DNA of 47,272 nucleotides from the NCBI GenBank assembly GCA_903857685.1, contig CAIOFO010000159.1, forward strand, positions 1-47,272, in the 5' to 3' direction. Origin of the DNA: an uncultured Alphaproteobacteria bacterium. Its GTDB lineage: Bacteria; Pseudomonadota; Alphaproteobacteria; Micropepsales; Micropepsaceae. Made by a program: the position numbers and the translations under genes. Under the pieces are notes generated by a model, which saw only the letters and a list, made by a program, of their open reading frames with translations, did not search any database and was not told where the DNA came from. Of this stretch, positions 1 through 47,272 are shown piece after piece (position 1 is the first letter of the stretch; every line of letters starts with the position of its first letter).

Positions 1-93
1 CGCGGCATCGTCCACCACATGCCCCGATTCCTTCAGCCCTTGAACCAGATAACGCTGGGCTTCCAGATCGTCCTCGACAACGAGAATGCGCAT
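1..93 (-). CDS. Response regulator, N-terminal fragment (cut by window edge)
   Basis: Only the first 31 codons are present. They read MRILVVEDDLEAQRYLVQGL and onward, which is the first beta strand and the acidic DD pair of a CheY-like receiver domain, as in OmpR-family regulators. The start ATG is at 93. The gene lies downstream of degP on the same strand with a 122-nt gap. In rhizobia the order cyc/ccm genes - degP - response regulator - histidine kinase is well known, so a kinase probably follows outside the window. The output domain cannot be seen. Confidence 0.85.
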   Translation of the reverse strand, partial: MRILVVEDDLEAQRYLVQGLKESGHVVDDAA

Positions 94-215
94 GGGGGGG
101 GGAAATCCTTTTGCTCAAATTCAGGGTCCGCGCCGGCGGCAGGCTTGGGGGGACAGGCACTGCAGCCAGCGCGGGGGGCCGGGCAGCGGAACCTTCGCCC
201 CGCCGCCCGTAAAAA

Positions 216-1778
216 TCATGCCGGACCGATGTCCACCGCGAGAAACCGCGACGCACCCTGGCTTGCCACTAGCAGCAGGACGCTCTTGCGGCCGCCCTTT
301 TGCGCTTCGGCGATTCCCGCCTGGACGTCTTGCGGCGTCTTGACCATGCGGCTGCCCACTTTCATCACCACATCGCCAGGCTGCAGGCCCTTGTCGGCGG
401 CGTCGCTTGCAGGATCCACCTTGGTGATGACCACGCCATTGACGGCATCGCCCAGGTTATAAGTCCGGCGCGCATCGGCGGTAACCGAAGCCAGGCCCAG
501 CCCCATCGCGCTGCCCGTGGCGGGCAGCGAACTGGGAGTGGCCGGAACATTGACCGCCACCTTGTCGTCCGGACGGGCGCCGATCATCACCTTGATGGTC
601 TTGGGAGCGCCCTGGCGCTGGATCGTGAAATCGGCGCTGGCGCCGGCCACAACCGTGGCGACGCGCCGCGTCAGGTCCCGGGAGTCTTCAACCGCCTTGC
701 CGTCAATCGCGGTGACGACATCGCCCTGTTCAAAGCCGGCCTTGGCGGCCGGGCCATTTGGCACAACGCTTGCGACGATGGCGCCCTTGGGCTCCTTGAG
801 GCCCAGCGAGGAGGCAATCTCCGGAGACACGCTCTGGATCTCGACGCCCAGCCAACCGCGCGCAACCCGGCCATGGGCCTGAAGCTGCGCCACCACGTCA
901 TGAATGGTGGTGGCCGGAATGGCGAAGCCGATGCCGACACTGCCGCCCGAGGGCGAGAAGATCATCGAGTTCATGCCGATCACCTGGCCGCGCAAGTCGA
1001 AGGTCGGACCGCCGGAATTGCCGCGGTTGATCGGCGCATCGATCTGGATGAAGTCGTTATAATTGCCCGCGCCGATGTCGCGGCCGATCGACGAAACGAT
1101 GCCCGCGGTCACCGAGTTGGAAAGACCGAAGGGATTGCCCACTGCGACAACCCAGTCGCCCACGCGCAGGGCGCGGTCATCGCCGAATTCAACGGTCGGC
1201 AGCGGCTTGTCGCTGGTGATCTTGATCAGGGCGATGTCGGTCGCCGGGTCGGTGCCGATCAACTTGGCGGTAAAGCTGCGTCCATCCGGCAGCTTGACCG
1301 TAATCTTCTTGCTGGCGTCGATCACGTGATTGTTGGTGACGATGAGACCCGTCTTGTCGATGATGAAGCCCGAGCCGGCGCTGATCTCCTTGTGCGGAGT
1401 CTGGGGCTGGGCCTTGTTGAACTGGTTGAAGAGGTCGCGGAACGGCGCCGGCAGATTGTCGGGCGTGCCATCGCCATCTTCATCGCTGGCGGTGGACATG
1501 GTCTCCGAGGTGATGGTGACGACCGCCGGACTGACGCGCTCGACCAGATCGGCGAAACTGAAGGGCGCCGAATTTTCCAGCATGCGCGGCGTGGCATGGG
1601 TGTCGTTGGCGGCGATCTGGACCGGGTCATGCGACGCGGCCTGGATATGGCGCACGGGCGGCAGCAGCGCGAAAGCGCCAAGGCCCACCACCACGATCGC
1701 GGCGGCAGAACTCATCGCCAGCAAACGGCGATGGCGGCCAGGGGTACGCGGGGGGTTCTGGGGATTTTCAGTTTGCAT
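216..1778 (-). CDS. degP: DegP/HtrA (Do) family periplasmic serine protease
   Basis: This 520-aa protein is a trypsin-like protease and chaperone that degrades misfolded envelope proteins. One N-terminal membrane or signal segment lies near residues 20-40. The catalytic triad is visible as His151 (TNNHVI), Asp181 (DIALIKI) and Ser255 (RGNSGGPTF). Two PDZ domains follow, at roughly 300-390 and 420-515. The start ATG at 1778 has AAGGAG seven bases upstream; a longer in-frame extension to 1991 runs into ccmH and lacks such a site. It follows ccmH by 107 nt and precedes a response regulator, an order conserved in rhizobia. Its length is normal for the family. Confidence 0.95.
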   Translation of the reverse strand: MQTENPQNPPRTPGRHRRLLAMSSAAAIVVVGLGAFALLPPVRHIQAASHDPVQIAANDTHATPRMLENSAPFSFADLVERVSPAVVTITSETMSTASDEDGDGTPDNLPAPFRDLFNQFNKAQPQTPHKEISAGSGFIIDKTGLIVTNNHVIDASKKITVKLPDGRSFTAKLIGTDPATDIALIKITSDKPLPTVEFGDDRALRVGDWVVAVGNPFGLSNSVTAGIVSSIGRDIGAGNYNDFIQIDAPINRGNSGGPTFDLRGQVIGMNSMIFSPSGGSVGIGFAIPATTIHDVVAQLQAHGRVARGWLGVEIQSVSPEIASSLGLKEPKGAIVASVVPNGPAAKAGFEQGDVVTAIDGKAVEDSRDLTRRVATVVAGASADFTIQRQGAPKTIKVMIGARPDDKVAVNVPATPSSLPATGSAMGLGLASVTADARRTYNLGDAVNGVVITKVDPASDAADKGLQPGDVVMKVGSRMVKTPQDVQAGIAEAQKGGRKSVLLLVASQGASRFLAVDIGPA

Positions 1779-1885
1779 TTCAGGCTCCTTGTCGTCCGGG
1801 GGTTCTGCCGCCGGACCCGACCGTGCGGAAGATAGGGCCGCAGCATTGCGGGTTCCTCTCCAGACTATTAAAAAATTGAAATGTT

Positions 1886-2299
1886 TTATAGCAGGTCCGG
1901 CGGGAGTTCCGCCACTGCCCTGCGGGCTTTGCTGATGACAAAGATGGCCACAGCCCCCGCGCCAATCAAGACCAGAAACGGGGCAAGCCATAGAAAATAG
2001 GTGTCCGCCTGCAATGGCGGCTTCATCAGGATGAAGTTCCCGTAGCGCGCCTTCAGGTAATCCTCGATCTCCTGGTCCGAGCGGCCATCCGCCATCTGCT
2101 GGCGCACCAGGTGGCGCAGCTCTGCGGCAAGCGGCGCGCCGGATTCGTCAATGCTTTCGCCCTGGCACACCAGGCAGCGCAATTGGCGCTGCAGATAGCG
2201 GGCGCGGGCTTCCGTCGCCGGATCGGAGAATGTGTCGGTCACGGGAGCCGCACGCAGAGGCGCCGCAAGCAATATCAAAAGAAAGAGAAACTTTTTCAT
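1886..2299 (-). CDS. ccmH: Cytochrome c maturation protein CcmH (CycL)
   Basis: This 137-aa membrane-anchored periplasmic thiol protein acts with CcmF to keep apocytochrome c haem-binding cysteines reduced for haem ligation. It has a cleavable signal (residues 1-17), the LRCLVC motif with Cys42 and Cys45, and a C-terminal transmembrane segment near 98-120. In many relatives the motif is followed by QNQS; here it is QGES. The ATG at 2299 overlaps the ccmF stop by 4 nt (ATGA), so translation is probably coupled. An upstream in-frame ATG at 2356 lies inside ccmF and is unlikely. Confidence 0.95.
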   Translation of the reverse strand: MKKFLFLLILLAAPLRAAPVTDTFSDPATEARARYLQRQLRCLVCQGESIDESGAPLAAELRHLVRQQMADGRSDQEIEDYLKARYGNFILMKPPLQADTYFLWLAPFLVLIGAGAVAIFVISKARRAVAELPPDLL

Positions 2300-4212
2300 T
2301 CGGCCGGTTGCGCCATGGCCGAGGGAACCTTTGCGCCGGCGCGCAACCGTCCCCACAGGCTGAGCATCCCGCCAAACGCCATCACCAATCCGCCCAGCCA
2401 GATGAATGGCGCCAGCGGACTGACATAGGCGCGCAGCGTCCAGCGCCCATTGCCGCGATCGTCGCCCAGCGCGAGATAGAGATCCTGAAAGCCGGTGGTG
2501 CGAATGGCGGTGTTGGCGGTGTCCTGGCCCTCGGCGGGATAGATGCGCTGTTCGGGCATCAGCATGGACTGAACGCGCGTTCCATCCATCAGCGCGATAT
2601 GGGCGCGGCTGGCGCGATAATTGGGACCCTGTTCCTGGGTGACGCCGTCAAAGCGCAGCGTGTAAGGCCCCACCGTCATGGTTTGGCCGGGCGCCAGCAC
2701 GGCGAGCGCTTCGCTGCGCCACAGGGTGGTGCCCGTCACGCCCATCAGGGTGACACCCAGTCCGGCATGCGCCAGGGCGGCGGCAAACGCGCTGGCCCGC
2801 GCCCCCTTGCGCTTGATAAAGGACAGGATGCTGGCGCCGATCAGCCAGCCCGCCACCGCAAAGGCGCCGACGCCGGTGAGAAAGCGCGGACTGGCAATCG
2901 CCAGCACCGCCAGCGCCGCCACCGCCGCGATGCCAAGGGCCGGCGCCAGGGCGCGCGCCGAGGCCTTCAGGTCGCCGCGCCGCCAGCCCAGGATTGGGCC
3001 GAACGGCACCAGCAGCAGCAGGGCGAAAAAGATCGGCGCAAATGTTGCGGCGTAATAGGGCGGCCCGACGGAAATTTTTTCGCCATTGATCGCATCCAGC
3101 AGCAGTGGATAGAGCGTGCCGACAAAGACGGCGGCGCAGGCCGCCACCAGGAAGACATTGTTGAGCAGCAGCGCGGTCTCGCGGCTGACCGTGTCGAACG
3201 CGGCCCCGCCTTTCAGAGTCGGAGCGCGCCATGCGAACAGGCCCAGCGCGCCGCCGATGGCGCAGAATATCAGCATCATGATGAAGAAGCCGCGGGTCGG
3301 GTCCGAGGCGAATGCATGAACCGATGACAGCACGCCGGAACGCACCAGGAAGGTGCCGATCAGGCTCATGGAAAAACCGGCGATGGCCAAAAGCAAAGTC
3401 CAGGTGCGAAAGGCGCCGGTGCGTTCCGTCGCCAGGGCCGAATGCAGCAGCGCGGTGGCCACCAGCCAGGGCATCAGCGAAGCGTTTTCCACCGGGTCCC
3501 AGAACCAGAAACCGCCCCAGCCCAGTTCGTAATAGGCCCACCAGCTTCCCAGCGCGATGCCGCAGGTCAGCGCGATCCAGGCGATCAGCATGAAGGGCCG
3601 CGCGGCACGAGCCCAGCCTTCCTCGCCCACGATCAGGGCGGCGGCGGCATAGGAGAAAGAGGCGGATAGTCCGACATAGCCCGCGTAAAGCATGGGCGGA
3701 TGAATGGCCAGGCCCGGATCCTGCAGCAGCGGATTGAGGCCGGCGCCCTCGAACGGCGCGGGATCGAGGCGCAAAAAGGGATTTGAGGTGAACAATATAA
3801 AGAGAATGAATGCCGATGCCAGCAGGCCCTGAACGCCCAGCGCGGCGCTGGTCAATTGCGGGCCGCCGCGCCCCAGCGCCGAAACAAGTCCGGCATAGAG
3901 GGACAGCACCAGCACCCACAAAAGCATCGAGCCTTCATGATTGCCCCAGACGCCGGTGATTTTGTAAATCAGCGGCTTGAGGGTGTGGGAATTGTTGGCG
4001 ACGTCGGCGATGGAAAAATCCGAGGTCACGAAGGCATATGTCAGCGTCCCAAATGCCAGGGCGATGAACACCAGCATCCCCATGGTGGCGCCATGGGCTA
4101 TGCCGCGCGCCGTGGCGGCATTGGAGCGCGCGCCTGTCAGCCCCGCCGCCGCCATCACCAGCGACAGCGCCAGCGCAAAACACAACGCCAGCTGGCCAAG
4201 CTCGCCGGTCAC
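2296..4212 (-). CDS. ccmF: Haem lyase CcmF
   Basis: This 638-aa polytopic inner-membrane protein receives haem from CcmE and attaches it to apocytochrome c. The tryptophan-rich WWD haem-handling segment is clear at about residues 224-243 (WWAYYELGWGGFWFWDP). Many hydrophobic segments run along the whole length, and the size is typical of CcmF. The start ATG overlaps the ccmE stop by four bases, and its own stop overlaps ccmH, so ccmE-F-H form a tightly coupled operon transcribed leftwards. Confidence 0.97.
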   Translation of the reverse strand: MTGELGQLALCFALALSLVMAAAGLTGARSNAATARGIAHGATMGMLVFIALAFGTLTYAFVTSDFSIADVANNSHTLKPLIYKITGVWGNHEGSMLLWVLVLSLYAGLVSALGRGGPQLTSAALGVQGLLASAFILFILFTSNPFLRLDPAPFEGAGLNPLLQDPGLAIHPPMLYAGYVGLSASFSYAAAALIVGEEGWARAARPFMLIAWIALTCGIALGSWWAYYELGWGGFWFWDPVENASLMPWLVATALLHSALATERTGAFRTWTLLLAIAGFSMSLIGTFLVRSGVLSSVHAFASDPTRGFFIMMLIFCAIGGALGLFAWRAPTLKGGAAFDTVSRETALLLNNVFLVAACAAVFVGTLYPLLLDAINGEKISVGPPYYAATFAPIFFALLLLVPFGPILGWRRGDLKASARALAPALGIAAVAALAVLAIASPRFLTGVGAFAVAGWLIGASILSFIKRKGARASAFAAALAHAGLGVTLMGVTGTTLWRSEALAVLAPGQTMTVGPYTLRFDGVTQEQGPNYRASRAHIALMDGTRVQSMLMPEQRIYPAEGQDTANTAIRTTGFQDLYLALGDDRGNGRWTLRAYVSPLAPFIWLGGLVMAFGGMLSLWGRLRAGAKVPSAMAQPAE

Positions 4213-4652
4213 GTGCCGCCTTCCTTCCAGCGGCCGCTGCGCTTGAGCGCGTCCACCACTTCGGGGGGCATGTATTTCTCATCATGCTTGGCCAGGACTT
4301 CGGTGGCGACAAAGGTGCCCGTGCCATTGAGCACGCCCAGCGCCACCACCCCTTGTCCTTCGCGGAACAGCGCCGGCAGCACCCCGTTATATTCCACCGG
4401 CACTGTGCCCTTGCCGTCGGTCACCTGGAAACTGACATCGGCGCCGCTGCCGTGATGCACGCTGTTCTGCTGCACCAATCCGCCCAGGCGGAAGGCGATG
4501 CCCGGCTGGACTTGGTTGGCGGCGATATCACTGGGGCTGCGGAAATACTGGGTGTTCTGGCCCAGCTCGTAAACGATGCCCACGGCCAGCACCGCGCCCG
4601 CGGCCAGAATGGCGGCGACAAAGGCGAGGCGGCGGCGTTTCTTGGGCGTCAT
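4209..4652 (-). CDS. ccmE: Haem chaperone CcmE
   Basis: This 147-aa protein covalently carries haem in the periplasm and passes it to CcmF. It has an N-terminal anchor (residues 9-30), an OB-fold core with LFREGQGVVALG, and the haem-binding H-x3-Y motif at His123 and Tyr127 (LAKHDEKYMPPEV). The ATG begins directly after the stop of the upstream gene with no intervening base, and the end overlaps ccmF. Length and motifs are standard for the family. Confidence 0.97.
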   Translation of the reverse strand: MTPKKRRRLAFVAAILAAGAVLAVGIVYELGQNTQYFRSPSDIAANQVQPGIAFRLGGLVQQNSVHHGSGADVSFQVTDGKGTVPVEYNGVLPALFREGQGVVALGVLNGTGTFVATEVLAKHDEKYMPPEVVDALKRSGRWKEGGT

Positions 4653-4997
4653 TCAGTGGTGACCGCCGCGTTGAAGAATCTGGTCGGCAAGCCCGGTGTC
4701 ATAGGACAGTCCCTGCGGCGTCAGTGAGATGCGATGCGGCCACTCGGCCTCTATCATGCCCTTGCGGACAAGCGCGTTCCATACCGATTCATTTTCCAGC
4801 CCGGTGGCGTCACCGGTGGCGACGGTGGCGTCGCCCAGATGGAAATGGTCGCCATGGGCGTGGGGAAACTGGGTAATCGCCACGCGGCCGCCCGGTTGCT
4901 GGGCGCTGGCCTGGGGAATCCGGGCAAGCGCCTGCAGCAGGGTCAGGGTCCGCAGTTGCAGCGCATTGAGCTTGGCGGGATTGGCTTTGGAGGGCAT
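4653..4997 (-). CDS. Conserved-looking small protein with a His-rich segment, function unknown
   Basis: I do not recognise this 114-aa protein. It has no signal peptide or membrane segment. The N-terminal half (LNALQLRTLTLLQALARIP) and the C-terminal half (WNALVRKGMIEAEWPHRISLTPQGL) look like helices of a small winged-helix-type fold. Between them is a His-rich stretch, FPHAHGDHFHLGD, that could bind a metal. It is the first gene of the ccm operon, its TGA touching the ccmE ATG. Rhizobial operons usually have ccmI (cycH) at this position; this protein is not CcmI. An in-frame ATG at 5048 would add 17 residues; the 4997 start begins with the MPSKANPAKL sequence. Confidence 0.75.
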   Translation of the reverse strand: MPSKANPAKLNALQLRTLTLLQALARIPQASAQQPGGRVAITQFPHAHGDHFHLGDATVATGDATGLENESVWNALVRKGMIEAEWPHRISLTPQGLSYDTGLADQILQRGGHH

Positions 4998-5074
4998 GTC
5001 GGGGCCTGAAATGAAAACGGCCGGACCATACAGGCCCGGCCGTGTCATTCAAAGCGTTACGCGGGCGCAGGGGC

Positions 5075-5800
5075 CTAGCGGCGGAAGCCGCGACCGCCGC
5101 CGTGTCCGCCACGATAGCCGCCGCCGCCAAAGCCGAAACCGAGCGAAATGCCCGGCCCATAATAGGGCGGGTAATAATAGGGATAAGGCGCGTAATAGGC
5201 CGGCGGCGGCGGGCCATAGGCATAGTCCGGGTAAGCCGGGCCATAGGCATAGCGCTGGTCACCCGGCGGCGGGCCGCGGTCATCGGCCTCGTCCATGCAG
5301 GCATAATAGGCATCGGAATAGGCCCGCTCGACATTGGCGGCGGCACGGTGCGCATTGTCCGAGCCGACAGCGGTGCCGGCAATCAGGCCCGCGCCCGCGC
5401 CGATCAGGGCGCCGGCGCCGGCATTGTGGCTGGCGCCGCCGATTATGGCGCCCAGCGCGGCGCCGCCCAATGTGCCGCCGACCTGACTGCTGGTCTTGCT
5501 GTCACGCGCCGCCTCGCCCGGCGTGACATAGCCGGTGCGCGCCGCGGCATCGCGGCGGCAGAACATGTCGCGTGAACGCTGGTCCTGGGCCTGGGCATTG
5601 CCGGGCGCCCGATTGTCCGGCGCCTGATTGTCGGAGGCGCGCGGCGGCGGCGGACCGTCATTGCGGTCATCGTAGGAATTATTGTCGTTGTAGGTCTGGG
5701 CCGGCGGACCATCGGCGCGGCCTGCAGGACCGGACTGCGCCAAGGCGGCGGAACTCAGGAGCGCCAGCGCAAGCGCGGCCATGGTGGATATACGAATCAT
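5075..5800 (-). CDS. Exported glycine-zipper protein
   Basis: This 241-aa protein has a signal peptide ending near ALAQ (residue 19), an Asn/Asp/Pro-rich region, and a glycine-zipper membrane hairpin (GGTLGGAALGAIIGGA then GAGALIGAGAGLIAG) followed by VERAYSDAYYACM, typical of YMGG/Rick_17kDa-like glycine-zipper proteins. The C-terminus is Tyr/Pro- and then Gly-rich. It probably sits in the envelope. GAGG lies eight bases before the ATG at 5800. The upstream region carries a TATAAT -10 element and a GTTCAG-N5-GTTCAT repeat shared with two other promoters in the window, suggesting control by a two-component regulator. Confidence 0.85.
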   Translation of the reverse strand: MIRISTMAALALALLSSAALAQSGPAGRADGPPAQTYNDNNSYDDRNDGPPPPRASDNQAPDNRAPGNAQAQDQRSRDMFCRRDAAARTGYVTPGEAARDSKTSSQVGGTLGGAALGAIIGGASHNAGAGALIGAGAGLIAGTAVGSDNAHRAAANVERAYSDAYYACMDEADDRGPPPGDQRYAYGPAYPDYAYGPPPPAYYAPYPYYYPPYYGPGISLGFGFGGGGYRGGHGGGRGFRR

Positions 5801-5878
5801 GGGAATCGCCTCAATAAATTTGCCCCTTGCAGATAACGCAATAGTGCCGGGCTTCAACCAGGCTTCGCAAGCATGAAA

Positions 5879-5926
5879 ATTATAAAAGTTTTGGAACCGG
5901 ACAGGCCCCGTTCAGCCTGCGTTCAT
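5879..5926 (-). promoter_or_regulatory. Promoter and direct-repeat operator of the glycine-zipper gene
   Basis: A perfect TATAAT lies on the minus strand at 5884-5879, about 80 nt from the start codon. Upstream are two hexamers, GTTCAG (5910-5915) and GTTCAT (5921-5926), on the plus strand with an 11-bp period. OmpR-family regulators bind such tandem repeats. The same repeat occurs at 9974-9990 and 18493-18509. Here the repeat lies just upstream of where the -35 would be, which would suit activation. The assignment is inference. Confidence 0.5.
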
Positions 5927-5988
5927 CCGCGGCGAGGACGATAGCAACGATCCGAACCGCAACGGTGCGATGAACGATTGGGGGAACT

Positions 5989-7359
5989 TTACGCCGCCGT
6001 CGCAAGGGCGGCGCGGCCCCGCCGCTGCAACAGTTCGGCCTCCTGGTCACTGAACAACAGGCCGGTGAGTTCGACGCAAAGCTGAAACTGCTGTTCGGCG
6101 ATGGCGCGGCGGGCAGGATCGCTGCCCCGCAATTCCTTCATGACGTCCTCGACATAGCGGCGCAGATAAGCGCCGATGTCTTCACAAGCCGTTTTCTGCT
6201 TGGCGGCGAAGGAGCCGGCGGCCGCGAAATTGCGGCTGCCCACCACCAGGCGGACATATTTGAGAGCCAGTTCCCGCTTTTCGCCATCAATGGCGCGGCT
6301 GAAATCGGCGGTGCTGCCGGTGCCTTTCTGCATCGGCATGGCGGCGGTCAGTTCCCGCATCGCCCGGTCCATGAATCCGTCCATCACATTGCCGGTCTGG
6401 GCGCGATCCTTGAGCAGGCGCTGGCCCCATTCGCCGTCGCGCTTGATCTCGATTTCCTTGACAATGGCGCTGGACATTTCGGTGAACTGGGACATCTGAT
6501 CGAGCAACGTCTCGGCATCGAACAGCGGATGGCGGGTGGTGAGGATCACATCGCGCAGGCTCTCCATGCGCGTGAAAATAATTTCGCCCACCAGTCCCAT
6601 GTCGGTCTGCGAGATCAGCGTGTCGTTGTGCTGGCGGCAGATCTGCATCGGCAGGCGCAGCGCCTCCCAGGGCCGTGCCAGGCGGTTCATCGCCATCACG
6701 GCGACGTAAGGCGCCACATCGGGCAGGCGCGTCACCAGGTCGTCGTAAACGGCGCGCAGCTGCCAAAGCAGATCGTCATTGAGCTGCGGCACCGGACGCG
6801 GCAATACCTCCTGGATTCGCAGCATGTCCGCCCCGGCCGGAAGCAGCAGCGCCATTTCCTGGGCATCCGCCAGTATCAACGCATCGCCCAGAATGGTACG
6901 GGCCTTGGGATCGCTCGCGCCGGCCTTCAGCGCGGCACCCGCTTCGATCCAGAATGTTTCGGCGCGCCGCGTCGCTTCGGCATATTTGCGCGCCATGATC
7001 AGCGCCTTGGTCTCGGCGATGTAATTTTCCGTTTGTGCCGGCAAAAGGTCGCGGCCCAGCCACAGCCAGACCGGCAACAGGCTGGCGCGCGATATGCTGG
7101 CTTTCTGTTTTGTCTTGCGCGGGTTGGAGGTGAGCAGATCCTCGAACGGGCGGCAGAACAGGCGCAGCGGCGTCGGCGTGCGCCCGGCATTGGCGCCGCG
7201 CAGAACCGGACGCAGACCCTCCAGGATCGCGTCATGCGGCAGCGCATGGCCATCCAGCAGGCGGTCGGCTTCCACCGCGCTCGCCAGCCGTGCCGCAACA
7301 CTGCCGGGCAAACTCCCCAGAAATGTCTTGAGCAGACCTGTCTTGTCCTCAGAAATCAT
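5989..7359 (-). CDS. Conserved hypothetical protein, 456 aa
   Basis: I do not recognise a named domain. The protein is soluble-looking, predominantly helical and rich in Ala, Leu and Arg, with no signal peptide or transmembrane segment. Parts such as ARKYAEATRRAETFWIEAGAAL resemble TPR-like helical repeats. It begins MISEDKTGLLKTFLGSLPG and ends in LLQRRGRAALATAA. It stands alone: 188 nt before the glycine-zipper gene and 70 nt after the histidine kinase, all on the minus strand. The ORF is long, with coding-type codon use, so the gene is real, but no function can be given. Confidence 0.75.
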   Translation of the reverse strand: MISEDKTGLLKTFLGSLPGSVAARLASAVEADRLLDGHALPHDAILEGLRPVLRGANAGRTPTPLRLFCRPFEDLLTSNPRKTKQKASISRASLLPVWLWLGRDLLPAQTENYIAETKALIMARKYAEATRRAETFWIEAGAALKAGASDPKARTILGDALILADAQEMALLLPAGADMLRIQEVLPRPVPQLNDDLLWQLRAVYDDLVTRLPDVAPYVAVMAMNRLARPWEALRLPMQICRQHNDTLISQTDMGLVGEIIFTRMESLRDVILTTRHPLFDAETLLDQMSQFTEMSSAIVKEIEIKRDGEWGQRLLKDRAQTGNVMDGFMDRAMRELTAAMPMQKGTGSTADFSRAIDGEKRELALKYVRLVVGSRNFAAAGSFAAKQKTACEDIGAYLRRYVEDVMKELRGSDPARRAIAEQQFQLCVELTGLLFSDQEAELLQRRGRAALATAA

Positions 7360-7429
7360 GCGCAGGCTCCAAGACGGCTCCTAACCGCTTCTCGTGCCTA
7401 CATTATCCTGAACATCGTTAATGCCGTAT

Positions 7430-8863
7430 TTAGGAAGCCGGCAGGGCGGGCAGGGTGAGCACGGTTTTCAACCCTCCCAACTCGGACGTCTCCAGCACCA
7501 GAAACCCCGCGTAAAGCTTGGAAATATCGCGCACGATGGCCAGGCCCAATCCCGATCCCGGTACGCTTTCGTCCAACCTTTCCCCTCGTTCGCCCACCCG
7601 CTTGCGGTCCTCCGGCGACAGGCCCGGTCCATCATCCTCCACCGTCAAGACCAGCCGGGCGCCGTCCAGGACGGCGCGCGCCCGTACCCGGCTTCTTGCC
7701 CATTTGCCGGCATTGTCCATCAGGTTGCCCGCCATCTCTTCCAGGTCCTGGCGTTCGCCGCGGAAACAGATCGCGGCTGGACATTCGGCATCGATGACAA
7801 TGTCGCGCGCGGCATGGATGCGCGTCAGCACCCTGGCGAGATCGTGCAGCACCGGCTGAACCGGGGTGCGGTTGCCCAGCACATTGACGCTGCCGGCGGC
7901 GCGCGCCCGCGCCAGATAATGATCCACCTGGCGGCGCATCACCTCCACCTGGCGGCGAACCTGATCGCCCAGGGGACCGGGGGCGGCATCCGCTTCACTG
8001 GCCAGCACACTGAGCGGCGTCTTGAGAAAATGCGCCAGGTTGGAAACATGGGTACGGGCGCGCGCCACAATCTCGGCGCTGTGTTCGATCAGGGAATTGA
8101 GTTCTTCGGCCAGGGGCGCGATCTCCGCCGGGAAATTGCCCTCCAGTTGCTGCGCCTTGCCGTCGCGGATGCGGTGCAGCGCGTCCTTGAGCCGCCGCAG
8201 CGGCAGCAGCCCGATCCGCACCTGCAGCAGGATCGCCACCACCAGGCCAAGCCCCAGCAGCGCGAAGGACCAGATCAGCGTGCCGTTGAAGACGCTGCTT
8301 TCCGCATCCACCGCCGCCAGATCGCCCGCCACCATGAAGGTATAGGCGCGGCTGTCATTCTGGTCGGGCGTGGAGGCGATGGGAAATTCCACCCGCCGCG
8401 ACAGCACGCGCAACGCCTGGTTCTCCGGCCCCGCGGCATAGCCGTAAGTGAGCACGCCGTTCTTCACCTCGGACGTCGGTGTGATGCCGTGATCGAACAG
8501 GGAATGGGATATCTGTCCGCCCGGCTGGCTTTGTGTCACCGGCTTGATCTCGTAATACAGGCCGGAATAGACGCGATCGAATTCGTGATTGACGAAACGG
8601 TCCTGCAGCACCACCCCGCCATCCTGGTCTGGCTGGGCGGCGGCAATCAACCCATCCATGTCGCCGCTGAGACGGCTGTCGAAATTATCCAGCACGGCGC
8701 TGCGAAAGGCGCTGGACAGGACATAGCCTCCCACCGCCAGGCCCAGCATGGTCCAGACAGCCGCCGCCGCGATCAGCCGCGCGGCCAGCGAGTTCAGGCG
8801 GAAATGTGGGCTAAGCCGGAAGATGTTTGTCGCCAAGGGCGGGATCTTCGAGACTATAGCCAA
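7430..8863 (-). CDS. Membrane sensor histidine kinase (PhoQ/FeuQ-like)
   Basis: This 477-aa kinase has two transmembrane segments (about 30-52 and 195-217) flanking a periplasmic sensor of about 140 residues, a HAMP-like linker, and an H-box LAHFLKTPLSVL with His278. The kinase core has an N-box (NLMDNAGKWA), DDGPGL and GSGLGLAIV. The H-box form LAHxLKTPL is typical of PhoQ/FeuQ-type sensors that read envelope or osmotic conditions. The start at 8863 overlaps the upstream regulator gene by 53 nt; an in-frame TTG at 8836 would shorten the overlap. It is the partner of the regulator at 8811-9497. Confidence 0.92.
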   Translation of the reverse strand: MAIVSKIPPLATNIFRLSPHFRLNSLAARLIAAAAVWTMLGLAVGGYVLSSAFRSAVLDNFDSRLSGDMDGLIAAAQPDQDGGVVLQDRFVNHEFDRVYSGLYYEIKPVTQSQPGGQISHSLFDHGITPTSEVKNGVLTYGYAAGPENQALRVLSRRVEFPIASTPDQNDSRAYTFMVAGDLAAVDAESSVFNGTLIWSFALLGLGLVVAILLQVRIGLLPLRRLKDALHRIRDGKAQQLEGNFPAEIAPLAEELNSLIEHSAEIVARARTHVSNLAHFLKTPLSVLASEADAAPGPLGDQVRRQVEVMRRQVDHYLARARAAGSVNVLGNRTPVQPVLHDLARVLTRIHAARDIVIDAECPAAICFRGERQDLEEMAGNLMDNAGKWARSRVRARAVLDGARLVLTVEDDGPGLSPEDRKRVGERGERLDESVPGSGLGLAIVRDISKLYAGFLVLETSELGGLKTVLTLPALPAS

Positions 8864-9497
8864 GGCCGCGCACCGTCTGGATCAGGTCGGCATCCAGTTT
8901 CTTGCGCAGGCGGCCGACGAACACCTCGATGGTGTTGGAGTCGCGGTCGAAATCCTGGTCGTAAAGATGCTCCACCAGTTCGGTGCGCGACACCACCTTG
9001 CCACGATGATGGGCTAGATAGGCTAGCAGGCGATATTCCAGGCTGGTCAGCTTGACGGGATTGCCGTCCAGGGTGACGCGGCTGGCGCGGGTGTCGATCC
9101 GCAGCGGCCCGATCTCGATATCGGCGGTGGCAAAGCCCGCAGCGCGGCGCAACAGGGCGCGCAGGCGCGCCAGCAGTTCCTCGGTGTAAAAGGGCTTGGC
9201 CAGGTAATCATCGGCGCCGGCATCAAAGCCCGCCACCTTGTCGCTCCAGCGGTCGCGCGCGGTCAGGATCAGCACCGGCATTTTCTTGCCCGCCTTGCGC
9301 CACTGTTCCAGCACGCGCACGCCGTCCATCTTGGGCAGGCCCAGGTCCAGTACAACCGCGTCATAGGGTTCGGTGTCGCCCAGGAAATGGCCTTCCTCGC
9401 CGTCGCCGGCCGTGTCCACGACATAGCCGGCATCGCCCAGCGCCTTTTTCAGAAGCCGCTGCAGGTCCTTGTCGTCTTCCACCAGCAGAATGCGCAT
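8811..9497 (-). CDS. OmpR-family response regulator (PhoP/FeuP-like)
   Basis: This 228-aa regulator has a receiver domain with the acidic pair Glu7-Asp8-Asp9, phospho-acceptor Asp51 (VVLDLGLPKMDG) and the conserved Lys in YLAKPF. A winged-helix output domain follows (TSLEYRLLAYLAHHRGKVVSRTEL, then NTIEVFVGRLRKKLD). It lies between a PepSY-like exported protein (6-nt gap) and its kinase, in one operon. The 11-bp-period direct repeats found before that operon and at two other envelope genes are the expected shape for its binding site, which would make it autoregulated; this is inference. Confidence 0.95.
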   Translation of the reverse strand: MRILLVEDDKDLQRLLKKALGDAGYVVDTAGDGEEGHFLGDTEPYDAVVLDLGLPKMDGVRVLEQWRKAGKKMPVLILTARDRWSDKVAGFDAGADDYLAKPFYTEELLARLRALLRRAAGFATADIEIGPLRIDTRASRVTLDGNPVKLTSLEYRLLAYLAHHRGKVVSRTELVEHLYDQDFDRDSNTIEVFVGRLRKKLDADLIQTVRGLGYSLEDPALGDKHLPA

Positions 9498-9503
9498 GCC
9501 CGA

Positions 9504-9950
9504 TCAGCGTCCGCGACGCCGCTCCCTTTCGTCACCATACCCGCGGCCGTCACCGCCGCGCCATGGCCCGGATTCGCGGGAATCGCGGCGCTCCCCATAA
9601 CCATAGGGCATGGGATAGGAAGGGGCTGGCGCGAAATAGGCTCCCGGCCCCGGACCGTCAAAATTGTCTCGCCCCGGGGACGCGCCCAGGACGCGGCCGG
9701 TGCGGGCATCGGCATCCAGCCATTCGATGCGGCCGTCCGGCGTCATCCATTTGAGGTGATAATGCATCGTGCCGCCGGGGCCGGGGGTGGGACCGTCGGC
9801 ATCAAAGAACTGGCCGGGATACTCGCGGCGGATGCCGGGCAGGATGCGGTCGAGCGGCAGGACGCCAGGCTCGCGTAGCGGTTGTGCCGTCGCCGGTCCG
9901 GCCGCCAGCGCGCCCAAGGCCAAAATCATCAGGAAAAAGCTGGAGCGCAT
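9504..9950 (-). CDS. Exported PepSY-like protein
   Basis: This 148-aa protein has a signal peptide (residues 1-22, ending ATAQ) and one PepSY-like domain at about 30-90, including LDRILPGIRREYPG, then YHLKWMTPDGRIEWLDADARTGRVLG. The C-terminal third is Pro, Gly, Tyr and Arg rich. PepSY proteins next to two-component systems often modulate or report envelope stress. It is the first gene of the PepSY-regulator-kinase operon. A -10-like TAATAA ends only six bases before the ATG, so the transcript would be leaderless or nearly so, unless the true start is the Met at codon 8. Confidence 0.85.
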   Translation of the reverse strand: MRSSFFLMILALGALAAGPATAQPLREPGVLPLDRILPGIRREYPGQFFDADGPTPGPGGTMHYHLKWMTPDGRIEWLDADARTGRVLGASPGRDNFDGPGPGAYFAPAPSYPMPYGYGERRDSRESGPWRGGDGRGYGDERERRRGR

Positions 9951-9956
9951 GGCGCT

Positions 9957-9990
9957 TTATTAGCCTTGGGGAAATGAACCCAGAATGAAC
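9957..9990 (-). promoter_or_regulatory. Promoter and direct-repeat operator of the PepSY-regulator-kinase operon
   Basis: On the minus strand GTTCAT-N5-GTTCAT occupies 9990-9974 with an 11-bp period. Eleven bases further comes TAATAA (9962-9957), a likely -10. The Spy-like gene has the same arrangement: repeat, 12 bases, then TAAGAT. The repeat would overlap the -35 position, as for many OmpR-family activators. The site could also serve the divergent gene starting at 10079. Confidence 0.55.
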
Positions 9991-10078
9991 ACCCCGTCCA
10001 GAACCGGTTCAGGCGCCCTCACCTAGGGTGTGGGGCATGGGAAGCGCCTTGCCTCCCCGAAAAATCAAGGAGACGAGC

Positions 10079-10411
10079 ATGTATAACATCAAAACTATTT
10101 TGACCGCAGCGTCTTTGGCGGTCCTGGCAGCTGCGGGTTCCGCCAGCGCCGCGCCCTGGGACAATCACCGGGATGATCGCGATCGCCGTCCGGTAGAGCG
10201 TCAAGACCCCTATTTCAACCGGGCGCATCAGCCGATCGTGGTTCGCGAGCGCGTCTATGATTCCCTGCGCCTGCATCACTATCGCGGCGTCGGCGATCCT
10301 GCCTTCGTGCACGGCCATTATGTCGTGAAGAGCTTCAATCGCTTCGGCCGTGTCGTGTTTGTGGAAGTTGATCCCTATAGCGGCGCCTTCCTGGGCGAAA
10401 TTCGCATCTAG
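10079..10411 (+). CDS. Small exported protein, possibly PepSY-like
   Basis: This 110-aa protein has a signal peptide (about 25 residues, ending SASA), a basic, Arg/Asp/His-rich linker, and a C-terminal domain ending FGRVVFVEVDPYSGAFLGEIRI. The VEVDPYSG ending resembles the last strand of PepSY domains, which is weak evidence. AAGGAGA lies six bases before the ATG at 10079. It is divergent from the PepSY-regulator-kinase operon and probably shares its operator. A strong terminator follows at 10469. Confidence 0.75.
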   Translation: MYNIKTILTAASLAVLAAAGSASAAPWDNHRDDRDRRPVERQDPYFNRAHQPIVVRERVYDSLRLHHYRGVGDPAFVHGHYVVKSFNRFGRVVFVEVDPYSGAFLGEIRI

Positions 10412-10468
10412 AGCTTGGGCCGAAAGTCCGTGGTATGCCCCTCCCCATAGGACTTTAGGTTGTCAAGG

Positions 10469-10502
10469 AAAAGCCCGCGCCTCTCCCGAGACGCGGGCTT
10501 TT
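10469..10502. terminator. Rho-independent terminator, probably bidirectional
   Basis: The arms AAAAGCCCGCG (10469-10479) and CGCGGGCTTTT (10492-10502) pair perfectly over 11 bases around a 12-nt loop. T-runs are present on both strands. It sits between the plus-strand gene ending at 10411 and the minus-strand gene ending at 10505, so it could end both transcripts. Confidence 0.9.
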
Positions 10503-10504
10503 CG

Positions 10505-11077
10505 CTATGTGCTGAAATCCTGGCCGCCATGGACCATGTCGTAGGGGATGAAATTGTGCCCGGATAGCCGCTTCAGGGTCTTTTCCAGAATGAGCCTGAC
10601 TTCGGCCCGCGAGCGACGCGTCGCTTCCAGCATGGCTTTGTTATTGAGCGGCAGTTGTGCGCTCTGCTTGCCATGGGGCCCGGGAAATCCCAGCGACACC
10701 ATGATATTGTTCGCCACGCAGCGGGTGACAAAATCAATGAAGCGCGGCTCGCGGATCGTCCGCAGCGGATTGCCCACCAGGACCAGGATCAATCCGAAAT
10801 TGGCATTGTACTGCGGCGGGATATTGCCGACTTCCAGTTCCACGAACACGCCGGACAAATCCGGCCGCCAGTCCGCGTCAATCAGTTCCAGCCGCCGCCA
10901 GCCGCAATAATAGGTGCGGCAGACGTCCGGGCGGGCTTCATAGATGGCGCAGCCTCTGGCCGTGCAATTGCGGCAGACGGCGCCGGATATTTTCTGGATG
11001 TCCGGCTTGTCGATAGCCGGAACGATGCAACATATGTTGCAGTTGCCGCATTCACGTCCCGGAACCAGAGCATTCAT
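10505..11077 (-). CDS. YkgJ/UPF0153-like Cys-rich protein
   Basis: This 190-aa soluble protein starts with a cysteine cluster (ECGNCNICC), continues with CRNCTARGCAIYEARPDVCRTYYC, and then has a non-Cys C-terminal part. This pattern matches the zinc/iron-chelating YkgJ-type family, whose cysteines are thought to hold an iron-sulfur cluster or zinc. The biochemical role is unknown. It is monocistronic, convergent with the upstream exported protein across the terminator at 10469, and divergent from the penicillin-binding protein gene. No clear ribosome-binding site precedes the ATG at 11077. Confidence 0.8.
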   Translation of the reverse strand: MNALVPGRECGNCNICCIVPAIDKPDIQKISGAVCRNCTARGCAIYEARPDVCRTYYCGWRRLELIDADWRPDLSGVFVELEVGNIPPQYNANFGLILVLVGNPLRTIREPRFIDFVTRCVANNIMVSLGFPGPHGKQSAQLPLNNKAMLEATRRSRAEVRLILEKTLKRLSGHNFIPYDMVHGGQDFST

Positions 11078-11247
11078 GTTTCAAAACGGTGCGTGAACTT
11101 GTGGCCGGGCGCGGTACTTTGGCGAAAACTAGGAAATAGTGGCGCGCGATTCAACCTTTACCCGTCAACGGCTTGGCACAATCGGCCTGCAACCCGTGAT
11201 GCGGCGGGGCCTTGAAACCGCCGCAAATATCGGTGAGCTATCCCGCA

Positions 11248-13338
11248 ATGTTACGACTGCCCGAGGATCTTGAAGAGCGGCTGCGCCTCTGGCTGGCGCA
11301 TGGCCATCGCTGGGCGCCCCTCTTCACAATCATCCTGACCGCCCTGATCGTGCCGGCTGCGGTGCTGTTCCTGCTGCCGTCGCTGCTGGGCCTGTTCGCC
11401 GCCCCGCTCAATCCCGGCGTGGACCTTTATGCGGTCAACCGGCCGCTGGGCTTCACCTTTCTCGACGCCGGCGGCGAGGATGTCGGCCATCGCGGCGCGG
11501 TGGTGGGCGAGCGCCTGCATCTGGAAGACATGCCCGCCTATCTGCCGGCAGCCTTCATCGCCATGGAAGACCGCCGCTTCTATGTCCATAACGGCATTGA
11601 TCCGGTGGGACTGGCGCGCGCGCTGCTGCTGGATTTGCGCGCCCGCAAGGCCGTGGCCGGCGGTTCCACCATCAGCCAGCAAACCGCCAAGATTGTTTAC
11701 ACCGCCCAGGAACGCACCATGTCGCGCAAGCTGACCGAGCTGATAGACGCGGCAGGCCTGGAGCAATCGCTGAGCAAGAAGCAGATACTCGAACTTTATC
11801 TCAACCGCATCTATCTGGGCTCGGCGGCCTATGGCGTGGATGGAGCGGCGCATGTCTATTTCGGTGTTTCGGCGCGCAATCTCTCTTTGTCCCAGGCCGC
11901 GATGCTGGCGACGCTGACGCGGGCGCCCTCGGTATTCTCGCCGCGCCGCGACCTGCCCCGCGCCCAGGCGCGCGCCGCCAGGGTGCTGGATTCCATGGTG
12001 GATACCGGCGCGATCACCAGTGCCCAAGCCGATGAAGCCAAGGCGCATCCCGCCATCATCAGCGACCGCGCCAGCACAGATGCGCGCAATTTCTTCCTCG
12101 ACACCGCCGCCGACCAGGCCAAGGCGCTTGCGACGCAAGGCGGCACCGTGCCCAATGCCGATCTTATCGTGCACACCACCCTGGAGCCGAAGCTGCAAGA
12201 GGCTGCCCGCCTCGCCGCCACCGATGTGATCGACAAATACGGCAAGAAGGACCGCGTCCACGAAGCCGCGGTGGTCATGATGAAGCCGGATGGCGCTGTC
12301 TCGGCCCTGCTCGGCGGCACCGATTACGATACGTCCGTGTTCAACCGCGCCATCCAGGCGCGCCGCCAGCCCGGCTCGGCGTTCAAGCCCTTTGTCTATC
12401 TGGCGGCGCTGGAAGCGGGCATCTCGCCCTGGGATACGCGCGACGACGAGCCGGTGGACATTAACGGCTACAAGCCCACCAATTTCGGCAACGAGGAATA
12501 CGGCACCCTGACCCTGGCCGATGCCCTGGCCCATTCGGTCAACACCATCACCGTCAACCTGGTCCAGGAAGTCGGGGTCGACAAGGTGATCGGCGCGGCG
12601 CGGCGCACCGGCATCGTTTCGCCGCTGACGCCCACCCCGTCACTGGCGCTGGGCACCAGCGAAGTCACGCCGCTGGAACTGACCGGCGCCTATGCCGCCT
12701 TCGCCAATGGCGGCTATCGCGTCTATCCCTATTTCGTCACGGAGGTGGACCAGGGCGGCAAGGTGCTTTACCGCCGCCGCGCTCCCACGCCGCAGCGTGT
12801 GATCGGCAGCGCGATTGACCGCGACCTGCTGGCGATGATGTGGAATGTGATCATCGCCGGCACCGGTGGCGGCGCCTCGCTGGCGCCGCGCGAGGCAGCC
12901 GGCAAGACCGGCACCACCCAGAATTCCCAGGATGCCTGGTTCGTGGGTTTCACCACCGATTACGTCGCGGGTGTCTGGGTGGGCAACGACGACAATACCG
13001 CCACCCGCGGCGTCACCGGCGGCACTTTGCCCGCCATGATCTGGAAAAGCGCCATGCGCGCCGCCGAGAAAGGCCTGCCGCTGAAACCGCTGGACCGCTC
13101 GCCGCCCCAGGCACCCAATGAGGAAGCGCCGTTCCCCGGCGGCGAAATCCGGCCGCAAATGCGCGACGATGAAGCCGGCGCGGCGATGGCGCAGATCCAG
13201 GCCCAGGGCATGCCGGACATGCCGTCCGCACCCGAGACCCGCCATCGCAGCGGCGGCCTGCTCGGCTGGCTGTTCGGCAGTGACGCGGATGAACCGCCGC
13301 CTCCGCCGCCGCGGCGCGACTATCAGGGCGGCAACTGA
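11248..13338 (+). CDS. Class A penicillin-binding protein (transglycosylase/transpeptidase)
   Basis: This 696-aa bifunctional enzyme polymerises and crosslinks peptidoglycan at the outer face of the inner membrane. It has a cytoplasmic N-terminus, one membrane anchor (about residues 24-50), a GT51 transglycosylase domain (EDRRFYVHNGID near 107, GGSTISQQTAK) and a transpeptidase domain with SxxK at Ser377-Lys380, SVN at Ser430 and KTG at Lys553. The C-terminal 80 residues are Pro/Gly-rich. I chose the ATG at 11248; an in-frame TTG at 11212 or GTG at 11233 would add 12 or 5 residues. Confidence 0.93.
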   Translation: MLRLPEDLEERLRLWLAHGHRWAPLFTIILTALIVPAAVLFLLPSLLGLFAAPLNPGVDLYAVNRPLGFTFLDAGGEDVGHRGAVVGERLHLEDMPAYLPAAFIAMEDRRFYVHNGIDPVGLARALLLDLRARKAVAGGSTISQQTAKIVYTAQERTMSRKLTELIDAAGLEQSLSKKQILELYLNRIYLGSAAYGVDGAAHVYFGVSARNLSLSQAAMLATLTRAPSVFSPRRDLPRAQARAARVLDSMVDTGAITSAQADEAKAHPAIISDRASTDARNFFLDTAADQAKALATQGGTVPNADLIVHTTLEPKLQEAARLAATDVIDKYGKKDRVHEAAVVMMKPDGAVSALLGGTDYDTSVFNRAIQARRQPGSAFKPFVYLAALEAGISPWDTRDDEPVDINGYKPTNFGNEEYGTLTLADALAHSVNTITVNLVQEVGVDKVIGAARRTGIVSPLTPTPSLALGTSEVTPLELTGAYAAFANGGYRVYPYFVTEVDQGGKVLYRRRAPTPQRVIGSAIDRDLLAMMWNVIIAGTGGGASLAPREAAGKTGTTQNSQDAWFVGFTTDYVAGVWVGNDDNTATRGVTGGTLPAMIWKSAMRAAEKGLPLKPLDRSPPQAPNEEAPFPGGEIRPQMRDDEAGAAMAQIQAQGMPDMPSAPETRHRSGGLLGWLFGSDADEPPPPPPRRDYQGGN

Positions 13339-13385
13339 TTTCATCTTCCGCTTCGCCGTTCCATGGCCTGTGCTATAAGCCCGTC

Positions 13386-14369
13386 ATGGGGAAATTGATC
13401 ACGGCGCTGATTCTTTTGCTTGCCTTGCCGGCGTCAGCGGCACCCTTGATTCACATCACCTTCGTCACCGACTGGAAGGCGCAGGCCGAGCATGGCGGCT
13501 TCTATGAAGCGCTGGCGGAAGGCGTCTACGCCCGCTACGGCCTGGACGTCACCATTCGCGAAGGCGGCCCGGATGTGAATGTCCCGCAATTGCTGGCGGG
13601 CGGCGCGGCGGACTTCGGCATCGGCTCCAATGCCTTTGTGGTGATGAATTTGGTGCAGCAGAAGGTGCCGCTGCGTGCCGTGATGGCGATCTTCCAGAAA
13701 GACCCGCAGGTGCTGATCAGCCATCCGCGTCACGACATGAATTCCCTGGCGGAGATGAAAGACCATCCCATCCTGATTTCGGCTGCCACCATGACCAGCT
13801 TCTGGCCCTGGCTGCGCGCCAAATTCGGCTTCCAGGACACGCAGATCCGCAAATACACCAACAACCTGGCGCCGTTTGTGGTGGACCCCAATGCGATTCA
13901 GGAGGGCTATCTCACCAGCGAGCCTTACACCATCCTGCAACAGGCGCATTTCACGCCCAAGGTTTTCCTGCTGTCGGATTACGGCTATCCCGGCTACGCC
14001 AACATGGTGCTGACAACGCAGAAGTGGATTGATACCAATCCCAACGCGGTGCAGAAATTTTTCAATGCCAGCAAGCAGGGCTGGTACGACTATCTCAATC
14101 GCGACCCCGGGCCCGGCAATGCGCTGATCAAGCGCGACAATCCCGACATGACGGATGCGATCATTGCCCAGTCCATCGCCAAGATGAAACAGTATCAGCT
14201 GGTGATGGGCGGCGACGCGCCCGCTTACGGGCTCGGCGCGATGACGGACAAACGTTGGGGGCAATTCTACCAGACCATGGCGGGCCAAGGGCTTTATCCC
14301 AAGGGCATGGATTATACCAAGGCCTACGACCTGCGCTTCATGCGCCATACATTTCAGAATTTTCAATGA
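13386..14369 (+). CDS. ABC transporter substrate-binding protein, NMT1/THI5 type
   Basis: This 327-aa exported protein has a signal peptide (residues 1-18) and an NMT1/THI5-like solute-binding fold, including [19 protein letters not shown] near the N-terminus. That opening is shared by binding proteins for thiamine precursors (ThiY) and for riboflavin-like compounds (RibY), so a pyrimidine or flavin-type ligand is plausible. The ligand cannot be decided from sequence. It heads a three-gene importer operon, 47 nt after the penicillin-binding protein gene. I see no TPP or FMN riboswitch in that short gap. The stop overlaps the ATPase start (ATGA). Confidence 0.88.
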
Positions 14370-15088
14370 GCCTGCTGACGCTGCGCGGAGTCGGCAAGCG
14401 CTTTTCCAGCGGCACCCAGGCGCTGTCGGATTTGAGTTTCCAGGTCAGCAATGAAGAATTTGTCTCTCTGCTGGGTCCCAGCGGCTGCGGCAAGTCCACC
14501 GCGCTGCGCCTGATCGCCGGGCTGATCGCGCCGGACAGCGGCGAAATAATCTGGAGCGGCGCACGCCCCGAGCTGGCTTTCGTCTTTCAGGAAGCAACCC
14601 TGATGCCATGGGCCGATGCCCTGACCAATGCACGCCTGCCGCTGGACTTGAAGAAAGTGCCGCGCGGCGAGGCCAATTCCCAGGCCGCTGCTGCGCTGGC
14701 AAGACTGGGCCTCAAGGGATTTGAATCCGCCTATCCCCGCGAATTGTCGGGCGGCATGAAGATGCGCGTTTCCATCGCCCGCGCCCTGGCCGCCAGGCCC
14801 AGGCTGCTCTTGATGGATGAACCTTTCGCGGCGCTGGACGAAATTACCCGCGTCGGCCTGAATGACGATCTGCTGACGCTGGCGCGGGAAGACGGCATCA
14901 CCGTGATCTTCGTCACCCATAGCGTGATGGAAAGCGCCTATCTTTCCAGCCGGGTGCTGGTGATGAGCCCGCGTCCCGGCCGCATCAAGGCGGAAATCGC
15001 ATTGCCGCCCGGACCGCGCGACCGCCTGTCGCCGGCCTTCGCGGCAGGGCAGGCCAGGGTCGCCGGCGCCCTGCTGGCGGTGGCATGA
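14366..15088 (+). CDS. ABC transporter ATP-binding protein (NitT/TauT-type)
   Basis: This 240-aa ATPase energises the importer. It has a Walker [10 protein letters not shown], a Q-loop FQEATLMPW, the signature [15 protein letters not shown], Walker [13 protein letters not shown], and the H-loop THS. The FQEATLMPW form is typical of the SsuB/TauB/ThiZ group. Its start overlaps the binding-protein stop by 4 nt and its end overlaps the permease start by 4 nt, so all three are translated from one transcript. Confidence 0.94.
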
Positions 15089-15870
15089 AGCGGTTTGTCG
15101 ACATCCTGTTGCCGCTGCTGCTGGGCGCTTCGCTGCTGGGCTTTTGGGAATGGTTCGTGGCGGCGCGGCAGATTCCGCCCTATGTGCTGCCGGCGCCCAG
15201 CGCCATCGCCCGCGCCTTCAGCGATAATTTCACCTCGCTGATGGCGTCGCTGCTGGCAACGCTCAGCGTGACGGTGCAGGCCTTCCTGGCCGCCTTGGTC
15301 GCGGGCGTGTCGGTGGCAATCCTGTTCAGCCAGAGCCGGCTGGCAGAACGCGCGCTTTATCCCTATGCCGTGATCCTGCAAGTGACCCCGGTGGTGGCGA
15401 TCGCGCCGCTGATGCTGATCTGGATCGGCTTCGACCGCGTCAATGCCGCGCTGGTCCTGATCGCGGCGCTGGTGGCGTTCTTTCCCATTCTCTCCAACAC
15501 CACGCTGGGTCTTAAATCGGCGGACTTCAATCTGATGGAATTGATGCGCCTTTACGGCGCCTCGCGCTGGCAGATTCTGTGGCGGCTGCAATTGCCCACG
15601 GCGCTGCCTTACCTGCTCGGTGCCTGCCGCATTGCCGGCGGCCTGGCGTTGATCGGCGCGGTGGTGGCGGAGTTCGTTGCCGGCAGCGGCACCGCGACCG
15701 GGCTGGCCTGGCGCATCGTCGAAGCCGGCAATCGGCTGGAAATCGCCACCATGTTCGCGGCGCTGGGCCTGCTGGCCTTCCTGGGTGTGGCGATTTTCGC
15801 CCTTCTGTCGGCGGTGGAATTTTGGCTGCTGCGGCGCTGGCATGAGAGCGCCCTCGCCCGCCAATCGTGA
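15085..15870 (+). CDS. ABC transporter permease (NitT/TauT-type)
   Basis: This 261-aa inner-membrane subunit has about six transmembrane helices. The EAA-type cytoplasmic loop that contacts the ATPase is visible as [20 protein letters not shown]. It completes a three-gene importer together with 13386-15088 and overlaps the ATPase gene by four bases. Size and topology are normal for the SsuC/TauC/ThiX group. The operon ends here, followed by an AT-rich intergenic region that serves the sulfite reductase genes. Confidence 0.93.
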
Positions 15871-15901
15871 TGCGATTCAGTCCATTGCGAATAACCGCAT
15901 A

Positions 15902-15950
15902 TAACAGATGGAAATTGTAGTTCGACTAATACTACAAATTATCGCTGTTA
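15902..15950. promoter_or_regulatory. Nested inverted repeat upstream of the sulfite reductase operon
   Basis: The inner arms TTGTAGT (15915-15921) and ACTACAA (15931-15937) and the outer arms TAACAG (15902-15907) and CTGTTA (15945-15950) are both perfect, and both are centred on base 15926. Two further pairs (15912-15913 with 15939-15940) match. The stretch is much more AT-rich than its surroundings. It lies 40 nt before the DUF2849 start. A dimeric or tetrameric repressor or activator of sulfur assimilation is the simplest reading; an RNA hairpin is an alternative. Confidence 0.55.
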
Positions 15951-15990
15951 AAGTCTTGATTTCGGCGGCGCAACATGGGACTAGGCGGCT

Positions 15991-16302
15991 ATGGCGCACC
16001 CTGCCGCAACCGGACCCCAGATGCTCACGGCCAACTGCCTGCGGCAGGGCGATGTCCTGTACTGGAAATCCGGCGGCTGGGTTGCGGAATTCACCCAGGG
16101 CGATGTCTTCGCCGACCCGGCCGCCGCCGCTGCGGCGCTGGAAGCGGCGCAGAAATCCGTCACGGAAAATCGCGTCGTGTCGCCCTATCTGTTCGAGGTG
16201 CGTGAACAGAGCGGCAAAATCCGCCCGGTGAAGGAACGCGAGATCGTGCGCGCCGCCGGGCCGAGTGTGCGCACCGATCTGGGCAAGCAGGCACATGTAT
16301 AG
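15991..16302 (+). CDS. DUF2849 protein (sulfite reductase-associated)
   Basis: This 103-aa soluble protein belongs to DUF2849, a short alphaproteobacterial family found directly before cysI. Recognisable parts are LRQGDVLYWKSGGWV and the central FADPAAAAAALEAAQ, with a C-terminal PYLFEVRE. The role is unproven; a small accessory or siroheme-related function is inferred only from gene order. The ATG at 15991 is preceded by a weak GGCGG site. The end overlaps the cysI start by 8 nt. Confidence 0.85.
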   Translation: MAHPAATGPQMLTANCLRQGDVLYWKSGGWVAEFTQGDVFADPAAAAAALEAAQKSVTENRVVSPYLFEVREQSGKIRPVKEREIVRAAGPSVRTDLGKQAHV

Positions 16303-17941
16303 ATACGATGAATTCGACGCCCAGTTCGTTGCCGAGCGCGTGAAGCAGTTTCGCGGCCAGGTGGCCCGCCGGCTGTCGGGTGAATTGACCGACGACCAGT
16401 TCAAGCCGCTGCGCCTGATGAACGGGCTCTATCTGCAGCTGCATGCCTATATGCTGCGGGTGGCGGTGCCTTACGGCACGTTGAGCGGCAAACAGATGCG
16501 CATGCTGGCCCATATCGCGCGCAAATATGACAAGGGCTATGGCCATTTCACCACCCGCCAGAACATCCAGTATAATTGGCCCAGACTGGTGGATGTGCCC
16601 GATCTTCTGGACGACCTGGCCAGCGTCGAGATGCACGCCATCCAGACCAGCGGCAATTGCGTGCGCAATGTCACCGCCGATCATTTCGCCGGCGCCGCCA
16701 AGGACGAGATCGAGGACCCCCGCCCGCTGGCCGAGATCATCCGGCAATGGTCCAGCCTGCATCCCGAATTTGTCTTCCTCGCGCGCAAATTCAAGATCGC
16801 AGTGGGCGGCGACAAGGCCGACCGCGCCGCGCTGCAATGGCATGACATGGCGGTCGAGATCGTGCGCAATGCGCAGGGCCGCACCGGTTACAAGGTGATC
16901 GCCGGCGGCGGCATGGGACGCATTCCCTATATTGCCTATGTGATGAAAGAGTTCGTGGAGCGGGAAGATATTCTCGCCTATCTGGAGGCGGTGCTGCGCG
17001 TCTATAACCAGGACAGCCGCCGCGACAATATCCACAAGCAGCGCATCAAGATCCTGATCAACACCATCGGGCCGGAGGAATTCCGCCGCAGAGCCGAACG
17101 CGAGTTCGACGAAATCAAGAAGAATGGCAGCCTGCAACTGCCGCAGGAGGAACTGGCGCGCATCACCGCCTATTTCGCACCGCCCCAATTTGAAAGCGTG
17201 GCGGACGAAATGCCGAAAGGTGACGCGGCTTTCTCCAATTGGGTCAAGACCAATGTCCATGCCCATCGCGCGCCCGGCTATACCATCGCCACCATCACGC
17301 TCAAGAGCATCGGGGCGGTGCCGGGCGACGCCTCCGCCGACCAGATGGACGCCATCGCCGACCTGATGGACCGCTACAGCCTGGACGAAATCCGCGTCAG
17401 CCATGAGCAGAATCTGGTGCTGCCGCATGTGCGCAAGAAAGACCTGCCCGCCATTCATGCTCGGCTCCTGGCACTGGGCCTGGCGACGCCCAATGCCGGG
17501 CTGATCACCGACATCATCGCCTGCCCGGGACTGGATTATTGCGATCTGGCCAATGCGCGCTCCATTCCCGTCGCCCAGGACATTGCCCGCAAATTCGCCG
17601 ATCTGGACCGCCAGCATGAGATTGGCGAACTCAAGATCAAGATTTCCGGCTGCATCAATGCCTGCGGCCATCATCACGCCGGCCATATCGGCATCCTCGG
17701 CGTCGACAAGAAAGGCGTGGAATTCTACCAGCTCCAGCTCGGCGGCTCGGGTGCGGAAGACGCCAGCATCGGCGACATTCTGGGTCCGGCCTTTGGCGAG
17801 CATGAAATCGCCGATGCCGTGGAGCGGGTGGTGAACATCTATCTGAAGGAACGCGCGCCGGGCGAACGGTTTCTCGACACCTACCGCCGCATCGGCATGG
17901 CCAAGTTCAAGACCGCCGCTTATGAAAAGGCGATGGCGTGA
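16295..17941 (+). CDS. cysI: Assimilatory sulfite (nitrite/sulfite) reductase, haemoprotein subunit
   Basis: This 548-aa enzyme reduces sulfite to sulfide with six electrons for cysteine synthesis, using coupled siroheme and [4Fe-4S] cofactors. The cluster ligands are clear: Cys410 and Cys416 (ACPGLDYC), Cys453 and Cys457 (GCINAC). The substrate-binding arginine region appears as TSGNCVRNVTADHFAG. Two nitrite/sulfite reductase ferredoxin-like repeats flank them. I chose the ATG at 16295 (MYRYDEFD) over an upstream ATG. The stop overlaps the GTG of the next gene. Many alphaproteobacteria have cysH here; it is absent from this operon. Confidence 0.93.
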   Translation: MYRYDEFDAQFVAERVKQFRGQVARRLSGELTDDQFKPLRLMNGLYLQLHAYMLRVAVPYGTLSGKQMRMLAHIARKYDKGYGHFTTRQNIQYNWPRLVDVPDLLDDLASVEMHAIQTSGNCVRNVTADHFAGAAKDEIEDPRPLAEIIRQWSSLHPEFVFLARKFKIAVGGDKADRAALQWHDMAVEIVRNAQGRTGYKVIAGGGMGRIPYIAYVMKEFVEREDILAYLEAVLRVYNQDSRRDNIHKQRIKILINTIGPEEFRRRAEREFDEIKKNGSLQLPQEELARITAYFAPPQFESVADEMPKGDAAFSNWVKTNVHAHRAPGYTIATITLKSIGAVPGDASADQMDAIADLMDRYSLDEIRVSHEQNLVLPHVRKKDLPAIHARLLALGLATPNAGLITDIIACPGLDYCDLANARSIPVAQDIARKFADLDRQHEIGELKIKISGCINACGHHHAGHIGILGVDKKGVEFYQLQLGGSGAEDASIGDILGPAFGEHEIADAVERVVNIYLKERAPGERFLDTYRRIGMAKFKTAAYEKAMA

Positions 17942-18447
17942 GCAAGCTCATCAAAGTTGTCAATAAGGAAGTGGGGGGCGCCTTCACCGCCGACACCTAT
18001 ACCCAGGTTGCCGATGATGCGGCGTTGCCCGAAGGACCGGTGCTGGTTTCGCTGGCGCGCTTTGAACGGGAGCGCGAGGCGCTCCTGGCGCGCAACACCC
18101 CGGTGGGGGTGCTGCTTCAGTCCGACCAGTCGCCGGAAAAATTGGGCGATGATGTCACCCGGCTGTCCCTGGTGGCGCTGGATTTCCCCAAGTTCCGCGA
18201 TGGCCGCGCTTTTTCCTGGGCCCGCATGCTGCGCACCAGGCTGGGCTTTACCGGCGAAATTCGCGCGGTTGGCGATTTTCTCTATGACCAGATCAACTAC
18301 CAGCACCGCGTCGGCTTTGACGCGTGGGCCGTTCCGGACACATTCCGGCTGGAAGATTTCGCCCGCGCCTTGGCGGAAATGACCAACGTGTATCAGCCCA
18401 GCGCCGATGGCCGCAAAACCATCCGCGAATTGCGCGCCGGGCGGTAA
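17938..18447 (+). CDS. DUF934 protein (sulfite reductase-associated)
   Basis: This 169-aa protein belongs to DUF934, found with cysI/cysH in proteobacteria. The family core is visible as FPKFRDGRAFSWARMLRTRLGF, followed by GEIRAVGDFLYDQ and RVGFDAW. Its biochemical role is not established. It starts with GTG at 17938, overlapping the cysI stop by four bases (GTGA), so it is translationally coupled and is the last gene of the operon. The DUF934 protein was once annotated as an oxidoreductase, without proof that I know of. Confidence 0.9.
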   Translation: MSKLIKVVNKEVGGAFTADTYTQVADDAALPEGPVLVSLARFEREREALLARNTPVGVLLQSDQSPEKLGDDVTRLSLVALDFPKFRDGRAFSWARMLRTRLGFTGEIRAVGDFLYDQINYQHRVGFDAWAVPDTFRLEDFARALAEMTNVYQPSADGRKTIRELRAGR

Positions 18448-18492
18448 TTCGCGATGCGGCGCCAGACGCGCCCGCAACATGAAATTTCAGAC

Positions 18493-18527
18493 ATTCATAT
18501 ACGGTTCAGGTCATCCCGGCATAAGAT
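18493..18527 (+). promoter_or_regulatory. Promoter and direct-repeat operator of the Spy/CpxP-like gene
   Basis: ATTCAT (18493-18498) and GTTCAG (18504-18509) form a direct repeat with an 11-bp period, then a 12-nt gap leads to TAAGAT (18522-18527), a likely -10. The gene starts at 18560. The layout matches the site before the PepSY operon at 9957-9990, where the gap is 11 nt. Binding by the OmpR-type regulator of this window is inferred. Confidence 0.55.
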
Positions 18528-18559
18528 GCTGCTCGCTTTCCCCAAGGAGCATTCCCCCG

Positions 18560-19285
18560 ATGCGTAAAGCCCTTCTTCCCATGCTGGTATCCCTGGCGTT
18601 GTGCGGCGCCGCGACCACCGCGATCGTCATGTCCAGCGCGCGCGCCCAGCCGGCTCCGCACAAGCCGCTGATGGTGGCGGCATCCGGCATGCAGCTCGCC
18701 GCCAACGACCCGCCGCCCCGCAGCATGCCCGAAACGGGCGACCGGACGGCGCGCCTGCAAATGATGTGCAACGATCTTTTTGCGCGCCAAACGGCGCAGA
18801 TGGCCTATCTGGAAACCAGCCTGCAGCTCACCGCCGCCGAGCGTCCTCTGTTCCAGCACTGGAAGGACGCCAAGCTCAGCATCGCCCATCGCCATGCCGA
18901 TGCCTGCGCCCAGCACCCGGTATCACAGCACCAAGCCCCCGGCGGCGCGTCGGCGGATCGGCAGCAACGCGATGCGCAGGATCGCGCGCAGCCGAGCCCG
19001 GCCGACCAGATGGCGCGTGAAGAAGACATGCTGAAGCAGCGCCTTGCCGATCTTCAGACCGAGCGCCCGGCACTGGAAGCCTTCTACAAGGCGCTCTCAC
19101 CCACGCAGAAAATGCAGCTGGCGCACGCCGGCATGCAGGACCGCATGGGCGCTGACATGGCCGGCATGATGCGCCGTCACATGTTCGCTGATGCCATGGG
19201 GCCGCGCGGCCAGAGGGGAGGCGGCCCGATGGGAGAACGCCCGATGGCACCGCCGCCGCAGGACGCGCCGCCGCCGGAGCGCTGA
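18560..19285 (+). CDS. Periplasmic Spy/CpxP-like (LTxxQ-type) protein
   Basis: This 241-aa protein has a signal peptide (about 29 residues, ending ARAQ), a helical central region with LTAAERPLFQHWKDA and LSPTQKMQLAHA, both close to the LTxxQ signature of Spy/CpxP/ZraP-like chaperones, and a Met/Gly/Pro-rich tail. Spy-type proteins buffer unfolded proteins or metals in the periplasm under envelope stress. AAGGAGC lies about nine bases before the ATG at 18560. Its promoter shares a direct repeat with the PepSY-regulator-kinase operon. A terminator follows directly. Confidence 0.8.
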   Translation: MRKALLPMLVSLALCGAATTAIVMSSARAQPAPHKPLMVAASGMQLAANDPPPRSMPETGDRTARLQMMCNDLFARQTAQMAYLETSLQLTAAERPLFQHWKDAKLSIAHRHADACAQHPVSQHQAPGGASADRQQRDAQDRAQPSPADQMAREEDMLKQRLADLQTERPALEAFYKALSPTQKMQLAHAGMQDRMGADMAGMMRRHMFADAMGPRGQRGGGPMGERPMAPPPQDAPPPER

Positions 19286-19300
19286 ATGTCACCGAAGTGA

Positions 19301-19332
19301 AAGAAAGGCGCCCTTCCAAGGGCGCCTTTCTT
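19301..19332. terminator. Rho-independent terminator after the Spy-like gene
   Basis: The arms AAGAAAGGCGCCCTT (19301-19315) and AAGGGCGCCTTTCTT (19318-19332) are perfect 15-base complements, giving a very stable GC-rich hairpin that ends in a T-rich run. It separates the Spy-like gene from the decarboxylase gene, which starts 39 bases later. Confidence 0.9.
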
Positions 19333-19370
19333 CTTGCGTTGGCGGCGGCATTGCCCCAAACAATCCGGCC

Positions 19371-20534
19371 ATGAACGCGCCGGTCCGCATTGAAACCCTG
19401 CCGCGCTTTGCTTCGGCGCTCAAGGCGATCGAGAGCCTGAAGCCGGGCGAACCGCTTTATCTGGTCTATCCGGACAGGTTCGCCGCCGCCGCCCGGACAT
19501 TCCTGACCGGCTTTCCCGGCGATGTGCTGTATGCGGTCAAGGCCAATCCCCATCCCATTGCCATCCAGCATTTGTGGGCGGCGGGGATCCGGCATTTCGA
19601 CACCGCCTCGCTGGGTGAAATCGAGATCGTCAAGAATCTTTTCCCCGGGGCGATGTGCCATTTCATGGCGCCGGTGCGCCTGCCCGGCCAGGCCAAGGCG
19701 GCTTTTGAAAAATACGACGTCACCGATTATGTGGTGGACGGCCCGTCCGAGCTCGACAAGCTGCTGGCCGAAACCGGCAACCCGAAAAAGCTGCGCATCT
19801 TTGTGCGGCTGGTGGCGCAGCTGGGCGGCGCGCTGCTGGAAATGTCCAGCAAGTATGGCTGCAGTCCCGAGGAAGCAGCCAAGCTGCTGCACAAGGTCAA
19901 GGCCTCGGGCGCCGCGCCCTGCCTGACCTTTCATGTCGGCTCTCAATGTCTGTCGCCCTTTTCCTACGCCCAGGCGATCGAAATCGCCCAGCGCACCATC
20001 AACTTGTCGGGCGTCGAGATTGCAGCGCTCGATATCGGCGGCGGATTTCCCACCAGCTATGCGGGACAGGAAGCGCCGCCCTATCACTGGTATTTCGACA
20101 TGGTGAAGGAAGCGCTGGTGACGCTGGGGCGGCCGAATCTGCCGGTGCTGTGCGAACCGGGCCGGGCGCTGGCGGCGCAGGGCCTGTCGCTGGTGACCCA
20201 GGTCGTGATGCGCCGCGGCGACCGGCTCTACATCAATGATGGAATTTACGGCAGCTTTGACGAACAGAGATTTGCAGGCTTTGACGAGGATTATCCGCCC
20301 ACAGCCGTCACCCTGGACAAGAACAAGGCGCGGATTCTGGGCGGCGAGAAGCGGCCCTTCCGCGTGTATGGCCCGACCTGCGATTCCCAGGATGTGCTGC
20401 CGCGTCCCCAGATGCTGCCCGACAGCATCGCCAACGGCGATTTCATCATCTTCGATGCCATGGGCGCCTATACCGTGTCATCGCGCTCCAGCTTCAACGG
20501 CTATTATCCCGACAGTTGGGCTGTCATAGAATAA
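19371..20534 (+). CDS. PLP-dependent ornithine/lysine-type decarboxylase (alanine-racemase fold)
   Basis: This 387-aa enzyme belongs to the type III, eukaryotic-like group of basic amino acid decarboxylases. The PLP-binding lysine is Lys57 (LYAVKANPHP), the glycine-rich phosphate loop appears as LDIGGGFP, and the active-site Cys of the partner subunit is in GPTCDSQDVL. Alphaproteobacterial members of this length usually decarboxylate ornithine, some also lysine, to make putrescine or cadaverine. The sequence alone does not settle the substrate. The ATG at 19371 follows the terminator by 39 nt, and I see no strong ribosome-binding site. Confidence 0.9.
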   Translation: MNAPVRIETLPRFASALKAIESLKPGEPLYLVYPDRFAAAARTFLTGFPGDVLYAVKANPHPIAIQHLWAAGIRHFDTASLGEIEIVKNLFPGAMCHFMAPVRLPGQAKAAFEKYDVTDYVVDGPSELDKLLAETGNPKKLRIFVRLVAQLGGALLEMSSKYGCSPEEAAKLLHKVKASGAAPCLTFHVGSQCLSPFSYAQAIEIAQRTINLSGVEIAALDIGGGFPTSYAGQEAPPYHWYFDMVKEALVTLGRPNLPVLCEPGRALAAQGLSLVTQVVMRRGDRLYINDGIYGSFDEQRFAGFDEDYPPTAVTLDKNKARILGGEKRPFRVYGPTCDSQDVLPRPQMLPDSIANGDFIIFDAMGAYTVSSRSSFNGYYPDSWAVIE

Positions 20535-20565
20535 TTTCCGCGGCCCGCCACGCGGGCGTTCGGCC

Positions 20566-20620
20566 GACGAAAGCTCGTGGCGCTACGCTGCCGCTAAAGA
20601 CTGAACTTTCGTGGTTCGTC
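20566..20620. repeat. Dispersed palindromic repeat, copy A
   Basis: It contains the core TACGCTGCCGCTA (20584-20596) shared, with one variable base, with copies at 30062-30119, 43990-44025 and 44692-44731. Complementary arms CGAAAG (20568-20573) and CTTTCG (20606-20611), plus GACGAA (20566-20571) and TTCGTC (20615-20620), enclose it. It lies between the decarboxylase and DUF2336 genes and may also end the decarboxylase transcript. Confidence 0.6.
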
Positions 20621-20641
20621 CTCACGGGCCCTGATCTGCGA

Positions 20642-20656
20642 TTAACCCGCCGTTAA
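20642..20656. promoter_or_regulatory. CtrA-type box upstream of the DUF2336 gene
   Basis: TTAA-N7-TTAA is exact (20642-20645 and 20653-20656). This is the full binding site of the alphaproteobacterial cell-cycle regulator CtrA. It lies 71 nt before the DUF2336 start. The short motif can occur by chance, but TTAA is uncommon in DNA of this GC content. Confidence 0.5.
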
Positions 20657-20727
20657 GCATCGGGGCGCGGGAACCGGCGAAATTCGTCACCAACGAATCG
20701 TTAAACTTCGGGCGTCATCCTGCGCGC

Positions 20728-21291
20728 ATGTCCGGAACACAGCGCCTTACCAACCTGCTTGAACTTGCCGCCCAGGGCCCCGCCATGCGCGCCGCGCTGG
20801 CCGAGGAAGTGGCCGAGCTTCTGGTTGCATGGCCGGCCGATTGTCCCACCGAGATGCGTGGCACTTGCGAGGCCCTTCTCGCCCGCGCCGCCCAGGAAGT
20901 GGATGACGATACACGGGCGCGCCTGCGCATCCGGCTCTATGCCGATCCCGAATTGGCCGGCCGCATGCTGCCGCGGCAGCCCCATGATCGCGCCTTGATC
21001 GAAGCGGCGCGGGCCGGGGAAGCCGTGCTGCCGCGCATCGCCCGCGCCCTGGGCATTTCAGAAAAGCTGGCAAGCGAAATCCTGAATGATGAAAGCGGCC
21101 GTGCCCTGGTGGTGGCCTGCAAGGCGCTTGGCCTGAACCGCGCCGCCTTTTCCGGCCTGGCGATGCTGGTGCAGCCGCGCGGCGATGCCGCCGCCTGTTA
21201 TGCCCGGCTGGACGCCTTTGACCGCATTTCGGCGGTGGAAGCCTCGCGCGAACTGCGGCGCTGGAGCGGTGAAAGCCAGCACGCGGCCTGA
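20728..21291 (+). CDS. DUF2336-like protein
   Basis: This 187-aa soluble, helical, Ala/Leu/Arg-rich protein resembles the alphaproteobacterial DUF2336 family, with the typical tail ILNDESGRALVVACKALGL followed by FSGLAMLV. Function is unknown; the family is often linked to motility or cell-cycle regulons. A CtrA-type box lies upstream. It is convergent with prfC, the two stop codons being directly adjacent (TGA at 21289-21291, the opposing stop at 21292). The family assignment is moderate. Confidence 0.65.
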   Translation: MSGTQRLTNLLELAAQGPAMRAALAEEVAELLVAWPADCPTEMRGTCEALLARAAQEVDDDTRARLRIRLYADPELAGRMLPRQPHDRALIEAARAGEAVLPRIARALGISEKLASEILNDESGRALVVACKALGLNRAAFSGLAMLVQPRGDAAACYARLDAFDRISAVEASRELRRWSGESQHAA

Positions 21292-22857
<1,566 letters not shown>

Positions 22858-22885
22858 ATGGCGGTGGGTTAGCAGCCGCCGCGTT

Positions 22886-23389
22886 TCACGGCAAGCTGGA
22901 CTGGCCCATGATCCGCCGCGCTCGCAGGAAAATCTCCAGCCCCTGCACCGCGAACAACAGTGCGGTAAAGACGATAAAGACATCGGTCAGCAGCGCCGCA
23001 TTGACATGCAGCTCGGCCGCCTCCAGCCCGATGCCGGCCCGCATGCCGATGCGGAAAATCATCAGCAGCACCAGCACGATCATGCCTGCCTGCGAACCGC
23101 TGGACATCAAGGTGCCGTCCTCGGCATGGACATGCAGCTGGGTGAGCTTGCCCCAATACCAGCCGCCGGCGATTCCTGCCAAAGCCGCCAGCACGAACCA
23201 GACGGCGTCCGAGAGCTGCGGCGGCGACGCCGCCAACAGGGATCCCGCCGCGAAAATCATGATTGCGGGACGCAGCCAAAGGCGTTTCAGCTTCAGCCGC
23301 TGCGGCTTCATCATGCGGTTCAGGCGAAAATACAGGATGGGCAGGATCACCAGAACAGGAATGACGATGCTGAGCGTATGCGGGTTCAT
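22886..23389 (-). CDS. CcdC-like (DUF1453) membrane protein
   Basis: This 167-aa protein has about five transmembrane segments and basic loops (FRLNRMMKPQRLKLKRLWLRP). The pattern matches the CcdC/DUF1453 family of small integral membrane proteins, whose function outside cytochrome c maturation in Bacillus is not known. AGGAG lies five bases before the ATG. It follows the DUF1491 gene by 8 nt and precedes prfC by 28 nt, so it is in one transcription unit with both. Confidence 0.75.
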   Translation of the reverse strand: MNPHTLSIVIPVLVILPILYFRLNRMMKPQRLKLKRLWLRPAIMIFAAGSLLAASPPQLSDAVWFVLAALAGIAGGWYWGKLTQLHVHAEDGTLMSSGSQAGMIVLVLLMIFRIGMRAGIGLEAAELHVNAALLTDVFIVFTALLFAVQGLEIFLRARRIMGQSSLP

Positions 23390-23397
23390 CTCTACTC

Positions 23398-23736
23398 CTA
23401 GACGATTTTCTCATCCACGAAGGCGCGGCCCTCGCGGTCCTCGATCTCCAAAATCCACAGATCGGGATCGGCCTTGATCTGTTTCTCGAACCACAGATGG
23501 GCGCGGGGTTCCTCACCCCAGTCGCCCAGCGGCTTGGCCCAGACCAATGCGCCGGTGCCGTCGCGCGCCTGGTTCAGCACCAGGCAATTGCCGTCCAGCT
23601 TGGACAGCTTCAAGACAATGGCGCCGGCGTCCTCATTGCCCTTGCGGATCACGAATGCCGAGGCGCCCGCGACTTCGGCGCGCCGGATGAGGGCGCGCAC
23701 GAAAATTCCAGCTTTCAATCGTGGTGTGGAAGTCAT
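23398..23736 (-). CDS. DUF1491 protein
   Basis: This 112-aa soluble protein has the DUF1491 pattern: LKAGIFVRALIRRAEVAG near the start, then GAIVLKL, and an acidic C-terminal DPDLWILEIEDREGRAFVDE. The family is widespread in alphaproteobacteria and uncharacterised. It lies 39 nt after a histidine kinase gene and 8 nt before the CcdC-like gene, all leftward, so the kinase may be in the same operon. Confidence 0.88.
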   Translation of the reverse strand: MTSTPRLKAGIFVRALIRRAEVAGASAFVIRKGNEDAGAIVLKLSKLDGNCLVLNQARDGTGALVWAKPLGDWGEEPRAHLWFEKQIKADPDLWILEIEDREGRAFVDEKIV

Positions 23737-23775
23737 GGCGATGTTCTAGCGATCCGGCGGCGCTGCGGCCAGCCT

Positions 23776-25482
23776 TCAGGCCGCCCGAAACGGCAGGATC
23801 CGGGCGCTTTGCAACCTGGTTCCATCGGCGCCCACCACCGCGAAAGGCAGGCGCAGCACGACGATGGTGCCTTCGCCCAGCGCCGATTGCATCACCATTT
23901 CGCCACCATGCAGGCCGGCGAACGCCTTGACCAGCGCCAGGCCCAGCCCGGTGCCTTCCTTGGCGCGGGTCTGGGCCCCTTCCACCTGTTCGAACGGCTT
24001 GCCCAGTTTTTCCAGGTCCGCTTTTGCGATGCCGGTGCCGGTGTCGCTGACCGCCAGGATAACGCCGTCCTTGACCGCCGCCGTCACCGTCACGCTGCCG
24101 CCACGCGGCGTGAATTTGACGCCGTTGCTGATGAGATTGACCAGCATCTGCTTGATGGCGCGCTTGTCCGCGAAAATTTGACTCGCCTCGGGCGCGATCT
24201 TCAGCTTCACCGCCACGCCGCCGCGTTCCGCCGCATGGCTGACAAAGCGGATGGCGGAGGACGCCACCTCGTGCAGGTCGAACAGTTCTTCATAGAGCTC
24301 GAACTTGCCGGCCTCGATCTTGGACATGTCGAGCACGCCGTTGATCAGATCCAGCAGATGGCCGCCCGATTCATGGATAAGCCGGGCATATTCCTGGTAA
24401 CGCGCCGACCCTACCGGACCGAATATCTCCCGTGTCATCACTTCGGAAAAACCGATGATGGCGTTCAGCGGCGTGCGCAGTTCGTGGCTCATATTGGCCA
24501 GGAAAGCGGTCTTGGCGCGCGAGGCACTGTCCGAGGCGTCCCGCGCCTGGATCAGCGCCAGCTCCTGGCGCTTGCGTTCGGAAATATCGCGCGTCACCGC
24601 CACAATATCGGTGGCGCTGCCCATGTCGTCCAGCGGCGCCGGGCGGCAGCGTATCTCGACCCAGAGATAATGCTTGTCGCGATGGCGCAGGCGCACTTCC
24701 ACCGCGCCATCGCGGCCGGAATAGAGCGCATTCATGAAGGCGGCCAGCAGCGTGCCCAGGTCGTCCGGATGCACCAGCGCCGACATCGCCTGACCTTCCA
24801 GTTCCGCCGGAAGCCGTCCCAGCAGCGGATAGGAGGCCGGGCTGGCGAAACTGATGCGCCCGTCGGAAGAATGCCGGGTGATCAGGTCCATGGCATGGTC
24901 CGCCAGGAAGCGGTACATCGCCGTTCCTTCCGCCGCCGCCCGGTCGGAGGCGCGCTGACGGTCCTGCGACGCCGCCGCCACCAGCACCGCCTGCGCCAGC
25001 GCCGCCACTACCGACACGGCATAAATCTCCCAAAGCGGCAGGGTGAGGCGCGAGAGCGGCAGCATGTCGGCGGCCTGCAAACTGGCCACCACAATGAAGG
25101 CTGCGGCCGCCGCAAATCCGGCGCGCACCACTTGCGCCCGTCCGCCCGCCAGCGCCGCCTCCGCCGGAACCAGTGCGAACCACACCACCAGCGGCGATGT
25201 CACGCCGCCGGTCAGGGCCGCCAGATAGCCGATCAGGGCGGCGAAAAGAATGAGACCGGCCTGCTCCAGCCGGTCCAGGGAAATCGGCAGAAATCCCAGC
25301 AGGGCGAGGCCCAGGGGCGCGACCAGGCCCGCGATCGCCACGGTTTCGGCGCTGTCGGGCCGTCCCACCAGTCCGGCAAAGCCCAGCGCCAGCCCGGCGC
25401 CGACCGCAGCCTTGGCCGCCTGCACCGCGATGAAGCGCCGCCGCAGCGCCTTGGCGTCGAACGAGGAATTCTTAACGGCCAT
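23776..25482 (-). CDS. Membrane PAS histidine kinase (DivJ/PleC-like)
   Basis: This 568-aa kinase has about six N-terminal transmembrane segments (residues 20-165), a PAS domain (about 190-305) followed by its C-terminal box (DIVAVTRDISERKRQ), a HisKA domain with FLANMSHELRTPLNAIIGFSE (His333), and an HATPase domain with NLISNGVKFTP, DTGTGI and GTGLGLALVK. A six-helix membrane part plus PAS plus this H-box is the layout of DivJ and close relatives in the cell-cycle network; the match is by architecture only. There is no receiver domain. It is divergent from another PAS kinase at 25707. Confidence 0.92.
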   Translation of the reverse strand: MAVKNSSFDAKALRRRFIAVQAAKAAVGAGLALGFAGLVGRPDSAETVAIAGLVAPLGLALLGFLPISLDRLEQAGLILFAALIGYLAALTGGVTSPLVVWFALVPAEAALAGGRAQVVRAGFAAAAAFIVVASLQAADMLPLSRLTLPLWEIYAVSVVAALAQAVLVAAASQDRQRASDRAAAEGTAMYRFLADHAMDLITRHSSDGRISFASPASYPLLGRLPAELEGQAMSALVHPDDLGTLLAAFMNALYSGRDGAVEVRLRHRDKHYLWVEIRCRPAPLDDMGSATDIVAVTRDISERKRQELALIQARDASDSASRAKTAFLANMSHELRTPLNAIIGFSEVMTREIFGPVGSARYQEYARLIHESGGHLLDLINGVLDMSKIEAGKFELYEELFDLHEVASSAIRFVSHAAERGGVAVKLKIAPEASQIFADKRAIKQMLVNLISNGVKFTPRGGSVTVTAAVKDGVILAVSDTGTGIAKADLEKLGKPFEQVEGAQTRAKEGTGLGLALVKAFAGLHGGEMVMQSALGEGTIVVLRLPFAVVGADGTRLQSARILPFRAA

Positions 25483-25706
25483 TAAGCTCTTTTACCCAGC
25501 AAGGGCCTCACGCCCGTCAGTTTCGCCGTCCAAGCTTTAACGAAACCTGAAGAAGTGGGGCTGAAATTGGGCAATCCACAGGGTTTGTGACCGGCAGGAT
25601 GGCGTGATTCGGCGGCAACGTCTGCCGTGCGCTCTAACCATTCCGAAACCCGCCGGCAGGCACACTGGCCGGGGCGCCAGAAGGCGGCCACACAGGGGCG
25701 GAAATC

Positions 25707-27278
25707 TTGCAAAAACTGCGGGCGCATAATCCGTGTGAGCCGGCTGGCGATTCTGCCCAGCTGCTGGACGCACTGCATGCCCTGCGCGTGGCCGTCACCA
25801 TGTTCGACGCCAGCGGGCGTCTCACCTTCGCCAACGCCCATCTCAATCATTTTTTCCGCGGACTGCCGCCCTACCACGAGTTGATCGGCCGCCCCTATGA
25901 GGAAATCGTCCGGCTGGAACTGCCGGAAATCGCGCCCGCGGCGCTGAAGGACGGCGTCGAGGTCTATATCGACCTGCGTCTGGGCCAGCTCGCGCCGCGC
26001 GCCTGGGCGCCATTGGACGTGGCGCTGGCCGATGGCCGCATCCTGGAAATCAAGGCGCGGCGCGATGGCCATGGCGGCGCCATCCTGCTGTGGAACGACG
26101 TCACCCGGGAGCGGCACGAATTTGCCCGCCTGGAGGAAGGAATAAGGCTGTCCGCCGATGCCTTTGCTTTCTATGACGCCAGGGACAATTTCATCACCGG
26201 CAACGATCTTTATGCCCAGCTTGCCGGCAAGCCCCTGGTGGCGCTGCGCGGCAAGCCATTTGAGAGCATTATCCGCGAGATCGTGCATAGCGGGCGGCTG
26301 AACATCTCCGGCACGGCGGAGGAATGGATCGCGCGCCGGATGCGCGGCCATCATCAGCAAAGTTCGGCCGACACGCTGCAAACCAGCGATGGCAAGGCTT
26401 TTCTGGTGCGCGACTGCGCCACGCCCGATGGCGGCCGCGCCGTTGTCTTCACCGACATTACCGAGAAGACCCGCGCCGAGGACGCGCTGGCCCAGACCCA
26501 GCGCGCGCTGGAACATACCCGCGATGAAGCGGCCCGTCAGAGCGGCTATCTCTCCGATCTTACCAAGCGGCTCGACCTGGTCTCGGCCCAGGCCGACAAC
26601 GCAAAGACCGTGCTTTTGCGCACCATGAGCCATGAACTCAAGACGCCGCTGAACGCGATCCTGGGTTTTTCCGATCTGATGACGACGCTGGCCGACAATC
26701 TGGGACCCGATCAGGTCCGCGAATATGCCGGGCTGATCCACCAGGGCGGCACCAATCTGTTCAAGATGCTGAACCAGATCATGGACCTCACCAAGATATC
26801 CGCCGGCCGCTATGACCTGCAAATACTGCCGGTGGACGCGGGCGGCATGCTGTGGCTGGCGCGGGAAAATTTCGTCGCGCGCGCGGCGGCCAAGGACATC
26901 ATCATCAATGCCGATGCCTGCCCCATCGGGCTGATGGCCAGGGCCGACGAAAGTGTGCTGACCGGCATGCTCAATGCCCTGATCGACAATGCCGTGACCT
27001 TTACCCAGAAGGGCGGCGGCATCGAATTGTCGGCCAGCCGGGACACGGCTAGCGTGCGCCTGAGCATCAGCGACTCTGGTCCTGGCGTCGCGGCGGCGGA
27101 TCTGGGCCGCATCCTGCAGCCCTTTGAACATGCCGGCCGCGTCGCCGACCATGCCAAGGGCGCCGGGCTTGGCCTGACCTGGGTCAAGGCGTTCGCGGAA
27201 TTGCATGGCGGCCAACTGCTGGTCGAAAGCCAGGCCGGAGAAGGCTTCAAGGCCGTTATCGTTCTGCCGGCAGCCTGA
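25707..27278 (+). CDS. Soluble PAS histidine kinase
   Basis: This 523-aa kinase has no membrane segment. Two PAS-like regions (about 18-135 and 140-262) precede a coiled linker and a HisKA domain, TMSHELKTPLNAILGFSDLM, with His309. The HATPase domain has ALIDNAVTFT, DSGPGV and GAGLGLTWVK. It resembles the PleC/DivL group but keeps the phospho-acceptor His, whereas DivL has Tyr. The start is TTG at 25707 with GGGGCGGA six bases upstream; the next in-frame ATG (25800) would cut into the first PAS region. It is divergent from the kinase at 23776-25482. Confidence 0.88.
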   Translation: MQKLRAHNPCEPAGDSAQLLDALHALRVAVTMFDASGRLTFANAHLNHFFRGLPPYHELIGRPYEEIVRLELPEIAPAALKDGVEVYIDLRLGQLAPRAWAPLDVALADGRILEIKARRDGHGGAILLWNDVTRERHEFARLEEGIRLSADAFAFYDARDNFITGNDLYAQLAGKPLVALRGKPFESIIREIVHSGRLNISGTAEEWIARRMRGHHQQSSADTLQTSDGKAFLVRDCATPDGGRAVVFTDITEKTRAEDALAQTQRALEHTRDEAARQSGYLSDLTKRLDLVSAQADNAKTVLLRTMSHELKTPLNAILGFSDLMTTLADNLGPDQVREYAGLIHQGGTNLFKMLNQIMDLTKISAGRYDLQILPVDAGGMLWLARENFVARAAAKDIIINADACPIGLMARADESVLTGMLNALIDNAVTFTQKGGGIELSASRDTASVRLSISDSGPGVAAADLGRILQPFEHAGRVADHAKGAGLGLTWVKAFAELHGGQLLVESQAGEGFKAVIVLPAA

Positions 27279-27407
27279 TCCCGGTTCTTTACATCGGCGC
27301 TCCATCGTTCGGTGGTCAAAAGCTCCACTGGAACCTTTGCCCGCCAAACCGGTAAATTTCCATTTACATCAAAGATCCAGGTGCTGCGCCGCCGGGCCGG
27401 CCGGCCA

Positions 27408-27464
27408 TAAAATTCGCATCGAATTTTAGCCAATACTAATTCAATCGCGTCGCGCATTTGAATT
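27408..27464. promoter_or_regulatory. Two AT-rich inverted repeats in the 27279-27615 intergenic region
   Basis: TAAAATTCG (27408-27416) and CGAATTTTA (27420-27428) are perfect 9-base arms around CAT. AATTCAA (27438-27444) and TTGAATT (27458-27464) are perfect 7-base arms around 13 bases. They lie 54-110 nt before the small ORF at 27518. The region is much richer in A and T than the genes around it. Binding sites for a regulator of the small-ORF/DUF5330 unit are likely but unproven. A short hairpin, TTCCTC-N5-GAGGAA, sits at 27495-27511. Confidence 0.45.
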
Positions 27465-27517
27465 GAAGCGGATCGTCCTACGCTACCCCGCGTTTTCCTC
27501 AGTACGAGGAACCCGCA

Positions 27518-27619
27518 ATGAAATGCCCATTAGTTTCAAATTTAGCGAAACATTTCAGGCCGTCGAAAAGCCCGTCGCGCATTGTTCTCGCGTACCAGCA
27601 AGAGAAAGCGCGCATATGA
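27518..27619 (+). CDS. Small ORF, 33 aa, coupled to the DUF5330 gene
   Basis: ATG at 27518 has GAGGAA seven bases upstream. The product starts MKCPLVSNLAKHFRPSKSP and ends AYQQEKARI; it is basic and has no signal peptide. Its TGA overlaps the next ATG (ATGA at 27616-27619), so reading it would deliver ribosomes to the DUF5330 gene. It may be a genuine small protein or a leader peptide. I do not recognise the sequence. Confidence 0.55.
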   Translation: MKCPLVSNLAKHFRPSKSPSRIVLAYQQEKARI

Positions 27620-27906
27620 TTCTCCGGGCGATTTTTTGGATAGGACTTGTGTCGCTGTTGGCGCCGCACGAGCCCGATCTGGGCCTGGGACGCCCTGGCG
27701 CCGGCATATCGCTTCCTGCCACCGTGAAATCCTGGGCCGTTACTGGTCTCTCGCGCCCGGGAGAAATTTGCGATGGCGCAGAGGGGGCGTGTGCCGGCGG
27801 CCTCGGCGATTTGAAGCGGGCGATTGACCCGCGCCGCCTAGCAGACATGAAGCTGGAACTTGATGCCAGCATCAAGGCCCGTGCGGCGCAGTCGCACAAT
27901 TCCTAG
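27616..27906 (+). CDS. DUF5330-like small membrane-anchored protein
   Basis: This 96-aa protein begins MILRAIFWIGLVSLLAPHEP, an uncleaved anchor or signal, then has LGRPGAGISLPATV, a Cys pair (ICDGAEGAC) and a helical C-terminus. The beginning is typical of alphaproteobacterial DUF5330 proteins, which are uncharacterised. The ATG is in a 4-nt overlap with the 33-aa ORF upstream. An in-frame extension to 27463 exists but loses the hydrophobic start. The Cys pair suggests a disulfide in the periplasm. Confidence 0.7.
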   Translation: MILRAIFWIGLVSLLAPHEPDLGLGRPGAGISLPATVKSWAVTGLSRPGEICDGAEGACAGGLGDLKRAIDPRRLADMKLELDASIKARAAQSHNS

Positions 27907-28010
27907 GTCGCGCGGCGAAACAGGAATGCCATCAGCCGCTTCAGCCAGCCATTCGGCGCTGTAGCGTGCAAGTCCGGCGCGGCGCGGTTGGAAACCAGAT
28001 GCCCCAGCAT
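27903..28010 (-). CDS. Possible small protein, 35 aa
   Basis: ATG at 28010 is preceded by AGGAGCG at a distance of nine bases. The product begins MLGHLVSNRAAPDLH and ends GWLKRLMAFLFRRAT, a short amphipathic, cationic helix. A CtrA-type box (28071-28085) lies 60 nt upstream in the right orientation. Its stop overlaps the end of the DUF5330 gene on the other strand. There is no homology evidence available here, so confidence is low. Confidence 0.35.
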   Translation of the reverse strand: MLGHLVSNRAAPDLHATAPNGWLKRLMAFLFRRAT

Positions 28011-28070
28011 GGCGATGACGCTCCTATAGACCGTATACGGATTTCCGGCCTTCAGGCTGCGCGCCCTTGG

Positions 28071-28085
28071 TTAACACTTGATTAA
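28071..28085 (-). promoter_or_regulatory. CtrA-type box
   Basis: The minus strand reads TTAA-N7-TTAACC, which fits both the full CtrA consensus and the oriented TTAACCAT-like half-site. It lies between the lipoprotein gene (ending at 28096) and the possible 35-aa ORF starting at 28010, and points to the latter. Confidence 0.45.
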
Positions 28086-28095
28086 GGCGATCACG

Positions 28096-28371
28096 TCAGG
28101 GCGTTCTGGGCATCGACAGCGGATCGCCGCCTTGCGGCGCGGTCATCTGGCGGCAGGCGCCGAAGCCGGCGCCCCAGCCGCTGTGATAGGCCTTGTTGCC
28201 CTGATACTCGGCTTCGTCGCGGGTGAGGCTGGTGTCGCGCTTGTTGGCGCCCTCCAGGCTGGCCGAAGCGCAGCCATCGGAATAGCCCGCCTGAAAATCC
28301 GGCGATTTTTGCAGGACCGAATTGGTACAGGCCGCCAGTGGCAACAGGCTTATCAGGATCAGCTTGCGCAT
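28096..28371 (-). CDS. Small lipoprotein
   Basis: This 91-aa protein has a short signal peptide with lipobox LPLAAC, so Cys15 should be lipidated. The mature part contains three more cysteines and segments such as DFQAGYSDGCASAS and YHSGWGAGFGACRQM that look like a repeat: a Gly/Tyr-rich stretch ending in Cys. The function is unknown. It is divergent from the degenerate receiver gene starting at 28456, with 84 nt between starts. The CtrA-type box lies just past its 3' end. Confidence 0.8.
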   Translation of the reverse strand: MRKLILISLLPLAACTNSVLQKSPDFQAGYSDGCASASLEGANKRDTSLTRDEAEYQGNKAYHSGWGAGFGACRQMTAPQGGDPLSMPRTP

Positions 28372-28455
28372 GGTCTTGCCCGAAAATGTGACAGCTTCGT
28401 TTTACCCCGGATTAAGGCGAAATGCCTAAAATGCGCCTCAAGTCGGGAGCGTATC

Positions 28456-28980
28456 ATGGAACTGGAAAACCTGTCGGACGTGCGCGTTCTGCTGCTGGCG
28501 GGCAAGGGGTCGTCCACCCAGATCCTGCGCACTGTGTTCAACATCGCCGGCGTGACCAAGGTCATCGGCGTGGACGAACCCCGCCGCGCCATAGAACTTC
28601 TCTGCATCGAGCATTTCCACGCCGTCTTTTTCGAAGGTGCGCTGGAACATGACGGCATGCCATTCGCCCAGGCGGCGCGGCGGCTGCCGGCAATGCTCAA
28701 CCCCATGATCGCGATATTCGCGGTCTTTCCCGAAGCCCGCAAGCGCGATGTCGAAACCGCCCGTGATCTTGGCGTACATGATGTCATTTGCCGCCCAGTC
28801 AGCCCCAAGACCGTGATGACGAAATTGCGCTCCGTGCTTGTGGCGCCGCGCCCCTTCATCGCCGCGCCCAGTTTCTTCGGTCCGGACCGGCGCGCCAAGA
28901 CCCGCGCCGGGACACCCCCGTCCAAGGAGCGGCGCGAGCGTGTCGCCCGCAAGACCAAAATCTCGGTGGCGCTGATCTAG
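28456..28980 (+). CDS. Degenerate receiver-domain protein
   Basis: This 174-aa protein has the length and secondary-structure pattern of a stand-alone receiver, followed by a tail with RPFIAAPSFFGPDRRAKTR, typical of alphaproteobacterial single-domain receivers. The phosphorylation residues are lost: the acidic pair is replaced by LAGKG, the acceptor Asp position by FFEG (Glu), and the conserved Lys by Arg (CRPVS). It therefore probably acts as a phosphorylation-independent binding partner. A GGGAG site precedes the ATG at 28456. It is convergent with sodB (3-nt gap). Confidence 0.8.
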   Translation: MELENLSDVRVLLLAGKGSSTQILRTVFNIAGVTKVIGVDEPRRAIELLCIEHFHAVFFEGALEHDGMPFAQAARRLPAMLNPMIAIFAVFPEARKRDVETARDLGVHDVICRPVSPKTVMTKLRSVLVAPRPFIAAPSFFGPDRRAKTRAGTPPSKERRERVARKTKISVALI

Positions 28981-28983
28981 GAC

Positions 28984-29640
28984 TTATTCGGCTGCAGCGC
29001 GCGTCCCTGCGCCGGCGCCGGCCGTCGCATCATCCTGCTGTCCCAAATTCGCGGCAGCGAAATCCCAGTTCAGAATCTTCCCCAGCACGGCTTCGAGATA
29101 TTTCGGCCGCGCATTCTGGTAATCCAGATAATAGGCATGTTCCCAGACATCCACGGTCAGCAGGCATTTGACGCCTTTGGCCATCGGGGTCTGGGCATCG
29201 GCGGTTTTTTCGATCGCCAACTTGCCGTCTTTTGCTACCAGCCAGGCCCAGCCGGAGCCGAACTGGTCCTTGCCGGCTTCCGCCAATTCGGAGATCAGGG
29301 TGGAAACCGCGCCAAAATCGCGGGTGATGGCGCTGGCCAGTTTTCCGCTGGGCTCGGTCTTGCCGGGCGTCAGGCTGCGCCAATAGAAATCGTGATTCCA
29401 CACCTGTGCGGCATTGTTGAAAATCTTTTTTTCCTTGTCATCCGTCGCAGCGGCAGTCGCCTGCACGATCTCTTCCAGCTTCATGCCGGCAAATTGGGTT
29501 TTCTCCACCAGCTTGTTGAGGGTGTCCACATAGGTCTGGTGATGCTTGTGGTAGTGCAGCGAGATGGTGCGGGCCGAGATGACAGGCTCCAGCGCCTTCT
29601 CATTCCAGGGCAGCGGCGCAAGCGTGAATTGAGCAGACAT
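28984..29640 (-). CDS. sodB: Superoxide dismutase, Fe/Mn type
   Basis: This 218-aa cytoplasmic enzyme converts superoxide to oxygen and hydrogen peroxide. Metal ligands are His29 (SLHYHKHHQTYV), His83 (WNHDFYW), Asp164 and His168 (DVWEHAYY). The sequence resembles iron-type SodB, with the Fe-type feature AAQVWNHDFYW; metal choice cannot be proven. GGAGG lies seven bases before the ATG at 29640. The last 15 residues form an Ala/Gly-rich tail beyond the normal end, which is slightly unusual. The ORF extension to 29832 is not coding-like. Confidence 0.95.
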   Translation of the reverse strand: MSAQFTLAPLPWNEKALEPVISARTISLHYHKHHQTYVDTLNKLVEKTQFAGMKLEEIVQATAAATDDKEKKIFNNAAQVWNHDFYWRSLTPGKTEPSGKLASAITRDFGAVSTLISELAEAGKDQFGSGWAWLVAKDGKLAIEKTADAQTPMAKGVKCLLTVDVWEHAYYLDYQNARPKYLEAVLGKILNWDFAAANLGQQDDATAGAGAGTRAAAE

Positions 29641-29696
29641 GGGAACCTCCGGGATAAGGGGAATTCCTCCCGAAAACGCGCCAGTGAGCCGAACGC

Positions 29697-29728
29697 TCCG
29701 CAAATACCGGAAAAAGACAGTTTGCGGA
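29697..29728. promoter_or_regulatory. Inverted repeat upstream of sodB
   Basis: TCCGCAAA (29697-29704) and TTTGCGGA (29721-29728) are perfect 8-base arms separated by 16 bases, giving a 24-bp centre-to-centre spacing, about two helical turns. It lies 57 nt before the sodB start, in the region shared with the divergent small gene at 29831. It could be an operator for sodB. It does not resemble a Fur or SoxR site that I know. Confidence 0.4.
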
Positions 29729-29830
29729 AATTCGTGATGTTTATGAACGCGATTGTCACTCGACATTCGCACCAGAGTCGCAGAAAAAAGAAATACGCGG
29801 GGTAGGACACAGCAAATCCGGAGGCCAACC

Positions 29831-30046
29831 ATGCCCGCCTATGAAATCTGCTATCTCGATACCGACGGCGCCCTGACCTACAAATTCGCGGCCGATTGCA
29901 CCGACGACAAGCGCGCCAAGGTCCTGGCGCATGCCATGAAGCTGCCCAGCGCCAAGCGGCTGGAAGTTTGGAGCGGCGAGACGCTGATCTATGCCCGGCC
30001 CTCGGACAGCCACCCGATGCGCGAACAGATGTTGCGGGCGTCCTAG
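29831..30046 (+). CDS. Small hypothetical protein, 71 aa
   Basis: The product starts MPAYEICYLDTDGALTYKF and includes DKRAKVLAHAMKLPSAKRLEVWSGETLIY. It has no signal peptide or membrane segment and would be a small alpha/beta protein. GGAGG lies six bases before the ATG. Similar short proteins occur in alphaproteobacteria, without function. It is divergent from sodB, with 190 nt between starts. Confidence 0.75.
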   Translation: MPAYEICYLDTDGALTYKFAADCTDDKRAKVLAHAMKLPSAKRLEVWSGETLIYARPSDSHPMREQMLRAS

Positions 30047-30061
30047 GAGCGTCGGCCAGGA

Positions 30062-30119
30062 GTTCGATAGCGTCAGCGTATCGAACTCGGCCTCGCTTGC
30101 CTACGCTGGCGCTAGGCAA
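30062..30119. repeat. Dispersed palindromic repeat, copy B (two hairpins)
   Basis: Hairpin 1 (30062-30086) has arms GTTCGATA/TATCGAAC and the core TAGCGTCAGCGTA. Hairpin 2 (30097-30119) has arms TTGCCTA/TAGGCAA and the core TACGCTGGCGCTA, the same core inverted. The stems differ while the loops are conserved, with a 9-nt loop each. The pair lies between two converging genes and could terminate both. Confidence 0.65.
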
Positions 30120-30184
30120 TTCCGAACGGCGCCGGAGGTGCCCTTAAAACAAATGGGCGCGTCCGCGCCCGGCCGCGCGACCAA

Positions 30185-31564
30185 TTAAAGAAGCTTTTCG
30201 CTTTTCGCCCAGGCCAATGTCCTGGCCAGTGCCCGCTCCAGCCGGTCGAACAATTCGCCGATTTCCGCCTCGCTGATGATCAGTGGCGGGCAGAGCGCGA
30301 TGCGGTCCGAAGGCAAGGGCCGCACGATCAGGCCTTCCAGTTCCGCGAAAGCACTCAGCTTGAAACCCACCCCTTTGGCCGGCTCGAAATTCCGCTTGCT
30401 GGCCTTATCCGCCACCAGCTCAATGCCCGCGATCAGGCCAACACCCTTGGCCTCGCCCACCAGCGGATGATCCGCCACCGAAGCCAATCGCTTCAAAAAG
30501 ACCGGTTCGACGTGGCGAACATGACCCACCACATCGCGCTCCTGGTAGATTTCAAGGGTCCTCAGCGCCACCGCCGCCGTCACCGGATGGCCGCCATAGG
30601 TGAGGCCATGCGCCAGGGTGCCGATCTTGCGCGATTCCTGGTCGATGATCTCGGTCATTTCCGGCGACAGCAGCACCGCCGAGATCGGCAGATAGGCCGA
30701 AGACAGCGCTTTGGCGAGGGACATGCTGTCGGGCTCAAAGCCGTATTTGCCGCAGCCGAACCATTCGCCGGTGCGGCCAAAGCCGGTGATCACTTCATCG
30801 TCGATCAGCGGGATGGCGTGCTTGTCCAGCACCTTGGTGATCGCATCGAAATATCCATCCGGCGGCACCATGGCGCCGCCCGCGCCCATCACCGGCTCGA
30901 CGATCATCGCCGCCACCGTGTCCGGTCCCTCGCGCTGGATCAGCGCCTCCAGGCTGGCGGCCAGGCGGGCGGAATATTGCAGCTCGCTCTCGCCCGCCTC
31001 GGCGCCGCGATAGAAATGCGGGCATTCGGCATGGCGCGCGAAATCCAACGGCAGGTCGAAGCTCTTGTGATTGCCCGGCAGGCCGGTCAGCGATGCCGCC
31101 GCCACCGTGACGCCGTGATAGGCCTTTTGCCGGGAGATGATTTTTTTCTTCTGGGGCATGCCCCGGGCGTTGGCGGCGTACCAGGCGAATTTGACCTGGG
31201 TGTCGTTGGCTTCCGAACCGGAACAGCCGAAGAAGACCTTTCCCACGGGAAAGGGCGACAGTTCCTTGAGTTTTTCCGCCAGCGCCAAGCCCGGCTCATG
31301 GCTTTTGCCGGCCAGAAGATGGCCATAGGAAAGCTTGCGCATCTGTTCGGCGGCAACATCGGCCAGTTCATTCTCGCCCCAGCCCAGCGCGGTGGACCAC
31401 AGGCCCGACATCGCTTCCAGGTAATCCTTGCCCGCCGCGTCATAGACAAAAACGCCCTGCCCCCGTTCGATGATCAGCGGGCCGCTTTCGTCCAGTGCCT
31501 TGAGGTTGGAGAAAGGGTGCAGCAGCACCTGCATGTCGCGGGCCTGGGCATTGGAAAGCGTCAT
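30185..31564 (-). CDS. Class III (omega-type) aminotransferase
   Basis: This 459-aa PLP enzyme moves an amino group from an amine or omega-amino acid to a keto acid. The PLP lysine is Lys285 (SLAKALSSAYLP), preceded by the DEVITGFGRTGEWFG motif that binds the pyridine ring; GCSGSEAND is the phosphate-binding region. It resembles the aspartate aminotransferase-family proteins annotated as beta-alanine or putrescine:pyruvate transaminases; the substrate is not decided. It is divergent from the acyl-CoA ligase gene, with 99 nt between starts. Confidence 0.93.
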   Translation of the reverse strand: MTLSNAQARDMQVLLHPFSNLKALDESGPLIIERGQGVFVYDAAGKDYLEAMSGLWSTALGWGENELADVAAEQMRKLSYGHLLAGKSHEPGLALAEKLKELSPFPVGKVFFGCSGSEANDTQVKFAWYAANARGMPQKKKIISRQKAYHGVTVAAASLTGLPGNHKSFDLPLDFARHAECPHFYRGAEAGESELQYSARLAASLEALIQREGPDTVAAMIVEPVMGAGGAMVPPDGYFDAITKVLDKHAIPLIDDEVITGFGRTGEWFGCGKYGFEPDSMSLAKALSSAYLPISAVLLSPEMTEIIDQESRKIGTLAHGLTYGGHPVTAAVALRTLEIYQERDVVGHVRHVEPVFLKRLASVADHPLVGEAKGVGLIAGIELVADKASKRNFEPAKGVGFKLSAFAELEGLIVRPLPSDRIALCPPLIISEAEIGELFDRLERALARTLAWAKSEKLL

Positions 31565-31663
31565 GGCGGAGTAATCCCTGGAAATGGCGGCGACATTGAG
31601 CCTTTTGCCCCCATCGCGCCAGATTTTATGCTATCGCAGCCCCGCAAAAATCAGGAACCGGTC

Positions 31664-33295
31664 ATGCGGGGTCTCATGCAGGATTGGCCGATGCTCGTGC
31701 ATCGGCTGATCGACCATGCCGCGCTCTATCACCAGGGCGCCGACATTGTCAGCCGCACTGTCGAAGGCAGCATTCACCGCACCGGTTATGCACAAATCCG
31801 GCGCCGCGCCATGGGGCTGGCCCGGGCGCTGGCAAAACGCGGCGTCCGGCCGGGCGACCGGGTGGCGACCCTGGCCTGGAACACCCATCGGCACCTGGAA
31901 AGCTGGTACGCCATCGCCGGCATGGGCGCGGTTTATCATACCCTCAACCCGCGCCTGTTCCCCGACCAGATCGCCTGGATCGCCAATCATGGCGGCGCCC
32001 GAATTCTGCTCTATGACAATTGCTTCGCGCCCATCGTCGAAGCCATCGCGCCCAAATTGAAGCATGTGGAAATCTTTGTCGCGATGAGCGACGAGATCGC
32101 GCCCCTCAAGCTGAAGAAGAAGCCGCTGACCTACGAAGCGCTGATCGCGGGCCAAGGGCGGGCAAAGCGCGATTTCGCCTGGCCTGAGCTGGACGAGAAT
32201 TCCGCCTGCGGGCTTTGCTACACCTCCGGCACCACCGGCGATCCCAAGGGCGTGCTGTATTCCCAGCGCAGCAATATTCTGACGGCGCTGCTGGCGGGCC
32301 AGAGCCCCGGCCTGAACATGAGTCCGATGGACCGGGTGCTGCCGGTGGTGCCGATGTTCCACGCCAATGGCTGGGCGATTCCCTTCATCGCCGCCATGGC
32401 GGGCGCCAGCTTGGTATTGCCCGGACCGCGGCTGGACGGCGCTTCGATTTACGAATTGCTGGAACAGGAGCGCGTCACCCTCACCACCGCGGTGCCGACA
32501 GTATGGCTGAACCTGCTGCAATATCTCGACGACAACAATTTGAAACTGTCCCATCTGAGGCGCGTCTGCATCGGCGGCGCGGCGGCGCCCGCCGCCATGA
32601 TCGAACGCTTCGAAGGCCAATATGGCGTCGAGGTGATCCACGCCTGGGGCATGACCGAAATGAGCCCGATCGGCACCATGAGCATCATCAAGCCGCCGCT
32701 GGACAAATTGCCCCGCGCCCGCCAGCTGGAAATCAAGAGCAAGCAGGGCTATCCGCATTTCGGCATCGAAATGAAGATCACCGACGACAAGGGGCGAGAG
32801 CGGCCGCGCGACGGCAAGGCGGTCGGTCGGCTGAAGGTGCGCGGCCCCAACATCGCGCGCGCCTATTTCCGCGGCGCCGGCAGGCACGCCTTCGACAGCC
32901 AGGGCTGGTTCGACACCGGCGATGTCGCCAGCCTGGACGCGGACGGCTTCATGCAGATCGCCGACCGCTCCAAGGACGTCATCAAGTCGGGCGGCGAGTG
33001 GATTTCCACCATCCAGATCGAAAATCTGGCGGTCGGGCATGCCGCGGTGGCCGAAGCGGCGGTGATCGGCATCGCCCATCCCAAATGGGACGAGCGGCCT
33101 TTGCTGGTGGTGGTGCTGCGGCCCGGCTCCGTGCTGGATGCCGATGCCATGCTGACGCATCTGAGGGACCGGATCGCCAAATGGTGGCTACCCGATGCGG
33201 TGGTGTTTGTTGACGAAATACCGCACACTGCCACGGGCAAAATACTTAAAACGGAATTGCGCCGCCGCTTCGCGGATTTTAGATTCCCCAGGTAG
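31664..33295 (+). CDS. Long/medium-chain fatty acyl-CoA ligase (AMP-forming)
   Basis: This 543-aa enzyme activates a carboxylic acid through an acyl-adenylate and loads it on CoA. The ATP-binding P-loop is [18 protein letters not shown] at about residue 186. Further motifs are [25 protein letters not shown] and the C-terminal lysine motif [13 protein letters not shown]. It looks like the AlkK/FadD3-like medium-chain acyl-CoA synthetases. I chose the ATG at 31664, with AGGAA seven bases upstream, over the ATG at 31628. It is followed closely by the DUF1499 gene (15-nt gap). Confidence 0.93.
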
Positions 33296-33310
33296 TTTTC
33301 GGTTCGTCCC

Positions 33311-34072
33311 ATGCGATTTCAGCTTCTTGCCGCCCAGTTGGCGCTTGCCACACTGGTGCTGGCCGCATTTTCCGCTTTCGCCGCGGTGGGCGGTACGCGC
33401 CTTGGGCTGATGCCCTATGCCAGCGGCTTCAGCATCATGACGGCGGCAGTGGCACTTGGCCTTGTGGCGCTGGCCATGGCCCTGATCTGGCTGTTCAGCG
33501 CCCTGAAGAACAATCTGGGCGCGGGCAAGCGCGCCGGCTTGATCGGTCTGCTGGGCAGCCTGCTGTTGCTTTTCCCGCCGCTGCATACGGCTTATCTGGG
33601 CCTGACCTCGCCGGCGATTCACGACGCCACCACCAATCCCGAAGACCCGCCGCAATTTGTCGCCCTGGCCAGGCTGCGCCAGCCGGGCATGAACCCGCCG
33701 GCCTATGACGGCAATGTCCAGATCACCTTCCAGGGCGAAACCAACACCGCCGCCTATATGCTGCACACTTACTATTCCGCCCTCACCAAGCCTTACGCCC
33801 GGCTGCTGACCAGCAAGTCCAAGTTGTTCTGGCATGCCTTCGAGACCACCAAGAAAATGGGCTGGACGATCGTGGACTATAGCGAGAAGGACGGCCGCAT
33901 CGAGGCCACCGACAAATCCTTCTGGTTCGGCCAGACCGCCGATATCGTCATCCGGGTGCAGACCGCGGGTGACATCGGCGCGCGGCTTGATATCCGCTCC
34001 CAGAGCGAACGGGGGACGCGCGACTTCGGCAGCAACATTGCGCGGCTGACCGCCTATCTCAAGGCGCTTTGA
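33311..34072 (+). CDS. DUF1499 membrane protein
   Basis: This 253-aa protein has three or so N-terminal transmembrane segments (about 8-28, 38-65, 77-97), then a soluble DUF1499 domain (about 110-253) containing NPPAYDG, AFETTKKMGWTIVDY, RIEATDKSFWFG and SERGTRDFGSNIARL. The family is common in proteobacteria and has no established function. It probably forms one unit with the acyl-CoA ligase. The 3' end overlaps the converging MBL hydrolase gene by 14 nt. Confidence 0.88.
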   Translation: MRFQLLAAQLALATLVLAAFSAFAAVGGTRLGLMPYASGFSIMTAAVALGLVALAMALIWLFSALKNNLGAGKRAGLIGLLGSLLLLFPPLHTAYLGLTSPAIHDATTNPEDPPQFVALARLRQPGMNPPAYDGNVQITFQGETNTAAYMLHTYYSALTKPYARLLTSKSKLFWHAFETTKKMGWTIVDYSEKDGRIEATDKSFWFGQTADIVIRVQTAGDIGARLDIRSQSERGTRDFGSNIARLTAYLKAL

Positions 34073-34940
34073 CGATCGGCCGATACCGCGCGCCGTCCCG
34101 CGTTACCTTGCCGTCCTCCATCATGTGCTCCAGGTGAGCGAGCACCGTCAGTTCGGCCGCCTTCACCAGCATGGGCGCCAGGCCGGCATAGAGCCGGGCG
34201 ACAAGGACGGGCGCCGTGTCGTCGCCCTGCGCCAGGCAGGCGGCGATCTGGCCTTCCCGCATCCGGCGATGGGTGACGAGGGCGCGCAGGAACGGCGCGG
34301 GCGGCGCGATCGGTGAACCATGGGTGGGATAAAGGATGGCGTCATCGCGGGCGATGAGTTTTTCCAGGCTGCGCAGGTAATCACCCATATTGCCGTCGGG
34401 CGGCGCGATCACGCTGGTGGACCAGCCCATGACATGGTCGCCGGTGAACAGGGCCTTTTCCCCGGCCAGCGCATAGCACATGTGGTTGGAGGTATGGCCG
34501 GGGGTGAAAACGCAGGCGATGGAAAAATCCTCGCCGGCGATTTCATCGCCATCGGCCACGCGGATGTCGGGCACGAACAGGCGGTCGCCGCCTTCCTCGA
34601 CATCATTGGTTTCGGCATGTGGCCCAAAGCCGTAGGTCTTTGCGCCGCTCCATTCCTTCAGCGGCTGGGCGGCCGGGGAATGGTCCTTGTGGGTGTGGGT
34701 GATGAGGATATGGCTGACGCTGCGCCCGTCCAGCGCGCGCTTCAATGCCGCGACATGCTCGGGAAGGTCGGGACCCGGATCAATCACCGCCACGCGGTCG
34801 CCCGCGCCGACAATATGGACGCCGGTGCCGCGAAAGGTGAAAGGGCCTGGGTTCGGGGCCAGCAAACGCGCGATGCGCGGGCTCAAACGTTCGGCGATTC
34901 CATAATGCGGCTCAAGCGAGGTATCGAATTGGAGCGCCAT
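34059..34940 (-). CDS. MBL-fold metallo-hydrolase (LACTB2-like)
   Basis: This 293-aa enzyme has the metallo-beta-lactamase zinc motif HTHKDHS, a second His in FTPGHTSNHM, an Asp in LFTGDHVMGW and a terminal His in YPTHG. A short winged-helix-like tail follows (about 225-290), as in the LACTB2/RNase-like or hydroxyacylglutathione-hydrolase-like group. The substrate is unknown. I chose the ATG at 34940, with GGAAGA ten bases upstream; an in-frame TTG at 34958 is possible. It follows a membrane protein gene in one operon. Confidence 0.9.
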   Translation of the reverse strand: MALQFDTSLEPHYGIAERLSPRIARLLAPNPGPFTFRGTGVHIVGAGDRVAVIDPGPDLPEHVAALKRALDGRSVSHILITHTHKDHSPAAQPLKEWSGAKTYGFGPHAETNDVEEGGDRLFVPDIRVADGDEIAGEDFSIACVFTPGHTSNHMCYALAGEKALFTGDHVMGWSTSVIAPPDGNMGDYLRSLEKLIARDDAILYPTHGSPIAPPAPFLRALVTHRRMREGQIAACLAQGDDTAPVLVARLYAGLAPMLVKAAELTVLAHLEHMMEDGKVTRDGARYRPIVKAP

Positions 34941-34958
34941 CAACCCAATGTCTTCCAA

Positions 34959-35396
34959 TCAATAAGGCTTGTCGTCCAGTTCGCGCACAAAGCCGCGCAG
35001 CAGCCGCCAATAGTACCAGACCACCAGCAGCAGCGACAAAAATCCGGCCAGCGGCAGCAGCATCATCCAGCCGGCCCCCACCATGGCGCCCGGCCAGACC
35101 GGCCAGCCGGGTGTGAAAGGCCACATCATCGCGAAAAACGAAAAGCCCATGCTCATTGTGAACAGCGTCATCATGACGATGGCGCAGATCAGCATGGTCC
35201 AGAAAACCCGGATCTGGTTGCGGTAATGGCTTTCGTGGATGCTGCCAAGGGCGTGGGCCAGCCGCACATGGGCGATGATCACCCCGATCAGGGCGGTGAG
35301 GCCGCCGGCCGGCGCGATCAGGAACAGGCCATAGCTGAGAAGGACCAGAAGCCGTTCCTGGTCGGATTGGTATGAAAACGGCGCGTCATCCTGCAT
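34959..35396 (-). CDS. Small membrane protein (DUF4870-like), 145 aa
   Basis: The protein has an acidic N-terminus, MQDDAPFSYQSDQERLLVLL, and four predicted transmembrane segments, with HVRLAHALGSIHESHYRNQI between the first two. This resembles the DUF4870-type group of small four-helix membrane proteins of unknown function. The ATG at 35396 is used; an in-frame ATG at 35441 would add 15 residues. It precedes the MBL hydrolase gene with an 18-nt gap and is divergent from the gene at 35495. Confidence 0.75.
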   Translation of the reverse strand: MQDDAPFSYQSDQERLLVLLSYGLFLIAPAGGLTALIGVIIAHVRLAHALGSIHESHYRNQIRVFWTMLICAIVMMTLFTMSMGFSFFAMMWPFTPGWPVWPGAMVGAGWMMLLPLAGFLSLLLVVWYYWRLLRGFVRELDDKPY

Positions 35397-35494
35397 CGCC
35401 GCAGCGTAAAGCGGCCGGGCCGGTAAGGCAATTTTCACCATATTGCCGCCAATATGGCGCTTTGTTCGGCAGCCCTATTTCATCCGGTGATATT

Positions 35495-36637
35495 TTGTCC
35501 AACGACCGTACTGTTCGCTTTCTCCATGCATTGGGCGGGGCGACGACCAGCCGGGTGCTCAATCTCGGGCGCATTGCCAAAGCCAACAGGGACGACCCGG
35601 ACCATGCGGAAAAGCCCATGTTCCGCTCGCCCGTCGTCAACACTGCCTTTATCCTCAAGCACCGCATGCGCTCGGATGAAACCTATCTGTTCAATTCGGT
35701 GCGCTCGGTGGCCACCAAGTTGATCGTCCCCTTCGACCAGAATGATCTGCGCGCCGGCGGCCGCTCCATCTTCATCGAGCAGCGCGGCTTCGAAGACAGC
35801 TTGCGCCAGGTCGGCAACTACAACAGCGACAATTTGAGCCGGGACCTCACCGTCCTGCGGTTGATGAACATCATTCCCTCGCTCGATCCCTTCCTGCTGC
35901 GTGAGCATCTGCGCAACCACGAGATCGATGTGGCGCCCTGCTATTTCGATATCTCGGCGGGCGACCAGCAGCGCATGCATGATTTCACCGCCTCCGAACT
36001 TTCACGCCTGATTCAGCTGGCCAGCGGCAGCAACACCGACGGCTCGACCAACCGCCTGGTGAGCGCGCTGCTCTCCAGCAAGGTGGACGAGAAGCTGGAA
36101 CCCTTGCGCATGACGCTGGGCCTGACCGGCAACGATTTCCGCGAAGGTGTCTTCAGCTGGCGCGGCTTTCTTTACTACAAATGGTCGATGAACCAGTTCT
36201 GGCCCGACATCATGAAGGTGCTGCGCGAGATCAAGGAGATCCGCCCCCATGGCGCCGTCTCTCCCGAACAAAGCGCCTATTTGACCGGCGCCAAGCGCAG
36301 CATCATCGAAATGGTGCGCGACAATGGCCAGCATGTCGACAAGGTGCTGGACATTTACGACAGCTCCTTTCACGACCTGGTCGCCCACCAGGCGCCCAAG
36401 ACCTTCCGCGACTTCCTGCTCAGCGCCCCCTACATGTTCCTGGAGCTCGGCGAGAAGATGGGCGCGATCTCCCATATCGTCAGCTTCTGGCGCTATCGCT
36501 TCCCGCCCGGCGCGCCCAAGCATATCGATGCCGAGGAGCTGTCCATCATCTTCCAGGACTTCACCAGCGGCTTCGGCGAGGCCAGCAAGGCGGATGGCCC
36601 GGTCCTGCAAAAACCCATGGTCATCGAGGCCGGCTGA
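35495..36637 (+). CDS. Hypothetical protein, 380 aa
   Basis: I do not recognise a family. The protein is soluble-looking, starts LSNDRTVRFLHALGGATTSR and contains a central helical part (SSKVDEKLEPLRMTLGLTGN) and a C-terminal FPPGAPKHIDAEELSIIFQ. The likely start is TTG at 35495 with GGTGA nearby; the ATG at 35372 lies inside the divergent membrane-protein gene. The codon use is like that of its neighbours. The SYLF gene follows after 74 nt and has its own promoter, so it is probably monocistronic. Confidence 0.7.
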   Translation: MSNDRTVRFLHALGGATTSRVLNLGRIAKANRDDPDHAEKPMFRSPVVNTAFILKHRMRSDETYLFNSVRSVATKLIVPFDQNDLRAGGRSIFIEQRGFEDSLRQVGNYNSDNLSRDLTVLRLMNIIPSLDPFLLREHLRNHEIDVAPCYFDISAGDQQRMHDFTASELSRLIQLASGSNTDGSTNRLVSALLSSKVDEKLEPLRMTLGLTGNDFREGVFSWRGFLYYKWSMNQFWPDIMKVLREIKEIRPHGAVSPEQSAYLTGAKRSIIEMVRDNGQHVDKVLDIYDSSFHDLVAHQAPKTFRDFLLSAPYMFLELGEKMGAISHIVSFWRYRFPPGAPKHIDAEELSIIFQDFTSGFGEASKADGPVLQKPMVIEAG

Positions 36638-36654
36638 GTTTTGTTCCAGGTCAG

Positions 36655-36679
36655 GGAACTTCCCCGCCGGTGGCGCGTT
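36655..36679 (+). promoter_or_regulatory. EcfG-type (general stress) promoter
   Basis: GGAAC (36655-36659), a 16-nt spacer and CGTT (36676-36679) match the alphaproteobacterial general-stress sigma factor EcfG consensus exactly. It lies 32 nt before the SYLF gene start at 36712, a suitable distance for a short leader. It is the only exact match I found in an intergenic region of this window. Confidence 0.65.
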
Positions 36680-36711
36680 ACACGGGCGAGATATTTGGAA
36701 GGACCCTTCTC

Positions 36712-37335
36712 ATGAAAACCGTTTCCACGCTTGCCGCCGCAGTCACTCTGACGGTCCTGGCCTTTGCCGCTCCCGCCGCCCAGGCGTCGGACAGGAGCGA
36801 ATTGCTGCATGACGCCAATGTCACCATCAACAACCTCAAGCACGACCCGGCCTTCGGCACCGCCCGCACCATGCTGCAGAACGCCAGGGCCGTTTACATC
36901 GTGCCCAAGCTGGTCAAGGGCGGCTTCATCTTCGGCGCCGAAGGCGGCGACGGGGTGCTGCTGCACCGCACCGGCCATGGCTGGAGCGAGCCGCGCTTCT
37001 ACGGCATGGGCTCGGCCTCGTTCGGCCTGCAGGCCGGCCTGGAACAGGCGGAATTGGTCTTCATCATCAACAGCGACCGGGCCCTGTCCGGCATCGAGCA
37101 TGGCAATTTCAAGCTCGGCGCCGGCGCCGGCCTGACCGTGGTCAACCTGTCCTCGGGCGCCGAAGGCGCCACCACCTCCCATGGCGGCGATATCGTGGTC
37201 TGGACCTCCGGTTCGGGCGCCTATGCCGGCCTCACCTTCAATGGTTCGGTCATCAGCCCGGACAAGGACGAGAATGCGGCGCCTCCGGGCAGGCAGTCCG
37301 AGGAGTTGCGTAAGAATCTTGCCAGCGTCTGGTAG
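36712..37335 (+). CDS. Exported SYLF-domain (YSC84-like) lipid-binding protein
   Basis: This 207-aa protein has a signal peptide (about 26 residues, ending AQAS), then a SYLF domain: RTMLQNARAVYIVPKLVKGGFIFGAEGGDGVL near the start and ISPDKDENAAPPG near the end. SYLF domains bind phosphoinositide-like lipids in eukaryotes; in bacteria the function is unclear, with stress-linked envelope roles suspected. GGAAGGA lies seven bases before the ATG. It has its own EcfG-type promoter and a terminator at 37360. Confidence 0.88.
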   Translation: MKTVSTLAAAVTLTVLAFAAPAAQASDRSELLHDANVTINNLKHDPAFGTARTMLQNARAVYIVPKLVKGGFIFGAEGGDGVLLHRTGHGWSEPRFYGMGSASFGLQAGLEQAELVFIINSDRALSGIEHGNFKLGAGAGLTVVNLSSGAEGATTSHGGDIVVWTSGSGAYAGLTFNGSVISPDKDENAAPPGRQSEELRKNLASVW

Positions 37336-37359
37336 TTCTAACTGCCTGAATGGGCTAGG

Positions 37360-37400
37360 ATGGAGTGTTCGCGGATCAACCGCGGCGCTCCATTTTCTTT
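37360..37400 (+). terminator. Rho-independent terminator after the SYLF gene
   Basis: Outer arms ATGGAG (37360-37365) and CTCCAT (37388-37393) and inner arms CGCGG (37370-37374) and CCGCG (37380-37384) form a two-part stem around ATCAA, followed by TTTTCTTT. It stands 14 nt before the next start codon, so the ribosome-binding site of the next gene lies just past it. Confidence 0.75.
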
Positions 37401-37414
37401 AGAGGAACCACCTG

Positions 37415-37792
37415 ATGAAAAAGTTTCTGATTGCCTCCTGCGCAGCCCTTTTGCTGCCCACTGCCGCCTTGGCCGATGTCAGCGCCGAACTGGTTGTCGC
37501 CAGCCAGCATGCCGGTTTCGCCTCCAAGGCTCCCGCCATTGATGCCGTGCACATGCATCTGCACCATGTCGTGAATTGCCTGGTCGGTCCGATGGGCACC
37601 GGCTTTGACGCCACCAACGCCAATCCCTGCGCCAAGGCAGGCAATGGCGCCATCCCGGACGCCAGCGCGGCGCAGAAGACCAAGCTGCAGGCTGCCCTGA
37701 CGGCAGCCAATGCCGGCATTGCCGCCACGGATGTCGCCGCCGCCCAGAAGGACGCCGCCGACGCCGGCACGGCCATCGACGGCGCGAAGTAG
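37415..37792 (+). CDS. Small exported protein, 125 aa
   Basis: It has a signal peptide of about 20 residues (ending ALAD) and a mature part with a His-rich stretch (HMHLHHVVNCLVG), two cysteines probably forming a disulfide (CLVG and PCAKAG), and an Ala-rich helical C-terminus. The family is not one I recognise; the His cluster suggests metal or haem binding. AGAGGAA lies eight bases before the ATG. It is convergent with the glycosyltransferase gene, with a 3-nt gap between stops. Confidence 0.75.
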   Translation: MKKFLIASCAALLLPTAALADVSAELVVASQHAGFASKAPAIDAVHMHLHHVVNCLVGPMGTGFDATNANPCAKAGNGAIPDASAAQKTKLQAALTAANAGIAATDVAAAQKDAADAGTAIDGAK

Positions 37793-37795
37793 CTT

Positions 37796-39976
37796 TTACG
37801 ACGATGCGACGGCGAAGCCCTGCGGGGCTTCGCCGCGCAATCGCCGCGCCATCATCTCTTCATAGGCCGCTTCAATCTGGCGGGTGGTGCGGGCGGTATC
37901 GAACAGCGGCGCAAGGCGCCGGTTTTCCTTCAGGCGATCACGATAGTTTTTCAGCAGCGCCGGGTCGCGCGCCAGCGTCAGCGCCAGCCTTTCATAATCC
38001 GCCGGATTTTCCGTCACCAGCTCGGGCAGTCCCACCGCGTAAAGCAGGCTGGCGGCAACCCGTCCCGCGAAAGCCGTGCCGCGGCAGGTGAGCAGCGGCA
38101 GCCCGGCCCATAACGCATCGCTGGCGGTGGTGTGGGCGTTATAGGGCAAACTGTCGAGAAACAAATCGCCCAGGGTCATGCGCGCGACATGCGCTTCCAG
38201 TTCCAGCGGCGGCGCGAAGATCAGCCGCTGTGGATCAACGCCGTGCCGCGCCGCCTCGGATTTCAGGTTTTGCGCGAACAAGGGATCGCCCGCCAGCAGC
38301 CACAGCACGCTGCCCGGCGCCTGCCCCAGAAGGCGCAGCCATAGCGCAAATTGCTCCGGCAGAATCTTGTAGCCATAGTTGAAATTGCAGAAGACGAAAG
38401 CGCTCTCGGGCAAGCCATGCCCGGCGCGGCTTGTAACGCCAACGGGGGCGCGCCGGTCGTCATTGATCTGGTAGCTGCCGGGCAGGCGCACCACTTTCTC
38501 GTCATAAAAACGATCTTCGCCGTCCGGGATCACCACGCCGTCGGCCAGGATATAATCCATGTAGTCCGCGCCCAGCGTGCCGGGAAAGCCCAGGTAATTG
38601 ACCTGGACCGGCGCCGGCGACAGCGCGAAGACGCCCATGCGCATCTTGCCGAAATAGCCGTTGAGATTGACCAGGATATCCACCCCCTCGGCGCGGATGC
38701 GGGCGGCGGCATCGCGGTCGGACAGCGCGGCGATGGAAATGAATTTGTCGAAGGCCGCTGTCACCCGCGCCCGCATGGCGCTGCCGTCGTTGCGGCTGTT
38801 GTCGAACGCGAAGATTTCGAATTTCGCACGGTCATGCTGCTCGAACAGGCCCGCCGCCAGATACATGGTGGCCTGGGCGCGGAATTCGCCGCAGACATAA
38901 CCGATGCGGATGGGGCCGGGTTTGCGCGCTTCGAATTTTGGTCGGGGCGCCGTCGCCGGATATTTGCGCGCCGCAAAGATCCGCGCGCAGGCCAGAAGAT
39001 CGGCGGGACTGTCCGACAGCGCCTGATAGACGAAAGGCTGGGCGGCCTGCCTGCCGGCGCGCACTGCCGCGTCCAGCTTCGCCTTGTCGTCAGCGAAATT
39101 CCGCCAGTCGCCGGCATGCATCTTCAGTTGCAGCAGATCGCCCGCCGCATAGGGCAGATCGGGCTGCACCGCCAGCGCCCGCTGCAGGTCGGCGATGGCG
39201 GGCGCCAGCGCCTGGCGGCGCGTCCATAACAGGTTGGAGCGGCTTTCCAGCGCCTCGGGCAGGCCCGGATTGATCGCCAGCGCCTTGCCGTAACTTTCCA
39301 GCGCCTCGTCCAGCCGCTCCAGCCGCCATAGCGTGCCGGCGCGATTGACCCAGGCCCCGGCATGGCTGGGATGGGCGGCGATGACGCGGTCGAATTCCGC
39401 CACCGCCTCCTCTGCCCGTCCCAGTTCGCGCAAAGTCAGGCCGCGATTGTGGCGGCCATCGGCATAATCCGGGGCGCGCGCCAGCAGCAGATCGAAGCCG
39501 GCCAGCGCCTCTTCGTAGCGCCCGAGGCCGTGCAGGATCAGGCCGCGATTGTTGAGGGCGTCGAGATTGCCGGCGTCCAGCGCCAGAGCGCGTTCAATAT
39601 CCGCCAGCGCCTCGGTTGATTGTCCCAGCTTGCTGCGGACGGCGCCCCGATTGCTCCAGGCCCTGCTGTCATTCGGCCGCGCCCGCACCACGCTGTCGAG
39701 CGCCGCCTGTGCCTCGTCATGGCGGCCCAGGCCCGAAAGAACGATGCCGAGATTGGCCAGGGTCTCGGGGGCGCCGGGCTGAACCGCCAGCGCCCGCTGC
39801 AGCAGGACCAAGGCCTCGGGCAGCCGGCCCTGCATCAGCCGCAACAAGCCCATCAGGTGCAGGGCGGGATAATCCCCCGGCGCAGCGGTCAATATCCGCT
39901 GATAGAGCTTTTCCGCCTCGTCGAGGCGCCCGGCCTGGTGCAGCGCCATGGCCTGCTGGAGCAATTGCTGGGACAT
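37796..39976 (-). CDS. TPR protein with OGT/SPINDLY-type glycosyltransferase domain
   Basis: This 726-aa protein has about eight tetratricopeptide repeats (residues 1-290), each of the ALxLxPGxxxAxxNLGxxLxxLGRxxEA type, and a GT41-like catalytic region (about 345-700). Catalytic-domain signs are [39 protein letters not shown] and [21 protein letters not shown]41 enzymes attach GlcNAc or other sugars to Ser/Thr of proteins; bacterial members commonly glycosylate flagellin or other surface proteins. No flagellar gene is near. The start lies beside a LexA box that serves the divergent uvrB. Confidence 0.92.
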
Positions 39977-39978
39977 TT

Positions 39979-39993
39979 GTTCTTGGAATGTTC
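39979..39993. promoter_or_regulatory. LexA (SOS) box of uvrB
   Basis: GTTC-N7-GTTC (39979-39982 and 39990-39993) is the exact alphaproteobacterial LexA box. It lies 78 nt before the uvrB ATG. uvrB is a classic SOS gene. On the other strand the box begins only two bases before the start codon of the divergent glycosyltransferase gene, overlapping its ribosome-binding region. Confidence 0.8.
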
Positions 39994-40071
39994 TTGCTGC
40001 GATTTGTGCCTCAGGCTAACATCTTTCGGCCCGGCGTTGGACGGGAGGCCCCACACCCCTATTTATATTCC

Positions 40072-42483
<2,412 letters not shown>

Positions 42484-42501
42484 ACCGAATTAGGAGCGAA
42501 C

Positions 42502-43539
42502 ATGGGGATAGCAGATGCCGCCTTCGAAGAGATTATCGCGGCCCTAAATGACTCGTTCGATAACAAGACAAATATCGTTTCGCTGCGGGAGGGTGAGCGA
42601 GTCGAATACAAGGAGGCGTTTAATTGGGGCGGCCGGTCTGATTATGCAAAATCGATGGCGGGCTTCGCTAATCACTCAGGCGGATTCCTGATCTTCGGAG
42701 TGAAAAACGATCCGCGAGAAGTCGTTGGCCTCAAGAGTAGCAATTTCGAGAGTCAAGACGATGCAAAGATGGCTGGATATCTGAATGGCCTTTTCGCTCC
42801 GGCCCTCCAATTTGAACGGCGCGTCGCGAATGTTGGAAGCATCAAGGTCGGCCTACTCTGGGCGGCGCCCCATTCAGAGCCACCAGTGATTGCACTTAAG
42901 TCAGACGGCGATGTGAAAGAAGCTGAGATTTACTATCGCTATAATGCCAGAAGCGAAAAGATAAAGTTCCCGGAGATGCGTAGAATGCTTGACCGCGTCC
43001 GCGACCGGGAGCGCGCATCTTGGGCGGATATACTGGCTCGCGTTGCGCGGATTGGCCCTGAAGGACTTGGGCTTATGGACATTGCTAAGGGCGAGGTCCA
43101 CGGGAGAAGCGGTAATCTTCTGATTGACGCGTCGTTGGTACCGAAGCTCAATTTTATTAAGGAAGGCTCTTTTACAGAGGGCGGCGAACCGACACTAAAA
43201 CTAATAGGCGACGTAACTCCAGTGGACACTAGGGCTTCGCACTTGGCTGTCCGGCTAACAAATGACCCCAGCGCTCCCGCGGTGCGCCCTGAAGCCATCA
43301 ACCCCAAATTCTCATTGGACTATGATGGCGTAATTCGAGAAGCGAAGAAGCGATACTCTGACTTTCTTGCCAATCCAAAGTTTCACGCGGTGATGGCAAA
43401 GGCTAAGAAAAACTCGGCTCTCGCATACATCCATTACCTTCATCCCGACCGAAAAAAGCAAACTCAGACAACGAGTACTGTGCGATACAGTAATGATATC
43501 TTCCAGGAACTGGATAAGCTGTATAGGCCGCGCTCCTAA
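42502..43539 (+). CDS. AlbA_2 (Schlafen-like) domain protein, compositionally foreign
   Basis: This 345-aa protein has an N-terminal AlbA_2 domain at about residues 25-130, with EGERVEYKEAFNWGG, then AGFANHSGGFLIFGV. The rest (about 150-345) is not recognised. AlbA_2 proteins include transcriptional regulators and putative nucleases of defence and mobile islands. Codon choice differs from its neighbours: many AT-rich codons (AAT, ATA, TTA, AGA) against a GC-rich background. It starts 18 nt after uvrB with GGAGCGAAC before the ATG. Its stop coincides with the beginning of an arsC-tail repeat, which marks the right edge of the foreign segment. Confidence 0.8.
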   Translation: MGIADAAFEEIIAALNDSFDNKTNIVSLREGERVEYKEAFNWGGRSDYAKSMAGFANHSGGFLIFGVKNDPREVVGLKSSNFESQDDAKMAGYLNGLFAPALQFERRVANVGSIKVGLLWAAPHSEPPVIALKSDGDVKEAEIYYRYNARSEKIKFPEMRRMLDRVRDRERASWADILARVARIGPEGLGLMDIAKGEVHGRSGNLLIDASLVPKLNFIKEGSFTEGGEPTLKLIGDVTPVDTRASHLAVRLTNDPSAPAVRPEAINPKFSLDYDGVIREAKKRYSDFLANPKFHAVMAKAKKNSALAYIHYLHPDRKKQTQTTSTVRYSNDIFQELDKLYRPRS

Positions 43540-43571
43540 AGTATCTCCCCCACCGCCTCGCTCGGCCGGCA
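43536..43571 (-). pseudogene. Duplicated tail fragment of arsC
   Basis: The 36 bases match the last 36 bases of the intact arsC (43630-43665) at both ends (13 and 14 identical bases) with a diverged middle of nine. On the minus strand it reads CRPSEAVGEIL and then stop, against CRPSETVMEIL in the intact gene. Length and frame are conserved. It is a remnant of a second arsC, and it overlaps the stop codon of the AlbA_2 gene. Confidence 0.8.
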
Positions 43572-43629
43572 TCCGCCTTCGCTAAAGCTTCGGCGCGACG
43601 GGCCCGCCTTCGCCCGCCGCGGCAAGCAG
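43572..43629. repeat. Spacer between the two arsC tails
   Basis: These 58 bases separate the arsC-tail copy from the intact arsC. They contain CGCCTTCGCTAAAGCTTCGG with an internal AAGCTT, then GGGCCC and GCCTTCGCCCGCCGCGGC, all partly self-complementary. No gene is visible. The stretch is a likely repeat or rearrangement scar. Confidence 0.4.
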
Positions 43630-43971
43630 CTAAAGTATCTCCATTACGGTTTCGCTCGGCCGGCACAGCTTGGTGCCCTTCGGTGTCGTCACAATCGGCC
43701 GGTTGAGCAGGATCGGGTGCAGGACCATCGCTTCCAGCAGCGTGTCGTCGTCCGCGTGCTCCAGCTTGAGTTCGGAATAGAGCGGCTCCTTGGTCCGGAC
43801 CACGTCGCGCAGATGGACGTGCATCTGCGCCACCAGCGCCATGATCGCCTCCCGCTGCAGGGGCGTTTTCAGGTATTCGATGATCTGAGGCTCAATTCCT
43901 CTTTCCCGTAATATTGCCAGCACCTGGCGCGCGGTGCCGCAGTTCGGATTATATGTCATCGAGACTTTCAT
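43630..43971 (-). CDS. arsC: Glutaredoxin-dependent arsenate reductase family protein
   Basis: This 113-aa enzyme is of the ArsC family that reduces arsenate with glutathione/glutaredoxin. Catalytic Cys11 is in YNPNCGTARQVL; anion-binding arginines appear in VVRTKEPLY, LLNRPIVTTPKG and LCRPSE. Length is normal. No arsR, arsB or acr3 gene is near, so a role in arsenate resistance is not certain. The ATG overlaps the stop of a truncated arsC upstream (ATGA), and the 3' end carries a duplicated tail. Confidence 0.93.
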   Translation of the reverse strand: MKVSMTYNPNCGTARQVLAILRERGIEPQIIEYLKTPLQREAIMALVAQMHVHLRDVVRTKEPLYSELKLEHADDDTLLEAMVLHPILLNRPIVTTPKGTKLCRPSETVMEIL

Positions 43972-44108
43972 TTTCCGCCCTCTGCGTTACCCGCTATCGC
44001 GGCGCCATACGCTGTCGCTAGGCGGGCGTCGATGCCGCGCTCGCGCAGAGTGGCCAGTACGTTGCGCGAAGTCTGGCAGTTGGGGTTGTGATAAATGGTG
44101 GCGTTCAT
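43968..44108 (-). pseudogene. Truncated arsC head fused to a palindromic repeat
   Basis: The 46-codon ORF begins MNATIYHNPNCQTSRNVLAT and LRERGID, matching ArsC (including the catalytic Cys11), then changes to ARLATAYGAAIAGNAEGGK, which is translated from repeat copy D. The remaining two-thirds of ArsC are absent. Its stop overlaps the ATG of the intact arsC by 4 nt, so it may still act as a translated leader. Other domains cannot be recovered. Confidence 0.8.
43990..44025. repeat. Dispersed palindromic repeat, copy D
   Basis: It contains CCCGCTATCGCGGCG and the core TACGCTGTCGCTA (44008-44020), closed by terminal arms CCCGC and GCGGG. It shares both blocks with copy E at 44692-44731. It lies inside the reading frame of the truncated arsC and supplies its C-terminal codons, so it is placed at the break point. 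Confidence 0.65.
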
Positions 44109-44318
44109 GGCGCGCTTATATCCTAAAAGTTGGATTGGCGGGGTTGCCAGCGGCAGCGTGGCAACCCCGCCCATGGTGAACGAACAAGCACCCGCTATCG
44201 CCCAACGTGGCGCCAGCCTTGTAAAACCGGCCATAAAGGCGCATATTCTGTGTACTCCCCTTCCCCGCCCTTCAGCGGCCCCCTGCCGCGCATCGCGGCC
44301 CAGGAAAGACATTCACCG

Positions 44319-44570
44319 ATGGCCGACAAGACCGCCGCCCGCACCAGGGCCGAGACCCACTTTTCCGCCTCGGAAGCGCGCGACCAGCTGGTCAAGACCG
44401 AGCTGGCCAAGGAACGCATCGCCTTCGACGACCGCACCATAAAATTGCGCGCCCTGCGCAAGGCCCGCGACGAGGAAGAGGCGACCGAGAAGGCGCGCCT
44501 GGCCGCGCTGGCGCCGCCCAAGGCGGCCAAGAAGCCGGCCAAGCCGCGCGTGAAAAAACCCGTCGCCTGA
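44319..44570 (+). CDS. Small basic helical protein, 83 aa
   Basis: The product is rich in Ala, Lys, Arg and Glu: it starts MADKTAARTRAETHFSASEA, has a long charged helix (LRALRKARDEEEATEKARLA), and ends PKAAKKPAKPRVKKPVA, a histone-H1-like Lys/Pro/Ala tail. AGGAAAG lies seven bases before the ATG at 44319. It may bind nucleic acid, but no named family is recognised. The 210 nt before its start code for nothing except the arsC head on the other strand. Confidence 0.75.
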   Translation: MADKTAARTRAETHFSASEARDQLVKTELAKERIAFDDRTIKLRALRKARDEEEATEKARLAALAPPKAAKKPAKPRVKKPVA

Positions 44571-44691
44571 CGCCGGAATTTCCGCCGTAAATTCCTCCCC
44601 CGGTTAATGCGCAACGCCCGGCACGGCCAATAAAAATTCCTGAGCGACGATAATTTTTGCATCTGCGAAATAACCTGATAGGGCGGTGGCC

Positions 44692-44731
44692 CCCGCTATC
44701 GCGGCGGCACTACGCTGTCGCTAACCGCCGC
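44692..44731. repeat. Dispersed palindromic repeat, copy E
   Basis: CCCGCTATCGCGGCG, then the core TACGCTGTCGCTA (44711-44723). Arms GCGGCGG (44701-44707) and CCGCCGC (44725-44731) pair perfectly around it. It is the closest relative of copy D. It lies between the 83-aa protein gene and the cold-shock gene, in a 364-nt region with no other gene. Confidence 0.65.
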
Positions 44732-44841
44732 CGCAATCTTGCCTCTTTCCGAAAATGCGCGTATTGTCGCGGGTATCGTGGATACGTCCCGTCCCAGATG
44801 AAGCGCACCTGAGAATCCTGCCCGCCTTACGTTGCGCGCCT

Positions 44842-44889
44842 GGACGAGACAGTTACCTTCCTTCCCTGAGACAAACGTCATCCTCGTCC
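44842..44889 (+). promoter_or_regulatory. Possible 5' leader structure of the cold-shock gene
   Basis: GGACGAG (44842-44848) and CTCGTCC (44883-44889) are perfect 7-base arms 34 nt apart, within the region just before the cold-shock start codon. Cold-shock mRNAs often have long structured leaders that open in the cold, so a thermosensing role is possible. No promoter could be assigned. Confidence 0.3.
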
Positions 44890-44934
44890 GCCCTCGCATT
44901 TCGCGCGGGTGGTCACTTACGCAGGAACTACCCA

Positions 44935-45138
44935 ATGACGATCGGAACCGTGAAGTTTTTCAATACCTCGAAGGGCTTTGGATTTATCGCGCCGGAAGGC
45001 GGCGGCAAGGACGTGTTCGTGCACGCCACTGCCGTTGAAGCGGCGGGCTTGCGCACCCTGAACGAAGGCCAGAAGGTCTCGTTCGACGTGGTGCCGGACG
45101 CCCGTGGCGCCAAGGCCGCGAACCTCAAGGCCGTCTAA
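44935..45138 (+). CDS. cspA: Cold-shock domain protein (CspA family)
   Basis: This 67-aa protein is a single cold-shock domain, an OB-fold RNA chaperone. RNP1 is KGFGFIAPE and RNP2 is VFVHATAV; the opening [18 protein letters not shown] is typical. AGGAA lies seven bases before the ATG at 44935. The 300 or so bases before it have no gene apart from the repeat. A strong terminator follows at 45159. Which of the several paralogues of such genomes this is cannot be said. Confidence 0.93.
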
Positions 45139-45158
45139 GACGGTTGGGGGTTAAGTTT

Positions 45159-45194
45159 AAGGCCGGTGCGGGAAACCGCACCGGCCTTTTTTTA
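45159..45194 (+). terminator. Rho-independent terminator of the cold-shock gene
   Basis: Arms AAGGCCGGTGCG (45159-45170) and CGCACCGGCCTT (45177-45188) pair perfectly over 12 bases around a 6-nt loop and are followed by a run of T. It ends the cold-shock transcript. The next 155 bases are free of genes on this strand. Confidence 0.93.
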
Positions 45195-45324
45195 TGGTCG
45201 CGCGGCCCGCGGAAAACCGCTTCACACTTTTCCGGGCCGACGCTCCGGATTTATTGAGCCGGCATCGAGTGGGCCGTCCGCTTCCCCCGCCGCTCGCCCA
45301 AGCTCGCGGCGCTCGCCTCCTCTC

Positions 45325-45361
45325 GCATGCCCACTGGGCATGCTCGCGCGCTATTGCGCGC
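45325..45361. repeat. Two adjacent palindromes over the 3' end of an exported-protein gene
   Basis: GCATGCCCACTGGGCATGC (45325-45343) has perfect 9-base arms around one base. GCGCGC-TATT-GCGCGC (45346-45361) follows two bases later and includes the stop codon of the gene ending at 45351. Just before them, AAGCTCGCGGCGCT (45300-45313) matches repeat copy A at 13 of 14 bases (20571-20584). Confidence 0.55.
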
Positions 45362-45797
45362 CGAAGGCTCGCCCCGGAAACGCGACATTCACCGTCTGCT
45401 GGCCGCCGCTGCCGCCGGTCGAGAAGGCGGCGCTGGCGGTGCGGGTGCCGCTGCCCCCGGGCAGCGAGGCGCGGACATCGTAATGGCCGGCCGGCGCCTT
45501 GATCAGCAGCCAGGGCGCATCGCAATCGGTTTCCATCACCGGCTTGCCGCCCTGCGTGATGGCGATGTGTTCGGAGGCTTCATTCTCGCCCGCCATGTTC
45601 GAGAAGGTCAGCTTGACGGGATAATTCTTCCAGTCGGGATTGTCCTTGGCCGAGCCGACGCCGGTGCAGACCGATTCAACCCCGCCGATGGTGACGGGCT
45701 GGTCCTGGACCGCGAAGGCGTAATTGCTGAGCGCGGGCAGCGCCAGCAGCGAGCCGGCGGCGACCGAAAGCGTGATGGCGAATGTGGACATGCGCAT
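45351..45797 (-). CDS. Exported protein of unknown function, 148 aa
   Basis: It has a signal peptide (about residues 1-30, with FAITLSVAAGSLLALPALS), then a beta-rich domain with two cysteines (ESVCTGVG and ETDCDAPW), likely joined. The C-terminal part, APAGHYDVRASL, resembles a carboxypeptidase-regulatory-like or Ig-like sandwich. The function is unknown. GAGGAGG lies eight bases before the ATG at 45797. The stop lies within a palindrome. It is divergent from glnD with 156 nt between starts. Confidence 0.8.
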   Translation of the reverse strand: MRMSTFAITLSVAAGSLLALPALSNYAFAVQDQPVTIGGVESVCTGVGSAKDNPDWKNYPVKLTFSNMAGENEASEHIAITQGGKPVMETDCDAPWLLIKAPAGHYDVRASLPGGSGTRTASAAFSTGGSGGQQTVNVAFPGRAFGAQ

Positions 45798-45953
45798 GAC
45801 CGGGACCTCCTCTTGCCCCAGGGCCTGAACGGCTGAAGGTGCAGTAAGGTTCCTTTTATTGCCCGGATTTGGCGGTTCTGCGGGGTGGCGCTATACCCCC
45901 AGCACTGACACACTGGCGCTCCGACGCCGCTGCGATAAGTGACCTTTGCCGCC

Positions 45954-47272
45954 ATGGGCCTGGAAAAGCCGCTTCCCAACCTGCCCGTCACTGCCGTGTT
46001 TGACGCCGCTGCCCTGCGCGCGGCCCTGACCGCGCTGGCGCAGGCCACCGCCGACAGCGGCACGCTGCGCAAGGAAGGCCTGGCGCTGATCAAGGAGGCT
46101 TTCCTGAAAGGCCGCGACACCGTCAAGACGGCGGTGGAGACGCAAGGGCTGCACGGACTGGCGGCGGCCCAGACCCTGTCGGGGCTGCAGGACGCCGTCA
46201 TCCAGGTGATCTACGACTTCGCCACCAAGCATGTCTATTACGCCCAGAATCCCACCGCCGCCGAACGCATCACCGTGGTGGCGACCGGCGGCTATGGCCG
46301 CGGCGAGCTGGCGCCGGGTTCGGATGTGGACCTGCTGTTCGTGCGCCCCTTCAAGCAGACGGCCTGGGGCGAGAGTGTCATCGAGTTCATTCTCTACATG
46401 CTGTGGGACCTGGGGCTGAAGGTCGGCCACGCCACCCGCTCCCTGGCCGAATGCGTGCGCCTGGCCAAGCAGGACGTCACCATCCGCACCGCCATCCTGG
46501 AAGCGCGCTATCTGTGGGGCGACAAGGCGCTTTATGACGATCTGCGCAAGAAATTCTGGACCGAGGTGGCCACCGGCAGCGGCCGCGACTTCGTCGAGGC
46601 CAAGCTGAAGGAACGCGACCTGCGCCATGAGCGCCAGGGCACCAGCCGCTACCTGGTCGAGCCCAACATCAAGGAAGGCAAGGGCGGGCTGCGCGACCTG
46701 CAGACGCTCTACTGGATCGGCAAGTATCTCTATCATGTCGAGGATACCGCCGACCTGGTCGAGCATGGCGTCTTCACCAAGGAGGAATACAAGACCTTCC
46801 AGAAGGCGGAAGCCTTTCTGTGGGATGTGCGCGTCCATCTGCATTACCTGGTCGGCCGCGCCGAGGAGCGCCTGTCCTTCGATGTGCAGCCGGCGCTGGC
46901 GGCCGTCATGGGCTATAGCGATCCGGACAAGCCGCGCCGCGCCGTGGAAGCCTTCATGCGCGCCTATTTTCTCACCGCCAAGGATGTCGGCGACCTGACG
47001 CGCATTTTCTGCGCCGCGCTGGAAGTGCAGCACAAGAAGCCGCGCCCGTCGCTCAGCCGCATCCTGCCCGGCTTCCTGCGCCCCCGCGTCAACGAGGACG
47101 ACTTCTATGTCGAGAATGGTCGGCTGACCGCCGATCCCGCAATCTTCCGCCAGGACCCGGTCAATATCCTGCGCATCTTCCAGATCGCCGACGCCAAGCA
47201 GGTGGACATCCATCCCGATGCGCTGCGCACCATCACGCGCTCGCTCGACCTGATCAACGACAAGCTGCGCGA
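45954..47272 (+). CDS. glnD: Protein-PII uridylyltransferase, N-terminal part (cut by window edge)
   Basis: The 439 codons present encode the N-terminal nucleotidyltransferase domain and part of the following helical region of GlnD, which uridylylates PII proteins under nitrogen limitation and removes the group under excess. The catalytic motif is GGYGRGELAPGSDVDLLF (about residues 113-130). Further family markers are KEGKGGLRDLQTLYWIGKY and the SFDVQPALAAVMGY segment. The HD and ACT domains would follow outside the window. I chose the ATG at 45954; GTG at 45939 is the only in-frame alternative, because a stop precedes it. Confidence 0.95.
   Translation, partial: MGLEKPLPNLPVTAVFDAAALRAALTALAQATADSGTLRKEGLALIKEAFLKGRDTVKTAVETQGLHGLAAAQTLSGLQDAVIQVIYDFATKHVYYAQNPTAAERITVVATGGYGRGELAPGSDVDLLFVRPFKQTAWGESVIEFILYMLWDLGLKVGHATRSLAECVRLAKQDVTIRTAILEARYLWGDKALYDDLRKKFWTEVATGSGRDFVEAKLKERDLRHERQGTSRYLVEPNIKEGKGGLRDLQTLYWIGKYLYHVEDTADLVEHGVFTKEEYKTFQKAEAFLWDVRVHLHYLVGRAEERLSFDVQPALAAVMGYSDPDKPRRAVEAFMRAYFLTAKDVGDLTRIFCAALEVQHKKPRPSLSRILPGFLRPRVNEDDFYVENGRLTADPAIFRQDPVNILRIFQIADAKQVDIHPDALRTITRSLDLINDKLR

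Follow-up and report, generated by a model that had tools for sequence, protein, structure and literature searches.

Direct repeats of the form TTCAK-N6-TTCAK in a 47,272-nt contig of an uncultured alphaproteobacterium (the window, by which we mean this whole stretch of DNA) are very probably FeuP boxes, predicted to be bound by the FeuP orthologue encoded in the middle operon of the window and to serve both that operon and genes for envelope proteins. The observations behind this assignment are site conservation, a fixed promoter geometry, regulator similarity and gene order. It provides a sharply defined promoter element for the FeuP system (half-site, 6 nt, half-site, 11 nt, TA), found across many alphaproteobacteria, extends a system described from rhizobia to a new lineage, and names envelope targets that are directly testable. 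The initial annotation of this DNA had supposed an autoregulated envelope regulon, so far unnamed, under the OmpR-family regulator of the middle operon. Comparative evidence (site conservation and likeness to FeuP) supports such a regulon as a prediction from sequence, and the guess at an unnamed one gives way to a named system: the operon is a feuNPQ-like locus, and the motif had already been proposed for FeuP (available portion of PMC3616915).

Repeats and genes in the window

The features discussed below are, in order of position:

216-4652, minus strand: syntenic neighbours degP (216-1991), ccmH (1886-2356), ccmF (2296-4212) and ccmE (4209-4652)
5075-5800, minus strand: exported glycine-zipper protein (Gly-zipper_Omp, 26.2 bits, cut-off 25)
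5911-5926, plus strand: TTCAK-N6-TTCAK direct repeat 5' of the glycine-zipper gene, reversed relative to the gene
7430-8863, minus strand: FeuQ-like sensor histidine kinase (HATPase_c; best NCBIfam profile PhoQ, under its cut-off)
8811-9497, minus strand: OmpR-family response regulator, FeuP orthologue (Pfam Response_reg and Trans_reg_C)
9504-9950, minus strand: exported protein, first gene of the operon, FeuN-like by position (itself without a Pfam or NCBIfam match)
9957-9962, minus strand: TAATAA, -10-like hexamer of the operon promoter, 11 nt from the repeat and ending 6 nt before the ATG
9974-9989, minus strand: TTCAT-N6-TTCAT direct repeat (exact match) in the promoter of the feuNPQ-like operon
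9997-10012, plus strand: degenerate fourth repeat, TCCAG-AACCGG-TTCAG, facing the divergent exported gene
10024-10029, plus strand: TAGGGT at the -10 position of the degenerate site, 11 nt past the repeat
10079-10411, plus strand: divergent exported protein (weak PepSY match)
18494-18509, plus strand: TTCAT-N6-TTCAG direct repeat (exact match) in the promoter of the Spy-like gene
18522-18527, plus strand: TAAGAT, -10-like hexamer of the Spy-like promoter, 12 nt from the repeat
18560-19285, plus strand: Spy/CpxP-like exported protein (LTXXQ, 25.1 bits, cut-off 24.3)

An exact pattern search finds TTCAK-N6-TTCAK three times in the window, against a mean of 0.30 matches (maximum 2) in 100 dinucleotide shuffles of it, none of which reached three. 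The repeats are thus beyond chance and lie where they had been reported, although each reported span was one base too long. The earlier list of three is complete for exact matches, and the window additionally holds the degenerate fourth site at 9997-10012. The distances to a -10-like hexamer, 11 nt to TAATAA and 12 nt to TAAGAT, are as had been claimed. Each repeat does precede an exported-protein gene, but the 5911-5926 site lies on the plus strand and the glycine-zipper gene on the minus strand, so that this site is upstream in reversed orientation.

Tandem 11-bp repeats are targets of OmpR-family regulators, and the earlier placement of such a regulator within the middle operon was borne out by its two Pfam domains. 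The glycine-zipper and Spy/CpxP-like labels likewise stand, both profile cut-offs being passed. For the first operon protein, previously labelled PepSY, the protein itself has no Pfam match, but relatives at the same position pass the PepSY cut-off. Because TAATAA and the ATG of this gene are six bases apart, the operon transcript may be leaderless or almost so; the relatives look alike in this respect.

Likeness to FeuNPQ of rhizobia

A protein search of plasmid records matched a Sinorhizobium meliloti record with annotated feuN, feuP and feuQ. The window regulator is 71.2% identical over 222 aa to S. meliloti FeuP, compared with 42.0% for a second S. meliloti regulator, and shares with FeuP the stretch DRDSNTIEVF(V/I)GRLRKK in the C-terminal domain. 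Its domain make-up is also that of PmrA, PhoP, QseB and PhoB of the OmpR family, which are among the higher-scoring NCBIfam profiles for it, but the scores stay far below the curated cut-offs (215.9/330, 203.5/336, 198.9/345 and 187.3/296.2 bits, respectively). The window kinase, at the same operon position as FeuQ, aligns with it at 32.5% identity over 474 columns (E 2e-60). Both loci run from a small exported protein through regulator and kinase to ccm genes and another regulator-kinase pair. In S. meliloti, feuN-feuP-feuQ is followed by a small gene and by ccmI, ccmE and ccmF, with the regulator-kinase pair lying at some distance beyond; the window has extra genes between the kinase and ccmE, then ccmF, ccmH, degP and, cut by the left end, the first residues of a second regulator. 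The S. meliloti record itself (CP090106.1, L276) is titled plasmid pSymB; at 3.7 Mb and with feuNPQ and ccm genes on it, it may have been given the wrong replicon label.

The first operon protein differs from S. meliloti FeuN in being longer (148 vs 83 aa) and in having no direct match to it: BLASTP gives none, and a direct profile comparison gives a probability of 7.5. Intermediates from the same position nonetheless link the two, with profile probabilities of 99.0, 98.9 and 94.8, so that the homology would be only transitive. Two of these linking intermediates pass the Pfam PepSY cut-off, whereas neither the window protein nor S. meliloti FeuN has a Pfam match; this suggests, at the level of profiles, that FeuN and PepSY proteins may be related. 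An earlier profile comparison (99.8) was discarded because close relatives were mixed into both sets.

The S. meliloti feuN promoter reads TTCATTTGCCATTCAG-N11-TAATGA, the same repeat with 11 nt to TA as at the first-gene promoter of the window. According to the available portion of a 2013 S. meliloti study, TTCA-N7-TTCA (Motif 3), which equals the window motif, lies upstream of 12 genes, five of them FeuP-dependent, and of six of nine other FeuP-dependent genes, feuN included, and was proposed there as the FeuP site (PMC3616915). The accessible parts of other papers describe FeuN as a periplasmic negative regulator of FeuQ and FeuP as controlling ndvA (PMC12486126, PMC5539429, PMC5929573), and in the material available osmotic change is the reported stimulus of FeuNPQ in S. 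meliloti. Unlike in that system, the candidate targets here are the divergent exported, Spy-like, glycine-zipper and RcnB-domain genes, and the lineage of the window has reverse-oriented sites. The literature searched, whose coverage leaves out most subscription papers, yielded neither an account of this regulon for the lineage of the window nor a paper on Rhizomicrobium two-component systems and envelope stress.

Conservation of the operon promoter

A close match to the regulator (83-95% identity) occurs in 34 of the 40 other genomes of the genus. Thirty operon loci were fetched, one of which (L021) is cut by a contig end and was left out; in all 29 uncut loci the repeat precedes the operon and TA follows 11 nt on. 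In 26 of these a strict site lies no more than 800 nt from the regulator gene, in one it lies at -814, and in two the first half is TTCAC. Since the 26 aligned sites were chosen by the strict pattern, conservation of their half-sites is partly built in, but that of TA at 11 nt (26 of 26) is not. The divergent site (a YYCA-type half, six bases, TTCAK) stands at the identical offset in 24 of the 26 aligned loci, and all 24 have YA 11 nt past it.

The geometry was also followed in named alphaproteobacteria, some of whose records are the same genomes as in our own set. From 262 relatives of the regulator 80 were kept, and two of these (L142 and L186) had less than 1 kb upstream, leaving 78 feuP-like loci. 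Within 1 kb upstream of the regulator gene, 66 of the 78 have the strict site, 8 a loose one only and 4 neither. None of 80 control stretches, each of 1 kb and beginning at the gene itself, contains the strict site. TA falls exactly 11 nt past the strict site in every one of the 66.

Sites at Spy-like and glycine-zipper genes

Among close orthologues of the Spy-like gene, 12 of 13 carry a strict site at most 150 nt away, nine of them in forward orientation, 61-97 nt before the gene, and three in reverse, 107-109 nt before it. (Excluded were L086 and L087, whose genes are represented by their other pieces L105 and L103; the fragment L101; and one match without a locus.) The 43,284 nt of these loci contain no other strict site. 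At less similar LTXXQ loci, none of 14 has a strict site within 250 nt, which limits the claim to close orthologues. Because the site changes orientation among orthologues, a single promoter mechanism does not explain it.

Nine of 10 orthologues of the glycine-zipper gene share its reverse site, at a distance of 121-136 nt upstream, and this is again the only strict site in their loci (none other in 34,170 nt); L199 and L204 (unusable start) and L206-L217 (weaker or partial matches) were set aside. By eye, a TTGACA- or TAGACA-like element lies downstream of the reverse site in several relatives, which would fit activation from upstream.

Genome-wide counts and alternative explanations

The genome of the window (G000) has 15 exact matches at the 11-bp period, compared with 40 at two control spacings (8 and 9) together and 761 over the 31 spacings from 0 to 30, or about 25 each. 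The total number of motifs is thus not raised in this genome, and we rejected raw motif enrichment as evidence. The apparent enrichment over a backward-read control (15 vs 5) was also rejected, since that control alters the word and not the spacing. Over G000-G022 there are 462 matches at the 11-bp period and 724 at two control spacings, a 1.28-fold excess per spacing. As for enrichment before exported-protein genes, which the initial annotation expected of a genome scan, the signal is modest: counting only positions that are not inside a called gene and are no more than 150 nt 5' of a gene for a putative exported protein, 6 of the 15 exact sites qualify, as do 2 of 30 at the control spacings (10 of the 40 having no locus; Fisher P = 0.011); one of these two control positives looks cytoplasmic. 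Without the three window sites the fraction is 3 of 12 (P = 0.13), so that this result rests largely on the window's own sites. Here 'exported' means a hydrophobicity rule applied to in-house gene calls rather than a signal-peptide predictor, and the rule misses L006, where the site precedes a short open frame that begins like a signal peptide.

These counts are what favours a chance reading, in which the three matches are random occurrences of a short word in GC-rich DNA: G000 holds no more of the motif than of the same words at other spacings, and 9 of its 15 exact sites do not lie outside called genes within 150 nt before an exported gene. Against it, the sites are conserved at all three promoters, the Spy-like and glycine-zipper loci contain no further strict site, and TA is constant in the named loci. 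Together these refute the chance reading for the window sites, for which we judge it extremely improbable; it does hold for many other matches in the genome. Our first hypothesis was a system of the UzcRS type, a metal-responsive regulator of envelope genes in Caulobacter. The available text on UzcR in C. crescentus describes similar targets, 52 of 66 being genes with a secretion signal or membrane segment, but gives the motif CATTAC-N6-TTAA (PMC8963506), which is absent from the three window 16-mers. In sequence and in the order of its genes, the window operon moreover corresponds to feuNPQ. On these grounds of motif and operon we dropped UzcRS, to which we now give next to no credence.

A more serious alternative, though still an unlikely one, is that a second OmpR-family regulator reads some or all of the sites as well, in which case they would be real but FeuP would share the regulon. 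Six of the 41 genomes of the genus have no close match to the regulator, and four of these keep strict sites: at the Spy-like gene in G024 and G017 (forward) and in G016 (reverse), and at the glycine-zipper gene in G014, with a further one in G024 before a gene like one of those on contig C14 of G000. G014 and G024 are almost complete, and G016, which keeps the reverse site, has a regulator with 52% identity. Against this, the G016 and G017 genomes are incomplete (82 and 89%). In G024 and G014 the feuNPQ block is absent and its flanks adjoin on one contig, with recognisable remnants of neighbouring genes (L106 at about 10700 and L108 at about 9930-9960, respectively), so that recent loss of the block is the simpler reading, as the sequence of both junctions suggests. 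The neighbouring, degP-linked regulator is disfavoured as a reader of the sites: its sequence is different where FeuP has the shared C-terminal stretch, and the first 20 kb of the G024 contig, where it lies, contain no strict site. Finally, the most constant site of all is the one in the operon's own promoter.

Further candidate targets

The three positives outside the window are two exported genes on contig C14 and one RcnB-domain gene on contig C141 of G000; one C14 16-mer is identical in G024, where it precedes a gene that by eye resembles an orthologue. The refined pattern TTCAKN4SGTTCAKN11TA has 47 matches in the 41 genomes, compared with 3 for its backward control. By coordinates, 30 of the 47 lie before the regulator gene, 1 is an identical copy on another G011 contig, and 16 are elsewhere. 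We sorted these 16 by eye: 11 stand in front of genes whose products are putatively exported or membrane proteins, 4 precede other genes (two of which resemble glmS), and 1, L068 on the divergent side of the G005 operon, has no clear gene. Ten of the 11 proteins have signal-like starts and one has a membrane anchor; among the ten, L283 runs for only 25 residues before the contig end. RcnB and MlaC are among the Pfam domains encoded behind refined sites. The repeat precedes RcnB-domain or similar exported genes of three genomes (L010, L057 and L283), and from these sequences RcnB-type genes are candidates for further regulon members.

Proposed mechanism

Taking the repeats as FeuP boxes, we infer binding, activation, a modulator and a signal along the following lines. 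The FeuQ-like kinase would phosphorylate the regulator, which would then bind two TTCA half-sites separated by one helical turn. In the promoter of the operon, the downstream one of the two would stand in for a -35 element, 11 nt from a -10 element starting with TA; the downstream subunit of OmpR-family activators can occupy the -35 position, with which a fixed distance from half-site to -10 is consistent. From this placement we propose that the regulator activates its own operon. The back-to-back site would serve the divergent exported gene, and the other sites the Spy/CpxP-like gene, the glycine-zipper gene (from its reverse-oriented upstream site) and a few more, including the RcnB-domain gene and the two exported proteins of contig C14. 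The first operon protein might hold the kinase in check, the role that FeuN has in S. meliloti.

A broader scenario, which we offer tentatively and at somewhat less than even confidence, is that FeuP acts at two geometries that interchange in evolution, one forward and replacing the -35 element, the other reverse and farther upstream. A regulon of exported proteins (Spy, PepSY, RcnB and MlaC types), reaching beyond cyclic glucan export, might then be old and widespread, and a PepSY protein might be the ancestor of FeuN.

Other features of the window

Between the genes for the kinase and the glycine-zipper protein runs an open frame of 456 residues (5989-7359, minus strand) that matches no Pfam or NCBIfam profile. 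At the left end, positions 1-93 (minus strand) encode the first 31 residues of the second OmpR-family regulator, adjoining degP. Contig C42, which carries at its edge (G000:C42:9-671) a complete regulator of the same type, with 43% identity to the feuP-like one, may be the neighbour of the window contig.
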